Shown: positions 1 to 64,000 of the stretch, piece after piece
Layout: each line of letters starts with the position of its first letter
Numbering within the stretch: the stretch's first letter is position 1
NCBI GenBank assembly: GCA_026393985.1
Contig: JAPKZB010000095.1
Coordinates: forward strand, 1-64,000
Source: Acidobacteriota bacterium
Lineage (GTDB): Bacteria > Acidobacteriota > Terriglobia > Bryobacterales > Bryobacteraceae
Length of the DNA stretch: 64,000 nucleotides
Reading direction: 5' to 3'
Notes under the pieces: model-generated
What the model was told of the DNA's origin: nothing
The model's input: the letters and a program-made list of their open reading frames with translations, nothing else
The model's database searches: none
Made by a program: the position numbers and the translations under genes

Positions 1-235
1 AAGCGAGGCCGTCGTGCGCGGTTCATCCCAAGCGCACAGGCCGAAGCGAGGCCGTCGTGCGCGGTTCATCCAAAGCGCACAGGCCGAAGCGAGGCCGTCG
101 TGCGCGTGTTCATCCCAAGCGCACAGGCCGAAGCGAGGCCGTCGTGCGCGGTTCATCCAAAGCGCACAGGCCGAAGCGAGGCCGTCGTGCGCGTTTCGAA
201 AAAAGCGCACAGGCCGAAGCGAGGCCGTCGTGCGC
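1..235. repeat. Tandem array of a ~43-bp palindromic (REP-like) unit
   Basis: A 43-44 bp unit repeats from the first base; unit starts are at 1, 44, 87, 131, 174 and 217 (last one partial). Each unit junction carries an imperfect palindrome: outer arms GCGCAC/GTGCGC, inner arms GGCC/GGCC and a 7-nt loop GAAGCGA. Complete palindromes lie at 32-62, 75-105, 119-149, 162-192 and 205-235, with a right half at 1-19. The spacer between palindromes varies (GGTTCATCCCAA, GGTTCATCCAAA, GTTTCGAAAAAA). The array probably continues upstream of the window. It is open in several reading frames, which artificially extends the following gene. No function is visible; REP-like extragenic palindromes or a transcription-attenuating hairpin cluster are the obvious readings. 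Confidence 0.9.
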
Positions 236-307
236 GGTTCCGAAGAAAACAACTACATCTGGCGGACAACGGAGGAGAATTTCCTCCCGCCGCCCGGACT
301 CCACTAC

Positions 308-1918
308 TTGCTCGCCCTCTTCCTCCTTTCGAGCTGGTTTCAGGAACCCGCCTCCCACCCCTCCCCCGCCGGCGCTCCCGCTCATGTTCTCCTGCGGGAA
401 GAGTCGGTTCTGGTGGAGCCTGACGGACGCCAGACCATCACCACCCGCGGCGTTCTTCGCATTCTCACCCCCGATGGCGTCCGCTACGCCCGCGCCGCTG
501 TCTCCCTCCGCCCCGGCCGCCAACTCATCGAGTTTCGCGCCTGGGTGCAACCGCCCGCCGCCGCACCGCGGGAGCTCGGCCCCAGCGCGTTCACCGACCA
601 GCCCTCATCGTTCCCAGCCTCCCGCCTCCGCCAGGTCGCCGCCGCCGTCCCGCCGGGAGGCCTCTTCTTCTACCAATCCACCATCGTTGCCACCGGTGCC
701 CTCCCCCAGCACGAATTCGAGTTCCAGGACAGCGAACTCCCGGTTCGCCTCAGCCGCTTCCGCATCAAGGCGCCCGCCTCCTGGGACCTCCGCCCGGTCC
801 TGTTTGCCGCCCCAGCCGTCCGCACCGCCAACACCTGGGAGCTCCGCGAACTACCCGCCCATCCCCCGGCTCCCCCCCGACTCGCCCTCACCCTGCTCCC
901 CAACCATTCCACTCTTCCCCGCTTCGCCACCTGGGCCGATGTCGCCGCCTGGCTCGCCGCCCGCGTCGATCCAGCCGCCCAAACCACGCCCCCGCTCGCC
1001 GCGCAGGCGCAACAACTCACCGCCCACCTCCCGCAGCCCCGCCAACGCATCGCCGCACTCGCCGCGTTTGTCCAACGGCTCCCCTCCCTCCCGAACCCCG
1101 ATGACTTCGTCCCCGCCCCCGCTGCCCAAACCCTCGCCCGCGGCGCCGGCGACTCCCTCGACAAAGCCACCCTCCTCCGCGCCCTCCTCCGCGCCATCGG
1201 CATCCCCTCCTCAATCGTCGCCCTCAACGCCGCCGGCCGCGTCCGCCCCGAATGGCCCTCCCCTCGCGTCTTCAACTCCGCCGCCGTCGCCATCCCACTC
1301 GATTCCGGCCTCCTCTACTGCGATCCCTCCGCCCCCCACCGCTCCCTCGACGGCCTGCCCGCCCTCCTGCTGCGCGAAGGCGCCAATCTCGAAACGGTCC
1401 CGGGGAGCCCCGGTGAAATCGACCGTAAAATCATCCTCCGGCTCGAAGACAACGGCCGCACCACCGGACGGCTGCTCGAAACCGCCCGCGGCGCCGCCGC
1501 CAACGTTCGCCGTGCCCTGCTCGCCTCCGGAACGTATGACGCCACACTGGCGGAACAGCTGCAAGCCCGCATCGTTGAACTGAAAACGCAAGACGATCCC
1601 CTGCAAAACGTCGTACATGTGTATGTCGAGTATGGGCAGGACAACCGCCTCACCCCGGCCGGCCGGCTATGGAGCTGGAACCCTCTGGCGGCCTGGGAAG
1701 AGTTTGCCGGTTCGATCTCCGTTCACGAGAACGTTGAAATCGAACTCCCCGCCGGCTGGGCCGTCGAACAAATGCCGGAACCTGTCCAGTCGAACGGATT
1801 TGCCGCGGCCTGGTATCTGCAGGATCGTCAGTTGGTCATCGACCGCTATCGGCGTCCCTCCTCCGGAGGCGCCATCGCTGTCGAACGCCTGCCACTTTTC
1901 CTCAAAAAATTACCCTAA
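308..1918 (+). CDS. Exported DUF3857/transglutaminase-like protein, apparently catalytically dead
   Basis: About 536 residues from a TTG at 308. That start gives a hydrophobic signal-like N-terminus (LALFLLSSWF); the longer open frame runs into the upstream repeat array and is not credible. A purine-rich GGAGGAG lies at 271-277, but too far upstream to fix the start. The order of parts fits DUF3857 proteins: an N-terminal beta-rich region, a transglutaminase-like core near residues 280-345, then a C-terminal beta region. In the core the usual GDCKDKA motif reads GDSLDKA and the usual FNHV motif reads FNSA, while the Asp motif (YCDPS) remains. The catalytic Cys and His therefore appear lost. 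Function unknown; probably a periplasmic or envelope protein. Confidence 0.7.
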   Translation: MLALFLLSSWFQEPASHPSPAGAPAHVLLREESVLVEPDGRQTITTRGVLRILTPDGVRYARAAVSLRPGRQLIEFRAWVQPPAAAPRELGPSAFTDQPSSFPASRLRQVAAAVPPGGLFFYQSTIVATGALPQHEFEFQDSELPVRLSRFRIKAPASWDLRPVLFAAPAVRTANTWELRELPAHPPAPPRLALTLLPNHSTLPRFATWADVAAWLAARVDPAAQTTPPLAAQAQQLTAHLPQPRQRIAALAAFVQRLPSLPNPDDFVPAPAAQTLARGAGDSLDKATLLRALLRAIGIPSSIVALNAAGRVRPEWPSPRVFNSAAVAIPLDSGLLYCDPSAPHRSLDGLPALLLREGANLETVPGSPGEIDRKIILRLEDNGRTTGRLLETARGAAANVRRALLASGTYDATLAEQLQARIVELKTQDDPLQNVVHVYVEYGQDNRLTPAGRLWSWNPLAAWEEFAGSISVHENVEIELPAGWAVEQMPEPVQSNGFAAAWYLQDRQLVIDRYRRPSSGGAIAVERLPLFLKKLP

Positions 1919-2022
1919 AGATGGGACTCGCCGCATGCGGGAACCAAGTTAGACTTGTAGCACTCCCAAACGACTAGAAGCAGTGCGGCCGGTTGTGGTC
2001 GCTGGCTGAATTCGCAACCAAT

Positions 2023-2877
2023 ATGAACACTCTTGTTCTTCGTCAGTTCATTCTTGCCGGTCTCCTGCTCCTCAACGGAGCCCTCCTCGCCGCCTTGGTT
2101 TACTGGTTGCGCTTTGAAATGATCGCAGCGGTACTGTTTCTGCTCGTTCTTGCCGCGGCCGTGACCTTCCTGCTCCTGTTCGGACTGCATGTCACCGCAG
2201 GTTCCAGAGACACCCGGCCCTACCGCGTCGTCATGGGCTACCTGCTCTGGGCTTCCTACCGCGGCCACCGCTTCTACGTCCAAAGCCTCTACCTCGCCCT
2301 CCTGCTGACTACGGTGTGGCTGACCGGACCCAATGCCATCTTCTATCTGCAGGCCAACTGCGAAAGCGCCGTCGCCACCGGCTTCCTCGGCCGCTCCACG
2401 GGCGCCCCTTGCCACGAACGTCGCGCCAGCGTCCAACTCTATCAACCCTTTCGCACCCTGGACTTCGCTAAAGATCGCGTCTCCTGTGTCGACCCCGCTG
2501 GCACCCTCTACCCCGCCGCCAGCGAAATCGGGCCCGCCGTCGTCTGCCGCAACTCTCCCGCCCGCGCCACCCTGCGCATCGACCGACTCGAACCGCCCGT
2601 CATCGAAACCAACCACATCCGCCGATACCGCCTGCATGGCGCTGGCCTCACCAAGGACCTCTCCATCACCCTCGACGCGCCCTCCTTCGTCGGCAGTTCG
2701 CTATCCCGCGACTCCGATCAGCACCCCGTCGAAGTCGACCCCAACGGCCAGTGGGCCGACGTCTACCTCAGCGTCATGTCCGCGGCCGGCCGGGACCAAG
2801 TGTCGTTCCAACTCGCCAACGAAAGCAACCAGACCGCCGCGTTTACCGCCCCGGTTCAGGTTACCGCTCTGCGATAG
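2023..2877 (+). CDS. Membrane protein with extracytoplasmic beta domain, unknown function
   Basis: 284 residues from ATG 2023; a TTG 30 bases upstream is the alternative start. The N-terminus has two adjacent hydrophobic helices (about residues 5-28 and 33-55). A third follows near 85-105 (YVQSLYLALLLTTVWLTG). The remaining 180 residues look soluble and beta-rich, contain Cys residues in a likely exported segment, and carry a stretch reminiscent of IPT/TIG-like domains (RIDRLEPPVIETNHIRRYRL). It sits between the DUF3857 protein and the DUF1501 set on the same strand. I do not recognise the family. Confidence 0.6.
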   Translation: MNTLVLRQFILAGLLLLNGALLAALVYWLRFEMIAAVLFLLVLAAAVTFLLLFGLHVTAGSRDTRPYRVVMGYLLWASYRGHRFYVQSLYLALLLTTVWLTGPNAIFYLQANCESAVATGFLGRSTGAPCHERRASVQLYQPFRTLDFAKDRVSCVDPAGTLYPAASEIGPAVVCRNSPARATLRIDRLEPPVIETNHIRRYRLHGAGLTKDLSITLDAPSFVGSSLSRDSDQHPVEVDPNGQWADVYLSVMSAAGRDQVSFQLANESNQTAAFTAPVQVTALR

Positions 2878-2910
2878 AATCAAGTCACCGAACTCGGTTA
2901 AGGAGTGCCT

Positions 2911-4287
2911 ATGTTTCGCCTCGATGCGGATCTCCCTGTTGAATTCTGCGATGGAACCCGTCGCCGGGATTTCCTCCACGCCGGAGTATTGTCCACCCTC
3001 GGCCTCGGCCTCTCCCAGTTCGCCGGCCTCAAAGCCCACGGCGCCGTCGACCCCAAAAAGGACGTCAACTGCATCCTCCTGATGCTCGTCGGCGGCCCCT
3101 CCCAACTCGACACCTGGGACATGAAACCTAACGCCCCCATCGAGATCCGCGGCCCCTACAAGCCCATCAAGACCAACGTCCCCGGCATCGAGATCTCCGA
3201 AAACTTCCCCCGCATGGCCAAACATGCCGACAAGTTCTCCATCGTCCGGTCCATGTACCACACCGCCGCCGCCGTCCACGACACCGGCCACCAGATGATG
3301 CAGACCGGCCGCCTCTTCCAGGGCGGCGTCGAACACCCCCACTTCGGCTGCGTCGTCGGCAAACTCCGCGGCCCGAAAGGCGACGTCCCGCCCAATATCC
3401 TACTGCCCCGGCCCATCGGCGCCACCGGCGGCAACATGCCCCACGGCCACGCCGCCGGCTACCTCGGTAAAGCCTTCGACCCCTTCATCCTCAACGCCGA
3501 CCCCTCCGACCCCAACTTCCGCGTCCCGGACATGCTCCCGCCCGACTACCTCTCGGCCAACCGCGTCGACCGGCGGAAGAACTGGCGCGAAGCCATCGAC
3601 AAGTCCGTCAGCAAATTCGAAACCTCCCAGGACGCCCGCCTGCTCGATTCCAGCTTCCAGCAGGCCTATACCCTCATGTCCTCGGCCAAAGCCCGCGCCG
3701 CCTTCGAGCTCCATCGCGAACCGGAAGCCGTCCGCGAAAAATACGGCCTCAACCGCTTCGGCCAAAGCTGCCTCCTCGCCCGCCGCCTCGTTGAAGCCGG
3801 CGTCCGCTTCGTCACCATCAACATGTTCGAAACGGTCTTCGACGAAATCACCTGGGACATCCACGGCTCCAAGCCCTTCTCCCCCATCTCCTGTTACAAA
3901 GACCTCGTCGGCCCCATGTTCGACATGGCCTATAGCTCCCTGCTCGAAGACCTCTCCCAGCGCGGCCTCCTCGCGAACACCATGGTCATCGGCACCGGCG
4001 AATTCGGCCGCACCCCCAAAGTCAATCCCGCCGGCGGCCGCGACCATTGGCCCCAGTGCTGGTCCATCCTCGCCGGCGGCGGCCCGCTCAAGGGCGGCAC
4101 CGTCATCGGCGCCTCGGACGAAATCGGCGCTATGCCCAAGGACCGGCCCACCACCCCGGCCGAAGTCGCCGCGACCATCTACAAAGGCCTCGGCATCGAT
4201 CTTGAAACCGAGCTCCCCGGCGCGCAGGGACGCCCCATCCCCGTCGTCGACCGTGGCACCGAACCCATCAAAAAACTCTTCGCCTAA
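2911..4287 (+). CDS. DUF1501 family exported protein (sulfatase-fold)
   Basis: 458 residues. The start at ATG 2911 is set by an AAGGAG Shine-Dalgarno at 2900-2905; an in-frame GTG at 2905 overlaps that site. A twin-arginine-type signal (RRDFLHAGVLSTLGLGL) lies near residues 13-30. DUF1501 proteins have an alkaline-phosphatase/sulfatase-like fold and are abundant in Planctomycetes and Acidobacteria, but their substrate is unknown. Family-typical stretches are visible: LMLVGGPSQLDTWDMKP, the HDTGHQMMQTGR region, GEFGRTPKVN and GGRDHWPQCWS. It is followed after 3 bases by a DUF1549/DUF1553 gene, the usual partner of this family, so the two are probably co-transcribed. Confidence 0.9.
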   Translation: MFRLDADLPVEFCDGTRRRDFLHAGVLSTLGLGLSQFAGLKAHGAVDPKKDVNCILLMLVGGPSQLDTWDMKPNAPIEIRGPYKPIKTNVPGIEISENFPRMAKHADKFSIVRSMYHTAAAVHDTGHQMMQTGRLFQGGVEHPHFGCVVGKLRGPKGDVPPNILLPRPIGATGGNMPHGHAAGYLGKAFDPFILNADPSDPNFRVPDMLPPDYLSANRVDRRKNWREAIDKSVSKFETSQDARLLDSSFQQAYTLMSSAKARAAFELHREPEAVREKYGLNRFGQSCLLARRLVEAGVRFVTINMFETVFDEITWDIHGSKPFSPISCYKDLVGPMFDMAYSSLLEDLSQRGLLANTMVIGTGEFGRTPKVNPAGGRDHWPQCWSILAGGGPLKGGTVIGASDEIGAMPKDRPTTPAEVAATIYKGLGIDLETELPGAQGRPIPVVDRGTEPIKKLFA

Positions 4288-4290
4288 GCC

Positions 4291-6693
4291 ATGCGCCTCA
4301 TCCTTCTGCTCTGCTGCACCGCGGCCCTGCTGCCCGCCGCGCCGTCGCTCTCGATCCTGCCGAAGGAGGTGACCCTCGCCACCCCCGAATCCCGCCAGCA
4401 GCTGCTCGCCGAAGCCCTCCTCGACGGCGGCGTCCACTCCGACTGGACCCGCCACGCCGCCTGGTCGTCTTCCAACCCCGCCATCGCCGCCGTCTCCCTC
4501 TCCGGCCTCGTCACCCCCAAAGCCGACGGCGAAGCCACCATCACCGCCCGCCACAACAACCTCTCGGCCTCGGTCACCGTCCGCGTCCGCAACGCCGCCG
4601 CCCCCTTCACCTGGTCGTTCAAAAATCACGTCATGCCGGTCCTCACCAAAACCGGCTGCAACCAGGGCGCCTGCCACGGCGCGCTCGCCGGCAAAAACGG
4701 CTTCAAACTCACCCTCCGCGGCTACGACCCCGAACTCGACTACGACGCCCTCACCCGCCAGTCCGCCTCCCGCCGCGTTAACCTCGCCGAACCCGCCCGC
4801 TCCCTCCTCCTGCTGAAGCCTACCTTCGCCATCCCCCACATGGGCGGCCTCCGCTTCAAAACCGACACCCGCGAATACCGCGTCCTCGCCGAATGGATCG
4901 CCGCCGGCGCCCCGCCCCCCGCCGAAAAAGATCCCGAAGTCACCGGCCTCGAAGTCTATCCCCCGGCCTCCATCCTCGCCCCCAACGCGACGCAGCAGCT
5001 CATCGTCCGCGCCCGCTACTCCGACGGCCGCTCCGAAGACGTCACCAACTGGGTCAAGTTCTCCTCCGCCAACGAAGGCGTCGCCACCGTCGACGACTCC
5101 GGCCTCGTCAAACTCACCGGCCACGGCGAATCCGCCATCACTCTCTGGTACGCCTCCAAGGTCCTCTACGCCCGCGTCACCGTCCCCTTCATCAACCAAA
5201 CCCCCGTCATCTCTGACTTCCGCCCCCGCAACTTCATCGACAACCTGGCATCGGCTAAGTGGCAGTCCCTTAACCTCACCCCCTCCAAAGTCGCCGACGA
5301 TTCCACCTTCCTCCGCCGCGCCTACCTCGACGCCGCCGGCATCCTCCCCACCGCCGGCGAAGTCGAAGCCTTCCTTGCCGACCCCGCCCCCGACAAACGC
5401 GCCAAAGTCATCGACCAACTCCTCAACCGCGACGAATACGCCGACTACTGGGCCTACAAGTTCTCCGACCTCCTTCTCGTCAGCTCCCGCAAGCTCCGCA
5501 CCCCGGCCATGTGGGCCTTCTATAACTGGATCCGCGACTCCGTCCAGGCCAACAAACCCTGGGACCAGTTCGCCCGCGATATCTTCACCGGCGCCGGCTC
5601 CACCCGCCAGAACGGCGCGCTCAACTACTTCGTCCTCCACAAAGACACCATCGAAATGGCCGAAAACGTGACGCAGGCCTTCCTCGGCCAACGCCTCACC
5701 TGCGCCCGCTGCCACAACCATCCCATGGAAAAGTGGACCCAGCGCCAGTACTATCAGTTCGCCAACCTCTTCGCCCGTGTCGGTATCAAAAACGGCAGCA
5801 CCGCCGCCGACAACGTCGTCTTCGCCAAAAACTCCGGCGATATCAACCACCCCCGCCTCCTCCGCCCCCTCTCCCCCACCCCCCTCGACGGCCAGCCCAT
5901 GCCGCTCGACTCCACCGCCGACCGCCGCGTCCACTTCGCCAACTGGCTCACCAAAGACAACGACTACTTCACCCGCAACATCGTCAACCGCGTCTGGGCC
6001 AACTTCCTCGGCCGCGGCATCGTCCACCCCTACGACGACGTCCGCGCCACCAACCCCGCTTCGAACGAAGAGCTCTTTGCCGCCGTCGCCGCCGACTTCG
6101 TCAAACACGGCTACGACCTCAAGCACCTCATGCGCACCATCATGAACAGCGCCACCTATCAGCTGTCTTCGGAATCGAACGCCACCAACCAGGCCGATAA
6201 CGTCTTCTACTCGAAGTACATCATCAAGCGCCTGCCCGCCGAAGTCCTCCTCGACGCCATGTCCCAGGTCACCGGCGTACCCACCGCCTTCGGCGGCTAC
6301 CCGGCCGGCACCCGCGCCCTGCAACTGCCCGACGTCCGCGTCCAGAGCCAGTTCCTCACCTCCTTCGGCCGCCCGGAACGCATCCTCTGCGACGCCGCCG
6401 AACGCAGCTCCGACCCGTCCATCTCCCAGGCCCTCCACGTCATCAACGGCGACACCCTCAACAAGAAACTCGCCGACCCCCAAGGCAACATCGCCCTCCT
6501 GCTCAAGCTCGGCCTCTCCGAGAAGAAGGTGCTCGAACACCTCTACCTCACCGCCTACTCCCGCCCGCCCCGGCCCGACGAAACGGCCCAACTCAACAAG
6601 CTCCTCGCCGATGCCAAAGAGTCCCGGCAGGAAGGCCTCGAAGACCTCGTCTGGAGCCTGCTCACCAGCAAAGAGTTCCTCTTCAACTACTGA
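4291..6693 (+). CDS. DUF1549/DUF1553 protein with two Ig-like (BIG2) domains and CX4CH motif
   Basis: 800 residues with a signal peptide (MRLILLLCCTAALLPAAP). Parts in order: a bacterial Ig-like domain at about 22-105; a cytochrome-like segment with the motif CNQGACH (CX4CH) followed by GFKLTLRGYDPELDY at about 120-160; a second Ig-like domain at about 215-295; DUF1549 at about 315-505; and DUF1553 at about 545-795. The Cys motif CARCHNHP inside DUF1549 (about residue 470) is a second, canonical CxxCH. This architecture is a standard partner of DUF1501. Function is unknown; a periplasmic, possibly haem-binding role is inferred from the motifs. It ends one base before the WD40 gene. Confidence 0.9.
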   Translation: MRLILLLCCTAALLPAAPSLSILPKEVTLATPESRQQLLAEALLDGGVHSDWTRHAAWSSSNPAIAAVSLSGLVTPKADGEATITARHNNLSASVTVRVRNAAAPFTWSFKNHVMPVLTKTGCNQGACHGALAGKNGFKLTLRGYDPELDYDALTRQSASRRVNLAEPARSLLLLKPTFAIPHMGGLRFKTDTREYRVLAEWIAAGAPPPAEKDPEVTGLEVYPPASILAPNATQQLIVRARYSDGRSEDVTNWVKFSSANEGVATVDDSGLVKLTGHGESAITLWYASKVLYARVTVPFINQTPVISDFRPRNFIDNLASAKWQSLNLTPSKVADDSTFLRRAYLDAAGILPTAGEVEAFLADPAPDKRAKVIDQLLNRDEYADYWAYKFSDLLLVSSRKLRTPAMWAFYNWIRDSVQANKPWDQFARDIFTGAGSTRQNGALNYFVLHKDTIEMAENVTQAFLGQRLTCARCHNHPMEKWTQRQYYQFANLFARVGIKNGSTAADNVVFAKNSGDINHPRLLRPLSPTPLDGQPMPLDSTADRRVHFANWLTKDNDYFTRNIVNRVWANFLGRGIVHPYDDVRATNPASNEELFAAVAADFVKHGYDLKHLMRTIMNSATYQLSSESNATNQADNVFYSKYIIKRLPAEVLLDAMSQVTGVPTAFGGYPAGTRALQLPDVRVQSQFLTSFGRPERILCDAAERSSDPSISQALHVINGDTLNKKLADPQGNIALLLKLGLSEKKVLEHLYLTAYSRPPRPDETAQLNKLLADAKESRQEGLEDLVWSLLTSKEFLFNY

Positions 6694-6694
6694 C

Positions 6695-7927
6695 ATGCGC
6701 GCCGCCCTCCTACTGCTCGCCACCCTCTGCCGCGCCCAGGACTTCGAAGCGGACCTGCAGCCCGTCTTCCGCAAGTACTGCCTCGATTGCCACGCCCACG
6801 GCGTCAAGATGGGTTCGCTCGACCTCGAAACCATCGGCGGCATCCGCGCCGGCGGCAACCACGGCCAGATTGTCACCCCCGGCAAGGCCGACGAAAGCCG
6901 CTTGTATCTCATGGCCGCCGGCAAAAAAGAGCCCTTCATGCCCATGGACGGCCGCAGCCTCGCCGCCGCCGAACTCGACGTCATCAAAAACTGGATCAAC
7001 GCCGGCGCCAAAGGCCCGGCCGTCGAAGCCGCCCCCCGCTCCGCCAACGCCATCCCCGACATCGCCCCCCGCCTCGCCCCCAAGCCCCAGATCTTCGCCG
7101 CCGCCCAATCGGCCGACGGCTCGCTCACCGCCTACGCCGGCCACAAAGTCGTCACCCTCAACGGCGCCCCACTCGCCGGCCATCAGTCCACCGTCCGCGC
7201 CGTGGCTTTTTCAAAGGACGGCGCCCTGCTCGCCGCCGCCGGCGGCCTGCCCGCCCAGAAAGGCGAAGTGAAAATCTGGGACCTCGCCGCCAAAACCCTC
7301 CGCCTCACCCTCACCGGCCACAAGGACTGCATCTACGCCGTCGCCTTCTCCCCCGACGGCAAAACCCTCGCCACCGCCTCTTACGACAAAATGATCTACC
7401 TCTGGGACACCGCCACCGGCCAACAGCTCCGGCCCCTCAAAGATCACGTCGACGCCGTCTACGCCCTTACCTTCTCCCCCGACGGCTCCCGCCTCCTCTC
7501 GGCCTCCGCCGACCGCTCCGTCAAGGTCTGGGACCCCGCCACCGGCGAACGCCTCTTCACCCTCTCCGAACCCACCGACGCCCTGCTTGCCGTCGCCATC
7601 TCCGCCGACGGCAAACTCGTCGCCGCCGGCGGCAACGACAAGTCCATCCGCCTCTGGGAGCTCTCCCCCAAAGCCGGCGCTCTCAAAAACTCGCTGATCG
7701 CCCACGAAGACGCCATCCTCCAAATCGCCTTCTCCCCCGACGGCAAAACCCTCGCCACCGGCGCCGCCGACCGCACCGTCAAGCTCTTCCGCACCGCCGA
7801 TCTCACCGAACTCAAAACCTTCGCCGGTCAATCCGACTGGCCCACCGGTCTCCATTTCTCGCCCAACGGCAAAACGCTCCGCGTCGCCCGTCTCGATGGC
7901 ACAACCCAAACCTATCCGATCCCCTAA
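6695..7927 (+). CDS. Cytochrome-c-like (PSC1-type) WD40-repeat protein
   Basis: 410 residues from ATG 6695, one base after the stop of the upstream gene. A longer in-frame start at 6611 lies inside that gene and is rejected. A short signal peptide (MRAALLLLATLCRAQ) is followed by a planctomycete-type cytochrome domain with CLDCH near residue 30. From about residue 150 there are WD40 repeats with clear signatures (VAFSPDGKTLATASYDKMIYLWD, LTFSPDGSRLLSASADRSVKVWD). The count is about six or seven blades, enough for one propeller. It belongs with the DUF1501, DUF1549 and pre-peptidase genes as one exported module. Confidence 0.9.
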   Translation: MRAALLLLATLCRAQDFEADLQPVFRKYCLDCHAHGVKMGSLDLETIGGIRAGGNHGQIVTPGKADESRLYLMAAGKKEPFMPMDGRSLAAAELDVIKNWINAGAKGPAVEAAPRSANAIPDIAPRLAPKPQIFAAAQSADGSLTAYAGHKVVTLNGAPLAGHQSTVRAVAFSKDGALLAAAGGLPAQKGEVKIWDLAAKTLRLTLTGHKDCIYAVAFSPDGKTLATASYDKMIYLWDTATGQQLRPLKDHVDAVYALTFSPDGSRLLSASADRSVKVWDPATGERLFTLSEPTDALLAVAISADGKLVAAGGNDKSIRLWELSPKAGALKNSLIAHEDAILQIAFSPDGKTLATGAADRTVKLFRTADLTELKTFAGQSDWPTGLHFSPNGKTLRVARLDGTTQTYPIP

Positions 7928-7936
7928 AGAGCACCC

Positions 7937-10216
7937 ATGCGCTACCTCGTCCCGCTCCTCGCCGTCACCCTCTACGCCCAGTCCCCCCGCACGACGCCCC
8001 CTACCGTGCAGTCCATCGTCCCCCGCGGCATCGCCCGCGGCATGACGGCCGAACTCGTCATCGAAGGCTTCAACCTCGCCAAGGCCTCCGCCATCTTCTT
8101 CTCCGATCCCCGCGTCACCGGCAAAATCCTCCGCGTCAAAGAGCTTCCCGACCTCCCCGACGTCCGCATCGGCGCCAACGGCACCCAATCCTCCATCGAC
8201 GTCGGCCCGCTCCCGCCCCGCAACCAGGTCACCGTCGAAGTCGAAATCGCCCCGGAAGCTGAAATCGGCGACGTCTCCTTCCGCCTCCAGACCCCGCTCG
8301 GCACCTCGCCCGAAGGCACCTTCCTCATCGAACCCTACGTCGGCGAAGCCCCGGACCAGGAACCCAACGACACCCTCGCCGGCGCTTTTGAAACCCATCT
8401 CCCCGCCGTCCTCACCGGCGTCATCGCGAAAGCGGGCGACCTCGATCACTTCAAGTTCACCGCCCGCGCCGGACAAACCATCGTCATCGAAAACTCCTCC
8501 GCCAAGGTCGGCTCCACCCTCCAACCGGTCATCGCCATCCTCGATGCCAGCGGCGCTGTCCTCCGCACCTTCGGCGAAGACGGAATGTCATTAAGTTTTG
8601 TTCATAAATTCGCCGGCGCCGGCGTCCACTACCTCCGCATCGCCGACTACGAGCGCTCCGGCCGCGCCTCCCACCAGTACCGCATCAAGGTCGGCGAGTT
8701 TGGCTTCGTTTCGCAAATCTTCCCTCTCGGCCTCCGGCGCGACGCCGTAGCCCCCATCCAGCTCACCGGCCACAACGTCCCCGCCACCGTCCAGCTGAAG
8801 GGCACGCCGCTCCCGGAAGACCCCTTCTCCGCCCAGCTCCGCCCGGAAGGAGCCTACAACCGCGTCAAGCTCGCCCTCGGCACCGACCCCGAACTCACCG
8901 TCACGCAGCCTTCGCCCCTGCTCACCCTGCCCGTCACCCTCAACGGCCGTCTCGACAAAGCGAAGCCGGTTCACCGCTTCCCCTTCCAGGCCAAAAAGGG
9001 CCAGACCCTGGTCTTTGAAGTCATGGCCCGCCGCCTCGCCTCCGATCTCGACTCGACCCTCGAAATCCTCACCGCCGACGGCAAACCCATCGAAGTCGCC
9101 GCCGTCCGCCCCGTCGTTGAAACCTTCACCACCCTCCGCGACCACGACTCCGCCTCGCCCGGCATCCGCATCACCCACTGGAACAACATCAACGCCGGCG
9201 ATTACATGCTGCTCGGCCGCGAAATCGTCCGCGTCGCCGAACTCCCGCGCGGCCCCGACGAAGATGTCCGCTACGAGCAGCTCAATGGCCAGCGCCTCAC
9301 CTTCTTCAACACCGCTGCCGAAGCGCACGCCATCGACAAGGCGGTCTACAAGGTCCAGATCCATCCCCCCGGCGCCCAGTTCGCCGCCAACGGCCTGCCC
9401 GTCACCCGGCTCTACGCCCAGAACGACGACGGCGGCCCCGGCTTCGACAAAGACTCCTACCTCACCTTCACCGCCCCGGCCGACGGCGCCTACCAGCTCA
9501 CCGTCCGCGACGTCACCGGCGCCGCCGGCCCCTACCGCCTCAATATCCGCGAGCCCCGTCCGGACTTCCGCCTCTCGGTTAACCCGCGGAACCCCAACGT
9601 GCCCCGCGGCGGCTCCATTCCGCTCACCGTCACCGCCACGCGCCTCGACGGCTACGCCGGGCCCATTGATCTCACCTTGCCCAACCTCCCGCCCGGTTTC
9701 ACGGCCGCCCGCGGCCGCATCGAACCCAACCAGAACACCGGCGTCCTGCTGCTGTCCGCCGCCGCCGAGGCGCCGCCGACGGCCGCCTTCCCTTTCACCG
9801 TCACCGGCTCCGCCCTCGGTCTCACGCGGCAGGCCAACCCCGAAGACCGCCTCAAGCTCATCGCCATCGGCTCCCAGCCCGACGTCCTCATGACCAGCCC
9901 GACCCGCCGCGTTGAACTCGCCCCCGGCGAAACGGCCGCGATCCAGGTCAAAATCAGCCGCCAGAACGGCTTCGCGGGCCGCGTCCCGGTGGATGTCGTC
10001 AACCTCCCGCCCCGCGTCAAGCTGCCGGACTTTGGCCTGAACGGCGTCCTGCTCAACGAAGGCGAAACGGAGCGGACCTTCTACATCGAGGCGACCCCCG
10101 CGGCCGAACCCGGCGACTACACCATCGCCGTGGCCGGGCGTGTCGAAACCCGCAGCACGCAGCAGAATCTCTCCGCCGCGCCGGAGACGATCGCCGTTCG
10201 CATCAAGGCCAAATAG
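7937..10216 (+). CDS. Exported protein with pre-peptidase C-terminal (PPC) domains
   Basis: 759 residues with signal peptide MRYLVPLLAVTLYAQ. Residues 25-125 look like an IPT/Ig-type domain. A PPC domain follows at about 135-250, starting at the family-typical EPNDT stretch (GEAPDQEPNDTLAGAFET) and including DHFKFTARAGQTIVIE. A second PPC-like domain covers about 330-535, and the C-terminus looks like Ig-like beta domains. PPC domains are non-catalytic beta sandwiches of secreted proteins, and no catalytic domain is visible. It starts 9 bases after the WD40 gene and closes the DUF1501 set. The permease gene converges on its end 21 bases later. Confidence 0.85.
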   Translation: MRYLVPLLAVTLYAQSPRTTPPTVQSIVPRGIARGMTAELVIEGFNLAKASAIFFSDPRVTGKILRVKELPDLPDVRIGANGTQSSIDVGPLPPRNQVTVEVEIAPEAEIGDVSFRLQTPLGTSPEGTFLIEPYVGEAPDQEPNDTLAGAFETHLPAVLTGVIAKAGDLDHFKFTARAGQTIVIENSSAKVGSTLQPVIAILDASGAVLRTFGEDGMSLSFVHKFAGAGVHYLRIADYERSGRASHQYRIKVGEFGFVSQIFPLGLRRDAVAPIQLTGHNVPATVQLKGTPLPEDPFSAQLRPEGAYNRVKLALGTDPELTVTQPSPLLTLPVTLNGRLDKAKPVHRFPFQAKKGQTLVFEVMARRLASDLDSTLEILTADGKPIEVAAVRPVVETFTTLRDHDSASPGIRITHWNNINAGDYMLLGREIVRVAELPRGPDEDVRYEQLNGQRLTFFNTAAEAHAIDKAVYKVQIHPPGAQFAANGLPVTRLYAQNDDGGPGFDKDSYLTFTAPADGAYQLTVRDVTGAAGPYRLNIREPRPDFRLSVNPRNPNVPRGGSIPLTVTATRLDGYAGPIDLTLPNLPPGFTAARGRIEPNQNTGVLLLSAAAEAPPTAAFPFTVTGSALGLTRQANPEDRLKLIAIGSQPDVLMTSPTRRVELAPGETAAIQVKISRQNGFAGRVPVDVVNLPPRVKLPDFGLNGVLLNEGETERTFYIEATPAAEPGDYTIAVAGRVETRSTQQNLSAAPETIAVRIKAK

Positions 10217-10237
10217 CCCGCGCTACATGACCCCGCG

Positions 10238-11353
10238 CTACATAACGTCGATGAAGCCCTTGCGCAGCTTCCGAAATACGGCGTAGCCCAGATAGAAAAA
10301 GAACAGCGACCACACCCAGATACGCACCACCTCCGGCCACGCCGGCGCCGTGTTTTCTAAGAACAGTTGCCGGTAGCCGGTCACCAGCTTCAGGATCGTG
10401 CTCCGCCGCAGCACCGGCCAGGCCCACTCCGGCAGCGAGGACTGCGGGTAGCAGATCGGCGTCAGGAAGAACAGCAGCGTCAGCAGAAATCCGTTCACCT
10501 GCATCAGATCCCGCACATAGACCCCCACCGCCGCGAACAGCCACGCCACGCCCATCGTCAGCAGCAGCTGCGGCGCCACATACACCGGCAGCCAGAGCGC
10601 CTCGGGCGGAATCCGCTCCCGCGTCGCCATCAACAGAAACAGATAAATAATCAGCGCCAGTCCACTCGTGCACAGCCCGGCCAACGCCAGGTTCACCGGC
10701 AGAATCTCCACCGGAAAAACCAGCTTCTTGACGAAGTTCCGGTGCTCCCAGATCACCCCCGGCGCCCGGCCCACCGCCTCGCTGAAGGCAAGCCACGGCA
10801 GCATGCCGCACAGGAAATACAGCGGAAACCCGGCCATGCCGTCCTTGCCTGGAAAGCGCGTCTGCAGCACGAGGCCGAAGACGAAGTAGTAAGTCACCAT
10901 CAGCAGCAGCGGGTTCAGAATCGTCCACGCCATGTTGCCGAACGAGCCGCGGTACCGCCCGCGGATGTCCCGCTCCACCATCGACGCGATCAATCCACGA
11001 TTGTTGTAGAGCACCTGCCAGGGCTCAATCAATAGCTGCCCCGCCTGCCGGGGCAGCGTCCGCCAGCGTAGCTGCCGCATGGTGGTCCGGCGCTGCCGTA
11101 TCTCGGCCCGGCCATTGCGGATGGCCGCTTCGAGCAGCAGAAAGCTCTCGCCGCGGTCGTAGCCCCAACCGTGTTCGGTATCGATCGAGGAGACGAGCAC
11201 CCGGTAGTCTCCATCGGCCTCGGGCAGCGTGACTTCGAGGCTCCCGCCCGGCCCCCACGGCCCCTCGGCCACGCAGAGGCCGCTGCCGGTCTCGAACACC
11301 TGCCAGCCGGCGTTACGCCCGGCGCCGGGCGTGAACTCAACCACCGTGGTCAC
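10238..11353 (-). CDS. ABC-2 polysaccharide export permease (Wzm/TagG type) with N-terminal beta domain
   Basis: 371 residues from a GTG at 11353 that overlaps the upstream stop (GTGA), so it is translationally coupled to the glycosyltransferase-methyltransferase gene. A longer open frame to 11482 lies inside that gene. Residues 110-371 form a Wzm-like permease: an amphipathic entry (MVERDIRGRYRGSFGNMAW) followed by six or so hydrophobic helices. Residues 1-90 form an extra soluble, beta-rich domain (WQVFETGSGLCVAEG, SFLLLEAAI) that recalls the carbohydrate-binding C-terminal domain of Wzt ATPases. No Wzt ATPase gene is visible in the window. The stop region is duplicated as a 14-bp direct repeat at 10217-10243. 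Confidence 0.85.
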   Translation of the reverse strand: MTTVVEFTPGAGRNAGWQVFETGSGLCVAEGPWGPGGSLEVTLPEADGDYRVLVSSIDTEHGWGYDRGESFLLLEAAIRNGRAEIRQRRTTMRQLRWRTLPRQAGQLLIEPWQVLYNNRGLIASMVERDIRGRYRGSFGNMAWTILNPLLLMVTYYFVFGLVLQTRFPGKDGMAGFPLYFLCGMLPWLAFSEAVGRAPGVIWEHRNFVKKLVFPVEILPVNLALAGLCTSGLALIIYLFLLMATRERIPPEALWLPVYVAPQLLLTMGVAWLFAAVGVYVRDLMQVNGFLLTLLFFLTPICYPQSSLPEWAWPVLRRSTILKLVTGYRQLFLENTAPAWPEVVRIWVWSLFFFYLGYAVFRKLRKGFIDVM

Positions 11354-13356
11354 TCGCCGCCCTCGTACAGCCACGCCGGGTAGCGCTTTAATAGTGGCCC
11401 GGTCTTGCGGCCCACGGCGTAGATGCCGTCGCCGCGCAGCTCCTTCGGCAGCAGGTAGCGGTCGAGCAGATGGTAGATCCACTGGTCTTCCGGCCGCGGA
11501 ATGTCGCGGAACTCCCCCGTTTCGAGTAACTCCACCGAGAAGCCGCTATCGAGCAGTAAGTGGTAGATCTCCTTAGCCGTGTACTCGCGGGCGTGCCGCG
11601 CCTCGACTTCGGCGCCCGGCTGCGCCGGCTTGATGTAGGCGGGGAAGAAGCCGGGGTGGTAGCCGTCAAGAATCGCCCGCAGCGCGCGCAGGCTGGCGAT
11701 GTTGGGCGTTGTCAGCACGAAGTGGCCGCCCGGCTTCAGAATCCGGTTCACCTCGGCCATCATGTGCATCGGGTCGGTGGGCAGGTGCTCGATCAGCTCG
11801 CAGCACAGGACGGTGGAGAAGTGCTCGTCGGGGTAGGGAAACGGGTCCTTTTCGGCGTCGAACAGGTCCACGTCGCAGGAGAAGACTTCGCCGGTGGAGG
11901 AGGTCACCGTCCGGTGGTCCACCTGCCCGGCCGGGCCGTAGTAGCAGCCGCGGACCTCGCCGTAGCCAAGCTGGCTGCGGAGCGCGGGGGTGATTTGCAG
12001 GTAAGCCCCCATTTCGAGGATACGGTCCTCCGCCGTGCCCGGCGGGGTGATGGCGAGCGTCTTCTGAAACCGCGACAGATGGATCTCGCCGTACTGCCGG
12101 GCCTCTTCGGTTTCCGCCATCCAGGATTGAATGTACTCCGGCGCGACGGTTACCGCCGCCGGCGGCGCGGGCGCGGGCGTCTCTTCCTTTGGTTCCGCGG
12201 CGGCGGGAGCGGCGGGCGGCGCCCACGGCCTTCCCTCCGCAACGGCCTCGAGAAACCCGGCGTACTGCCGCGCGCAAAGGTCCCAGTTGCACTCCGTCTC
12301 CACCCACGCCCTGGCCCGCGCCCCCATCTCCCGCGCCCAATCCGGCCGGTTCACCAGCAGGTTCAGATACTCGTAGATCGTATCCTCTTCGGTCGCATCG
12401 ACCGGCACCTTCAGGCAGATCGAGTCCGGGAACTCGGCAAAGCTGCCGATGTTACTCACGACGACGGCCCGGCCCATGCCCAGGCTGCGCAGCAGCGTAC
12501 CGGAGCTTTCGCCCACCGTGGGGAAGCGCAGGTTCAGAATCACGTCGCAGGCGGCGATGTAGCCGTTGAAGTCGGCAATCGGCGTATAGCCCAGCATCCG
12601 CACCTGCTCGTCGAGGCCCAGGCTCCGGATCAGCGCGGCCAGCGGAAACTCCGGATGCGGCTCGCCCACCAGCACAAGCCGGGCATCGGGCCGCACCCGC
12701 ACCAGCCGCCGGAAGGCCCGCAGCGATTCGGCGATGCGCTTGTACGGCTTGAGAAAGCCGAAGATGCCGATCAGCGGCGTCGTCTCATGCAGCCCCAGTC
12801 GCGTCCGAAAGCCCATGCGGTCGCCCATCGCGGGCAGCCAGGCGCCGTGCGGAATCTTGGCGAGCGGCCCCGTGTAGCCCGCGGCGCGGACGTCGTTCGC
12901 CACGGCCTCGCTGTGCACAATCACGCCGCGGCTCGCGCCCAGAATGCGCTTGAGCATCGGGATGCCTTCGTAGTCCGGGCCCACTTCGAGGCGACGCACC
13001 CGCTCGGCGAAGGCCCGGGCCGCCGGGCCGCCGTCGAAGGCGCACTCGCGCACGTAGCCGTCCCAATCCTGCCGGCAGATCGTCAGATCCGTGATCAGAT
13101 GATGCAGGTTCGACTCGTGCAGCACGACGACGCCGGGCCGCCGCAGAGCCTCTTCATAGACATAGGCGTGGAAGCCGTTGTTGCCGATCTGATACAGACC
13201 CAGGGCATCTGCCTCGCCGGGGGTCTCGCCCGGCTGGTCGAAAACCGTCAGGTCGACGTACCGGCCGAGCGCTTCAACAAGGGCCGCCGAATAGTCGGCG
13301 ATCCCGCTCTTGGCCGGCGGCATTGGAGAGAAGAAGGAGACTTTCAACGAACCCAT
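11350..13356 (-). CDS. GT4 glycosyltransferase fused to a class I methyltransferase
   Basis: 668 residues. Residues 1-385 are a GT-B, GT4-like transferase: a KSGIADYSAALVEALG start, GIFGFLKPYKRI, and a nucleotide-sugar loop GESSGTLLRSLGMG in which the second Glu of the common EX7E pattern is not present. A Pro/Ala-rich linker spans about 385-412. Residues 425-668 are a SAM-dependent methyltransferase (DVDLFDAEKDPFPYPDEHFS, CCELIEHLPTDP, LKPGGHFVLTTPN) whose glycine motif is degenerate (LEMGAYLQ). The product probably extends and methylates a surface glycan, since methylation often caps chains before ABC export and the next gene is the permease. It overlaps the DUF3108 gene by 13 bases. Confidence 0.88.
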   Translation of the reverse strand: MGSLKVSFFSPMPPAKSGIADYSAALVEALGRYVDLTVFDQPGETPGEADALGLYQIGNNGFHAYVYEEALRRPGVVVLHESNLHHLITDLTICRQDWDGYVRECAFDGGPAARAFAERVRRLEVGPDYEGIPMLKRILGASRGVIVHSEAVANDVRAAGYTGPLAKIPHGAWLPAMGDRMGFRTRLGLHETTPLIGIFGFLKPYKRIAESLRAFRRLVRVRPDARLVLVGEPHPEFPLAALIRSLGLDEQVRMLGYTPIADFNGYIAACDVILNLRFPTVGESSGTLLRSLGMGRAVVVSNIGSFAEFPDSICLKVPVDATEEDTIYEYLNLLVNRPDWAREMGARARAWVETECNWDLCARQYAGFLEAVAEGRPWAPPAAPAAAEPKEETPAPAPPAAVTVAPEYIQSWMAETEEARQYGEIHLSRFQKTLAITPPGTAEDRILEMGAYLQITPALRSQLGYGEVRGCYYGPAGQVDHRTVTSSTGEVFSCDVDLFDAEKDPFPYPDEHFSTVLCCELIEHLPTDPMHMMAEVNRILKPGGHFVLTTPNIASLRALRAILDGYHPGFFPAYIKPAQPGAEVEARHAREYTAKEIYHLLLDSGFSVELLETGEFRDIPRPEDQWIYHLLDRYLLPKELRGDGIYAVGRKTGPLLKRYPAWLYEGGE

Positions 13357-13997
13357 TCCAAAGCAAAGCTTCCCATGACAAAGGGTACCTTCACCAGCGC
13401 GAGGGTCCGCGCCGCATCGGTGGCGAAGTAGACATCAAACTCCCAGCGCGACCGCGGACCCACCACCGTCGCCCGGAAGTGTTCCGTGTCCGTCGGCACC
13501 TCGGCCACCGTCACCCGCTCGGCGCCCACGCGCAGGAGGCGGATGTCGTAGGCCGCGCCGAAGTAGATGCGCTCCGGCCCCGGCGCGCGACCGGCGGCGA
13601 GCTCGCGCCGGACATGGAACAGATAGGCCAGAGCATCGTGGGCGCAGGCCGGCACGGCGAACTCAGTCGCGCCCCCGCCGGTCCCGGTAATGCGCCGCGC
13701 CGTCGAGCCGGTGAATCTGGTCGTCTCCCGCCGCTGCCTGCTGCCGTGGACGGAGTCCTTGGCGAACTCAGCCGAACACAGCGCTTCGCTGGCGGTACTG
13801 CGGAAGGTATCCACCACCTGGAAGCCCGGAATGGCCGCTTCGAGCGTCAGCGCGAACCGCCACTGCCCGCTGTCGCTCTTCGCAGTCAACTGGCCCTCGC
13901 CCAGGCTCAGACCGCTTGGCCAACTGATCTGGTACCGCGTGGCCTCCTCGGCGCCCCAGGCGCTCGCCGCGGCGAGCAGCAGCAGGAAACTATACAT
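13344..13997 (-). CDS. DUF3108-like exported protein
   Basis: 217 residues from ATG 13997; ATG 14006 is the alternative. The start overlaps the stop of the upstream glycosyltransferase by 8 bases. Signal peptide MYSFLLLLAAASAWG. The body is beta-rich, with a pattern typical of DUF3108 (YQISWPSGLSLGEGQLTAKS, FRSTASEALCSAEFAKDSVHGSRQRRETTRF, HDALAYLFHVRR, IYFGAAYDIRL). DUF3108 proteins are periplasmic and of unknown function. Its position between glycosyltransferase genes, with overlaps on both sides, suggests a role in glycan or envelope assembly, but that is inference. Confidence 0.75.
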   Translation of the reverse strand: MYSFLLLLAAASAWGAEEATRYQISWPSGLSLGEGQLTAKSDSGQWRFALTLEAAIPGFQVVDTFRSTASEALCSAEFAKDSVHGSRQRRETTRFTGSTARRITGTGGGATEFAVPACAHDALAYLFHVRRELAAGRAPGPERIYFGAAYDIRLLRVGAERVTVAEVPTDTEHFRATVVGPRSRWEFDVYFATDAARTLALVKVPFVMGSFALEWVR

Positions 13998-15129
13998 GCA
14001 GGCCAACCGGCGCGCGACGCCTGGCCTGCTCCACCACGTCCTGGTAAAGAGCGAGCGTCTGCCTGGCCGTCTGGCGCCAGGAGTAGCGGGCGGCGTTCTC
14101 CTGTCCGCGACGTGCCCTCTCGGCCCGGTAGTCCGGGTCGAGTAACAGATCCCGCATGGCCATGACCATCTCGCGCGTCGAGTAGGGATTGAACTGATGC
14201 GCCGCCTCGCCGGCCACCTCCTGCATGGCCGAGCGGTTCGAACAGGCTACCGGCACGCCACAGGCCATGGCTTCCAGCAGAGGAATGCCGAAACCTTCAT
14301 AGAAAGACGGAAACACGAACAGGTCGCTGGCGTTATAGAGCTGCAGCAGCTCTTCGTCGGTAACGTAGCCGGTAAAGTGAATCCGGTTGCCGAACGGCGA
14401 CTCTTCGGCAATCTGGTGGACGCGCGGAGCAAACCACGTATCTTTGCCGACGAAGACCAGCTTGTGCGTTAGTTGCGGATAGTTGGCCACCAGCTCTTCG
14501 AAGGCCCGAATCAGGCCGAGCGGGTTTTTTCTGGGCTGCAGGTCGCCGACGCAAACGATGAAGGGTGCGCGGATGGAGAAGCGGCCATCGACAAACGCCT
14601 GGGCCTCTGCCCGGGGCTGGGGCCGGAAGATCTCCGAGCAAGCCGCCGGGACGACGGCAATCTTATCCGGATCCATTTCGTAAGCCCGGGCGATGCCGGC
14701 GCGCGAAAACTCGCTGAGCGTGACGACCCTGGCGGCCCGCCGCACGGTCCGTTCGACGGTCCAGCGCAGTTGGATGCGGCGCGCCCGCGGAAAAAACTCC
14801 GGATGTTCGAGATAACTCACGTCGTGGACGCTCACGACTACTGGCGCCGAGCAGAACAGCGGCGCGGTGTACTGCACGTGCAACAGGTCCGGTTGGTCTC
14901 GCCGGAGGCCGCTGGAAAGGTCGAAGCCTAACCTGCGGAAGGGGTTGTTGCTGACCCAGCGTTTCTCAAAACGCCGCGGAACTAACTCGTCGGCTCCGGG
15001 CATGGAGAGGTAGGCGAAAAACTGATTGTCGCGGTCGAGCCCGTCATATTGTTCGAGGAGATTGCGGACGTAAACCTCATTCCCCGTCAGGTGCCGTCCG
15101 ATGGCGTGGGCATCAATGCCGAAGCGCAT
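13990..15129 (-). CDS. GT4 family glycosyltransferase
   Basis: 379 residues, normal length for GT4. N-terminal Rossmann domain MRFGIDAHAIGRHLTGNEVYVRNLL, then LLHVQYTAPLF and VVSVHDVSYLEHPEFF. The C-terminal domain contains VGDLQPRKNPLGLIRAF and the EX7E motif in SFYEGFGIPLLEAMACGVPV. It resembles mannosyltransferase-type enzymes of polysaccharide clusters. It is probably cytoplasmic or membrane-associated, uses a nucleotide sugar, and is part of the minus-strand run that ends in the export permease. Confidence 0.92.
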   Translation of the reverse strand: MRFGIDAHAIGRHLTGNEVYVRNLLEQYDGLDRDNQFFAYLSMPGADELVPRRFEKRWVSNNPFRRLGFDLSSGLRRDQPDLLHVQYTAPLFCSAPVVVSVHDVSYLEHPEFFPRARRIQLRWTVERTVRRAARVVTLSEFSRAGIARAYEMDPDKIAVVPAACSEIFRPQPRAEAQAFVDGRFSIRAPFIVCVGDLQPRKNPLGLIRAFEELVANYPQLTHKLVFVGKDTWFAPRVHQIAEESPFGNRIHFTGYVTDEELLQLYNASDLFVFPSFYEGFGIPLLEAMACGVPVACSNRSAMQEVAGEAAHQFNPYSTREMVMAMRDLLLDPDYRAERARRGQENAARYSWRQTARQTLALYQDVVEQARRRAPVGLHV

Positions 15130-15161
15130 GCTGGTTATCTCAGTATAAGGTAAATCAACTT

Positions 15162-16346
15162 TTACCGCCGTTTGCCGCCGTCAAGCAAGCGAGCCTCGTC
15201 GAGTTGCCGCCAGGCCGCGGCGCGGTGGAACGTCTTCTCATAAAGCAGCCTTCCGGCCGTCCGCAGGCGGTGGGACAGTCCCTCGTCGCCCAGAACGCGG
15301 CGCACGGCGGCCAGTAGATCGCCCGGCGAATCGGCCAGCAGATAGTGTTCGCCATCCCGTCCGGGCAATCCTTCGGCGCCGATGCGCGTGGAGACCACCG
15401 GAGTCCCCGCCGCCCACGCCTCAAGGATCTTCACCCGCGTGCCGCTGCCGGCGAGCAAGGGGACGACGGCCACGGCGCCGCGGGCGATTTCGGCGAAGGC
15501 ATCGTCGACGGCGCCGGTCAGCTCCACCCCTTCGAGTCCCGCCAGACGACCCCGCACGGCGTGCGGATTCATCCCGACAAGGCGCCAGCACAGGCCCGGT
15601 TCCGCCCCCTGCAGAGCTGGCCAGACGGACCGGGCAAACCAGGCGACGGCCTGTTGGTTCGGGTGGTACTCGAGGTTACCGGAGAAGACGACGGTGCGCT
15701 CCCGCGCCCCGGCCGGGAGCTCGCGCCACGGGATGGTGTTCGGGAACACCGTCAGCGGCAGGCCCGGCGCCAGACCGGCGACCCGCGCCGCATCCTGCTC
15801 CGAGGTGACCAGGGCGCCCGAGTAGCGGGGCAGGTAGCGGCGTTCGAGCTGTTCCGAGAGCCGGGCAAAACGCTGATGCACGAGGCGCGCCGGCCACGGC
15901 TCGGTCCGGCTCAGGCTCGCGAAAAACGCGCTTTCCACGTTGTGCAGGTCGCAGATCACCTGCCCGGCGTAGCCGCGGAGCAAGTCGATATAGGGGCCGA
16001 GCCAGAAGTGCTCGACGAAGATCACGTCGTAGCGCTCGCCGGCGAGGGCGGCGGCAATTTGCGATTCGAAGCCAGCCAACCGGTCGATGAGCGGCGGGAC
16101 ACCGCGCAGGAACCGGCCCGCGTTCCGCACCACCCTGGCCGCGAGTGACCGTCCGTTGGCCGGCAGCGCGATGTGCCAGCAGCGATCGACGGCGCCGGGC
16201 GGCGGGGTACAGGGGGCGAAGGTGAGCAGGTCGACGGCGGCCCCGCGCACGGCTGCATACTCCATGAGGGAAGCGATGCGCTGGGCGCCGCCGCCGAGGA
16301 CGGGGAACGGCGATTCCGGGGTCAGAAAGAGGACGCGGCGGGACAA
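15162..16346 (-). CDS. GT4 family glycosyltransferase (WcaI/sugar-transferase-like)
   Basis: 394 residues from a TTG at 16346, four bases after the DinB-like stop, with GGAAGG about 8 bases upstream. A longer frame to 16646 lies inside the DinB-like gene and is rejected. The protein begins LSRRVLFLTPESPFPVLGGG. The donor domain has VVFSGNLEYHPNQQAVAWF and a nucleotide-sugar segment LLAGSGTRVKILEAWAAGTPVV. Length and motifs fit a GT4 enzyme acting on a surface polysaccharide. The acceptor and sugar cannot be told from sequence. Confidence 0.88.
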   Translation of the reverse strand: MSRRVLFLTPESPFPVLGGGAQRIASLMEYAAVRGAAVDLLTFAPCTPPPGAVDRCWHIALPANGRSLAARVVRNAGRFLRGVPPLIDRLAGFESQIAAALAGERYDVIFVEHFWLGPYIDLLRGYAGQVICDLHNVESAFFASLSRTEPWPARLVHQRFARLSEQLERRYLPRYSGALVTSEQDAARVAGLAPGLPLTVFPNTIPWRELPAGARERTVVFSGNLEYHPNQQAVAWFARSVWPALQGAEPGLCWRLVGMNPHAVRGRLAGLEGVELTGAVDDAFAEIARGAVAVVPLLAGSGTRVKILEAWAAGTPVVSTRIGAEGLPGRDGEHYLLADSPGDLLAAVRRVLGDEGLSHRLRTAGRLLYEKTFHRAAAWRQLDEARLLDGGKRR

Positions 16347-16350
16347 TCTC

Positions 16351-16869
16351 CTAGCCTTCCCTTGTGTCGACGTGCCTTTCCTTGATCTGGGCGATATGCC
16401 GCCGCCCATGCGCGGCCAGAAACAGCAGCCACTGATAGCCGTCGAGCAGGCCGAGGAACGGGTGCGCGCAGCGGCCCTCGCGCAGCGGCAGCGGGGTCTC
16501 TTCGATCCAGGCGTAGAGAGCTTGCCGCTGCGCGGTGTCGGCGGCGCGGAAGTCGGCCTCGGCCGGCCAACGCCCGGCGGGCCGAAGCCGCTCCGGCGCC
16601 TCCACGGCCCGGCCGCGCCGGGCCACGCGCCGGAACAGTTCGTCATCGGTGAGGGCTACTGACGCCGGGTCGTCCAGGCGCAGCGCCGGGCTTTCGAGCA
16701 ATTGCCTCACCATGGCGTCGGTCTTGTGCAGGTGCTCGGCGATGGCAGCCACGGACCATGCTCCCGGTGGCGCGGGTTGGTCCCATGCCCGGCAAGCTTC
16801 GCGCAGGGCGGCTTCCTGCTCGCGCAGTTCCCGCAGCAGCGTGTTCCGTTCCTGTTCGGTAAGCGCCAT
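16351..16869 (-). CDS. DinB-like four-helix metalloprotein
   Basis: 172 residues. It is helical throughout, with His residues in the positions of a DinB/YfiT-type metal site: EHLHKTD in the first helices and AAHGRRHIAQI near the end, plus HPFLGLLDGYQW. Members of this superfamily include thiol-dependent transferases and stress proteins; the substrate here is unknown. It sits just upstream of a glycosyltransferase and may be in the same transcript. Its first codons (TTACCGAACAGG) recur in the degenerate tandem repeat directly upstream. Confidence 0.8.
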   Translation of the reverse strand: MALTEQERNTLLRELREQEAALREACRAWDQPAPPGAWSVAAIAEHLHKTDAMVRQLLESPALRLDDPASVALTDDELFRRVARRGRAVEAPERLRPAGRWPAEADFRAADTAQRQALYAWIEETPLPLREGRCAHPFLGLLDGYQWLLFLAAHGRRHIAQIKERHVDTREG

Positions 16870-17235
16870 CTCTCCAGCCTACCCCCGCAGCACCGTTTTC
16901 TCATAGATGGCTTTCGGGGCAGTCTGCGCCCGGTGGCACCCGGCGGCGTCCGGGCCGCGCCTGTTCGGTGATCGCAGCCTTCCAGCTTACCCCCGGCCGC
17001 ACCGGATCTTCATCGACGGCCTGGGTTTCCCACCCGGTCTACGCGCAGGGGCACCCGGCGGCGTCCGGGCCGTGTCTGTTCGGTGAGCGCATCCCTTTGC
17101 CCTACCCCCGCCCCGCCCCACCGCACCTTCATCGACGGCCCGGGCTTCCCGACCCGCCCACGCGCAGGGGCATACAGCCTACCCCCGCCGCACCGCTTCT
17201 TCATAGACGGCGTGCGTTTCCCGGGCCGTCCGTTC
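16851..17235. repeat. Degenerate ~110-bp tandem repeat built from the DinB/glycosyltransferase gene junction
   Basis: This stretch, mostly non-coding, contains four related blocks. The landmark CTGTTCGGT (start of the DinB-like gene, reversed) recurs at about 16852, 16961 and 17076. The landmark TACCCCCG (end of the downstream glycosyltransferase, reversed) recurs at 16880, 16988, 17103 and 17180. Periods are therefore about 108, 115 and 77 bases. In each block a CTTCATCGACGG or CTCATAGATGG stretch matches the last codons of the glycosyltransferase (AVYEEAVRRG). The copies have diverged and no longer encode a usable product. It fills the 309 bases between the two genes. Confidence 0.8.
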
Positions 17236-18234
17236 CCAACTAAACGTCTCGGCCCGCTTGAGGCCTGCCGCGCGGCAGGCGGCTAACCGCTCCGGCTGCG
17301 TGACGCACGCGGCCATCGCCTCCACCCAGGCCCTGCTGTCGTCCGCCTCTCCCTGCCACGCGGCGCCGCCGGCCACCTCCGTCACGGCGGGGTCGCGCGA
17401 GGTGAGCACTGGCACGCCGGACTGCATCGCTTCGAGCACTGGCAGGCCGAAACCTTCATAAAGACTGGGATAGACCACGGCGAGGGCGTTCGCGTACAGC
17501 GCCGGGAGATCGGCCTCGGCCACCGCGCCGCGCAGTTCGAGTCCCTCTTCGGCGGCGAACACCGGCCCGTCCTCGCGCCGGCGGCCGGCCAGCACCAGCG
17601 GCACGCGATGCCGACGCCAGAGCTCGCGCCACGCCTCGACCAGAAACGGCAGATTCTTTCGCGGCTCCAGGGTCCCGACGTAGAGAAAATATGGCGCTAC
17701 GGCCGGGTCGCGCGGGCGGGGCGCAAACCCGGTGCCGGCCGCCAGCGGCACGGCCACCACGCGCTCGGGCCGCAGCGAGAACCGTTCGATGGCCTCCCGC
17801 CGCACCGCCTCGCTGAGGGTGAGCACCATCGACGCCCGGCCCAGCCGCAGCAGCCATGGCGTCCGGCGCCGGACCCGGTCCGCCCCGCAGTGCCAACCCG
17901 CCTCGCGCCACGGCGATAGATCGTGCAGCGAGAGCACGCTCGGGCAGGCGCGGAGATAGGGCACCGAGAAGTCCGTGCCGTGGAAGACGTCCAGGCGCTG
18001 GCGGCGCAGGGTGACCGGCAGCCCAAGCAGCCACCATTTCGACGCGAATCGGCCCGGCGGCGGGGTGGTCCACGGGGTGGGCCAGTCGGGCCGCCGGGGC
18101 ACGGGCTGATCGCTCAGGAATTGATAGTAGTCCTCCGGGAACGCCGCTTCGAGCGCCCGCCGGAGTTCGACCAGATAGCGGGTGACGCCGCCGGTGGGGA
18201 CGGTGAGCGGTGTTGCGTCGAGGCCCACCCGCAT
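17179..18234 (-). CDS. GT4 family glycosyltransferase
   Basis: 351 residues. MRVGLDATPLTVPTGGVTRY start, VLSLHDLSPWRE, LYVGTLEPRKNLPFLVEAW and the EX7E motif in SLYEGFGLPVLEAMQSGVPV. It starts three bases after the sulfatase stop, so the pair is probably co-transcribed. Its 3' end lies inside the degenerate repeat and was the apparent source of part of it. It acts on an unknown acceptor in the same surface-glycan programme as the downstream genes. Confidence 0.92.
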   Translation of the reverse strand: MRVGLDATPLTVPTGGVTRYLVELRRALEAAFPEDYYQFLSDQPVPRRPDWPTPWTTPPPGRFASKWWLLGLPVTLRRQRLDVFHGTDFSVPYLRACPSVLSLHDLSPWREAGWHCGADRVRRRTPWLLRLGRASMVLTLSEAVRREAIERFSLRPERVVAVPLAAGTGFAPRPRDPAVAPYFLYVGTLEPRKNLPFLVEAWRELWRRHRVPLVLAGRRREDGPVFAAEEGLELRGAVAEADLPALYANALAVVYPSLYEGFGLPVLEAMQSGVPVLTSRDPAVTEVAGGAAWQGEADDSRAWVEAMAACVTQPERLAACRAAGLKRAETFSWERTARETHAVYEEAVRRG

Positions 18235-18237
18235 GGG

Positions 18238-20058
18238 TTAGGGCAGGTCCTCAAGCACGGTCTCGAGCAGCCGGGGCACGTACTCCCGGAGTTTTTGCGG
18301 GGCTCCCTGCTTTTGCCGGGGCAGGGCTTGGAGTTGGGCTTTGACGGGCGCGGCTTTGGCGTCGAGATGGTCGAGGGCGTTGAGCGCCTGCAGGGCGACG
18401 AAGACGCCGTGCTTTTCCATGTCGGCCAGATCGACCAGGACGGCGAGCGCAGCCCCGAGATCGGCGGGGGCGCCGTAGCGGCCCACGGTTTCGGCGGCGA
18501 CGATGCGGACGGCCGGGGCGGGATCGTTGAGCAGCGGAAGCAGCGGCGCGGCGTTGGTGCGGATGAGGTGCCGCACGGCGGCCCAGTAGCGGACGGCGCT
18601 ATCGGGGTCGGCGAGGCCGGCGGCGAGCTTGGCCGCGTCGGTTTCGGCCGCCATGGCGTGGATGCGGGGCAGACTGGTCAGCTGGCGGCCGGCGTCGTAG
18701 GGGGCGCCGGCGCCGGCGCGTTCGTGGATCTCGTTTTCGGGCAGGAAGCCGATGTCGCGGATGCGCCCGGCCAGGTTCTGCTGGGCGGCGCGCATTTTCC
18801 GCAGGATCGGGGCCATGCGGGGCTCGCCGGCGAGGTTGTTCACCTCGTCGCGGTCCGCCTGGAGGTCATAGAGCTCTTCGGCCGGTTTGGTTTTCCAGAA
18901 CTGCTGCTGGGCGGCGTTGAGCTTGCCTTCGCGGAAGAGTTTCTGCCAGACCTGCGTGGTGGGCGTCTCAAACATGTAGGCGATGTGCTGGGCGTAAATG
19001 CGGTGGGGCATATACTGGCGCAGGTAGACGTAGCGGCCGTCGGTGACCGAGCGGACGAGGTCGTAGCGTTCATCCATGCGGCCGCGGAAGCCGTAAACGT
19101 AGGGCTGGCGCGGTTCGGCGGACTTGCCGAGGAAGGCGAAGCCCTGGTGGTAGGCGGGCTTGGGCAGGCCGGCGAGCGAGAGCACCGTGGGGGCGAGGTC
19201 GACGAAGCTGACCGGGCGGTCGGTCGCCGCGCCCGGCTTGTATTCGGCGGTGGCCAGCGCCCGCCACTTCTCCGGGAAATGGACGATGAGCGGGACGCGC
19301 AGACCGGAGTTGTAGGGCCAGCGCTTGCTGCGGGGCATGCCGCTGCCGTGGTCGGAGTAGAAGAAGACGATGGTGTCGCCGGCGAGCCCGTCGGCCTTCA
19401 GTTGGTCGAGGACCTTGCCGGCCTGGCCGTCCATGGTATGGACGTTGTCGTAGTGCTGGGCCCAGTCGTGGCGGACCTCCGGGGTGTCGGGGTGGTAGGC
19501 GGGGATGCGAACCTCGGCCGGGTCCTGGCGGAGTTGATGGGGGCGGGTGCGGATCTGGCTTTCGTGGGTGATGGTGAAATTGAAGACGGCGAAGAAGGGC
19601 TGTCCGGGTTGGCGTTTGCGCCAGTGGGCTTTGTTGCTCGATTCGTCCCAGACAACGCCGGCGTGGTCACCGGTGTGTTCAATGTTGTAGTCCTCTTTCG
19701 AGTTGTTGGAGGTGTAATAGCCGGCTTCGCGCAGCAGCTGCGGGAACATCTTCTGGCCGGCGCCCATGCGGGTCTGCGAGCGCATGTGTTCGGCGCCGAG
19801 CGAGGGCGGGTACATGCCGGCGATGATGGTGGTGCGGGCCGGGGCGCAGACGGGGGCGTTGGACCAGCAGCAGGTGTAGCGGAGGCTTTCGGCGGCGAGG
19901 GCGTCGAGCCGGGGGGTGTTGGCCACGCGGTCGCCGAAGCAGCCGAGCGAGGGGCTCATATCCTCGCAAGTGATCCAGAGGATGTTGGGGCGTTCGGCGG
20001 GCTGGGCGGTGGCCGTGGCGGCGGCCGCCACGGTGGAAAGGAATTGCCTTCGCTGCAT
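18238..20058 (-). CDS. Cys-type sulfatase with C-terminal HEAT-like region
   Basis: 606 residues from ATG 20058; the open frame extends further upstream but would overlap the divergent PEGA gene. Residues 1-20 look like a signal (MQRRQFLSTVAAAATATAQ). The sulfatase domain spans about 22-480: PNILWITCEDMSPSLGCFGD with metal ligands, the formylglycine motif CAPAR at residues 71-75 (Cys71), and YSDHGSGMPRSKRWPYNSGLRVPLIV. Cys-type enzymes need a formylglycine-generating enzyme, which is not in this window. Residues 490-600 are alpha-helical and HEAT-like (DPDSAVRYWAAVRHL, DPAPAVRIVAAETVGRYG). It probably desulfates a glycan outside the cytoplasm. Confidence 0.9.
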   Translation of the reverse strand: MQRRQFLSTVAAAATATAQPAERPNILWITCEDMSPSLGCFGDRVANTPRLDALAAESLRYTCCWSNAPVCAPARTTIIAGMYPPSLGAEHMRSQTRMGAGQKMFPQLLREAGYYTSNNSKEDYNIEHTGDHAGVVWDESSNKAHWRKRQPGQPFFAVFNFTITHESQIRTRPHQLRQDPAEVRIPAYHPDTPEVRHDWAQHYDNVHTMDGQAGKVLDQLKADGLAGDTIVFFYSDHGSGMPRSKRWPYNSGLRVPLIVHFPEKWRALATAEYKPGAATDRPVSFVDLAPTVLSLAGLPKPAYHQGFAFLGKSAEPRQPYVYGFRGRMDERYDLVRSVTDGRYVYLRQYMPHRIYAQHIAYMFETPTTQVWQKLFREGKLNAAQQQFWKTKPAEELYDLQADRDEVNNLAGEPRMAPILRKMRAAQQNLAGRIRDIGFLPENEIHERAGAGAPYDAGRQLTSLPRIHAMAAETDAAKLAAGLADPDSAVRYWAAVRHLIRTNAAPLLPLLNDPAPAVRIVAAETVGRYGAPADLGAALAVLVDLADMEKHGVFVALQALNALDHLDAKAAPVKAQLQALPRQKQGAPQKLREYVPRLLETVLEDLP

Positions 20059-20185
20059 TCTTCTCGGTTGTATCACAAGGAACCTTCCCGGACGGTGAAA
20101 TGACAGCGGGTCTGGCTGCACTCCTGGATTATAATCATCGAGTAGTTCTGCGCCTTCGAGTCGTTCTGCGCCCAAGGAGTTTTTC

Positions 20186-22546
20186 GTGAGCCAAAACCCT
20201 ACCCAGCGAGATGCCGTCCTCAACGAGCTCCGGCGCTTGGATGCGCAGGTGGGGTCGGCGCGTGTGCTGGACGAGCTGAAGCCGGTTTTTTACCGGCTGG
20301 AAGAGATCGGCCGGGCCTGGCCCGGTGATGGCGCCATACAGTCGGCCACTACGGAAGTCCGCAACAAGATCGTGGCATTCGGGCAACGCCTGGTGGAGAT
20401 GCAGAGCACTGCGGAGCGCGAGGCCGCTGCGAAGATGCCCGGGGGCGGTATGCCGCCCGGGGCCCAACTGCCGACGCAGGTCTTTCCGAGCGGTTCGATG
20501 ACGGCCCAGCCCCCGGCCTACGCCCCGGTTCCCGCGCCGGTCACGGCCCCGGCCAGTCCCTCCGCCCCGCCGCCGTTCAACTGGAAGCGGGCCGTGGCGG
20601 TTGGCGGGGTGGTCGGGCTGCTGATTGCGGCGGCCGGCATTTTTACGATTCGCAACGCCCAAAAGAGGGCGGCCGAGCAGAGCCAGGCGCCGGACGGCAC
20701 GGCCAGCATCGCCATCAGAACATCGCCGGAGGGCGCTTCGATCCGAGTGAACGGCGAAGTGAAGTGCACCTCCAACTGCAGCATCGCCCTGCCTGCCGGC
20801 AGCTATGAGGTGCTGGCGGTTCTGCCGGGCTACGAATCGGCGGTAAGCCCGCTGAACGTGGTGAGCGGGACGCCGGCTGAAGTTTCGCTCGCCCTGAATC
20901 CCCTGCCGCTATCGGTGCGGCTGTTCACGGACCTGCAGGCGGGCAAGGTGACGCTGGACGGCAATCCGCTTGGGGATTTGCAGGATGGTCAACTGGTTTT
21001 GGAGCGCGTGGCGCCGGGGCGGCATTCGGTGAAGGTGGCCAACCAGGGTACGGAAGCGATGTTTGAGTTTGAAGCGCGGCTCGGGCAGGCGCCGGTGCTT
21101 GTCGGCCCCGTGGCCGCCAAGAACGTGTTGGCCATCGTGGTGGCCAACGCCGGCAAGGCGGCGCGGGTGCATGCTTCCACCAACGTAAAGGTGCAGGTGG
21201 ACGGCACGGCGGCCGGCGAGTCGGGACCGAACGGACTTGCTCTGGAGTCGCTGGCGGCGGGTGACCGCGAACTGACGATCAGCGACGGGTCGGTGGAGCG
21301 GAAGCTGCTGGTTTCGGCCGGTCCGCAGCCGACGCTGACGGCATATTTGAAGTTGGACGTCAACCTGGGCAGCTTGTATGTGGCGGCGGGTGACCTGGAT
21401 GATGTTACCGTGTTTCTGAACAACACCGAGCTCAAGCGCAAGACCAAGGGTGGGCAGTTGCGGCTGCTGGGTCTGCCGGTGCGGCAGTACCTCGTGCGGG
21501 TAGCCAAAGAGGGCTATACCGTTGAAGCGCCCAAGCCCGCGACGGTGGCCAAGGGGCAGGAGACGCGCGTTGAGTTTACGCTGAAGGCGATTCCGAAGCT
21601 GGCGAACCTGCGCATTAGCGGCGCGCCGCCGGGCGCCGCCGTGCTGCTCGATGGAAACGGGTTGGGCGTGATTAGCGCCGAGGGGACGTACTCGTCGGCG
21701 ACGATTCAGCCCGGCGAGCATACGGTGGAGTTCCGTAAGGATTCGTTTGTGCCCAAGCGGAACCCGCGGCAGTTCCGTGCCGGGGAGACGGTAGAGTTGA
21801 GCGGGGCGGATGTGACGCTGGTGTCGGCCGCTGCCTCGGTGCGGGTGAATGTGAAGCCGACGAACGCGCAGGTGTTTTATCGCAAGAGTGACGAGACGCA
21901 ACTGCGCCAGGCCACCGGCAATCCGATCAGCCTGGGCGCCGGAAGCTGGGTGGTAGTGGCCCGGGCGGCGAACTTTGTGGAGGGTGCGGCCACGGTGCAG
22001 CTGGCCGCCGGCGAGAACAAGACGGTGGAACTGGCGCTGAAAGAGGCGCCCAAGCCGGTCGCGGCCAAGAAGCTGGGCACGATGCTCGAATGGGAGCAGC
22101 CCGGGCAGTGGACCCCGCAGGACGGCTGGACGGCGCACAAAGGCGGCAACTTTGTCCTGTACGGCGTGACGCCGGTCAACGGCACGTTTACCTTCAACAT
22201 TGCGCTGCTCAAGGGCCGGCGGCTGCAGTGGTTTGTCAACTACATCGACGCCAGGAACCACGTGTTGTTCCAGATGGACCGGAAGAACTTCTTCCGGCGG
22301 GACGTGGTGAACGGCAAGTCGAGCGAATTTAAGGTGGCGCATGAGCTCGAAAAGCAGGAGAGCTACACGATGCAGATCGAGTTAGCGCCCGGGGCCGTCA
22401 AACACGCTGTCCACAACGGAACCAAGTGGGTCGAGCTCGATAGCTTTCCCTCGCCCGGCCGTAGCCTGACCGAAGGGAAGTTCGGCCTGTACATCCCGGG
22501 CAATGACGTGTTTGGTTTGAGTAATTTCCGATTTAATCCGAGGTAA
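20186..22546 (+). CDS. PEGA-domain membrane protein with C-terminal LamG-like domain
   Basis: 786 residues from GTG 20186, with AAGGAG at 20174-20179. Residues 1-130 are cytoplasmic: a helical segment, then a Pro-rich linker. A single transmembrane helix follows at about 135-155 (AVAVGGVVGLLIAAAGIFTI). PEGA-type repeats occur at about 173-240 (IAIRTSPEGASIRVNGE, SIALPAGSYEVLAVLPGYES) and about 474-525. The last 155 residues look like a concanavalin/LamG-like fold (FVNYIDARNHVLFQMDRKNFFRRD). PEGA proteins are surface or envelope proteins of unclear function; the ligand is unknown. Confidence 0.8.
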   Translation: MSQNPTQRDAVLNELRRLDAQVGSARVLDELKPVFYRLEEIGRAWPGDGAIQSATTEVRNKIVAFGQRLVEMQSTAEREAAAKMPGGGMPPGAQLPTQVFPSGSMTAQPPAYAPVPAPVTAPASPSAPPPFNWKRAVAVGGVVGLLIAAAGIFTIRNAQKRAAEQSQAPDGTASIAIRTSPEGASIRVNGEVKCTSNCSIALPAGSYEVLAVLPGYESAVSPLNVVSGTPAEVSLALNPLPLSVRLFTDLQAGKVTLDGNPLGDLQDGQLVLERVAPGRHSVKVANQGTEAMFEFEARLGQAPVLVGPVAAKNVLAIVVANAGKAARVHASTNVKVQVDGTAAGESGPNGLALESLAAGDRELTISDGSVERKLLVSAGPQPTLTAYLKLDVNLGSLYVAAGDLDDVTVFLNNTELKRKTKGGQLRLLGLPVRQYLVRVAKEGYTVEAPKPATVAKGQETRVEFTLKAIPKLANLRISGAPPGAAVLLDGNGLGVISAEGTYSSATIQPGEHTVEFRKDSFVPKRNPRQFRAGETVELSGADVTLVSAAASVRVNVKPTNAQVFYRKSDETQLRQATGNPISLGAGSWVVVARAANFVEGAATVQLAAGENKTVELALKEAPKPVAAKKLGTMLEWEQPGQWTPQDGWTAHKGGNFVLYGVTPVNGTFTFNIALLKGRRLQWFVNYIDARNHVLFQMDRKNFFRRDVVNGKSSEFKVAHELEKQESYTMQIELAPGAVKHAVHNGTKWVELDSFPSPGRSLTEGKFGLYIPGNDVFGLSNFRFNPR

Positions 22547-22551
22547 TCATC

Positions 22552-23394
22552 ATGCCGATCGGCGTAAACTCGTTTCTTTGGACGGCGAACTTTACCGCCT
22601 CCCATCTGCCGTTGATCGCCCGGGCCAAGGCGCTGGGCCTGGACGGAATTGAGATGGGCGTGTTTGATTTTGCCGGGTTCCCGGCCGAGGCGGTCCGGCA
22701 GGAGTTGGCGGCACAGGAGATGACCGGCCTGATCTGTACGGCGCTGACGGGCAATCAAAGTCTGGGGACGGAAGATCCGGCGATCCGCGCGGCGACGCTT
22801 GAATTCCTGTGCGGCGCCATTCGCGGGGCGGCGGAGGCGGGAATTTCCATGGTGGCGGGGCCGTTCTGCTCGGCGGTGGGTTTGTTGCCCGGACGGCGGC
22901 GGACCGCCGCGGAGTGGCAGCGGGCGGTAGAAGGGCTGCAGGAGTTGGCGCCGGTGTGCCGGGAGCATGGGGTGCGCCTGGCTGTCGAGCCGCTCAACCG
23001 GTTTGAAACCTATTTCCTGAATACAGCGGCCGATGCCAAGGCCTTGATTGATGCTGTGGGGCAGCCGGAGATCGGCGTGCTGTACGACACCTTCCACGCC
23101 AATATCGAGGAGAAGAACCAGGCCGAGGCGATTCGGCTACTGGGCTCGCGCATCTTCCACGTGCACACCTGCGAGAACGACCGGGGGACGCCGGGGACCG
23201 GACCGATTGACTGGATTGGCGTGGTGGGTGCTCTGCGGGAGCTCGACTATCGCGGCTGGTGCGTGATTGAAACGTTCGGGCCGGCGATTAAAGAGATTGC
23301 GGCGGCGGCGTGCATTTGGCGAGATCTGGCGGATCGGCCCGAGGATATTCCTGCCATGGGCGCACAGAACCTGCGTTCGTTAGGGCTTGTTTAG
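22552..23394 (+). CDS. Ketose 3-epimerase-like TIM-barrel sugar isomerase
   Basis: 280 residues, 5 bases after the PEGA gene. An AP-endonuclease-2-type TIM barrel of the D-tagatose/D-psicose 3-epimerase family. The four metal ligands are visible as Glu146 (AVEPLNRFE), Asp179 (LYDTFHANIEE), His205 (HVHTCENDRGTPGTG) and Glu240 (CVIETF). They keep the same spacing as Glu152, Asp185, His211 and Glu246 of Pseudomonas cichorii tagatose 3-epimerase. It probably epimerises a ketose at C3 in the cytoplasm; the exact sugar is unknown. Its end overlaps the convergent AAA+ gene by four bases. Confidence 0.85.
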   Translation: MPIGVNSFLWTANFTASHLPLIARAKALGLDGIEMGVFDFAGFPAEAVRQELAAQEMTGLICTALTGNQSLGTEDPAIRAATLEFLCGAIRGAAEAGISMVAGPFCSAVGLLPGRRRTAAEWQRAVEGLQELAPVCREHGVRLAVEPLNRFETYFLNTAADAKALIDAVGQPEIGVLYDTFHANIEEKNQAEAIRLLGSRIFHVHTCENDRGTPGTGPIDWIGVVGALRELDYRGWCVIETFGPAIKEIAAAACIWRDLADRPEDIPAMGAQNLRSLGLV

Positions 23395-24662
23395 CCCTTG
23401 GCGAAGTATAGCGCGGTGGCGCGTTCGAGGTCCGGCTTGGTCATCCGCACCGCTCGATTCTCGTACTGCGAGATGGAGGTCAGGATTTTGCAGATATCCA
23501 GGGGGTAGCAGGCCCGGAGTTCCGTGCGGCCCTCCCGGAGACACAAGTGGCGCAGATAGTCGGCGCTGTCGGCTTCGCAAGGGATGCGGCGGGCGGCGAC
23601 TACCCGGTTGAAGATCTGATCGAAGACCTGGTCCGTGACGCTTTCGATGTAAATCTTGTTGGGAATCCGCCGCAGAAAGGCTTCGTCGGCCAGGTCGCTG
23701 GGATCCAGATTGGTCGAAAAGACGACGAGGAGTTCAAACGGAATCTGGAACTTCACGCCGTGGCGGAGGGTGAGGTAGTCCACGCGCCGGTCGAGGGGGA
23801 CAATCCAGCGGTTGAGCAGGTCGCGGGGCGACATGAGCTGGCGGCCGAAGTCGTCGACGATAAACAGGCCGTTGTTGGCCTTCATCTGCAGTGGGGCGTT
23901 GTAGATGCCGCTTGCTTCGTCCAGACGCAGTTCGAGCATCGAGGGAACCAGTTCGCCGCCGACGACAATGCAGGGGCGGCGGCAGGGAACCCAGCGCGGG
24001 TCCAGATCGTTGCCTTCAACAGGCAGCGCCTGGTGGACGACCTGATCGAAGACGCTGATGATCTGGCCGTCGACCTCAATGGCGTGGGGGATCATGACGG
24101 CGTCCTGGTAGACGCGGAGCATTCGCTCGGCGATGCTCGTTTTGCCATTGCCGGAAGGGCCATAGACGAAGATCGAGCTTTGCGCGATCAGGGCGGGGCC
24201 GAGTTGGTCGAGAAGGTGGTCGGGCACGACCAGATCGCCGAAAGCCTGGCGCAGCGTCGTGCGGTCCACCTGGACTTTGGCCGACTGGGCGCGGACGGCA
24301 GTGTGATAATCCCGCAACGAAACCGGGCAGGCCCCGGCGTATTGACTGGTTTGAAACCGTTCGGTCGCGGTCTGCCGGCCGAGGGCGGAGAGAACGAAGT
24401 TGTAATCGTTCCCGGTCATCCCTTTAACCTCGATCATCTGCTGCGACCGCATGTAGCGGAAGATGTGATCGACAATGGGGGCCGAAACGCGGAGTTTCTG
24501 GGCAGTGGTCCGCAGGTTGCTGGATCCTTCAAGCAGCAGCCGGCGGAGCACCAGATCGAGCAGCAGGTTCTCCCGCACCCCCAATCCGGCAATGTCCATC
24601 GGCGTAGGGGGGGCAAACCCTACAGAGAGTGCGGGAGGCGGGGAATTGGGAGGCCGTTGCAT
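23391..24662 (-). CDS. AAA+ ATPase with N-terminal winged-helix-like region
   Basis: 423 residues. Residues 25-85 look like a helix-turn-helix segment (ENLLLDLVLRRLLLEGSSNL, IVDHIFRYMRSQQMIEVKG). The ATPase core has Walker A GPSGNGKT at 168-175 and a Walker B-like LFIVDD near 272-277, then LLVVFSTNLDPSDLADEAFLRRIPNKIYI, which resembles sensor and arginine-finger segments of MoxR/AAA+ proteins. The C-terminal helices contain CYPLDICKILTSISQYENR. It is divergent from a secretin-like gene over about 84 bases, so a link to secretion or pilus assembly is possible. Its substrate is unknown. Confidence 0.75.
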   Translation of the reverse strand: MQRPPNSPPPALSVGFAPPTPMDIAGLGVRENLLLDLVLRRLLLEGSSNLRTTAQKLRVSAPIVDHIFRYMRSQQMIEVKGMTGNDYNFVLSALGRQTATERFQTSQYAGACPVSLRDYHTAVRAQSAKVQVDRTTLRQAFGDLVVPDHLLDQLGPALIAQSSIFVYGPSGNGKTSIAERMLRVYQDAVMIPHAIEVDGQIISVFDQVVHQALPVEGNDLDPRWVPCRRPCIVVGGELVPSMLELRLDEASGIYNAPLQMKANNGLFIVDDFGRQLMSPRDLLNRWIVPLDRRVDYLTLRHGVKFQIPFELLVVFSTNLDPSDLADEAFLRRIPNKIYIESVTDQVFDQIFNRVVAARRIPCEADSADYLRHLCLREGRTELRACYPLDICKILTSISQYENRAVRMTKPDLERATALYFAKG

Positions 24663-24745
24663 CGAACTTTGCGGTATATCGACATCCGGAGGCGAGAACT
24701 TTAATCCACGATCGGGAGGGTTTCCGCGTCTTCTTCTTCTGAGCG

Positions 24746-26326
24746 GTGTTGCGGATACTTTTTGTCTTCGTATTGGCGGTCGGGCTGGGTCTGGCCCAGG
24801 AATCGGCGCGTAGCCTTGGCCGCCGGGCGGCCAAGGCCGAGAAAGCCGGCCAGCTGGCGGATGCGATCCTGCTCTACAACCGGGCCGCCGCCCGCCATCC
24901 CGGCAACCGGAAATACGCCGCGAAGAGTCGGATTCTCACGGAAAAGGCACTGCGGCAGAGCGCTCTGCCGGCGGCCGCGACCCCGCCTCCGGCGCCCGGA
25001 CTGGCCCCGCAGCCGGCCGGGTCGATCCCTGCGGCCGACCTGCGCGAGGCGCAACGTTTCCTGCCGCCACCGGAGTTGTCGTTGGGCCGCGGGCCATATG
25101 CGTTCTCCCTGCGCGGCACCCCGCGGGAGGTGATCGAACGAACCGGGCGGGAGCTGGGCGTCGAAATTGAGTTCGATGATGAGTTCCCGGCCGATGCTCC
25201 TCCGGTCCGCTTCGCTGTGAGCGAGGCTACCGGGACCGAGGTAGTCGAAGCGCTCGCCGCGGCAACGGGAACGTTCTTTGTCCCGTTACAGCCCAAACGG
25301 ATGTTGGCGGCCAAGGATTCCGAGCGGAAGCGGCAGGATCTCGAGCCGATGGTGGCCGTTGTCCTTTCGCTGCCTGAGCCGGTGAGCGTGCAGGAGATTC
25401 AGGAGTTGGCGCGGGCCGTGCAGCAGACGATGGAGCTGCAGAAGTTTGCCGTCGACAACAGCCAGCGCCTCGTGCTGATGCGCGACCGGATCTCCAAGGT
25501 CCGTCCCGCCCAGCAGATTTTTGAGCAGATGATGGGGGCGCGGCCGGCCGTGGCGATCGAAGTGGAGATCCATGAGATACGACGTAACCGGTCGCTGAAC
25601 GCGGGCACCCGGATGCCTTCTTCCACCGAGATTTTTGCGGTAGCGGAAAACCCGGCAAACGGCGTCGACAAGCGCCTGCCGGCGATTCCGCTCTCTTCGG
25701 CCCGGATGGTCGAACCGCGGCTGGCGATCACCCTGGGCGATGCCGCTCTGGTGGCGAATCTGCTCAAAACGGCCGGCAGCCAGGTGCAGAGGTCCGAGGT
25801 CCGGACCATGCACGGCATGCCGGCGCAGTTCGCCGTGGGTGAGCGCTATCCGATTCTTACGGCAGGCTTCTTCGGCGGGGAGGTGGATAACAATTCGTTC
25901 CGGCCGCCTCCGACGTTTCAGTTCGAAAATCTCGGGCTGACGCTGAAAGCCACCCCCTATACGCATGGTCTGGGGGAAACCACCGTCGAACTCGAGGCGG
26001 AGTTCAAACTGCTGGCGGGGGGGCAGATTAACGGCATCCCGATCCTGACCAACCGGAAGTTTGCCTCCACGGTACGGCTGGTGAACGGAGAGTGGGCGCT
26101 GATCTCCGGCGTCGGCAGTGCTTCGCGGACACTGACCGCGGCGGGGCCGGCCGGATTGTCGCGGATTCCGCTGATCGGCAAACTATTCCGCCGGAATACG
26201 GTGGAGCTGGATGAATCCGAGACCGTGGTTCTGCTCCGGCCCCGGTTGCTGGGCCTGCCGCCGAGCGAGACGTGGACCCGAGAGATCCGCCTCGGCAGCG
26301 AGACCTACCCCCGGATTCCGCTCTAG
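24746..26326 (+). CDS. Secretin-like outer-membrane protein (type II/III secretion family)
   Basis: 526 residues from GTG 24746. Signal peptide (LRILFVFVLAVGLGLAQ), then a short TPR-like helix pair at about 25-50, a Pro-rich linker, and an N-domain-like part at about 105-270 (FSLRGTPREVIERTGRELGVEIEFDD). Residues 275-510 match the secretin core: VAIEVEIHEIRRNRSLNAG, YPILTAGFFGG, LGLTLKATPY, WALISGVGSASR and PLIGKLFRRNTVELDESETVVLLRP. No other secretion-system gene is nearby, apart from the divergent AAA+ ATPase. Confidence 0.82.
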   Translation: MLRILFVFVLAVGLGLAQESARSLGRRAAKAEKAGQLADAILLYNRAAARHPGNRKYAAKSRILTEKALRQSALPAAATPPPAPGLAPQPAGSIPAADLREAQRFLPPPELSLGRGPYAFSLRGTPREVIERTGRELGVEIEFDDEFPADAPPVRFAVSEATGTEVVEALAAATGTFFVPLQPKRMLAAKDSERKRQDLEPMVAVVLSLPEPVSVQEIQELARAVQQTMELQKFAVDNSQRLVLMRDRISKVRPAQQIFEQMMGARPAVAIEVEIHEIRRNRSLNAGTRMPSSTEIFAVAENPANGVDKRLPAIPLSSARMVEPRLAITLGDAALVANLLKTAGSQVQRSEVRTMHGMPAQFAVGERYPILTAGFFGGEVDNNSFRPPPTFQFENLGLTLKATPYTHGLGETTVELEAEFKLLAGGQINGIPILTNRKFASTVRLVNGEWALISGVGSASRTLTAAGPAGLSRIPLIGKLFRRNTVELDESETVVLLRPRLLGLPPSETWTREIRLGSETYPRIPL

Positions 26327-27111
26327 ACCGCCGCGGCGCGCCCCCTGAGGGCCTCGACCACTCCGTCCCAGAGCGCCACGCGGGAGGCGAGCGCCCGGCA
26401 CGCCGCCGCCTCAGCCTCCTGCCACCGTTTGGGGTCGTTGCCGCACAGTTCGCTCAGCAGCGCCCGCGCCATGGGCCCGTGGGAGCCGGAGTCGACCTCG
26501 ATATGGCGGTCGAGGTAGTAGAAAAACTGCGGATAGTCCTGCCGGTGCAGGGCGCACTCTTCGGTCACGCGGACAAACATCTCGGGCACCAGATCCTCCC
26601 GCGTCAGCGTAAAGACGGCCGCCACTTCGTGAATCGCTCCGTGCAGCACGATGGAAAACGTCGTCTCGACGAACTGCACGACCGAGGGCGGCGCCCCGCA
26701 GGTGTGAAGGGCCGGCGTCACCGCCTCTCCTTTCCTGAGGCTGGAGATAAAGGCATCGATCCACTCGGTCGGCGCGCCAATTTCGGCCATCGCGCCGCGA
26801 TAGAGTTCATAATGGCTGCCGAAGCCATCTGGCGTCTCGTCGGACTCTTCGCCGAGCACAATTTCGTTGATCAGCCGGGCTGCGGTCGGATAGGCCGAAG
26901 GCAGCCACGGTACCGTAACGCACGTCAAGTCCCGCTGCAGCCGTTTGAGCAGACTCATGAAGTCCCAGACGGCGAAGACGTGGTGGGAGGTGAACAGCGC
27001 GAGCGCGGCCGGCGAACGCACGGCGGCGTAAACACCGTGGGTGTCTATTTTTTGCCGGAGAGCAGCAAGGGCTGGCGAAAGTTCGGAGGGGAGAACTAAT
27101 TTGGAAGACAT
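26323..27111 (-). CDS. DUF3050 (haem-oxygenase-fold) protein
   Basis: 262 residues from ATG 27111. An open frame continues far upstream but runs antisense through the fucosidase gene and is not real. The sequence is all-helical, with LFTSHHVFAVWDFMSLLKRL, WLPSAYPTAARLINEIVLGEE, ELYRGAMAEIGAP, FSIVLHGAIHEVAAVFTLTRE and YYLDRHIEVDSGSHGPMA. This is the pattern of DUF3050, which shares the haem-oxygenase-like fold with His/Glu metal ligands. The reaction is unknown. It converges on the secretin gene with a four-base overlap. Confidence 0.82.
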   Translation of the reverse strand: MSSKLVLPSELSPALAALRQKIDTHGVYAAVRSPAALALFTSHHVFAVWDFMSLLKRLQRDLTCVTVPWLPSAYPTAARLINEIVLGEESDETPDGFGSHYELYRGAMAEIGAPTEWIDAFISSLRKGEAVTPALHTCGAPPSVVQFVETTFSIVLHGAIHEVAAVFTLTREDLVPEMFVRVTEECALHRQDYPQFFYYLDRHIEVDSGSHGPMARALLSELCGNDPKRWQEAEAAACRALASRVALWDGVVEALRGRAAAV

Positions 27112-27159
27112 GGATGGTGCCAGTGAGATAGAACCCCAGGATTGCATATACTGGCCCAC

Positions 27160-28566
27160 ATGAGCACCCGCCGCACCTTCGTTTGCACGCTCGGCGCCGC
27201 CGCCGCCTTTGCCCAACGCCGTCCGAACGGCCCGATGCGCTTCACCGCCGATTGGAATTCGCTGCGCCGACATCAGGTACCCGCCTGGTTCAACGAAGCC
27301 AAACTGGGCATTTTCGTCCATTGGGGGCTCTACTCCGTACCGGCCTGGGCGCCGCCCACCGGCGAACTCGGCAAGGTCGATTTCTCCACCTGGTTTGCCA
27401 ACAACCCCTACGCCGAGTGGTACCTGAACTCGATCCGCCTCAAGAACTCGCAGACCTGGCGCCATCACGCCAAGACCTACGGCGAGGACTACGACTACTA
27501 CCGTTTCGCCGAAACCTTTAACCGCGAAACCGCCAAGTGGCAGCCTGCCGCCTGGGCTAAACTGTTCGCCGCGGCCGGCGCCCGCTACGTTGTACTCACC
27601 ACCAAACACCACGATGGCTTCACCCTCTGGCCCAGCCGCGTCGCCCATCCCGAGCGCCCGGGGTTGAACTCGCAGCGGGACCTCGTCGGCGACCTCGCCC
27701 AGGCCGTCCGCGCGGCCGGCCTGCGCATGGGTCTCTATTACTCGGGGGGCCTCGATTGGAGCATCAACCCGACCCCCGTCACCTCCATGGCGCAGGTGGC
27801 CGGCACCGTGATCCATACCGAACCGTACGCCCGCTACGCGGATGCCCACTGGCGCGAACTCATTGAACGCTACCAGCCGTCGGTGCTGTGGAACGACATC
27901 GGCTACCCCCGCCAGGGCCAGCTTCCCGAAATCTTTGCCGACTACTACAACAAGTTCCCGGAAGGCCTGATCAACAACCGCTTCACGCAAGACCATTTCG
28001 ACTTCACGACGCCGGAGTACGCCGTCATGGACCGCATCCAGGGCAAGAAGTGGGAGGCCTGCCGTGGCCTCGGCTTCAGCTTCGGCTACAACCAGGTGGA
28101 GGGGCCGGAGCACGTCATGTCCGCCGCCAAGCTCATCGCTCTGCTGGTCGACATCGTCAGCAACAACGGCAATCTGCTGTTGAACGTCGGCCCCCGGCCG
28201 GACGGATCGATCAGCGACATCCAGCAGGATCGCCTCACCAAACTCGGCGAGTGGATGGCGCGCAACGGCGAAGGGATCTACGGCAGTACTCCCGCCGCCA
28301 ACCCGGCCGGCAAGACCGCCGACGGCGGCAAGGTGAACTTCACTCGCCGCGGCGACACCCTCTATGCCTTCCTGCACGACCGCACGACCGGCCCGGTTAC
28401 GATCGAAAACCTGTTCCTCGACTCGGCCGGCAAGGTGAGCGTGCTGGGCGGCGGCCCGGTGAAGACAACGCAAAAGGGGTCGGCCCTGCAGGTGGAGCTG
28501 CCCGCCGCGCCGGCGCCCTATACGCTCGCGCTGAAGATCGAAAACGGCTGGCAGTTGGCCCGCTAG
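27160..28566 (+). CDS. Alpha-L-fucosidase, GH29 family
   Basis: 468 residues from ATG 27160; an in-frame TTG at 27142 is less likely. The N-terminus STRRTFVCTLGAAAAFA looks like a twin-arginine-type signal. GH29 signatures: WFNEAKLGIFVHWGLYSVPAW, YVVLTTKHHDGFTLWPS, LYYSGGLDWS and the likely nucleophile Asp246 in PSVLWNDIGYP. SNNGNLLLNVGPRPDGSI follows the catalytic domain, and a C-terminal beta domain runs from about residue 390. It removes terminal fucose from glycans outside the cytoplasm, which fits the glycan-processing genes around it. Confidence 0.93.
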   Translation: MSTRRTFVCTLGAAAAFAQRRPNGPMRFTADWNSLRRHQVPAWFNEAKLGIFVHWGLYSVPAWAPPTGELGKVDFSTWFANNPYAEWYLNSIRLKNSQTWRHHAKTYGEDYDYYRFAETFNRETAKWQPAAWAKLFAAAGARYVVLTTKHHDGFTLWPSRVAHPERPGLNSQRDLVGDLAQAVRAAGLRMGLYYSGGLDWSINPTPVTSMAQVAGTVIHTEPYARYADAHWRELIERYQPSVLWNDIGYPRQGQLPEIFADYYNKFPEGLINNRFTQDHFDFTTPEYAVMDRIQGKKWEACRGLGFSFGYNQVEGPEHVMSAAKLIALLVDIVSNNGNLLLNVGPRPDGSISDIQQDRLTKLGEWMARNGEGIYGSTPAANPAGKTADGGKVNFTRRGDTLYAFLHDRTTGPVTIENLFLDSAGKVSVLGGGPVKTTQKGSALQVELPAAPAPYTLALKIENGWQLAR

Positions 28567-28609
28567 CTCCCTTCACGCTTTTCTGTTGCGAAGTCAAATA
28601 CGATACGCT

Positions 28610-28633
28610 ATTCTCATCTTCTCAGATGAGAAT
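28610..28633. promoter_or_regulatory. 9-6-9 inverted repeat upstream of the CobN-like operon (candidate operator)
   Basis: ATTCTCATC and GATGAGAAT are perfect 9-base arms separated by TTCTCA, ending 11 bases before the first start codon. A weak promoter can be read as TTGCGA at 28586-28591 and TATTCT at 28609-28614, which would place the repeat over the -10 box. TGAGAAT/ATTCTCA half-sites recall Fur-family operators, but the spacing is not the classical 7-1-7. A metal-responsive repressor site is inferred, not shown. No T-run follows, so it is not a typical terminator. Confidence 0.5.
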
Positions 28634-28644
28634 GCGATCTCGTA

Positions 28645-29832
28645 ATGAATAGCGACTTCCTCAGCCTCCTGCTCGCCTTCGCACTCCTCGCCGCTTTGCG
28701 CGACGCCTGCGTGCTGACCGGGATCGCGCATACGCGTCCGCGTCTGACGATTCTGGCCGGCTGGCCGGTGCTGGCGCTGCTGCTCGGTGGGGAAGCCGCC
28801 GACCGCCTGTCCCCTGCGCAGACGATGAGCCTGCTGCGGCCGCTGCCGATTTGGGCCGGATGTCTGGCTGTTCACGCTTTGCTGGCCGGCTGGCTGATGT
28901 GCCAGACGCCGGACCGGCCCCGCCCGCTGCTCAGCTTGTGGTCCGGCCCCGTGTTCATCGCCTTTGCCGTTGGCTTTCCCGCCGTTCTGCTCCAGCACGC
29001 TCCTCTTCCAAACGGCCTGTTGGCGGGCGTTGTCGCCGTGGTTGTCTACGGCCTGCTGGTTGGCGTCTTTGCGGTGCTGTTCCGGCTGCGCCGCCCTTCG
29101 GCTGGGCGGATGCAGGACCTGCTCGCCGGGTCTCATTTGTCCGCCCTGCTTCTGGTCCCCTTTGCCGGGACCACCGGTCTTACCATGAACTCCCTTCACG
29201 ATCTTCTCTACGTTCTCTCGAATGCCTTTTTGCTGCCGACGCTCCTCGGCACCCTGGTTGCTTTCGCCTACGGCGTCTGGGTTGTTGGACGGTTTCTGGC
29301 CGAGCGGGCCGAGCATCGCCACAACGCCGCGGCGATCGCCCGCCTGATGCAGGGGGAACCGGAACAGACGCGTTTCCTCGAACTGCCGCTGCGCGGCGAC
29401 TGGCGCCGGTTGCAACGGGCCGTAGGCCAGCATGCGGACTTTCCAGCGATGATCGACAAGACCGTGGCGGACCTCGAACACCTGATGCAGGGGCGCGTCG
29501 AGCGGTTGGGGATCATGGCCAAAGTGGGGCCGATGCTCGGCCTGGTCGGCACGTTGATCCCGCTGCAGCCGGCGCTGGCCGGACTGGCCAAGGGCGACAT
29601 GCAGGCGATGGCGTCCAATCTGCAGATCGGCTTCACCACTACGGTGCTGGGTCTGCTGGTCGGCGGCGCCTGCTACGCCGTGAGTGTGGTGATGCGCGGT
29701 TGGTATCAACAGGACCTCGCTGACATGAGTTTTCTGTTGGCGTTGTGGCTGCCGGAGGAGAACGGCGCGCCCGGTATCCAGGACTCCGGGGAGTCGTCCC
29801 GGCTTACTCCAGTGAGGCTCGAATCGAAATGA
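28645..29832 (+). CDS. MotA/TolQ/ExbB-family proton channel with extra N-terminal membrane module
   Basis: 395 residues, much longer than ExbB (about 240). The C-terminal half holds the ExbB/TolQ signature region: KVGPMLGLVGTLIPLQPALAGL (about 291-313) and IGFTTTVLGLLVGGACYAVSVVM (about 327-350), preceded by the cytoplasmic helices that carry VADLEHLMQGRVERLG. The first 170 residues contain about five further hydrophobic helices with no ExbB counterpart, so the gene may be a fusion with a separate small membrane protein. It overlaps the CobN-like gene by ATGA. Such channels in hmu-type loci lie next to CobN-like and DUF2149 genes. Confidence 0.8.
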   Translation: MNSDFLSLLLAFALLAALRDACVLTGIAHTRPRLTILAGWPVLALLLGGEAADRLSPAQTMSLLRPLPIWAGCLAVHALLAGWLMCQTPDRPRPLLSLWSGPVFIAFAVGFPAVLLQHAPLPNGLLAGVVAVVVYGLLVGVFAVLFRLRRPSAGRMQDLLAGSHLSALLLVPFAGTTGLTMNSLHDLLYVLSNAFLLPTLLGTLVAFAYGVWVVGRFLAERAEHRHNAAAIARLMQGEPEQTRFLELPLRGDWRRLQRAVGQHADFPAMIDKTVADLEHLMQGRVERLGIMAKVGPMLGLVGTLIPLQPALAGLAKGDMQAMASNLQIGFTTTVLGLLVGGACYAVSVVMRGWYQQDLADMSFLLALWLPEENGAPGIQDSGESSRLTPVRLESK

Positions 29833-32800
29833 AACAGAAACTGGCGATTGCCCTTGCCACCCTGGCCCTCTGCGCGGGCGGCTACTTTGCCTTCCGGGCG
29901 TTGACGCGTCCGAAGATTCTCTTCCTTGGCTTCGCCGATCAGCTCGTCATCCTGGCTGAAAAGGCAGCCGAAAAGAGCGGGATCAAAGTAGAGACCTGGT
30001 CCCGGGAGACGGTCGATGCCGCCACCAAACCCTTTGATCTGCTGCCCTTCAAGGTGGTTCTGGTCAGCGGCTTACGCGCCGAGCCGTACTCGAAAGAGGC
30101 CCAGCAGGCCTTTGCGAACGCTGTCAGCGCCGGGGTGAAGGTGATCGTCCTGCCGCCCCGGCAGGCCGAAATGATGCGTCTGGGCAATGCGGACTTTGCG
30201 GCTAAGGACAAGTTTGTCAGCGGCTACTTTTCAAACGGCGGCGTCGAGAACTGGGCGCGGCTCCTCCGCTTTCTGACGGCGACCTACGCCGGCGGCAACG
30301 CCCCGGTCGAACCGCCCGCCGCGCTCCCGGAAAGCGGCTTCTATCATCCTGGCGCCGCCGATGTCATGACGACCACGGCGGCCTACAAAGCCTGGTACGC
30401 CAAGACCGGTCGCGAGAAGCCCGGCCAACCCTGGGTCGCGCTCGACTTCTCGCAGGGCTGGAAAACCGGTATCACCCAGGGTACCGACGGCCTCATCAAC
30501 GCCTTTGAAAAACGCAACTTCAACGTGGCGGCGCTCTTCGGCGCCACGCAGCTCGGTCAACTGCTCGAAGAGGTCAAGCCGGATCTGATCGTCAACCGGT
30601 CGCACGGGCGCTTCTTTCAGGGCGAGCGGGGAGTCGAACTGATGAATGCCCGCATCGACGCCCCCATTGTGCGCGGCCTTACGTTGATGTTTGAGCAGAA
30701 GACCATCGACGAATATCAAAAAGACAAGGGCGGCATCCGCGGCCCGGGGCTTTCGATTGGCACCGTGGTGAGTGAACTCGACGGGACCGTGGAGCCGGTG
30801 CTGATTGAAGGCATGGTGAAGGACACCGCCGGGCGCCGCGTGGAGGCGCCAATTGCCGAACGGGTCGAGCGCCTCGTGGACCGCGCCGAGCGGTGGGTGC
30901 GGCTGCGGCGCGTGGCGAACGCGGAAAAGAAGATCGCCGTCGTCTACTTCAACGGCATCGGCAAGGCGGACTTTACAGCGCAAGGGATGAATGTTCCGCG
31001 CAGCCTGGTGGGCTTTCTCAATCGGATGAAGGCGGCCTTTTACCGCGTCGAGAACAACCCGCAGGACGCCGAACAGTTGCTCCGCTTGATGCAAGCCCGC
31101 GGCCGGAACGTGAGCGAGACCGAAACGGGCGAGATGGAAAAGCTGGTGGCGGAACCGGGTGTCACCCTGCTGCCGGTAGAGGGTTACAACTCCTGGTTTG
31201 CCAAGCTCCCGGCGGCCATGCAGACGGCCGTCACCGAAGCCTACGGCCCCCCGCCCGGCGCCTTCATGACGGTGCGCCGCCAAGGAAAGAGCTTCTTCGT
31301 GCTGCCTACACTCTCTTTCGGCAACGTCGTTCTACTGCCCCAGCCGGCCCGCGGCGCGGTGATGGACTCCAAGCTGGCTCACTCCGATAAGGTCCCGCCG
31401 CCGCATCAATACCTCGCGCTCTACTGGTGGCTGCAGGAGGGCTTGCGGGCCGATGCGCTGGTGCACTACGGCACGCACGGCACCTATGAGTTCCTACCCG
31501 GCCGGCCGGTGGGCCAGATGGAGGACGACTGGTCGGACCGGGTCGTCGCCGCGCTGCCGAATGTCTACGTCTACACGATGGACAACGTGGGCGAGGCCCT
31601 GATCGCCAAGCGCCGCGGCTCGGCCGTGCTGGTCAGCCATCAGACGCCGCCCATCCAGGCCGCGCAGTTGTCTGTATCCGACCAGGAGATCGCCACCCTC
31701 TACCGCGAAACGCAGCGCTTCGTCGCGCAGGATCCGGGCCTGTTGAAGGAGCAGATGCGCGCACGCATTGCCGAAGTGGCCGTGCGCCGCAAGCTCGATC
31801 AGGACCTGCGCTACGACTGGCGCCGCGCCAAACCCACCGACGAGCAGGTAGCCGCCCTCGACGCCTACCTCGACGAACTCGAGGAGTCCCGCATCCCCGT
31901 TGGCATGCACACCCACGGTGTAGCGAACGACCCACGGGAGCTGCGCCAAACCATGGTGGAGATCCTCGGCCCCGAGTTCCTGGCCAAAGCCGGCGGCGAT
32001 CGCCAGCGCGCGGCCGAACGGGTCGGCTCCCTGATGGCCGCCACCCCGGCGGTTCCCGTGCGGCTGGCCGGCTTTGAACGCCCGTTCGCTCCCACCCCCG
32101 GCACCGGCAAGCGCGAGTTCGCCCCCGAAACGCAGCCCGCCAAGCCGGCCCCGATCGCCAGCGGACACCCGGCGTGGATCCCCAAAATTGGTGCCCCGCC
32201 GCCCGACGTGCAGGCCCGCATGCAGCGCGCCAACAGCCCGGTGGCCATGGCCTTCGGCGATGGACCAGCGGCTCCGGCGTCCGGCCCCACCCCCACCCCC
32301 GCGCCCACGGACGACGCCTCCCGCGTCGCCATGCTTAAAGCCGCTTTCGCCGAATCCGCCAACGAGGTCAACCAGACCCTCCGGGCCCTCGACGGCCGCT
32401 ACATCCGCCCTGGCGGCGGTGGCGACCCCGTCCGCACCCCCTCCGCGCTGCCCACCGGACGCAATCTGTACGGCGTGAACCCGGCCGAGATCCCCACGCG
32501 CGCCGCCTGGGACGTCGGCGTTGCGCTCGGCGGCCAGCTTCTCGACGCGGAACGCAAGCGCCTGGGGCGCTGGCCGAAGAAGGTGGGCTTCAACCTGTGG
32601 CCGACGGAGCTGGTGCGCCAATATGGATCGGACCTGGCGCAGGCGCTCTTCCTGCTCGGCGTCAAGCCGGTGTGGGATCAGCGCGGCATCGTCATCGATC
32701 TCGAAGTGATTCCCATGAGCGAACTCAAGCGGCCGCGCGTCGACGTCGTCCTGCAGGCCGCCGGGCAGTTTCGCGACTCCTTCCCCGATCGCATGGAGCT

Positions 32801-33953
32801 TCTTGATAAGGCTGTCCGTCTGGCCGTACTCGCCAAGGACGGCGACAACTACGTGGCGCAGGGTTCGGAGGCTTTGGAGCAGTCTCTCAAGCAGTCGGGC
32901 CTCTCCGCCAAAGAAGCCCGCCAGCTTTCCCACGCTCGCATCTTCTCGAACGGTCCCGGCGGCTACGGCACCGGCCTCACCGGCGGCATCTCCAACTCGG
33001 GCGCCTACACCGATACCAAAGAGCTGACGGCCGAGTATCTCGACCGGGCCGGCGCCGTCTACACGCAGGGCGCCGAGTGGGGCAGGAAGGTCCCGGAGCT
33101 CTATCAGTCCGCGCTCAAGGGCACCGATGCGGTCTCTATCTCGCACTCGTCAAACACCGTTTCGGCCCTCACGCTCGACCATTACTTTGAATACTCCGGC
33201 GGCATGGTGATGGCCATCCGCGACACCACCGGGCAGAACGCCGCCGCCTATTTGGCCGATACGCGCGACGCCAACAAGTCCCGCGTCAAAACCGTCGAAG
33301 ACGCGCTGGCCGCCGATCTCCGCACGCTCTACTGGAACCGCAAATGGATCGACGGCATGAAGCAGAACGACTTCTCCGGCGCCTCGGAGATCGCCAAACT
33401 CGCCTCCAATCTCTACGGCTGGCAGGTCACCAAACCGGACGCCGTGAAGGGCTACATGTGGGACGAAATCCATCGCATCTATGTCGAGGACCGCGACAAC
33501 CTCGGCCTCAAAGAGTGGTTTGACAAAAAGAACCCGTACGCCTTCCAAAACCTCTCGGCCACGCTGCTCGAAACCGCTCGCCAAGGCTACTGGAAGCCCG
33601 ATGCGCAGGTGCTCGCCACGCTGGCGCAGGCCTATGCGCAGTCGGTGGCGGCGCACGGCACGGCGGGCGGCGAGCGCACCACCGGCAACAAGGCCCTCGC
33701 AACCTTTGTGCAGCAACAGTTGAACGCCCCGGGCAACGGCAACGGCCAGCAACTCTCCCGCCGCTACGCCGAGGCGCTCGACCGCGCCAACACCCGCAAT
33801 CAGTCCAGCGCCATCGTGGCCGGCCAAAAGCTCGTCCGCGAAATGGCCGCACCGGCCGTGCCCACCACGGTGCGCAACTCTCTTCTCGGCGGCCTGGCGC
33901 TTGTCTCCCTGGCCGCTCTCTTCTACTTCGGAACTCGCAGGAAAAACTCATGA
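29829..33953 (+). CDS. Membrane-anchored CobN/magnesium-chelatase-H-like protein (HmuS type)
   Basis: 1374 residues from ATG 29829, coupled to the upstream gene by ATGA. CobN family hallmarks: HYGTHGTYEFLPG at about 546-558, PGGYGTGLTGGISNSGAYTD, and the DHYFEYSGGMVMAIRD region. Unlike cytoplasmic CobN of B12 synthesis, it has an N-terminal hydrophobic helix (LAIALATLALCAGGYFAF) and a C-terminal helix (LLGGLALVSLAALFYFG, about 1350-1368) ending in RRKNS. The bulk is therefore probably periplasmic and tethered at both ends. A Pro-rich insertion spans about 753-835. No CobS/CobT or other cobalamin gene is nearby. HmuS of Bacteroidetes shares this kind of locus; chelatase or reverse-chelatase action on a metallo-tetrapyrrole is inferred. 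Confidence 0.88.
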   Translation: MKQKLAIALATLALCAGGYFAFRALTRPKILFLGFADQLVILAEKAAEKSGIKVETWSRETVDAATKPFDLLPFKVVLVSGLRAEPYSKEAQQAFANAVSAGVKVIVLPPRQAEMMRLGNADFAAKDKFVSGYFSNGGVENWARLLRFLTATYAGGNAPVEPPAALPESGFYHPGAADVMTTTAAYKAWYAKTGREKPGQPWVALDFSQGWKTGITQGTDGLINAFEKRNFNVAALFGATQLGQLLEEVKPDLIVNRSHGRFFQGERGVELMNARIDAPIVRGLTLMFEQKTIDEYQKDKGGIRGPGLSIGTVVSELDGTVEPVLIEGMVKDTAGRRVEAPIAERVERLVDRAERWVRLRRVANAEKKIAVVYFNGIGKADFTAQGMNVPRSLVGFLNRMKAAFYRVENNPQDAEQLLRLMQARGRNVSETETGEMEKLVAEPGVTLLPVEGYNSWFAKLPAAMQTAVTEAYGPPPGAFMTVRRQGKSFFVLPTLSFGNVVLLPQPARGAVMDSKLAHSDKVPPPHQYLALYWWLQEGLRADALVHYGTHGTYEFLPGRPVGQMEDDWSDRVVAALPNVYVYTMDNVGEALIAKRRGSAVLVSHQTPPIQAAQLSVSDQEIATLYRETQRFVAQDPGLLKEQMRARIAEVAVRRKLDQDLRYDWRRAKPTDEQVAALDAYLDELEESRIPVGMHTHGVANDPRELRQTMVEILGPEFLAKAGGDRQRAAERVGSLMAATPAVPVRLAGFERPFAPTPGTGKREFAPETQPAKPAPIASGHPAWIPKIGAPPPDVQARMQRANSPVAMAFGDGPAAPASGPTPTPAPTDDASRVAMLKAAFAESANEVNQTLRALDGRYIRPGGGGDPVRTPSALPTGRNLYGVNPAEIPTRAAWDVGVALGGQLLDAERKRLGRWPKKVGFNLWPTELVRQYGSDLAQALFLLGVKPVWDQRGIVIDLEVIPMSELKRPRVDVVLQAAGQFRDSFPDRMELLDKAVRLAVLAKDGDNYVAQGSEALEQSLKQSGLSAKEARQLSHARIFSNGPGGYGTGLTGGISNSGAYTDTKELTAEYLDRAGAVYTQGAEWGRKVPELYQSALKGTDAVSISHSSNTVSALTLDHYFEYSGGMVMAIRDTTGQNAAAYLADTRDANKSRVKTVEDALAADLRTLYWNRKWIDGMKQNDFSGASEIAKLASNLYGWQVTKPDAVKGYMWDEIHRIYVEDRDNLGLKEWFDKKNPYAFQNLSATLLETARQGYWKPDAQVLATLAQAYAQSVAAHGTAGGERTTGNKALATFVQQQLNAPGNGNGQQLSRRYAEALDRANTRNQSSAIVAGQKLVREMAAPAVPTTVRNSLLGGLALVSLAALFYFGTRRKNS

Positions 33954-36817
33954 AGCTCCTTTTTGCTCTTCTCTGTCTCGCCTCCGCCGCTCTGGCGCAA
34001 GGGGTCAACGCCTATCTGTCGGGCACCATCCTTGACCCCTCCGAGAAACCCGTGTCGGATGCCACGATCCGCGTTACCGCGCTCGCGAGTAATCAGACGC
34101 TGCTTGGCCGTTCCACCGACGCCGGCCTGTTCCGCATCAACGGACTGGCTTCGGGCAGCTACTCACTGACGATCGAAAAGGAGGGCTTCAAACCCTACCG
34201 CCTCGCCTCGCTCGAGCTGGTTGTCGGCCAGGAGGTGAATCGGACGATTCGCCTCGAGATCGGCACCGTGCAGGAAGCCATGATTGTCTCCGATGCCATC
34301 GCCGAAATTGAACGCGTGGCCTCGAACGGGGTCCGCGGTTCGAACTATTCGCCGCGCGAGGTGACCAACATCCCGATGATCGCCGGCGGCCAGGGTCGCA
34401 ACTACCGCGCGCTGGCTTACCAGACCCCCGGCGTCGGCTTCACCTCCGCCGCCCACGCGCCCTTCACCGTGAACGGCAACCGCCCCATCGGCGCCGTCAA
34501 CACCATGGTCGATTCGGCCGAATATAACGACCCGGTCTCCGGTAATCTGCTCGGCCGCGGCCTCACCGAACAGCCCGTCTCCATGGAGACCGTTGAAGCG
34601 TTTGAGATGCAGACCTCCAACTTCAAAGCCGAGTTCGGCCGCGCCTCGGGCGCCGTCGTCAACCTGGTCACCAAGCAGGGCGGCAACGACTGGCACGGGT
34701 CCGCCTACTATCTGTTCCAGAACGAAGCACTCAACTCCCGCAACCCGCTGCTCACCGCGCGCAACCCGGTCCGCGTCAACATGCCCGGCATCACCCTTGG
34801 CGGGCCTCTTAAGAAAGACCGTCTCTTCTTCTTTGGCGGTTACGAAGTGAACGCCCGCAACGCCTACCGCTCCTCATCCACCATCACCACGCTCACCGCC
34901 GCCGAACGCGCTCGCGCCGTCCCGGCCGTCCAGCCCCTGCTGGCCTTCTATCCCGAACCCAACATCCCCGGCACCAATCTGCAGAGCGCCGCCGTCTCCA
35001 GCCCCACTACGACGCTCACCGGCATCGTCCGGCTCGACTACCAGATCAACGCGCAACACCGCCTGGCCGCCCGCCGCAACTGGGTCAACGCCATCGGCCC
35101 CACCCGCGACCGCGTCCAGGCCGGCAATGCCGACACCATCAATCACTCCCACTCCTCGGTCGTTAGCCTGGATTCCACCCTCTCGCCCCGCGCCTTCAAC
35201 CAGTTTCGCGGCACCTATTCGAGCTTCTATTCGAAGGTCACGCCCAACTCGCCTGTGCTCGGCAATCCCGCCATCAACGGCACCATCGGTCTGCTGCTCG
35301 TCACCGGCCTGCCCCGCCTCGGCACTTTCATCCCCCCCACCGAGACCCGCACCCACAACTTCACCTTCGCCGACGATCTCAGCTACAGCGTCGGCAAGCA
35401 CATCTTCAAGGCCGGGGTGATCGGACGCGTGATTCAATACAACTCCACCAGCGACCGTAACTTCAATGGCACCCTGATCTTCCCCTCGGTCCCGGCGTTT
35501 CTGGCCGGCATGCCGCTCACTTACTCCCGGGCTGTCGGCATCAGCCGCATCGACCAGCGCAACCGCGAACTCGGCTGGTACCTGCAGGACGACTGGCGCC
35601 TCACCCGCACCTTCACCCTGAACCTCGGTGTCCGCCATGAATACTACGGCGTACCCACGGAACAGGCCGGCCGTCTGACGCAGTCCTACGCGGCCGACCG
35701 GAACAACTTCGCCCCGCGCCTTGGCTTCGCCTGGGATCTGCAGGGCAAATCCACCACCATCCTCCGCGGCGGCTACGGCCTGTTCTATTCGCCGCTCCAG
35801 ATGGACTTCATCGCCCAGTCGCGCTTCACCCCGCCGCAGGTCACCACCTTCTCCCGTTTCCAGCCCCGCTTCCCCGACCTGCTCGCCGGCGCCGTCATCG
35901 GCTCGGACAGCTACCTGGTCGACCGCAGCCTGGTCAATCCCTACGTCCAGAACTGGAACCTCACCGTCGAACGGCAGCTGTTCACGCGCGGCAGCGTGCT
36001 GAGCCTGGCCTATGCGGGCAACCGTGGCCTGAAACTGCCCCGCACCGTACTGCCCAACGGCGGCGCGAACCTCTTGCCGGCTCTACGCCCGAATCCCGCT
36101 CAAGGCGTGGTCACCTATCTCACCTCCGGCGTCAGTTCGAACTACCACGCCTTCCAGACGGCACTCAATTTCAAGGTCGGGCGCCGGTTGACCCTCCGTT
36201 CCAGCTACTCCTTCTCAAGGGCCATCGACAACGCCTCCGATACCACCCTGCTGCCCATCGATGACCGCAACCTCCGCCTCGACCGCGCCGTCTCCGACTT
36301 CCACCAACCGCATCTGCTCAATTTTTACTCCGTCTACGATCTGCCGTTCTTCGCGCGCCACCGCTGGCTCGGCGGCTGGCAGGTGACCGGCCTTCTGTTC
36401 GCTCGCAGCGGCACCCCGTTCTCCCTGCTGGCCAACGCCAACAACCCCTTCGGCACCCTCAACAACCGCATCAATAACATCCCCGGCACGATCGACCGCA
36501 CCCCCAACGGCAGCCAGTGGTTCCGTCTCGCCCCCGGCGTCACCCCCGCGCAGATCGTCCCGGCCGCCAACCAAACCGGCACGCTCGGCCGCAATACGGA
36601 ACGCGCTCCCAGCTTTGCCGACGTGAACCTCTCGCTCCAGAAGAGCATTCAACTCACCGAGCGCTTCAACGCCCAGTTCCGCGCCGAAGCCTTCAACTCC
36701 CTGAACCGGGCCAACTACGACGCGCCCATCAACAACCTCGGCAACGTACTGTTCGGCCGCATCCTCACCGCCGGGGAAGCGCGGCAGTTCCAGCTCATGC
36801 TCAAGGTGGTCTTTTAA
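33950..36817 (+). CDS. Oar-like TonB-dependent outer-membrane receptor
   Basis: 955 residues, overlapping the CobN-like stop by ATGA. Signal peptide MKLLFALLCLASAALA, then a carboxypeptidase-regulatory/CNA-B-like domain at about 22-105 (LSGTILDPSEKPVSDATIRV). The plug region follows at about 120-245, and a large beta-barrel continues to the C-terminal aromatic end (MLKVVF). Acidobacteria carry many such receptors, usually of unknown substrate. Its place inside a CobN/ExbB/DUF2149 operon points to a metallo-tetrapyrrole or metal ligand, which is inference. No TonB gene is present in the window. Confidence 0.9.
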   Translation: MKLLFALLCLASAALAQGVNAYLSGTILDPSEKPVSDATIRVTALASNQTLLGRSTDAGLFRINGLASGSYSLTIEKEGFKPYRLASLELVVGQEVNRTIRLEIGTVQEAMIVSDAIAEIERVASNGVRGSNYSPREVTNIPMIAGGQGRNYRALAYQTPGVGFTSAAHAPFTVNGNRPIGAVNTMVDSAEYNDPVSGNLLGRGLTEQPVSMETVEAFEMQTSNFKAEFGRASGAVVNLVTKQGGNDWHGSAYYLFQNEALNSRNPLLTARNPVRVNMPGITLGGPLKKDRLFFFGGYEVNARNAYRSSSTITTLTAAERARAVPAVQPLLAFYPEPNIPGTNLQSAAVSSPTTTLTGIVRLDYQINAQHRLAARRNWVNAIGPTRDRVQAGNADTINHSHSSVVSLDSTLSPRAFNQFRGTYSSFYSKVTPNSPVLGNPAINGTIGLLLVTGLPRLGTFIPPTETRTHNFTFADDLSYSVGKHIFKAGVIGRVIQYNSTSDRNFNGTLIFPSVPAFLAGMPLTYSRAVGISRIDQRNRELGWYLQDDWRLTRTFTLNLGVRHEYYGVPTEQAGRLTQSYAADRNNFAPRLGFAWDLQGKSTTILRGGYGLFYSPLQMDFIAQSRFTPPQVTTFSRFQPRFPDLLAGAVIGSDSYLVDRSLVNPYVQNWNLTVERQLFTRGSVLSLAYAGNRGLKLPRTVLPNGGANLLPALRPNPAQGVVTYLTSGVSSNYHAFQTALNFKVGRRLTLRSSYSFSRAIDNASDTTLLPIDDRNLRLDRAVSDFHQPHLLNFYSVYDLPFFARHRWLGGWQVTGLLFARSGTPFSLLANANNPFGTLNNRINNIPGTIDRTPNGSQWFRLAPGVTPAQIVPAANQTGTLGRNTERAPSFADVNLSLQKSIQLTERFNAQFRAEAFNSLNRANYDAPINNLGNVLFGRILTAGEARQFQLMLKVVF

Positions 36818-36818
36818 C

Positions 36819-37211
36819 GTGCCCGTCCGCCGCGTCCTGCCGCGCGGAGCGGCCGCCGGTTGGCGGACCCGCTCCCGCCAGTTTCTCCGCGCCGGCGGTG
36901 AGGACAACGACCCGCTGCTCGGCCTCATCAACCTCTTCGACGCCAGCATGGTGCTGGTCGTCGCCATGCTCCTGTCTCTCATCGCCAAAGGCAACCTCGC
37001 CGATATGGCCGCCCGGCTCTCGCAGCAGGACGTGACCATCGTCACCAACCCCGGCAAGCCCGACATGGAGATGGTGATTAAGCGCGGCAACAAAATCGAG
37101 AAACTCAAAGCCACCGGTGAAAAAGGCGCCGGAGCCGGCAAACGGCTGGGATCGGCGTTTCGCCTCGAAAACGGCGAAGTCGTCTATGTTCCCGAAGGAA
37201 ATCAACCATAA
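36819..37211 (+). CDS. DUF2149 family protein, ExbD-like topology
   Basis: 130 residues from GTG 36819, one base after the receptor stop. A basic cytoplasmic N-terminus (about 1-35) leads into a single helix DASMVLVVAMLLSLIAKG (about 41-58) that begins with Asp41, and a small periplasmic domain follows. This is the layout of ExbD/TolR, in which a membrane Asp carries protons. DUF2149 is the recurrent neighbour of MotA/TolQ/ExbB-like and CobN-like genes in hmu-type loci. Its stop overlaps the next start by one base (TAATG). The ExbD analogy is an inference from topology and motif position. Confidence 0.82.
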   Translation: MPVRRVLPRGAAAGWRTRSRQFLRAGGEDNDPLLGLINLFDASMVLVVAMLLSLIAKGNLADMAARLSQQDVTIVTNPGKPDMEMVIKRGNKIEKLKATGEKGAGAGKRLGSAFRLENGEVVYVPEGNQP

Positions 37212-37990
37212 TGCGAACCATACTCTTCCTGACCACTCTGTTTTTGTTGGCCCCGGCTCCCGGGCGGGCGCACTGGCCCTGGCTCGAGCCGGGCTCGGCC
37301 TCCGATCCCGCCCGCGCCTACTTCGGCGTCTACCCCGCCGATCGCATGGGCGGCGCCCAGATCAACGCCATGGCGAAGGCCAGTTTCTGGGCCGTCGATG
37401 CCAAGGGCGCCTTTGAACAACTGACCCCGCAGGCCGAAACCAACGCCCTCTCGTTGGGCGCGCACGACGGCGTCGTGATGAGCTATCCCTTCGGCGTCTA
37501 CGCCGGCCATGGCCCGGCCTCGCTGATTCTCTTCTCCGCCAAGGCCTTCCGCGGCAAACTGGCCACCCGCAGTCCCGAGGTGTTACCGCTCGATATCGTT
37601 CCGGTTGCCCACGCCGTAGTCGAGCGCGGTAAGCCGGCGTCCTTCCGGCTGCTGCGCAACGGCAAGCCGCTCGCCGGCGCCACGGTGGCCGCCTACACCG
37701 CCGCCCAGGGCGAAGCCCACGCCGCGGCCCGCAAGGCTGCTAAAGCAGCCGGCCATGATCATGGCCACGAAGCCAAAGCCCACGGCGCCAAGAAGGAGGG
37801 CAGCGGCGAACTACCCCCCGATGCTCTGCAGACCACCACCAACGCCGCCGGCCAGTTCACCTTCACCGTACCCTCCGCCGGAGCCTATCAACTGCACGTC
37901 AGCCTGCGGGAAGCCACGCCCGGGACGCACAACGGCAAGGCCTACGAAACGGTCACCCTGGTCTCTACCCTGCGCTTCGACGTCCGGTAG
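37211..37990 (+). CDS. DUF4198 periplasmic protein with His-rich loop
   Basis: 259 residues. Signal peptide MRTILFLTTLFLLAPAPGRA, after which the mature protein would begin with HWPW. DUF4198 proteins are small exported beta proteins often linked to nickel, cobalt or other metal uptake. Here the second half carries an Ala/Lys/His-rich insertion with His170, His182, His184, His186 and His191 (AGHDHGHEAKAHGAKKEG), a plausible metal-binding loop. It closes the five-gene coupled operon and is followed by a strong hairpin. Confidence 0.8.
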   Translation: MRTILFLTTLFLLAPAPGRAHWPWLEPGSASDPARAYFGVYPADRMGGAQINAMAKASFWAVDAKGAFEQLTPQAETNALSLGAHDGVVMSYPFGVYAGHGPASLILFSAKAFRGKLATRSPEVLPLDIVPVAHAVVERGKPASFRLLRNGKPLAGATVAAYTAAQGEAHAAARKAAKAAGHDHGHEAKAHGAKKEGSGELPPDALQTTTNAAGQFTFTVPSAGAYQLHVSLREATPGTHNGKAYETVTLVSTLRFDVR

Positions 37991-37996
37991 CGGCCG

Positions 37997-38033
37997 ATGC
38001 GGGATGGGCCGGCGTTACCGGCCCATCCCGCAT
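37997..38033. terminator. 16-bp perfect hairpin between convergent genes
   Basis: ATGCGGGATGGGCCGG and its exact reverse complement flank the loop CGTTA. It lies just after the DUF4198 stop, and the loop contains the stop codon of the convergent aspartate kinase, whose last codons are encoded by one arm. There is no long T-run on either side. A bidirectional terminator or transcript-end stabiliser is the likely role. Confidence 0.8.
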
Positions 38034-39424
38034 TCGGCGTGAATCGCCTTCACCGCTTTCTCAATGCCGGAACGGGGCACGACCAGGTTGATGGTCAACT
38101 CGCTCGAACCCTGCGCAATCGCGATGATGTTTACCTGTTCGCGGCTCACGGCCGTGAACACGCGCCCGGCCAGACCGGCCTGCCCGCGCATCCCTTCGCC
38201 CACCACCGCGATCAGCCCGACGTTGTCATCCACCTCCACGGGGCGCACGTAGCCGTGCTCCAGTTCGAGCGCCAGCGTCTCGCGCAGCGCCTGCAGCACC
38301 ACTTGCAGCTCGTCCTTGCGGATCAGAAAACAGAAGCTCTGTCGGTAGCTCGAACTCGAGAAGGTCAGCACCTCGGCGCCCACCAGCGCCAGCGCATCGA
38401 GCGCCCGGGCCATGATGCGGGTGCCCGGAATCTCGGCGCTGGCCGGTTCGACCGAAACCATCGCCACGTTGGCCATTGAGGTCACCGCGCGCGCGCCCTG
38501 CCCGGGCGTCGAGAGCGCCGGGGCGATGTGGGTTCCTTTCGCGGCCACGTTGAAGGAGTTCTTGCTCCAGACCGGGATCTTCTTTTCGACGAGTGGCGCG
38601 AGCGTCCGCGGATGCAGCACCTTGGCGCCGTTGTAGGCCAGTTCGGCGGCCTCGGCGTAGGTGACCTCATCGAGCACCTTGGCGTCCGGCACCAGGCGGG
38701 GGTCGGCCGACATGATGCCGTCGACGTCGGTCCAGATCCATAGTTCGGCGGCGTCGAGGGCGTAGGCGAAAATGGAGGCCGAAAAGTCGCTGCCGCCGCG
38801 GCCGAGCGTGGTCGGCTTGCCGTCGGCGGTGGCGCCGTTGAAGCCCGTCAGTACCGGCACGGTGCCGGCCGCGAGCAGCGGCGCCAGATGTTCGGCGGCC
38901 TTGGCGCGGGTCAGGTCGAGCAGCGGGGTGGCGTTGCCGTGCACGGCGTCGGTGATCACCACGCGGGCGGAGTTGATCGCCGCGGCGGGGGTGCCCTGGC
39001 CGTTGAGATAAGCGGCGATGAGAATCGCCGACAGGCGTTCGCCCACGGCGATCGCCTCGTCCACCGACCGTGGTGGCCGGTCGCCGAGCAGCTGCATGCC
39101 TTTGGCGATGCGCTCGAACTCGCCGAGGATGCTGTCGATTTCGGCCAGCGCGGCGGGGAGCGCGGCGGGGTCGAGCAGTTCGCGGGCCGTATCGTGATGG
39201 CGCGCGCGGAGCGTGGCCACATTCTGCGCAATTGCGTCAGCGTCGTTGTTTTCGGCGTGGCGGAGCGTGTCGAGCAGCAGGTCGGTCACCTTGCTCATCG
39301 CCGAGACGACGATGGCCGTGGGACGAAGACGTTGCTGAGCCGCGGTGAGGTCGGCCGCAACCCGGATGCGGGCGGCCGAGCCCATGCTGGTGCCGCCGAA
39401 TTTCATGATCAGGAGGTTGTTCAA
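38015..39424 (-). CDS. lysC: Aspartate kinase
   Basis: 469 residues. It phosphorylates L-aspartate with ATP, the first step toward Lys, Thr, Met and diaminopimelate, in the cytoplasm. The start is TTG 39424, overlapping the cmk stop (TTGA); an internal ATG 18 bases later would begin at MKFGGTSM. Kinase motifs: KFGGTSMGSA, LTGFNGATADGKPTTLGRGGSDFSA and WTDVDGIMSADPR. Two ACT domains follow from about residue 310. Length fits monofunctional enzymes of the AK III/ThrA-N group. The last codons lie in a terminator-like hairpin. Confidence 0.93.
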   Translation of the reverse strand: MNNLLIMKFGGTSMGSAARIRVAADLTAAQQRLRPTAIVVSAMSKVTDLLLDTLRHAENNDADAIAQNVATLRARHHDTARELLDPAALPAALAEIDSILGEFERIAKGMQLLGDRPPRSVDEAIAVGERLSAILIAAYLNGQGTPAAAINSARVVITDAVHGNATPLLDLTRAKAAEHLAPLLAAGTVPVLTGFNGATADGKPTTLGRGGSDFSASIFAYALDAAELWIWTDVDGIMSADPRLVPDAKVLDEVTYAEAAELAYNGAKVLHPRTLAPLVEKKIPVWSKNSFNVAAKGTHIAPALSTPGQGARAVTSMANVAMVSVEPASAEIPGTRIMARALDALALVGAEVLTFSSSSYRQSFCFLIRKDELQVVLQALRETLALELEHGYVRPVEVDDNVGLIAVVGEGMRGQAGLAGRVFTAVSREQVNIIAIAQGSSELTINLVVPRSGIEKAVKAIHAECGMGR

Positions 39425-40089
39425 CTGGTAACTGCCTTTCCGTTGGAGGTGCGCGCCCGGATGAGCCGCAGAATCTCTTCGACGACTGCGTCGGGCGCCA
39501 GATGGGAGGTATCGAGATAGGTCGCATCGGGTGCCTGCAGCAGCGGCGCTTCGGCGCGGGTGCGGTCGCGCTGGTCGCGGTCGGCGATGTCGCGGGCGAC
39601 GCGGACCGGGTCGCCGCCGGCCTCGGCCACCCGGCGATGGGCGCGAACTTCGGCCGAGGCGTCCAGAAAGATCTTCACCTGCGCGTCGGGGAAGACGTTG
39701 GTGGCGATGTCCCGGCCCTCCATCACCACGCTCTGGCGGGCGCCGAAGGCGCGTTGCTTTTCGACGAGCGCCCGGCGGACGCCGGGGACGGCGGCTACCT
39801 GCGAGGCGGCGGCGGCGATCTCAGGGGTGCGGATAGCGCGGGAGACGTCTTCGCCATTGAGGAACACGCCCTCGGTTCGCAGATCGATGTCGGCCGCGAT
39901 GGCGAGTTGCGTCAGATTGAGCTGGTCGTCATAGGCGGTTCCCTGCCGGCTGGCCCATAGGGCAACGGCCCGGTACATGGCGCCCGTGTCGATGTAAAGG
40001 AACCCCATCCGATCGGCCACCTGGCGGGCGACGGTGCTTTTGCCGGCCCCGGCCGGGCCATCGATGGCCACGACGATTCGTTTTTCCAT
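39421..40089 (-). CDS. cmk: Cytidylate kinase
   Basis: 222 residues, normal length. It phosphorylates CMP/dCMP with ATP. The P-loop GPAGAGKST lies at about 11-19, followed by LYIDTGAMYRAVALWA, then VMEGRDIATNVFPDAQVKIFLDAS and RDQRDRTRAEAPL, all typical of Cmk. It is coupled to aspartate kinase by a four-base overlap, an uncommon pairing. Confidence 0.95.
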   Translation of the reverse strand: MEKRIVVAIDGPAGAGKSTVARQVADRMGFLYIDTGAMYRAVALWASRQGTAYDDQLNLTQLAIAADIDLRTEGVFLNGEDVSRAIRTPEIAAAASQVAAVPGVRRALVEKQRAFGARQSVVMEGRDIATNVFPDAQVKIFLDASAEVRAHRRVAEAGGDPVRVARDIADRDQRDRTRAEAPLLQAPDATYLDTSHLAPDAVVEEILRLIRARTSNGKAVTS

Positions 40090-40122
40090 TCCTGAACTTC
40101 TATTTTGACAGAGTGCCGGGCG

Positions 40123-42231
40123 CTATGGCCGGGGGAGCGTGGCGGCAAAGTAGTCGACGAGCGCCTGCACCTCGTCGTCTTTGACCGGCGCGCCCCGCGC
40201 GATCATGTTCTGCACCAGCTCCTTCCATTCGGCGGCGGAATGGCGCTGCGTGGTGACAACTTCAATGGCGTGGCAGCCCTGCCCGCACGAGCGGTTCGCG
40301 AGGGCGCGCGCGGCGGTAGCCGGCAGGGTGACCGGCGTGAAGGCGCCGACTTTGGGTTCGTTTCGCAATTTGGCTGCCGCGGCGGCTACCGCCTTTGAAA
40401 CCGAGACCGGCAGCGGCTTGCGCTTCACGTCCGGCAGGGCAAAGGCCACCAGCGTATTGCTCGACCCGCCGCCGAGAAAGCCGCCGCCGCCGGCGGCCAT
40501 CACGGTGACATATTGCCGGCCGTCGCGGCCGAGATAGGTGACGGGCGAGGTGTGGGCGCTGGCTTCCACCTTCACTTCCCAGGCGAGCTTGCCCGTGCGG
40601 CTGTCGTAGGCCCGGAAGCGCGAGTCGTTGGCCGCCCCGATAAAGACCAGATTGCCGGCCGTGGCGATGCTGCCGCCGATGTTGATGGTGCCCGTATCGT
40701 GGACGCCAATCCGGTCGAGCTCGTCGATGCGGCCAAGGGGCGAGCGCCACTTGACGTCTCCGGAGGCCAGATCAATGGCCAGCATCTCGCCGAACGGCGG
40801 CTGGTTGCAGGGGATGCGCGTATCGCGGTTCCAGAAACGGGCGTAGGTACCGTAGGCCGAGGTGCGGAAGTACTCGTTGCCGCGCTTCTCCATGTGGCCC
40901 CACTGGCCGATGTGCATCACGTTCACATAGAGCAGGTTCTGCGTGGGGTCGATCGAGACGCCGCCCCAGTTGCCGCCGCCGAGCGTGGACGGGAAGAAGA
41001 GATCGTTGCCTTCAAGGCCCAGCGGCACGTAGGGCCCGGCGCCGATCTTCATTCGGTTGGCCGTGAAGAGCTCGCGGCAGAATTTGGCATGGTCGGGCGA
41101 GCGGTCGTAGATGTCCTTCTCGGTGAAGTCGAGGCGGGAGAGCGGCGGGGGCTTGACGGGGAAGGGCTGCGTTTTTGCGGACACTTCGCCGGGGATCACC
41201 GAACGGGGAATCGGCCGCTCCTCCATGCCGTAGACCGGTTCGCCGGTGACGCGGTTGAAAATGAAAAGCAGGCCCATTTTGGTGATCTGCGCGACGGCCG
41301 GGATGGATTGGCCGTTGCGGCGGATGTCGAACAGGGCGGGTGGCGCGGCGAGGTCGTAGTCCCAGATGTCGTGGTGGACGAGCTGCTGGTGCCAGAGCTT
41401 TTTGCCGGTGCGGACGTCGAGGGCCACGAGCGAGTTGCCGTAGAGGTTGTCGCCGGCGCGGTCGGCGCCGTAGAAGTCGTTGGTGGGGGAGCCGAGGGGG
41501 GCGTAGAGGATGCCGCGGGCGGCGTCGAGGGTGAAGAAGCCCCAGGCGTTGGTGCCGGAGCGGTTTTTGTAGGCGCCGGCCGGCCAGGTGTCGCCGCCGG
41601 GTTCGCCGGGGCGGGCGACGGTGTGGAAGGTCCAGAGCAGCTTGCCGGTAATGGCGTCCCAGGCGCGGATATCGCCGTAGGCGCCGATGGTGGGCGCACC
41701 TTCGCCGTTGCTCGATCCGGTAATGACGATGTCTTCAAACACCGCCGGCGGCGATTGCAGTTGGAAGCGGCCGTCGGGCAGACCGTCGAGGACCCCGGCT
41801 TTAAGGTCCACGCGGCCTTCGTTGCCGAAGCCGGGGGCGGGTTTGCCGTTGATGGTGTCGATGGCCAGCAGGTGGTGGCCGTTGCCGGTGAACAGGCGGG
41901 GGTGGAGCGATTTGGCGCCGGGCCAGTAGGCGAGGCCGCGGATGGCTACCGGCGCGGCGGCGTGCTTCCAGAGCAGTTCGCCCGTCTCCGGCACGAGAGC
42001 GTAGACGCCATCCGGGGCGTTGACGTAGAGTACTCCCTGAATGACAAGCGGAACCGCCTCCGAACCCGGTTTACCGAGGCGGAAGGTCCAGGCCGGTTGC
42101 AGCTTGGCGACGTTGGCCGCGTTGATCTGGCGCAGCGAAGACCAGCGCATGGCGCCGGGGTCGTTGCCGAAGTAGGGCCATTCGGATTGAGCGGTGAGCA
42201 GGACGGGCAGGAGAAGAAACAGACAACGCAC
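40123..42231 (-). CDS. PQQ-dependent quinoprotein dehydrogenase with C-terminal haem domain
   Basis: 702 residues with signal peptide MRCLFLLLPVLLTAQ. An eight-bladed quinoprotein propeller covers about 18-600 (WPYFGNDPGAMRWSSLRQIN, WDYDLAAPPALFD, GGNWGGVSIDP, TGTINIGGSIATAGNLVFIG, SPVTYLGRDGRQYV). The last 55 residues look like a cytochrome-c tail, but the haem site reads CGQGCH (Cys649 to Cys653), that is CxxxCH, not CxxCH. It resembles membrane-type glucose/alcohol dehydrogenases; the substrate is unknown. Located in the periplasm. Confidence 0.88.
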   Translation of the reverse strand: MRCLFLLLPVLLTAQSEWPYFGNDPGAMRWSSLRQINAANVAKLQPAWTFRLGKPGSEAVPLVIQGVLYVNAPDGVYALVPETGELLWKHAAAPVAIRGLAYWPGAKSLHPRLFTGNGHHLLAIDTINGKPAPGFGNEGRVDLKAGVLDGLPDGRFQLQSPPAVFEDIVITGSSNGEGAPTIGAYGDIRAWDAITGKLLWTFHTVARPGEPGGDTWPAGAYKNRSGTNAWGFFTLDAARGILYAPLGSPTNDFYGADRAGDNLYGNSLVALDVRTGKKLWHQQLVHHDIWDYDLAAPPALFDIRRNGQSIPAVAQITKMGLLFIFNRVTGEPVYGMEERPIPRSVIPGEVSAKTQPFPVKPPPLSRLDFTEKDIYDRSPDHAKFCRELFTANRMKIGAGPYVPLGLEGNDLFFPSTLGGGNWGGVSIDPTQNLLYVNVMHIGQWGHMEKRGNEYFRTSAYGTYARFWNRDTRIPCNQPPFGEMLAIDLASGDVKWRSPLGRIDELDRIGVHDTGTINIGGSIATAGNLVFIGAANDSRFRAYDSRTGKLAWEVKVEASAHTSPVTYLGRDGRQYVTVMAAGGGGFLGGGSSNTLVAFALPDVKRKPLPVSVSKAVAAAAAKLRNEPKVGAFTPVTLPATAARALANRSCGQGCHAIEVVTTQRHSAAEWKELVQNMIARGAPVKDDEVQALVDYFAATLPRP

Positions 42232-42244
42232 TTCAACACGATAT

Positions 42245-42278
42245 CGCGCGGGGAAGGGGATTGGGGCTCCCCCGCGCG
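42245..42278. terminator. GC-rich hairpin between the HNH and quinoprotein genes
   Basis: Arms CGCGCGGGG and CCCCGCGCG (9 bp) enclose a 16-base loop. It lies in the short gap downstream of the HNH gene and upstream of the quinoprotein gene, both on the minus strand. There is no clear T-run on the minus strand, so it may attenuate rather than stop transcription. Confidence 0.5.
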
Positions 42279-42295
42279 GTTCTTGTTGGCGGGGA

Positions 42296-42823
42296 CTAGT
42301 AGAAGAGGTACTTGCGCCAGCGGGAGTCGGCGTTGCCGAGCATCCGCATCAGGTGCCGGCTGGTATGGAGGCTGAAGGGCCGAGGCTGTTTGCTCAGCCG
42401 CATGCCGGCCTCGTCCGGGGTGCGGTTGCCCTTGCGGTTGTTGCAGGGGTGGCAACTGGCCACCAGATTCTCCCACGACGAACCGCCGCCGCGGGAGCGG
42501 GGCACGACGTGATCGAGCGTCAACTCGCCGGAGGGCAGCACGCGATGGCAGTACTGGCACGCGTAGCGGTCGCGCATCAGGATGTTCTTGCGCGACAGGG
42601 CGCGGGTTTGCTGCGGAATCCGGCGGTATTCGAGCAGCCGGATGACGCTCGGCAGGGGGACGGCGCGGCTGAACGAGTGGATGTGGCCGGACACATGCTC
42701 TTCAGCCGAGGCGAGACCCTTGAGGATGAGTACAACGGCGCGCCGGGCAGCGCAGACGTTGATCGGCTCATAACTGGCATTCAGCACCAGTACGGGCTGA
42801 TGCAGGCGGTCGATAGCTGGCAT
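42296..42823 (-). CDS. HNH endonuclease family protein
   Basis: 175 residues. N-terminal segment [26 protein letters not shown], then a zinc-HNH core: [42 protein letters not shown]. This is the common chromosomal HNH protein of many phyla, of unknown cellular role and not obviously part of a mobile element. It starts 13 bases after the ComF stop and is probably in its transcript. Confidence 0.92.
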
Positions 42824-42836
42824 TCTGACGAAGCTC

Positions 42837-43694
42837 CTACGGGACTTTGGTCTTGGCGGTCAGGGGCTGGGTGACAGTTTTTTCGCGGACCGCCCGGGCG
42901 AGGCCGGCCCACGAAGGACGGCGGTCCACACGGGCAAGCGTGAGAACCGCAACATGGCTGGCGCCGGCTCGCCGCAGCACGGAGGCGGCCGCACCAACTG
43001 TAGCGCCGGTGGTGAGAACATCGTCCACCAGCAGAATCCGTTTGCCGCGCACGTCGGCGCCGCGGCGCAAGGCAAAAGCGCCGGCCACGTTGGTCCGGCG
43101 CTCGGAAGGGCTCAAGCTGGCCTGCGTCTCGGTGCGACGGCGCCGTTCGAGCGCCTTGCCCACGGTCACGCCGAGCCGCCGGGCCAGGGGCCGCGCCAAT
43201 AACTCGGCCTGATTGAAGCCGCGCCACAAGCGCCGCCGCCAGTGCAGCGGTACGGGCACGACGAGGTCGAAGCGCTGGTCGAGAGGAAGAGCCTGCCGCA
43301 GGTAGGCGCCGAGCGGTTCGCCCAGCGTTTCCACCCGGGCGTATTTGAACAGATGAATCAGGTCCTTGAGCTCGCCGTCGTAGTAGCCGTAGGAGTAGGC
43401 GGCGTCGTAACCGGTGAGCCCGGAGCGGCAGCGGCCGCACACGCCATGATCATCAAGCGGTGCTTCGTTCAGGAACGGCGTCCGGCACTGGGTGCAGAAG
43501 TAATCGGCCGTGAGCGGCGCGGGCGCGGCCAAGCAGGCCTCGCAAACGGGAATCCGCCGAGCGTGGCGCACTGGTTCAGAACAGACCTTGCAATCCTGGG
43601 GGAAAACAAGATTGAACAGGGGCGCGAGGGTGCGCTGGATTACGGCAGGAAGGAGCGGAGTGTGCGCATCGGATACCGGCCCTTTCGGGAAGAT
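42837..43694 (-). CDS. comF: ComF family phosphoribosyltransferase-like protein, start unresolved
   Basis: About 285 residues from the ATC at 43694; ComF proteins are usually 220-250. A zinc-ribbon N-terminus ([43 protein letters not shown]) precedes the PRTase domain with [27 protein letters not shown] and the PRPP loop [13 protein letters not shown]. ComF proteins are linked to DNA uptake. No ATG, GTG or TTG exists in frame between the conserved FPQDC segment and codons inside the divergent sulfatase gene. The boundary given is an ATC three bases after AGGAGG. An out-of-frame ATG at 43669 (MRTLRSFLP, stop at 43640) would fit a ComF N-terminus if a frameshift occurred. Confidence 0.75.
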
Positions 43695-43755
43695 CCACCT
43701 CCTAAAACTGCAGTGTACAACATCGACGAACGGATTTGTTATGATCCGGGAGCTA

Positions 43756-45108
43756 ATGTTGAATCGCCGCCGTTTTCTCGCCGCCGCCTCAGCCGCCGCC
43801 ACCGCCGCGCCCGTCCGCCCCGTCAACGTAATTCTGATCTATTGCGATGACCTTGGCTGGGGCGATCTTTCCTGCTACGGCTCGCCCATCGCCACCCCGA
43901 ACATCGATCGCCTGGCGCGGGAAGGCGTGCGGTTCACGCACTGCCTGTCGGCCAACCCGGTTTGCAGCCCGTCGCGGGCGGCGCTGTTGACGGGGCGCTA
44001 CCCGACGCGCATCGGGGTGCCGCGGGTGCTGTTCCCGGCGGATAAAACCGGCCTGGCCGAAGGCGAGCAGACCATCGCCCAACTGCTCAAAGCCAAGGGC
44101 TACCAGACCATGTGCGTCGGCAAATGGCACCTCGGCCATCTGCCGCCGCACCTGCCCACCTACAAGGGCTTCGACCACTACTACGGCATTCCTTACTCAA
44201 ACGACATGAGCCCGCGCTGGCTGATGGCCGACGAAAAGGTGCTCGAAGAGCAGACCGACCTCGACACCCTGCAGGAGAAGTACACCAAGCGGGCCGTCGA
44301 GTTCATGGCCGGGGCCAAGGACAAGCCGTTCTTCCTCTATATGCCCCACACCTACCCGCACATCCCGTTCGGAGTGGGCCAGGCGTTTCGGGGCAAATCG
44401 ATGCAGGGCATCTACGGCGACGTGCTGAGCGAGCTCGACTGGTCGGTGGGCCAGATTCTGGCGGCGCTGCGGCAGCATAAGCTCGAAGACAACACGCTGG
44501 TGCTGTTCTCCTCCGACAACGGCCCGTGGTACCAGGGCAGCCCCGGGATGCTGCGGGGGCGCAAAGGGATGACCTGGGAGGGCGGCGTCCGCGTGCCGCT
44601 GCTGGCCCGGCTTCCCGGCGCCGCGAAGCCGGGTCTCGTATGCGACGGGCTGGTTTCCACCATGGACCTGCTGCCGACCATCTGCGCCCTGACTGGCGCG
44701 GCGCTGCCGGCGCGGCCCCTTGACGGACGCGATATCCGGCCGCTGCTGGCGGGCCGGCAGCGGGAGCTTGAGCGCGAGCCCTTGCTCTACTTCGATGGCT
44801 GGTATCTGCAGTGCGCCCGCTGGGGCAAATGGAAGCTGCACCTGGCGCGCTATAACAATGTCACCTACAGCCCGGCGCCGGCCGGCGGCCGGAAGAACAT
44901 CCGGCTGGCGCAGCCCGAGCTGTACGACGTGGTCACGGACCGCGACGAGAGCTTCGATGTGGCCGCCGGGAACCCGCAGGTGGTCGCCACCATCCTCACC
45001 GCCGTCGAGAAACTGCTGACCGGGTTCCCCCCGGAGGTGCAAAAGGCCTATGCTGAGGGGAAAGACCGTCCGGCTTCGACGCGACCCGCGGGAGCCGTGA
45101 CCCAATAA
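43756..45108 (+). CDS. Cys-type arylsulfatase
   Basis: 450 residues from ATG 43756 (GGGAG just upstream); an ATG at 43741 is the alternative. Twin-arginine-like N-terminus [17 protein letters not shown]. Sulfatase core: [18 protein letters not shown] with metal-binding DD, formylglycine motif CSPSR with Cys70, VGKWHLGH, and [33 protein letters not shown]. It probably acts outside the cytoplasm on a sulfated glycan. It is followed 13 bases later by a DUF1080 gene with its own AAGGAG, which suggests joint polysaccharide use. Confidence 0.93.
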
Positions 45109-45121
45109 AGGAGTGGTAACG

Positions 45122-45748
45122 ATGCGTTATTTGATGTTGGCGTGCCTGGCGGCTTCCGCCTGGGCGGCCGAGCCCGGGTTTGTTTCGTTGTTCGACGGCA
45201 AGACGTTAGACGGCTGGCAACTGGTCAATGGCCGGGGGCCGGGCTATGTGGTGGAGAGTGGGACGATTGTGTGCCCGAAAGAGGGCGGCGGGAACCTGTA
45301 CACCGGTAAGCAGTACAGCAATTTTGTCTTCCGCTTCGAATTCAAGATGGAGCCGGGCGGGAACAATGGTGTCGGCATCCGGGCACCGCTCACGGGCGAT
45401 GCGGCCTATGCCGGCATGGAGATTCAGATTCTCGATCACGACCATGCCAACTACAAGGGCAAGATCAAACCCACGCAGCGCCACGGCAGCGTTTATGACG
45501 TTTTCCCCGCAACGGGCGAGGCGCTGAAGCCGGCCGGCGAGTGGAACTCCGAGGAGATTCGCGTGGACGGCTCAAAAGTCACCGTGACGCTCAACGGCAA
45601 GGTGATTTCGGAGGCCGATCTATCCACCGTCACCGACCCCGCAGTTCTCAAGAAGCATCCTGGACTGCTGCGCAAGACGGGCTATGTGGGCTTTCTGGGC
45701 CACGGGACCCGGGTCGAATTCCGTAATCTTCGGATTAAGGAACTATAA
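45122..45748 (+). CDS. DUF1080 (3-keto-disaccharide hydrolase-type) exported protein
   Basis: 208 residues from ATG 45122; AAGGAG at 45108-45113 is 8 bases upstream, so the in-frame GTG at 45113 is rejected. Signal peptide [15 protein letters not shown], then a single concanavalin-like domain: [49 protein letters not shown] and [22 protein letters not shown]. The family includes 3-keto-glycoside hydrolases and many uncharacterised secreted proteins. It is co-located with the sulfatase. Confidence 0.9.
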
Positions 45749-45959
45749 TCGACGGAATCTTGTCCTCTTTCGCTGGCCTATTTCGCTTCTCCTTTTAGGC
45801 GCTGCTGCCGTCTTGGTCAGTGCAGAGTATGGCTAAAGTACCTGCCGACGTCGATGGCGCCGCAGCTAGAGAAGCGAAACGGCTAGCGATAAAAAAGTGT
45901 AACGGGGAGTGGTCCGGTGGCACATCCCCCGTTTAGGGGACAAGTTAATAAATCCGATC
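45749..45959. other. Non-coding stretch upstream of the LuxR-type gene
   Basis: About 210 bases, less GC-rich than its surroundings. The segment TTTCGCTTCTC (45786-45796) and GAGAAGCGAAA (45869-45879) form an 11-base inverted repeat about 70 bases apart. No convincing sigma-70 promoter, riboswitch or small gene was recognised. Confidence 0.4.
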
Positions 45960-47033
45960 ATGTTGCCAGAGCAATGGGATAGTTTGACCGGGGAGATCTA
46001 CGAAGCCGCCCGGGACGCGAATCTGTGGCCGCGCATCTTGGGCCGGTTGTGTGAAATGTTAGGCGCCTCGCACGGAGATATGTGGGTTCGGAGCCCGCGG
46101 ACTGGCGAAGTAAGATTGAGTTGCTGCCACGGGCTGCCGGAAGAAGATCGCCAGGAGTATGTGAAGCGATGGATGGCGCAGGATCCTTGGCTGCAGCGGC
46201 TTCATCTCGCGCCTGGCGACTTAGGATATTTCTGGCCCCTTGGCGCAGTGATCAGCGACGGGGAGTTGGAAGCCAAGGCGGCGTATCAATCTTATTTCCG
46301 GCACCGGGACCTCCACTACGGGGCGGGAGCGTGGATTTGGCGCGGGGCCGACGGGGAGTCGCTCGTGACCGTGTTCCGTGCCAAGCAGGCGGGCCCTTTC
46401 GGCGACCACGAACTCGCGCTCGGGACGCGGTTGGCGGGCCACGTCAGGCGGAGCGCCCAACTGCTCGAAGACCGGCATTCCCTGGCCATGCGCGCGGCGG
46501 GAATGCGGATCTGTTTTGAAGAGTTACCGTTTGCCGTCGCGATTCTGAGCCAGGAAGGTTCTGTGGTGCACAGCAACGGACGGTTCCAGCGGCTGACCGG
46601 AAAAGCGGACGGGTTGTCGCTGCGGGACGGCAGGATTGTGACGTCCAACGGCTTAGCCGTCATGCCGGAGAAGCGGTCGCGGTCGTTTCCCGTCCGGCGG
46701 CGCCGCGGTACGCCCTACTGGGCTTCGATCCGGCCGATGCCGGCCGAATCGGTGCATCCGTTTGGGTGGGCGATTCCGGTGGCCATTTTCGAGGTTCGGG
46801 ATCCGGACCGGGCAACGGGCGCCGACAGCCAGAAACTCGAGGCGCTTTATGGCCTGACACAGGCCGAGGCCCGGTTTGCCGCGCTGCTGGCTTCCGGTCT
46901 TTCGGTGAAGCAGGCGGCCGAAGAGGCGGGAATCGCCGAACAGACCGGGCGAACCCACCTGAAGCGGGCGATGGCGAAGACCGGGACGCGGCGTCAGGCG
47001 GAGCTGATCAGCCGGATCATTGCACTGGATTGA
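45960..47033 (+). CDS. LuxR-type transcriptional regulator with GAF/PAS-like sensor region
   Basis: 357 residues from ATG 45960; other starts upstream lack support. Residues 1-180 look like a GAF-like sensor (LWPRILGRLCEMLGASHGDMWV, AYQSYFRHRDLHYGAGAWIWR), followed by a short PAS-like segment at about 190-290 (FAVAILSQEGSVVHSNGRFQRLTGKADG). The last 65 residues form a LuxR-type helix-turn-helix (LEALYGLTQAEARFAALLASGLSVKQAAEEAGIAEQTGRTHLKRAMAKTGTRRQAELISRI). There is no receiver domain, so it probably senses a ligand directly. Targets are unknown. Confidence 0.85.
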   Translation: MLPEQWDSLTGEIYEAARDANLWPRILGRLCEMLGASHGDMWVRSPRTGEVRLSCCHGLPEEDRQEYVKRWMAQDPWLQRLHLAPGDLGYFWPLGAVISDGELEAKAAYQSYFRHRDLHYGAGAWIWRGADGESLVTVFRAKQAGPFGDHELALGTRLAGHVRRSAQLLEDRHSLAMRAAGMRICFEELPFAVAILSQEGSVVHSNGRFQRLTGKADGLSLRDGRIVTSNGLAVMPEKRSRSFPVRRRRGTPYWASIRPMPAESVHPFGWAIPVAIFEVRDPDRATGADSQKLEALYGLTQAEARFAALLASGLSVKQAAEEAGIAEQTGRTHLKRAMAKTGTRRQAELISRIIALD

Positions 47034-47724
47034 ATTCGATCGTGGATTCGGCGCCGAAGCGGCGATAGCGGGAGTAGGTCTGTTCGGTTTCGAAGACGAC
47101 GCGACGGCCGTCGCGGCCGGCGGGGGTGAGCAGGCGCAGGCGGATGAGGCCGGTGAGCGGGAGACCGTCGTGGAAGAGCGCCTCGCGAGCCACGAGCGAG
47201 CCTTCGGCGTGGTTGGCCCAGAAGCGGCGGAGCCGGGCTTCCACCTTGAGGATCCAAAAGGTCTCCTGGTCGATCCAGAGGGTGGCGTCGGAGGCGGTCA
47301 TGCCGCGGGAGCGGTCGACGATGTCGGGGGCGGCGGGATCGAGGGTTGCTTCGAGGACCCAACAGCGGCGACCCAGCACCGTAGCATCGGTTTCGAGGCG
47401 CAGCGAGTGGTTGAGCCGCAGATCGGCGACGGGAAACGACAGTCGGCCGCGCTCGCCCCGGCGCGGCGCCGGAGCTGCCTTCACCGGTTTCCCGTTGCGG
47501 GCGACCAGGCGGTACGACGGGCCGCGGGCACCCTCAAACACATCATAAGTCTCCCAACCCGTCTGCTTGCGGCGGCCAGAGGGCATGATCTGGTAATAGC
47601 GGATATCTTCCTGGCCCAGATACGGCTGCAGGCGGGGACGCAGGCTCTGCTCGGCCTGCAAGGCGGCATCGAAAATCGCGGCTGGCTCCAAGCCCCAGAG
47701 GGCCCCGGCGATGAGAAGGAGGAT
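47017..47724 (-). CDS. Exported LolA-like hypothetical protein, start unresolved
   Basis: About 235 residues. The N-terminus ILLLIAGALWGLEPAAIFDA looks like a signal peptide, but no ATG, GTG or TTG precedes it except a GTG at 47784 inside tRNA-Cys. The ATC at 47724 would start it exactly at the tRNA's CCA; a TTG at 47691 would remove the signal. The body is beta-rich with DATLWIDQETFWILKVEARLRRF and VVFETEQTYSRYRRFG, which recalls outer-membrane lipoprotein-sorting (LolA/LolB-like) folds. It overlaps the end of the LuxR-type gene by 17 bases. Confidence 0.6.
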   Translation of the reverse strand: MLLLIAGALWGLEPAAIFDAALQAEQSLRPRLQPYLGQEDIRYYQIMPSGRRKQTGWETYDVFEGARGPSYRLVARNGKPVKAAPAPRRGERGRLSFPVADLRLNHSLRLETDATVLGRRCWVLEATLDPAAPDIVDRSRGMTASDATLWIDQETFWILKVEARLRRFWANHAEGSLVAREALFHDGLPLTGLIRLRLLTPAGRDGRRVVFETEQTYSRYRRFGAESTIEFNPVQ

Positions 47725-47798
47725 GGAGGTGCGGGTCGGAATCGAACCGACGAATGAGAGTTTTGCAGACTCTGGCCTTACCACTTGGCTACCGCACC
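47724..47798 (-). tRNA. tRNA-Cys (anticodon GCA)
   Basis: Acceptor arms GGTGCGG/CCGCACC, a D arm with AAGTGGTAA, anticodon arm AGAGT-CTGCAAA-ACTCT with anticodon GCA, and T arm GTCGG-TTCGATT-CCGAC. The discriminator base is U, as expected for tRNA-Cys, and CCA is encoded. No intron. It is transcribed toward the LolA-like gene, which begins at its 3' end. Confidence 0.95.
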
Positions 47799-47837
47799 GG
47801 AGGGATGAAATCGCCTACACTCGACCATAGCAATCTG

Positions 47838-48167
47838 ATGACGCCTAGTCAACCGAATGGCGAGGAAGAGGCCGTCTTCGAATGGCCGATAACGGACGTT
47901 CTCGACCTGCACGCGGTGCCGCCGCGGGAGGTGACCGCGGTGGTGGAGGCGTGGCTCGACGCGGTTTGGGAGGCGGGATTTACGGCCCTGCGCATCGTTC
48001 ATGGAAAGGGGATCGGGGTGCAGCGGGAGGCGGTGCGGAAGGTGCTGGACCGGACGCCGTTTGTGGTTGCCTTTGGGGATGCGCCGCTTGAAGCCGGCGG
48101 CTGGGGGGCGACGGTGGTTACGCTGGCGAGTCGGCCTCCAGATAGTCCGGATCCTGCCAGGCGATGA
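47838..48167 (+). CDS. Smr-domain protein
   Basis: 109 residues from ATG 47838; ATG 47805, close to GGAGGG, is an alternative. A single Smr (MutS2 C-terminal-like) domain: DLHAVPPREVTAVVEAWLDA, then the signature IVHGKG and a short C-terminal strand. Stand-alone Smr proteins are putative nucleases acting on DNA or RNA; this one lacks other domains. It converges on the membrane-protein gene with a 50-base overlap. Confidence 0.88.
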   Translation: MTPSQPNGEEEAVFEWPITDVLDLHAVPPREVTAVVEAWLDAVWEAGFTALRIVHGKGIGVQREAVRKVLDRTPFVVAFGDAPLEAGGWGATVVTLASRPPDSPDPARR

Positions 48168-48612
48168 AGGCGTGGGGCAGGGTGACCGCCAGCAGCACGT
48201 AGCCGAGCATCAGGCCGGTGGAGAGGCCGTCACCGGGTTGCGGGACCCAGAGTGTCCAGCCTCTTTGGGCGGCCACCCCCGGCGCCTCTTTGAGGTAGAA
48301 GAGAATGACCACCGACAGGGAGGCCAGGAACTGGTAGGCGCGGAAAAACGCCTGGTTGCGGACCTGCGTCTGGCGCTCATCGATCGTGGCGGTAGCGTAG
48401 GGAACGGCTACCTGGTTCAGCACCCACCAGCCGCCCACCAGAAGCAGGGTGCCAGGGAGAATGGCGAAGGCCCAGGCGGCGGAGCCGAGTTCGTAGGCAA
48501 GAGAGAGGGCGGCGAGGGCCAGAGCGTAGCCGAGGTAGGCGGCCACGCAGGCCAGGCGGCGGTTGGCGCGGCGGCGAAAGTCGATGCCGGCGATGAGCAA
48601 ATCTTTTCTCAT
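48118..48612 (-). CDS. Small membrane protein paired with XRE regulator
   Basis: 164 residues with four hydrophobic helices (about 20-42, 45-68, 92-110 and 130-150). Between helices 2 and 3 is a short hydrophilic segment, PYATATIDERQTQVRNQAFFRAYQF. It starts 5 bases after the XRE gene's stop. Pairs of a small XRE regulator and a membrane protein of this layout are common in bacteria; the membrane partner sometimes modulates the regulator. No catalytic motif is seen. Confidence 0.75.
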   Translation of the reverse strand: MRKDLLIAGIDFRRRANRRLACVAAYLGYALALAALSLAYELGSAAWAFAILPGTLLLVGGWWVLNQVAVPYATATIDERQTQVRNQAFFRAYQFLASLSVVILFYLKEAPGVAAQRGWTLWVPQPGDGLSTGLMLGYVLLAVTLPHAFIAWQDPDYLEADSPA

Positions 48613-48617
48613 AAGCG

Positions 48618-48896
48618 TTATCCTGCAGAGGGTTTGTTGCTGCCGTAGAGCTGTTCGCTCAACGGGCGAAACGGGTGCCGGGAGAAGATGGCTTCAATGG
48701 GCAGGCCGAAGAACTCGCTGGCCCGGAAGGCGAGTTCAAGGCTCGGGTTGTAGTCGCCCCGCTCCATGTAGCCGATGGTCTGGTAGTTGACGCCGAGGGC
48801 ATCGGCGAGTTCCTGGCGGCTCAGATTGCGCTCCGCTCGCAGGACGCCGATGCGATTGTAGAGAGAAGTTGTCGAATTGACCTTGGAAGTTGTCAT
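48618..48896 (-). CDS. XRE-family helix-turn-helix regulator
   Basis: 92 residues with one HTH (about 14-68: YNRIGVLRAERNLSRQELAD, LGVNYQTIGYMERGDYNPSL) and a short tail. It is divergent from the methyltransferase gene over 42 bases that hold an 18-base palindrome, so it probably represses itself and its neighbour. It forms a unit with the downstream membrane protein. Confidence 0.9.
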   Translation of the reverse strand: MTTSKVNSTTSLYNRIGVLRAERNLSRQELADALGVNYQTIGYMERGDYNPSLELAFRASEFFGLPIEAIFSRHPFRPLSEQLYGSNKPSAG

Positions 48897-48906
48897 CGAA
48901 CAAGAC

Positions 48907-48924
48907 TAATTGTATAATCAATTA
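48907..48924. promoter_or_regulatory. Palindromic operator overlapping divergent -10 boxes
   Basis: TAATTG and CAATTA flank a central TATAAT, making an 18-base palindromic frame in an AT-rich island inside a GC-rich region. TATAAT can serve as the -10 box for the methyltransferase (start 48939), and TATACA on the other strand can serve the XRE gene (start 48896). Both transcripts would have very short leaders. Binding by the XRE protein is inferred from position. Confidence 0.65.
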
Positions 48925-48938
48925 TATATTTCGTCGAG

Positions 48939-49607
48939 ATGATTTCGCGCCGCCAGAAGTATCGCACGCAGAACGGCATGGGCTGGGTCGCCGCCGTGCC
49001 CGGGCAGGTGAGCGAGCAGTTCATCGCCTTTGCCGGCGGCTGCTGCCGGCCAGTGGTGGATATCGGGTGCGCCTACGGGGTGGTGGCCCTTCCCGCCGGG
49101 GCGATTGCGGTGGACCTCGAGATTGGGCATCTGCGGGCGATCCCGCTGGAGGTGCCCCGGTTGGTGGGGCGGTTTCCGGATCTGGCGTTCCGGCCGGGGA
49201 GCCTTGATGCTGTGCATGCCTCGAACGTCCTGCATTTTTTGACTGGCGAGGAACTCGTCGAGGGCGTTCGGCGAATGGCGGAGTGGCTCGCGCCCGGCGG
49301 GAAGGTTTTCGTGCAGGCGAGCACGCCCTTCCAGCGGCCGTTTGCGGGGTTTTTGCCGGAGTTTGCGCGGCGGGTGGCTGCCGGGGAGGAGTGGCCGGGA
49401 TGGGTAGCCGAAACGCGAAGGATCACGAACTATGGCCGGTTGCATCAGTACCCGGCGTCGATTCATTTGCTCGACGAGAGGGTTCTACAGCGGCTGTTTT
49501 CGGATTGGGAAATTGAGTACTGTGGCTACTACCGGCGGCACGGGCTGCCGGCGAGTCTTTACGGGGATGGCCGGGAGTCGGTGGGATTGATTGCGCGGCG
49601 AGGTTGA
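48939..49607 (+). CDS. Class I SAM-dependent methyltransferase
   Basis: 222 residues. Motif I VVDIGCAYGVVALPAG, an acidic ribose-binding VDLE, and LDAVHASNVLHFLTGEELVEGVRRMAEWLAPGGKVFV give a complete Rossmann methyltransferase. The substrate is unknown. It is divergent from the XRE regulator across a shared operator, so it may be the regulated output of that module. Its end overlaps the convergent hydrolase gene by 49 bases. Confidence 0.85.
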   Translation: MISRRQKYRTQNGMGWVAAVPGQVSEQFIAFAGGCCRPVVDIGCAYGVVALPAGAIAVDLEIGHLRAIPLEVPRLVGRFPDLAFRPGSLDAVHASNVLHFLTGEELVEGVRRMAEWLAPGGKVFVQASTPFQRPFAGFLPEFARRVAAGEEWPGWVAETRRITNYGRLHQYPASIHLLDERVLQRLFSDWEIEYCGYYRRHGLPASLYGDGRESVGLIARRG

Positions 49608-50539
49608 TACCAACGCCGGAGAATCTCCATGGCGGGTTTGCCCCAGGGCGTCATCGTATTGTCCCGCGGGCCGCCGAAGCCATTGGTGCCGAGCTTCCAC
49701 CAGAAGACGCCGGCGAACCAGGACTGCGGGACGAAGGTTTTGAGCAGGGATTCGTAGGCGGCAGCCTGCGCCTGAAGGTGCACCGGGCGCTCGGAGCGAT
49801 CCTGCCACGGGGTGCGGTGCGAGGCCGGGGCGGCGGCGTAGCCGGCTTCGGTAAACAGCAGCGGCTTGCCGTAGCGGCGATGGACGGTTTCGAGCTTCCG
49901 GGCCAGGGGGCGGGCGTCGAGGTTGTCGGGCAGGGGGTAGTAGTTATCGAGTCCGATGTAGTCGAGTTCGCCCCAGAACCGGATGCGTTCGAACTCCTCA
50001 CCGTGGTTGGCGGCGTAGGTGATTGGCCCTCGGAAGTGGGCGCGTGCGGCGGCGATGAGGGTGCGAAACTCAGTTTCGTGCGCGGTGGCATAGGGTAGTT
50101 CGGTGCCGATGCAGAGCAGCGTAGCGTGGATGGCGGCGGCGAGTTGGCTGTAGTGCACGACCAGGGCGTGGTAGTTGGCAAACCAGGCGCGACGGCGGGC
50201 GGGGTCGGAGAGGTCGACGGGCTGATTCGGCCAGAGTTGGGGCTTGAGCAGCACCTTCATGCCGCGCTGCCGGGCGGCGGCGGCCAGGCGGCGGACGCCG
50301 TCGTCCGACTCCCAGGAGCGCGCGCCGCCGAAGACGATGCGGGTCTCCCCGCGCGGGGAGAAGGCGAACGGGATGAGCGCCACGCTGTCGACGTGATAGG
50401 CGCGCAGGCGGTCGAGCATGGCGACGGCTTCCGGCGAGTCGTAGCGCACGCCGCGTTCGGCCGTGAAGGAGACGCCGCGGAAGAACAGCGGTTGGGCGGC
50501 GAGGGCGGCCGGGCACAGGAGCAGAGGCAGAAGCCGCAT
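49559..50539 (-). CDS. GH113-like endo-beta-mannanase or related TIM-barrel hydrolase
   Basis: 326 residues from ATG 50539. Signal peptide MRLLPLLLCPAALAAQ, then a GH113/clan-A barrel: FRGVSFTAERGVRYDSPEAVAMLDRL, VDSVALIPFAF, acid/base Glu147 in CIGTELPYA, and nucleophile Glu231 in LLFTEAGYA. WGELDYIGLDNYYPL and FAGVFWWKL support the fold. Known GH113 enzymes cleave beta-1,4-mannans; substrate here is inferred. The open frame continues upstream antisense to the next gene and was trimmed. Confidence 0.83.
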   Translation of the reverse strand: MRLLPLLLCPAALAAQPLFFRGVSFTAERGVRYDSPEAVAMLDRLRAYHVDSVALIPFAFSPRGETRIVFGGARSWESDDGVRRLAAAARQRGMKVLLKPQLWPNQPVDLSDPARRRAWFANYHALVVHYSQLAAAIHATLLCIGTELPYATAHETEFRTLIAAARAHFRGPITYAANHGEEFERIRFWGELDYIGLDNYYPLPDNLDARPLARKLETVHRRYGKPLLFTEAGYAAAPASHRTPWQDRSERPVHLQAQAAAYESLLKTFVPQSWFAGVFWWKLGTNGFGGPRDNTMTPWGKPAMEILRRWYQPRRAINPTDSRPSP

Positions 50540-50577
50540 CGGGATATCGTCCTCGATTAGGATACGCTGGAAACACT

Positions 50578-51819
50578 GTGAAATTGACGGTATTGTTGTG
50601 CGGATTGGCCGCGGCGGTCGCGGGGCAGGATCGGCCTGTGGTGGCCATGGTGGGCGAGACGGCCAAAATGGCGCCCCTGCGGGGGCAACTCGAAAAGCGC
50701 TACACCGTGGTGGAGGTGCCAGTGCGCGGCACACCCGTTTTTCCGCCCACCGCCGCGGCTTACAAAGAGAATGGCGAGGCGCACCGGGTCTGGCGGGCGA
50801 TTCATCTGGCTGCGCCGGACGCCGTGGTGATGCTCGACGAGTACCCGGGCCTCGTGGAGGGGTTGCGCGGGAAGACGGCGGTGATGCGGGGGGCGCCGCT
50901 CGACCGGCCCCGGAAGTCGCTGCTGCGCTTAACGATGGAGGAGCAGATGCGGCGAACGCCGCGACAGGTGCTGGAGCAGCTGGCCGAGGTCTACGGGCGG
51001 GAGTTGAAGAGCGTCGTTTATATTCCGGCATTTGCCGTGATGGGGCAGTTGGCGCTGGGCCGCCGCGAACTGGTGGACAACCTGGTAGCGCCGTTTCTCG
51101 ATGGCCGGCAGGATTCGCTGGCCCAGGTCACCGGTAGCCACGGCAGCGGGCACTTGCTGTTTGCCGCGCTCGGCAAGACCGACCGCGTCAAGGCCGCCGC
51201 GGCCCTCATCGCCCCGCTGCACAACGAGATGAGCGATTCGGTATTCATGGCCTGTCCGATTCTGGGCGCGGCCGGCGAGCACGAAAAAGCGATCGCCCAT
51301 CTGCGGTTTATGGAGAAGCTGTGCCTGCGCGGGAACGGTATCTATCGTCATTCGCCGCTTGACGAGGCGGCCTGGGGGCGGGGCAATGCGTTTGCGCTGC
51401 TGGGCCAAGCGCTGCTGCTCGAGACGATGGCGCAGCCGGACGAACGCGTGTTGCGGAGCTTCCGGGCCCTGGCGGCGGCGTTGCTGACGCGGCAGGACGA
51501 GGAGGGGATGTGGCATCAGGTGATCGACGATCCGGCCTCCTACGCCGAGTTCTCGGCCACCGCCATGATTGCCGCGTCTTTTAAAAAGGCGATCCGCGCC
51601 GGGTGGCTCCCGGCGGCCTCCTACCAGCCGGCCATCGACAAGGCGTGGCGGGCGGTGCTGCGGCGGACCGGCGCGGACGGCGTGGTGATGGATGTCTGCG
51701 AATCGACCGGCAAGCAGACCTCGCGACAGGCCTACCTGGACCGCGCGGCCATTTGGGGCAAGGACCCCCGGGGCGGGGCGATGGCGATGCTGTTTGCCGG
51801 CGAGATGATGAAGCCGTGA
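50578..51819 (+). CDS. GH88/GH105-like unsaturated glycuronyl hydrolase
   Basis: 413 residues from GTG 50578, 38 bases from the divergent GH113-like start. Signal peptide KLTVLLCGLAAAVAGQ. After about 130 residues without a clear match comes an (alpha/alpha)6 barrel with ALGRRELVDNLVAPFLDGRQ, DSVFMACPILGAA, LDEAAWGRGNAFALLGQALLL, MWHQVIDDPASYAEFSATAMIAASF and DRAAIWGKDPRGGAMAMLFA, typical of GH88/GH105. The probable role is cleavage of unsaturated uronic-acid sugars from pectic or related glycans. Confidence 0.8.
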   Translation: MKLTVLLCGLAAAVAGQDRPVVAMVGETAKMAPLRGQLEKRYTVVEVPVRGTPVFPPTAAAYKENGEAHRVWRAIHLAAPDAVVMLDEYPGLVEGLRGKTAVMRGAPLDRPRKSLLRLTMEEQMRRTPRQVLEQLAEVYGRELKSVVYIPAFAVMGQLALGRRELVDNLVAPFLDGRQDSLAQVTGSHGSGHLLFAALGKTDRVKAAAALIAPLHNEMSDSVFMACPILGAAGEHEKAIAHLRFMEKLCLRGNGIYRHSPLDEAAWGRGNAFALLGQALLLETMAQPDERVLRSFRALAAALLTRQDEEGMWHQVIDDPASYAEFSATAMIAASFKKAIRAGWLPAASYQPAIDKAWRAVLRRTGADGVVMDVCESTGKQTSRQAYLDRAAIWGKDPRGGAMAMLFAGEMMKP

Positions 51820-51883
51820 AGGATTTCCGGCTGAGGGGCGGTTACGGGGCCGGCAGAAAGGTATACTGACAGAAGGAACCAAC

Positions 51884-51931
51884 ATGTTTTCCGGTCCCCC
51901 AAAATTCTTTTTCCAGGGAGTCGATCTTTGA
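51884..51931 (+). CDS. Putative 15-residue leader peptide coupled to clpX
   Basis: ATG 51884 is preceded by AGAAGGA (51871-51877) at 6 bases. It encodes [15 protein letters not shown] and its TGA (51929-51931) overlaps the clpX TTG (51928-51930). The arrangement would couple clpX translation to the leader. It may also be a chance short frame; conservation was not tested. Confidence 0.45.
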
Positions 51932-53214
51932 AACGCACCACGAATGATGATTCCCTCCGTTGTTCGTTCTGTCACAAAAGCCAGGACGTGGTTGGTAAGC
52001 TGATCTCCTCGCCGAGCGACTATCCGCGAGCCTATATTTGCGACGAGTGCATCGCCGTATGCAACTCGATTCTCGAGGACGACCGCAACGAGCAGACCCA
52101 AGCCACCCCGCATAAACTGCCCAAACCCCTGGAGCTGAAAGAGTATTTGGACCAGTATGTGATTGGCCAGGATGCCACGAAAAAGAAGCTGGCCGTGGCG
52201 GTCTACAACCACTACAAGCGCATCCAGATGAACCGGCAGCGGGGCGCGGATGTGGAGGTGGCCAAGTCGAATATCCTCTTGATTGGCCCCACCGGTACGG
52301 GTAAGACCCTCCTGGCGCAGACCCTGGCGCGTATTCTGGACGTCCCCTTTGCGATCGTCGATGCGACGACGCTCACCGAAGCCGGCTACGTCGGCGAGGA
52401 CGTCGAAAATATTATTTTGCGGCTGTTACAAAACTCCGACTGGGATGTGCAGCGCTGTCAGACCGGCATTATCTACATCGACGAAATCGACAAGATCTGC
52501 CGGAAGGACGAAAATCCGTCGATCACCCGCGACGTCTCCGGGGAGGGCGTGCAGCAGGCGCTGCTGAAGATCCTTGAAGGAACCATCGCTAACGTGCCGC
52601 CGCAGGGCGGCCGCAAGCATCCGCATCAGGAGTTCACCCCGGTGGACACCTCGAACATTCTGTTTATCTGCGGCGGCGCCTTTATTGGTCTCGACAAGAT
52701 CGTGTCGCGCCGGATTGGCAAGCGGCAGATGGGATTTGTCGATGAGCAGGCGCTGGTGGCGACAGTGGACGGCAAGCCGGGCAAGGCCACGCCCATCCGC
52801 CGGGACGACGAGCTCCTAGTGCACGAGGTGCAGCCGATGGATCTGGTGCGGTATGGGTTCATTCCGGAATTCATCGGCCGTCTGCCCGTGGTCGGCGTGT
52901 TGAACGACCTCGACAAAGAGACGCTCGTACAGATTCTGTCCAAGCCGAAAAACGCGATCATCAAGCAGTACCAAAGGCTGTTTGAGTTTGAAAACGTCCG
53001 GCTTCGCTTCTCCGACGACGCGCTCGAGGCGATCGCCATGCTGGCGCTCGAGCGGAAGGTCGGCGCCCGCGGGTTACGGATGATCCTGGAAGACCTCATG
53101 CTGGATCTGATGTACTTCCTGCCGTCGTACAAGAAAGTGCGGGAGTTTCACGTCACCAAAGAGATGGTGCTTTCACAGAAGATTAACCTCGCGCTACTCG
53201 AAAAAGCCGGCTAA
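51928..53214 (+). CDS. clpX: ClpX, ATPase subunit of ClpXP protease
   Basis: 428 residues from TTG 51928 with AGGGAG at 51915-51920. N-terminal zinc-binding domain [11 protein letters not shown]...CDECIAVC, Walker A GPTGTGKT (about 118), pore-loop GYVGEDVEN, Walker [11 protein letters not shown] and the RKHPHQEF region. It unfolds substrates for ClpP in the cytoplasm. No clpP or tig lies directly upstream, as is usual in many bacteria; a GH88-like gene is there instead. It is followed by lon. Confidence 0.97.
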
Positions 53215-53309
53215 ACGTCACGACAGCCAGCCGGAACGCACCGGTTCCGCCTCTCCGGGCAGGAACCCTGAACCCTTTTTGCTTTGGCGCGAATCAGGAA
53301 TAGTGAACA

Positions 53310-55838
53310 ATGACTACCAGAGAGAAATCCGAAACGAAGCGGCTCCCAATGATGCCGATCCGTGACGTCGTTATCTTCCCTCACATGATGACGCCGTTCG
53401 TTGTGGGCCGGGAGAGCAGCGTCCGGGCGCTTGAAGAGGCGCTGGCGGGCGAAAAGAAGATCTTTCTGGCCACGCAGCATGATGCCAGCGTTGATGAACC
53501 CCGCCCGGACGAAATCTACAGTGTCGGCACGATCGCTAACATTGTGCAGAGCCTGAAGCTCTCTGACGGCAACATCAAAGTGTTGGTGGAAGGCTCCGAG
53601 CGGGCCAAGGTGGTCTCGGTCAGCACCGAAGACGGCTATTTTCGCGCGACCGTCAAGACGTATGCCGGTAAGCTCGACGCCGGCGTGTCGCTCGAGTCGC
53701 TTACCAACCGCGTGACGACGCTGTTTGAGCAGTACGTTAAGCTCAGCCAGAACCTCAACTACGAAACCATGATCGCCACGATCAAGGTGGATGACCCGGG
53801 CAAGCTGGCCGATACCGTCGGCGCCAATCTCCAGTTGACGATTGAAGAAAAGCAGGAGCTGCTGGAAATTTTCGATCCGATTGACCGGTTGACGCGCGTC
53901 GCCGAGATGCTCGATATCGAAATCGAGAAGCTCTCGGTCGATCGCACGATCCAGGGCCGCGTGAAGCGGCAGATGGAGCGCGCCCAGAAAGAGTACTACC
54001 TCAACGAGAAGATCAAGGCCATCCAGAAGGAGCTCGGCCGGGGCGAGAAGAGCGAGTACGACGATCTCAAGAAAAAGATCGAAACGGCGGGCATGACCGC
54101 CGATGCGCTCGAAAAGGCCATGACCGAACTGAAGCGCCTCGAACAGATGCCGCCGATGTCGGCCGAGTCCACCGTTTCGCGGAACTACCTCGATTGGCTG
54201 CTCGCCGTGCCGTGGAAGCAGAAGACGCACGAGATTCGCGATCTCAAGTTCGCCCGCGAGGTTCTTGAAAGCGATCACTACGGCCTTGAAAAAATCAAGG
54301 AGCGCATCCTTGAGTTCCTCGCCGTGCGGCGACTCGTCAAGAATCCGAAGGGATCGATTCTCTGCTTTGTCGGACCTCCCGGCGTGGGCAAAACCTCGCT
54401 CGGCATGTCGATTGCGAAGGCCACGGGTCGCAAGTTCGTCCGCCTTTCGCTTGGCGGCGTGCGGGATGAGGCCGAGATCCGCGGTCACCGCCGCACCTAC
54501 ATCGGCGCCCTGCCCGGTCAGGTGATTCAGATGATGAAAAAGGCGGGTACCAAAAACCCCGTCTTCATGCTCGACGAGATCGACAAGATGTCCACCGACT
54601 TCCGCGGTGATCCCTCGGCGGCGCTGCTCGAAGTGCTCGACCCGGCGCAGAACGACAAGTTCATGGATCATTACCTCGATGTTGACTACGACCTGAGCGA
54701 GGTTCTCTTCGTGGCCACGGCTAACGTGATGCACACAATCCCTGCCCCGCTGCAGGACCGCATGGAAGTGATCCGGCTGAGCGGCTACACGGAGCTTGAA
54801 AAGGCCGAAATCGCCCGGCGGTTCCTGATCAGCAAGCAGAAGACGGCCACGGGCCTGTCCGAGATCCAGGTCGATTTTACGCCCGAAGGCGTGTCGACCC
54901 TGATTCAGGGCTACACCCGCGAGTCCGGGGTGCGGAACCTCGAGCGCGAGATCGGCAACATCTGCCGGAAGGTGGCGCGGAAGGTGGTGGAAGCCTCGGT
55001 GGATGACGAACCGGATGTGATCGCCAAGGGCGGGGAACTGGTGGCCGAAGCGGCGGCCAAGCCGGCCAAGAAAGGGAAGAAGGCCAAGGCGGCTGCCGAA
55101 GCGGCTGAGGTAACGCTGGTTGAAAGCAAGCTGCCGCCGGTGGCGGTGACGCCGCAGTCGCTCCTCGAGATGCTCGGGCCGCCCCGGTTCCGGGATACCC
55201 AGGCCAGCAAGAAGAACGATATTGGCGCCACGGTCGGCCTGGCGTGGACCGAAGTGGGCGGGTCGATTCTGACCACCGAAGTCACCGTCATGGAGGGCCG
55301 TGGGAAGCTGACCCTCACCGGCAAACTCGGTGACGTGATGCAGGAATCGGCGCAGGCGGCCATGAGCTACGTGCGCAGCCGGGCCAACTCATTGGGCCTC
55401 GCGCGGGACTTCTACCGCAATCTCGATATCCATCTCCACGTGCCCGAGGGTGCGATTCCCAAAGACGGTCCGTCGGCGGGTATCACCATCGCCACCAGCA
55501 TGTGCAGCGCCCTGACCAACATTCCCGTGCGCGGAGACATCGCCATGACCGGCGAGATTACGGTGCGCGGCAAGGTGCTGCCCATCGGCGGGTTGAAGGA
55601 GAAGATGTTGGCGGCCCACCGCCAAGGCATCTTTGAACTCGTGCTGCCCAAAGACAACGAGAAGGATCTGCACGACATTCCGGAAATGATCCGCAAAGAG
55701 ATGAAGCTCCACTTCGTTGAAAGCATGGATGAGGTGCTGCAGATCGCGCTCGAGCGGGCGGTCACCCCACTGCCGATTGTCCCGCCGGCCACCGCGCAAA
55801 CCGACGCTCCGGTGAGTCCGGAAGACATCACCCATTAG
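53310..55838 (+). CDS. lon: Lon ATP-dependent protease
   Basis: 842 residues. LonN domain from the N-terminus ([24 protein letters not shown]), AAA+ domain with GPPGVGKT near residue 354 and Walker [11 protein letters not shown], and serine protease domain with Ser722 ([10 protein letters not shown]) and Lys765 ([11 protein letters not shown]). Between AAA+ and protease domains is an Ala/Lys-rich insertion at about 575-600 ([19 protein letters not shown]) not usual in Lon. It degrades misfolded and regulatory proteins in the cytoplasm. Followed by a GC-rich hairpin. Confidence 0.97.
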
Positions 55839-55849
55839 TCCCCTCCCGG

Positions 55850-55876
55850 ACCGGGGCGGTGTTCGTCCGCCCCGGT
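55850..55876 (+). terminator. Hairpin downstream of lon
   Basis: ACCGGGGCGG and CCGCCCCGGT form a 10-bp stem with a 7-base loop, between the lon stop (55838) and the engB start (55890). No U-run follows, so termination would be weak or Rho-assisted. Confidence 0.6.
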
Positions 55877-56443
55877 TCCCCCACCCGCCTTGCCTCCCTC
55901 CACCAAACCCACCGCAGAGTTTATACTAAGTACAACCATCCCGGAGCAATATCCCAAGGGTCACACCCCGGAGGTTGCCTTCCTGGGCCGCAGTAATGTG
56001 GGAAAGTCCAGTCTGCTCAACTGTCTGGCGGGCAGTAAAAAACTCGCCTTCACCAGTTCGCAGCCGGGCCGAACACAGTCCATCAACTTCTTCCGCATTG
56101 GTGGAGAGATCCTCTTCGCTGATCTTCCTGGCTACGGCTTCGCCAAAGTTCCCTTAGAAATCAAACACGCATGGCAGGCAATGGTGGAAACCTATCTGCT
56201 GCGTCGCGATACTTTAGGCCTTTGCATTCTGCTGCTCGACAGCAGGCGGGGCTGGATGGAGCACGACCGCAAACTGCGGGAGTGGTTGGAACATTACCAG
56301 AAACGCTACCTCGTGGTAGCCACCAAGACAGACAAACTCAATCAATCCGAACTGCATCACGGCCTGGCGGCCATCCGGAAAGAGATTTCCGGCGGGCAAC
56401 TGGTGCCGTTCTCGGCCGTAACCGGTCAGGGAGCGAGGGAAAT

Positions 56444-57853
<1,410 letters not shown>

Positions 57854-58014
57854 AAAATGAGCGGTTGAGAAAAACGACCGCTTGAGAAAACATGACCGGC
57901 TCAGCCAACAGGAGTCGCTGAGGAATTTCGTTTTCGCGAAGGCCGTCTGCATAACCTTTCGCAAACTGTTTTCGTCACTACCGTTGGAAAGGTCCTTAAA
58001 GGATATTCACGCTT

Positions 58015-59829
58015 ATGTCGTCGCAGCCGATGGATCCCTGCCCGCTGTATATGTCGAATGCCGCTCTGCCGGAGATGCCCTCCTCTCCGTCGGCCGTACC
58101 CCGCTCGCCGGGGCCGCAGCCGGTTGTCCCGGTGTCGCCGCCCGGCGGCAGCCGGAAGTGGGTTTGGTTGGCCTTTGTGGCCGTGGGCGCGGGCGGGGCC
58201 TACTGGTACTGGCAGGGGCAGCAGCGGGAGACGCCATCCGCTAAGGCCATCACGATCCGGACGGCTGTTGTCAAAAGCGGGAAAGTGGAAAAGACCCTGC
58301 GGTTGACGGGTGTTACGGCGGCCCTCAACTACTCGTCGCTGATCGCTCCCTCGCTACGCGGCGGCCGGAGTTCGAGCGGTGGTGGGAACTTGGTGAGCTC
58401 CGGCGGCGGAATGTCGATGATGAGCGGCGGCCGCGGGGGCGGCGGCGGTTCGACCGGTGGCTCCGGCGGCGGAGGGAACGGTTCCTCTGGCGCGAGCACG
58501 GGCAGCGGCATGGCGGCCGCCGGCGGGATGGCCTCTGGCGGTCAGTCGACGGACACCCTGGCTTCAACTTCAAGCGGCAGCGCCCGCGCGGCGGCGCCCA
58601 CTACCCTGCGTTCTGCCCGCTCGGCCTCCGGCCGCGCGGCGGCGCCAGTGGTTTCCCCCCGCGCCTCGACCTCTTCGCGCGGGTCCTCTTCGAGTAGTGG
58701 CCTCGGTTCGACCGCCTCCATGCTGGTTGGCAGCGGTGGCGGGCCGGGCGGTTCAAGTGGCGGCCGCGGCGGTAGCGAGTTCATGCTCCAACTGCAAGAA
58801 CTGGCCAAGAGTGGCGCGATGGTGACGAAGGACGAGGTGGTCGCCGAGTTCGATCGCCAGTACATGCTGCAGCGCCTCGATGACTTCCAGTCCACCGTCA
58901 CCCAATCCGAGGCCGATTACCGGAAGCAACTCGCCGAACTGGATATTACCCGCAAGACCTACGAACAGCAGGTGCTGACGGCGAAAAACGCCGTTGACAA
59001 GGCCGAATTGGACGTACGGACCATCCCGGTCCGGAGTGCCATTGAAAGTGAACGCCTGCGCCTCGCCCTCGAAGAGGCAAAGGCGAATCTGAAACAGATG
59101 CAGGAGGCCCGCAAATTCCTCGACATCGGCGAAAAAGCGCAGGTTCGCTCGGCCGATCTTGAACTGCAGGCCACCAAGCTCGAATTCCGCCGCTCGCAGG
59201 CCAATGCCGACCGGATGGTGGTCAAGGCCCCGCGCGACGGACTGGTCGTGATGCAGAGCACTTGGCGGGGCGGCGACTTCAGCCCCATTCAGCAGGGCGA
59301 TCAGATCTATCCCGGCAGTCTGTTCATGCAGATCGTCGATCCTTCGTCGATGGTCGTCAATGCGACCGTCAACCAGTCCGATGTGCAATCGCTCCGCATC
59401 GGCCAGCGCGCTCGCATTCGCTTTGATGCCTTCCCTGGCCTCGAACTGCCCGGTCGGCTCTACCTGATCGGCGCTATCACCAAGGCTGGAGGCATGCGCG
59501 CTCAATTTAAGAAAGATGTGGTCGTCCGCTTCCAACTCGAACGGATGGATCCGCGCGTCATCCCCGACCTCAGCGCCAGCGCCGACGTGATCCTCGAAGA
59601 AGACGACCAGGCTGCGGTCGTCGCTCCGCTCGAAGCCGTCCAGAGCTACGAAGGCGATGGCAAGGCCTTCGTGCTCGTGCGCGGGGTACAGGGCCAGTGG
59701 GAGCGCCGCCAGATTGAACTCGGCTTGGCGAGCTTCACCCATGTGGCCGTCAGGGCCGGCCTGAAACCGGGTGACGTCGTCGCCGTGGACAAACCGCCGA
59801 GTCCGGATCAGGAAGGCCGATCCAGTTGA
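58015..59829 (+). CDS. Periplasmic membrane-fusion protein with Gly/Ser-rich insertion
   Basis: 604 residues. A Pro-rich cytoplasmic N-terminus, one helix at about 48-66 (KWVWLAFVAVGAGGAYWYW), then the first half of a biotinyl-lipoyl-like domain (VKSGKVEKTLRLTG). A Gly/Ser/Ala-rich low-complexity insert runs from about 112 to 253. The coiled-coil hairpin follows (about 280-390), then the second lipoyl half (MVVKAPRDGLVVMQS) and a beta-barrel/membrane-proximal region. HlyD/MacA-type adaptors link an inner-membrane pump to an outer-membrane channel. First of three adaptor genes in a row. Confidence 0.85.
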   Translation: MSSQPMDPCPLYMSNAALPEMPSSPSAVPRSPGPQPVVPVSPPGGSRKWVWLAFVAVGAGGAYWYWQGQQRETPSAKAITIRTAVVKSGKVEKTLRLTGVTAALNYSSLIAPSLRGGRSSSGGGNLVSSGGGMSMMSGGRGGGGGSTGGSGGGGNGSSGASTGSGMAAAGGMASGGQSTDTLASTSSGSARAAAPTTLRSARSASGRAAAPVVSPRASTSSRGSSSSSGLGSTASMLVGSGGGPGGSSGGRGGSEFMLQLQELAKSGAMVTKDEVVAEFDRQYMLQRLDDFQSTVTQSEADYRKQLAELDITRKTYEQQVLTAKNAVDKAELDVRTIPVRSAIESERLRLALEEAKANLKQMQEARKFLDIGEKAQVRSADLELQATKLEFRRSQANADRMVVKAPRDGLVVMQSTWRGGDFSPIQQGDQIYPGSLFMQIVDPSSMVVNATVNQSDVQSLRIGQRARIRFDAFPGLELPGRLYLIGAITKAGGMRAQFKKDVVVRFQLERMDPRVIPDLSASADVILEEDDQAAVVAPLEAVQSYEGDGKAFVLVRGVQGQWERRQIELGLASFTHVAVRAGLKPGDVVAVDKPPSPDQEGRSS

Positions 59830-59897
59830 CGATCCGCTGCTGACGGGCCCCGAATCACCGCCCAGCTAATGACGGAGTAGAGAGCACAGAGGAAACT

Positions 59898-61205
59898 ATG
59901 TCGTCCAAAGATATCAAGCCAAAAGTGCGCCTCGGGCAGTCCCCCGAGTCGCTGCGCCGCCGCAAGATCCTCACTGCCGTGGTGGTTCTGGCCGCAGCCG
60001 GCGGAGGCTACTACTACTACCAGCAGAGCAACCCCACCAAGGTCGAAGTGCCGGTGGCCAAAGTACGGAAGGGCGAGTTCGTCATCGCCGTCAAAGCCCG
60101 TGGCGACGTGCGCTCGACCCGTTCGGTCACCATCAGCGTCCCCCAGATTCCCGACCCCCGGATCGTGCGCCTGGCCGAAAATGGCAAAGCAATCCGCAAA
60201 GGCGATGTCATTGTCGAGTTCGACGCCGCCCAACAGGAACAGTTCTACCTCGACCGCGCCACCAGCGTCCGAACTGTCGACAAAGAGATCGTGCAGTTGA
60301 AGGCCTCCCACCGCATCACCAACGAAATGGACGGCATGAATCTCATGACGGCCGGCTACAACGTCGAGCGCGCCAAGCTCGAAGCGTCAAAGGCCGAAAT
60401 TCTCTCCGAGATCGAAGGCAAGAAAAATCGCATCGACGTCACCACCGCCGAGGGCGACCTCGATCAGGTACAGACCACCCTGCGAGCCCGCAAGACCACG
60501 CAGGAAGCGGACATGGAACGCCTTTCGCAGAAGAAAGATAAAACGGTTCGGGATGCCAGCCGCGCCCAGAGCTATCTTTCTAAAATGTCGCTTACTGCCC
60601 CCAACGACGGCATTGTCAACGTCCTGCCCAACTACCGCACCCAGGGTTCGTTCGGCTCCTCTCCCCCACCCTTTAAAGAGGGGGACCGCGCCTGGACCGG
60701 GGCCGCCATTGCGGAAATCCCCGACCTGTCCTCGATGCGCGTCGAACTAAAGCTTGACGAGGTCGATCGCGGCAAGTTGCAGCTCGGCCAGAAGCTCAGG
60801 GTTCGCGTGGACGCCATCCCGGAGGTGGAATTTGACGCCGAACTCGATTGGATCAGCCCCATTGCCGCCATCCTCTGGAAAGGCATGGGCCTTACCGAAA
60901 AAACCTTCCCGGCGCGCGCCACCCTCTCAAAGGTCGATCCCCGCCTCCGCCCCGGAATGAGCAGCACCGCCGAAATCATTATTGAAAGTGAAAAGGAATC
61001 CGTGCTGATTCCCGCCCGTGCCAGCTTCCTGCACAAAGGCAAGCCGGCCGTCTGGATTCAACGCGGGGAACGCTTCGAGATCCGGCAGATTGAGGTCGGT
61101 AAACGCAATGACAGCGATCTGGTGGTTCTGAGCGGACTGCAGCCCGGCGACACCATTGCCATGGAAGATCCGAACGAGGCCGCCAAGCGCGCCAAAAAAC
61201 TGTAA
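59898..61205 (+). CDS. Periplasmic membrane-fusion protein
   Basis: 435 residues with one N-terminal helix at about 17-37 (ILTAVVVLAAAGGGYYYYQQ). The lipoyl half-motifs VPVAKVRKGEFVIAVKARGDVRS and LSKMSLTAPNDGIVNVLPNYRT flank a long coiled coil (about 110-215). It lies 68 bases after the first adaptor, with AGAGGAAAC before the start. No low-complexity insert, unlike its two neighbours. It ends 10 bases before the third adaptor. Confidence 0.88.
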   Translation: MSSKDIKPKVRLGQSPESLRRRKILTAVVVLAAAGGGYYYYQQSNPTKVEVPVAKVRKGEFVIAVKARGDVRSTRSVTISVPQIPDPRIVRLAENGKAIRKGDVIVEFDAAQQEQFYLDRATSVRTVDKEIVQLKASHRITNEMDGMNLMTAGYNVERAKLEASKAEILSEIEGKKNRIDVTTAEGDLDQVQTTLRARKTTQEADMERLSQKKDKTVRDASRAQSYLSKMSLTAPNDGIVNVLPNYRTQGSFGSSPPPFKEGDRAWTGAAIAEIPDLSSMRVELKLDEVDRGKLQLGQKLRVRVDAIPEVEFDAELDWISPIAAILWKGMGLTEKTFPARATLSKVDPRLRPGMSSTAEIIIESEKESVLIPARASFLHKGKPAVWIQRGERFEIRQIEVGKRNDSDLVVLSGLQPGDTIAMEDPNEAAKRAKKL

Positions 61206-61215
61206 GCGAGTTGCC

Positions 61216-63177
61216 ATGAAAAAGGTTCTGATTCGATTCGTCATTCTGGCGGTGCTCGTGGGTGCCGCCTGGGCAAGCTATCGGTTTGTCCAGCAACTGC
61301 CGCAGCGGCAGTCTCAGGTAGCCACCACAAAGGTCCGCCAAGGCGATATCATCGTCAAAACCTTTGCCCGCGGCGAACTGCGCGCCGTCCGCTCGGCCAC
61401 ACTGACTGCCCCGAACCTGTTCGGTACCGTCCAGGTCACCAAACTGGCCGAAATCGGCTCCTTTGCGCGTGAAAAAGACCTCGTCCTCGAGTTTGACGAC
61501 GCCGAACTCCTGAGCCGTCTCGAGGAAAAGCAGCTCGAAATCGACCAGATCGACGAACAGTTCAAGAAGTCCCAGGCCGATCTGGCCATCCGCAACAACT
61601 CCGATCAGGTCGAACTGCTCCGCGCCCGCTATGCCGTCCGGCGCTCCGAACTGGAGGTCAAGCGCAACGAGCTCCTCTCCCCGATTGACGCCAAGCGCAA
61701 TGAGTTGAACCTTGAAGAGGCCAAGCGCCGGCTGAAGCAACTCGAAAGCGACATCAAATCACGCCAGGAACAAGCCGAAGCCGAACTGGCCGTGCTCCAG
61801 GAGCGTCGCCGCAAGTCGGTGCTCGAACTGGCTCGCGAAAAGAGTCGATTGACGCAGGTCAAAGTGCTTGCGCCGATGAGCGGCCTTGTCGCGATCCGCC
61901 AGAACCAGTCGAGCCGCATGGGCTTTGGCTTTGACGTGCCCGACATCCGCGAAGGCGATCAGGTGCAGCCCGGTATGCCGATCGCCGATGTGCTCGACCT
62001 CTCTGAACTCGAAGTCCTCGGCCGCGTCGGTGAACTCGACCGCGCCAATCTCTCCGAGGGACAGGACGTTCTCCTGGCTCTCGACGCCGTCTCCGGCAAG
62101 CAGTTTCACGGCAAAATCAAGTCGATGTCGTCTACCGCCAGTGCCAACGTCTCCTCAAGCGACCCGGCCAAGAAATTTGATGTGGTCTTCTCGATCGACA
62201 TGAAGGAGCTGCTCACCTCCCTCGGCGCCAAACCCGAGCAGGTAGCGAAGATTCTGGCCACGGCCGAAGCCAACCGCAACCGTCCTCCCGCACCGACCTT
62301 TGGTGGCATGGCTTCGATGATGATGGGCCAAGGTGGCGGTATGCCCGGCGGCATGGCTGCTGGAATGGCGGGCGGGATGGGGGCCGGAATGGCCGGCGGA
62401 ATGGGAGCAAGCATGGGCGCCGGCATGCCCGGCGGCACGGGTACCTCCGGCGGCGGGCGGCCCTCCTTCGGTCCGGGTGGCCCCTGGACCGGGGCTGGCG
62501 GAGCCGGTGGCGCCGGCGCGGCGAGCGCCCTCTCCCAGCAGGACCGGCAAAAGATGCGCGAAGCCATCCAAAAAGCGCTCAACGGCCGCTCCATGCAGGA
62601 CCTGTCCGCCGAAGAACGAACCAAACTCATGGCCGACGTCGCCAAGCAGACCGGCATCACCCGCCCGGCCGCCGGTGGCCAAGCCGGGGCAGCTACCGGA
62701 GCCGCTGCGGGCGGAGAAGGCCGCCGCCGCCGCAACGGCGGCGACGGAGCCGACGCCGGCATGGCCGCCGCCATGGGCGGTGCCCGTCCGGGACGCTTCA
62801 GCGATGCTGACATCAAGAACGCCAAACTGCCGCCTCCGCCCGACCAGGACTCGCAGCTCGATGTTCTCCTCCGTCCGGGTCTGTTAGCCGACGTCGAGAT
62901 CATCGTCGAAAAGATCCCCAACGCGGTGAATATTCCTGCTCAGGCAGTCTTCGAGGACGACGGCAAACTTGTTGTCTATGTCAAACAGGGCGAGCGCTTC
63001 GAACCTCGTGTAATCAAACCGCTCAAACGCAGCGACTCGACGCTCCTCATCGCTGAGGGCCTCAAGAAGGACGAGGTCATCGCGCTAACCAATCCCACCG
63101 CTAAACCCGGCAGCGCCAAGAAGGAAAAGGGTGGATCCGCCGGCCCGATGAATGCCCTGCCGGGCGGTAAGTCGTAG
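61216..63177 (+). CDS. Periplasmic membrane-fusion protein with Met/Gly-rich insertion
   Basis: 653 residues from ATG 61216. Helix at about 5-25, lipoyl halves around VRQGDIIVKTFARGELRAV and LTQVKVLAPMSGLVAIRQN, and a coiled coil at about 90-215. A Met/Gly-rich stretch of GGM-type repeats lies at about 361-415, followed by a short helical part (LSQQDRQKMREAIQKALNGRSMQDLSAEER) and a second Gly/Ala/Arg-rich stretch at about 490-530. The C-terminal barrel resumes with LDVLLRPGLLADVEIIVEKI. The insert is absent from standard adaptors; Met clusters may bind soft metals, but this is speculative. Confidence 0.87.
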   Translation: MKKVLIRFVILAVLVGAAWASYRFVQQLPQRQSQVATTKVRQGDIIVKTFARGELRAVRSATLTAPNLFGTVQVTKLAEIGSFAREKDLVLEFDDAELLSRLEEKQLEIDQIDEQFKKSQADLAIRNNSDQVELLRARYAVRRSELEVKRNELLSPIDAKRNELNLEEAKRRLKQLESDIKSRQEQAEAELAVLQERRRKSVLELAREKSRLTQVKVLAPMSGLVAIRQNQSSRMGFGFDVPDIREGDQVQPGMPIADVLDLSELEVLGRVGELDRANLSEGQDVLLALDAVSGKQFHGKIKSMSSTASANVSSSDPAKKFDVVFSIDMKELLTSLGAKPEQVAKILATAEANRNRPPAPTFGGMASMMMGQGGGMPGGMAAGMAGGMGAGMAGGMGASMGAGMPGGTGTSGGGRPSFGPGGPWTGAGGAGGAGAASALSQQDRQKMREAIQKALNGRSMQDLSAEERTKLMADVAKQTGITRPAAGGQAGAATGAAAGGEGRRRRNGGDGADAGMAAAMGGARPGRFSDADIKNAKLPPPPDQDSQLDVLLRPGLLADVEIIVEKIPNAVNIPAQAVFEDDGKLVVYVKQGERFEPRVIKPLKRSDSTLLIAEGLKKDEVIALTNPTAKPGSAKKEKGGSAGPMNALPGGKS

Positions 63178-63205
63178 TCGAAAACGGAGCCAAGGAGCGG
63201 GAATC

Positions 63206-64000
63206 ATGTCAATGATCGCGGATATTCTCCCTGAAATTAAAATGGGACTGGCCAGCCTGCTGGTCCACAAGCTACGCAGCGGCCTCACCATGCTCGGCAT
63301 GATCTTCGGCGTCGGCGCCGTCGTGGCGATGCTCTCCATTACCGCCGGCGCGCAAAAAGAGATGATGAGCTACATCGACCTGCTCGGCGTCAACAACATC
63401 ATCATCGAAGCCAAAGAGGCCGTTGACCGCAACGAACTCCAGGCTCGTCGGGTCATCTCACCCGGCATGACCTTCCGCGACTTCCGGTCCATCAAGGAGA
63501 ACGTCCAGGGCCTCGAAGCCATGACCCCCCGCAAGCGGTTCAAACCGCAAAAGGTCCTCCCCAAGACCTCTGCCGAACCACCCATCCTGATCGGCGTACT
63601 GCCCAACTACATGCAGATCAACAGCCTGCGTCTGGTCGAAGGCCGCTTCTTCAACGATGACGACGACGCCCGCTCGGCCCCCGTCTGCGTTCTCGGCGAA
63701 TCGGCCAAAGTCAACCTGCTCGGTTACGACGGCGCCGTCGGCAAGTTTGTTAAAATCAACGACACTTGGCTCCAGGTCATCGGCGTCCTCGCCCAACAGG
63801 CTACCGCTGACTCCGGCGTTGAAGGTCTCGAAGTCGCCAGCGGTAACAACCTCGTCATCGCTCCTCTGAACACCGTCATGCGCCGCTTCGAGGACAACAA
63901 CTCCTATCTCAAAGACGAAATCGACGGTATGTACATCAAAGTCGCCAACGGCACCGACTCGATTGAAACCGCCAACATCGTCAACGCCATCCTCACCGCC
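63206..64000 (+). CDS. MacB-like ABC transporter permease, 3' truncated by window end
   Basis: 265 codons are visible with no stop. The start is ATG 63206 with AAGGAG at 63192-63197. N-terminal helix at about 20-50 (LLVHKLRSGLTMLGMIFGVGAVVAMLSITAG), then a MacB periplasmic core domain (LLGVNNIIIEA, ISPGMTFRDFRSIKEN, LRLVEGRFFNDDDDARSAPVCVLGESA, VGKFVKINDTWLQVIGVLA). FtsX/MacB permeases export peptides, macrolides or lipoproteins with an ABC ATPase, which may follow outside the window. It completes the adaptor operon. Confidence 0.92.
   Translation, partial: MSMIADILPEIKMGLASLLVHKLRSGLTMLGMIFGVGAVVAMLSITAGAQKEMMSYIDLLGVNNIIIEAKEAVDRNELQARRVISPGMTFRDFRSIKENVQGLEAMTPRKRFKPQKVLPKTSAEPPILIGVLPNYMQINSLRLVEGRFFNDDDDARSAPVCVLGESAKVNLLGYDGAVGKFVKINDTWLQVIGVLAQQATADSGVEGLEVASGNNLVIAPLNTVMRRFEDNNSYLKDEIDGMYIKVANGTDSIETANIVNAILTA

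Follow-up and report, generated by a model that had tools for sequence, protein, structure and literature searches.

The window, by which we mean the whole 64,000-nucleotide stretch analysed here, carries a five-gene unit at positions 28645-37990 of the plus strand, with all five open reading frames present in the order given below. Features of this unit and of the sequence directly upstream are as follows.

28586..28614, plus strand: promoter-like pattern TTGCGA-N17-TATTCT, read from the sequence.
28610..28633, no strand assigned: perfect inverted repeat of two 9-base arms around a 6-base spacer, overlapping the -10 element, likewise read from the sequence.
28645..29832, plus strand: ExbB/MotA/TolQ-type proton-channel protein with a fused N-terminal membrane domain (395 aa; PF01618, 37.2 bits, residues 263-355).
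28645..29202, plus strand: the N-terminal membrane domain of this ExbB-like protein, positional counterpart of HmuT and a separate gene in sister loci.
29829..33953, plus strand: CobN-like class I chelatase homologue (1374 aa; PF02514, 979.5 bits).
30603..30605, plus strand: His259, aligned with HmuS His254 (haem site 1, His-Gly-Arg motif).
31476..31478, plus strand: His550, aligned with the catalytic His538 of HmuS.
33180..33182, plus strand: His1118, aligned with HmuS His1209, adjoined by the Asp1208 and Glu1212 equivalents.
33950..36817, plus strand: Oar-type TonB-dependent receptor with an N-terminal carboxypeptidase-regulatory domain (955 aa; PF25183, 476.3 bits; PF13620, 56.4 bits).
36819..37211, plus strand: DUF2149 protein (HmuV family) with a GTG start, one hydrophobic helix and a conserved NLFD motif (PF09919, 96.2 bits).
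37211..37990, plus strand: DUF4198 protein with a signal peptide (PF10670, 46.5 bits).

The junctions consist of two ATGA overlaps, a single base separating TAA from GTG, and then TAATG. Profile searches placed all five products above the Pfam cut-offs of their families (MotA_ExbB, CobN-Mg_chel, OMP_b-brl_4, DUF2149 and DUF4198), and the five coupled genes described in the first-pass annotation of this DNA are borne out.

Four relatives have contigs that cover the whole locus (L044, L045, L047 and L048, of which L044 is a near-identical strain), and each repeats the five-gene order, a recurrence that chance would not give. Furthermore, a four-gene core of ExbB, DUF2149, the CobN-like protein and the Oar-type receptor was identified in 19 of the 20 loci of clades A and B, the sole exception (L046) ending at a contig edge. 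Among the clade loci surveyed, the window's subclade alone yielded DUF4198; the expected conservation of linkage in relatives thus holds for the four-gene core and not for the five-gene set as a unit. Six loci of a further group, C, encode a chelatase homologue, and neither ExbB nor DUF2149 gave a match within the stretch fetched for them. A scan of the phylum found DUF2149 in 11 of 396 genomes (8 over the cut-off) and CobN in 34 of them, and a scan of the order found CobN in 61 of 257.

Regions were fetched for part of these scan matches (18 and 60, several repeating loci already in the set). The gene-content survey covered 95 sources, with L043, L044 and L050 lying outside it, and the residue table comprises 79 rows, to which L075 alone contributes two. 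Left out of these rows were repeats or near-repeats (L116, L117, L120, L124, L125, L133, L163 and L056), broken, truncated or over-long frames (L057, L064, L067, L128, L166, L171 and L173) and two loci without CobN (L058 and L077); L056, L064 and L067 were dropped before the initial residue alignment, and L057 also before the first of the trees described below. L124, which is the L044 locus, has all five genes; the truncated L173 locus, of the clade type, carries ExbB and DUF2149.

The pattern TTGCNN-N17-TA[CT]T[CA]T begins 59-77 bases ahead of the first gene in each of the six clade A loci examined (the window and L044-L048), was found at 0 of 1 in L049, and matches once when the 64 kb window is read on both strands; it was written after viewing those sequences, one of which (L044) is near-identical to the window, and is descriptive. 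The inverted repeat, a possible operator, is identical in the near-identical L043 and L044, and none was seen in L045-L048. A regulon for the upstream motif was considered and rejected: GATANNNTATTCTCA matched the genome exactly once, at its own locus, and three times with one mismatch, and a control pattern matched once on each strand.

We then compared the CobN-like protein with characterised chelatases. Its best match in the PDB is HmuS (642 bits, as compared with 402 for CobN and 391 for ChlH), and none of the nine NCBIfam models for CobN and BchH/ChlH reached its cut-off. Trees unite the window clade with HmuS and a third small lineage, and support for this group is 100/98 in a mixture-model tree, 100/99 in a second such tree built on 31 rows chosen out of the 79, and 98 in a FastTree of all 79 rows; in the 100/99 tree the Bryobacterales clade sits beside, not inside, the HmuS clade. 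The HmuS paper applies a criterion of at least 50% identity to Bacteroides thetaiotaomicron HmuS together with a complete six-gene hmu operon (PMC12583661), whereas the protein described here is 30.6% identical to B. finegoldii HmuS and its locus has no HmuY and no demonstrable HmuT. On the strength of these sequence comparisons, the CobN-like protein is a sister family to HmuS, not HmuS as defined, and probably works like it. It is not a cobalamin enzyme; the genome (97.9% complete) encodes a single CobN homologue, and searches of it for CbiC and CobT returned neither, so that of the cobalamin partners remarked on as absent at first pass, CobT was not found genome-wide either.

In line with this kinship, the alignment shows that the His254-Gly-Arg motif, the His538/Glu577 pair and the His1209/Asp1208/Glu1212 set of HmuS are all kept, contrary to the loss of active-site residues that would have counted against a working chelatase. 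The motifs VHYGTHG and LTLDHYFEYSGG hold key residues identical to those of HmuS; the latter does not follow the LSLDHxxEFMGG region of HmuS letter for letter, and its His1209 and Glu1212 equivalents are identical. Histidine occupies the 254 column in 33 of 33 rows of the HmuS-containing group against 1 of 46 others (L074), and the 1209 column in 33 of 33 against 2 of the 45 others scored (L063 and L074), L161 being omitted from the counts of others in that residue scoring only. His538, His506, Glu577 and Glu1212 are likewise present in 33 of 33 rows of the group.

Other HmuS residues have changed. Met79, Gly80 and Gln299 are replaced in clade A by Leu or Arg, Arg, and Ile, respectively; in the window protein the Met79 equivalent is Leu, with His254 and its HGR motif retained. 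Met79 and His254 are the axial haem ligands of HmuS. Met79 and Gln299 are each absent from two of the four HmuS-clade rows too. Also changed are the equivalents of the predicted haem-propionate residues Ser1014, Ser1067, Gln1198 and Trp1202. The Met-rich insertion of HmuS domain IV is absent, the corresponding stretch of the window protein being Pro-rich (of its 147 residues, 23 are Pro and 5 are Met). We rejected this insertion as a marker; three of the four HmuS-clade rows also have only 4 to 10 Met there.

Hydropathy calculation places hydrophobic segments near both ends of the CobN-like protein (peak means 1.68 and 1.75), which fits the tethered chelatase proposed at first pass. The C-terminal segment recurs in the HmuS-containing group and in most receptor-linked proteins, and is absent from the 10 rows placed with CobN/BchH. 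Cytosolic CobN (cobaltochelatase) and ChlH/BchH share with the window protein the class I chelatase family and the HxGxHG histidine, but rows of the CobN/BchH kind lack the C-terminal segment and most have Asp at the 1209 column.

The ExbB-like family matched E. coli ExbB/TolQ with an hhalign probability of 89%. Residues 1 to about 185 form a separate membrane domain, whose counterpart in L049 and other sister loci is a gene of its own directly upstream of exbB, the place that HmuT occupies in hmu operons. Against HmuT itself this domain gave an hhalign probability of 0.4%; an iterated profile scored 99.6% owing to one recruited DUF2162 protein (L071, E 6e-5) and 5.8% without it, and these comparisons did not demonstrate homology to HmuT. 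The earlier statement that the locus lacks HmuY- and HmuT-type parts therefore stands for HmuY, which is absent among the five genes, and is unsafe for HmuT, given the fused domain at its position. The helix Asp of DUF2149 is kept in 43 of 44 rows and aligns with the ExbD Asp, yet the hhalign probability is 5%, and the resemblance to ExbD lies in the motif only; an AlphaFold model of DUF2149 built from six sequences (pLDDT 50) was unusable. A putative ExbB/DUF2149 'motor' would draw on ExbB family membership and on this weak ExbD-like motif.

By eye, the mature N-terminus of the DUF4198 protein is His21 (HWPW), invariant in 5 of 5 aligned sequences. Its predicted model, with a pLDDT of only 65, matches a nickel-bound DUF4198 protein of Ideonella sakaiensis (9gcb, Foldseek E 6e-10) and Zcp (9mhl, E 8e-12); a profile of the five sequences retrieved zero PDB chains, making this a match of fold by structure only. 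The predicted fold and the N-terminal His after the signal peptide are common to all three, but the window protein is 14-21% identical to the other two and lacks the His found 18 residues into the mature protein. Such an N-terminal His is reported for 79% of DUF4198 proteins, and a relative bound Ni best, then Zn and Co (PMC12537917). The modelled fold suggests that the DUF4198 protein may carry freed metal.

Compared with the hmuYRSTUV operon of Bacteroidota, the acidobacterial locus likewise combines in one unit an ExbB-like protein, DUF2149 (HmuV), a TonB receptor and a CobN-like protein that bears a hydrophobic segment at each end. It differs in gene order and in lacking HmuY, an Oar-type receptor replaces HmuR, the place of HmuT is taken by the ExbB-fused domain, and DUF4198 is extra; the chelatase homologue also lacks Met79, Gly80, Gln299 and Trp1202 and is Pro-rich where HmuS is Met-rich. 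The hmu-like logic recognised at first pass is upheld by the kinship with HmuS and by the shared ExbB, DUF2149 and receptor, and on balance we favour the reading that the operon encodes machinery for acquiring metal in the manner of the hmu system. From the gene order, the families, the kinship with HmuS and the kept residues we infer its location, substrate, direction and steps. The Oar-type receptor would import a metalloporphyrin, most likely haem, through the outer membrane; the CobN-like protein, anchored in the inner membrane with a periplasmic body, would bind it and remove the metal between the facing His550 and His1118, as in HmuS, yielding protoporphyrin and Fe(II). HmuS activity, a His538 mutant and the structure are described in PMC12583661, and it is the relationship to HmuS that favours removal over insertion, two directions between which the earlier proposal had not chosen. 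The ExbB-like protein, with its fused domain, and DUF2149 would form a proton-driven complex energising the receptor or the chelatase; in the window's subclade the secreted DUF4198 protein would accept the freed divalent metal, which would then cross the inner membrane by a transporter of a common kind, FeoB for example. FeoB and ferrochelatase are present in the genome, and no PF01126 haem oxygenase was found there. We count against this reading the changed haem-site and propionate residues, the missing Met-rich insertion and HmuY, the group C loci, the unconserved operator-like repeat, the preference of a DUF4198 relative for Ni, and the occurrence of both histidines in L074.

It is also conceivable, at perhaps one chance in a handful, that the locus serves acquisition of Zn, Ni or Co, the receptor importing free or chelated metal, the CobN-like protein stripping or relaying a non-haem metal and DUF4198 acting as carrier. 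The precedent is PA1922-PA1925 of Pseudomonas aeruginosa, where a receptor, a CobN-like protein, an ExbB/D-like protein and DUF2149 occur together within the Zur regulon (PMC9431628, PMC4542158); that locus resembles ours by gene content, but has no DUF4198 and is zinc-controlled (PMC9431628), and, of the Pseudomonas compared, only P. aeruginosa is reported to place PA1922 under Zur control (PMC10393844). CobN-ExbB-DUF2149 modules also occur in a Runella hyp hydrogenase cluster, in a Trichlorobacter cobamide locus and a few kb from nikR in Azospirillum, and the proteins matched by the DUF4198 fold have Ni or Zn bound. However, these nickel- and cobalt-context proteins fall in a different clade (in the 100/98 tree and the FastTree, and two of three also in the 100/99 tree), and most of them have Asp in the 1209 column and lack the His-Gly motif. 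L074, of nickel-type context and in the other clade, is an exception with His at both columns.

Slightly less probable still is a de-chelatase acting on some porphyrin that is not haem b, which could be sirohaem, a product of chlorophyll breakdown or a further metalloporphyrin. The catalytic His/Asp/Glu set is kept while the four propionate-residue equivalents and the site-1 residues around His254 differ, and two relatives are metagenome-assembled genomes named after depth casts (65 m and 100 m), where pigment debris is plausible; but the propionate contacts of HmuS are themselves predictions (PMC12583661, section 14), and the genes of the locus point to no particular pigment. We rejected as very improbable a biosynthetic subunit inserting cobalt or magnesium for cobalamin or chlorophyll synthesis, suggested by the family name CobN/Mg chelatase, because CobT and CbiC were not found in the genome, the neighbours include a receptor and not cob genes, the hydrophobic segments at both ends are unlike CobN/BchH rows, and the NCBIfam models score below cut-off.

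Returning to the hmu-like reading, the 2025 HmuS paper (PMC12583661) describes biological removal of metal from an intact tetrapyrrole as having been 'controversial', and HmuS is described mainly for Bacteroidota. Acidobacteria now prove to have a sister clade that shares its catalytic histidines, and metal-mining from porphyrins therefore probably exists outside gut bacteria, in a different build. The occurrence of this clade in Acidobacteria, here in an environmental organism that also encodes a ferrochelatase, suggests a chemistry of greater age and wider spread than the use of haem in the gut. HmuS and this clade form a natural comparison set, in which conserved residues separate the needs of metal removal from the determinants of substrate, while the changed site-1 residues raise the question of whether the haem bound by Met79/His254 takes part in catalysis. 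As for the destination of the freed metal, the linked DUF4198 protein is a candidate. More speculatively, the Bryobacterales clade could be a separate family of periplasmic de-chelatases, with the metal-removal centre of HmuS, recognition of a different tetrapyrrole, a proton-driven ExbB/DUF2149 cycle and, in one subclade, a DUF4198 carrier. If this were true, the CobN-like protein, ExbB and DUF2149 would constitute a general metal-stripping module that has been adapted to iron, zinc, nickel and cobalt.

The five genes form an operon: ORF calls and a reading of the junction sequences confirmed the positions and touching junctions claimed by the first-pass annotation. The unit and two features upstream of it are as follows.

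24746-26326: gene for a secretin-domain protein
28610-28633: inverted repeat with perfect 9-base arms, covering the -10 of the operon's promoter-like sequence and seen only in near-identical strains
28645-37990, + strand: genes for an ExbB-like protein (with a fused N-terminal membrane domain), a CobN-like protein, an Oar-type receptor, DUF2149 and DUF4198, in that order

The CobN-like product matches Pfam CobN-Mg_chel at 979.5 bits, covering model positions 2-1089 of 1090. Nine CobN and BchH/ChlH models of NCBIfam match it too, all below their cut-offs; the best reaches 811 bits where 1248 are required. The other Pfam assignments are MotA_ExbB, OMP_b-brl_4 with a carboxypeptidase-regulatory domain (the receptor), DUF2149 and DUF4198. 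An alpha-L-fucosidase gene lies upstream, and the downstream neighbours, an ACT-domain amino acid kinase and a cytidylate kinase, are encoded on the opposite strand; with such flanks the unit stands alone. The genome (5.9 Mb, 96 contigs, 97.9% complete) contains one CobN-family gene, one ferrochelatase and one FeoB; searches of it found no CbiC, CobT or PF01126 haem oxygenase, the single model used for haem degradation. The closest protein matches among named records come from Acidobacteriota MAGs, several of them titled Bryobacteraceae or Bryobacterales; the order name Bryobacterales is used here on that basis.

When compared with PDB sequences using phmmer, the CobN-like protein matched HmuS, the haem de-chelatase of the Bacteroidota hmuYRSTUV operon, best (642 bits, against 402 for M. 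tuberculosis CobN and 391 for ChlH). In mixture-model trees HmuS, the Bryobacterales clade and a small third lineage formed one group, with support of 100/98 (30 rows) and 100/99 (31 rows), as they did in a 79-row FastTree (support 98); the branching order of the three lineages is not settled by these trees. The third lineage was represented by L033 in the 30-row tree and by L033 and L135 in the 31-row tree, with L144 added in the larger set. All three carry HHAYEY in the region of residue 1209 (HmuS numbering throughout), and in L135 and L144 a receptor, ExbB and DUF2149 lie beside the CobN-like gene. The L033 contig spans 4.7 kb, and its genome has ExbB, DUF2149 and a receptor on another contig (L058). 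One acidobacterial protein, from L051, falls inside the HmuS clade. Its locus (2701-14180), which also has receptor, ExbB and DUF2149 genes and one like HmuT, is an hmu-like operon outside Bacteroidota; a PQQ/Kelch-type protein gene lies amid these genes.

The reaction of HmuS is NADH-dependent and yields protoporphyrin IX and Fe(II) from haem, which sits at Met79/His254, and the His538Ala variant loses turnover; the propionate contacts in that paper are predictions (PMC12583661). His254, Gly255, His1209 and Glu1212 are present in all 33 rows of the group (window His1118 being equivalent to His1209), and Arg256 in 30, being missing from the third lineage. Outside the group, His254 occurs in 1/46 rows, His1209 in 2/45 (L063, which resembles BchH, and L074) and Glu1212 in 4/45. 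The Azospirillum protein L074 (9602-14333) has histidine in both the 254 and 1209 columns yet belongs to another clade, which weakens this pair as a strict marker. His538 (window His550), His506 and Glu577 are likewise found in 33/33 rows, and also in 45/45, 44/45 and 45/45 of the others, and are therefore superfamily markers. In contrast to HmuS, the 26 Bryobacterales rows have Leu or Arg for Met79, Arg for Gly80 (26/26), Ile, Met or Val for Gln299, Ile, Val, Thr or Ser for Trp1202 and Ala for Ser1067 (26/26); within the HmuS clade itself, Met79 and Gln299 are each kept in 2/4 rows. By mean hydropathy the window protein has a membrane-like segment at each end (1.68 N-terminal, 1.75 C-terminal); the C-terminal value is ≤0.5 in the 10 rows that group with CobN/BchH. 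Some acidobacterial loci pair a receptor with a CobN-like gene and have no ExbB or DUF2149 matches nearby (L059, L060, L141, L143, L149, L152, L155, L157 and similar); their proteins fall in a clade of their own, in which the 1209 column holds Asp or Glu.

In the window clade the ExbB part has a GLxGT and a TTTV segment, and hhalign matches it to E. coli ExbB at 89%. HmuV is annotated as DUF2149 (PMC10434189) and is elsewhere described as lacking homology to any known family (PMC13227078). An Asp heads the hydrophobic helix of DUF2149 in 43/44 rows and aligns with the ExbD Asp, although the overall hhalign score is negligible (5%); DUF2149 may act as a stator.

The full five-gene order is found in the window and four further loci of its subclade, clade A (L044, L045, L047, L048), and in L043, L046 and L050 the contig ends after two, three and two genes, respectively. 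The 15 loci of sister set B contain ExbB, DUF2149, CobN-like and receptor genes, and a single-sequence search found no DUF4198 in them. This four-gene core is present in 19/20 tabulated A and B loci, the sole exception being L046, whose contig stops within the receptor gene and so does not reach DUF2149. Set C (L134, L139, L140, L164, L165, L172) comprises a second type of chelatase homologue belonging to the window clade, with no ExbB or DUF2149 match on the fetched stretch and no receptor match there in 5/6; in L172 a receptor lies about 3 kb off on the other strand. Three of these six genomes (G642, G645, G647) also have a complete locus. The CobN family is patchy even within the genus, present in 8 genomes besides this one and absent from 10, and in another Bryobacterales genome (L128, 7717-11763) the CobN-like gene is broken by an in-frame stop.

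All five aligned DUF4198 proteins have an invariant His at the expected signal-peptide end (cleavage judged by eye), and four other histidines are invariant among them. One DUF4198 protein is reported to bind Ni(II) via its N-terminal His and His18, and Zn and Co more weakly (PMC12537917); the window protein has Phe at the His18 spacing. Its model (pLDDT 65, pTM 0.68) matches the Ni-bound DUF4198 as well as Zcp structures that carry zinc, cobalt or copper. In Caulobacter, iron limitation and the loss of fur are reported to induce two DUF4198 genes strongly, one of them clustering with a hemin receptor gene (PMC3751524). It is plausible that DUF4198 is a periplasmic carrier of some divalent metal. 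Contig C35 of the window's own genome has two more DUF4198 matches about 1 kb apart (L176 and L178, the second below the family cut-off).

The operon thus encodes a sister system to the haem de-chelatase one, outside it as defined, and probably works in a similar way. Because the window protein groups with HmuS, an iron-porphyrin would be the favoured substrate, while DUF4198 and the changed contact residues leave room for others. Judged by title and abstract opening, none of the matches listed in the literature on HmuS/CobN in Acidobacteria, on CobN with nickel/TonB/ExbB or on DUF2149/CobN/DUF2162 describes the acidobacterial system.

Related CobN-ExbB-DUF2149 modules are borne on plasmids, within hmu operons in L068, L073 and L078 and a few kb from nikR in L074. 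On a Runella plasmid (L072, 2226-16484), a hypABFCDE hydrogenase-maturation cluster encloses genes for a receptor, a NicO/DsbD-like membrane protein (a call below the Pfam cut-off), ExbB, DUF2149 and a CobN-like protein, which points to a nickel version. On Trichlorobacter pGLOV01 (L071, 1438-17051), the CobN-like, ExbB, DUF2149, DUF2162 and receptor genes are surrounded by cobamide genes, which points to a version for cobalt or cobamides. Together with the Zur-regulated P. aeruginosa operon (PA1922-PA1925), these hyp, cobamide, nikR and hmu contexts suggest that one CobN-ExbB-DUF2149 module serves several metals.
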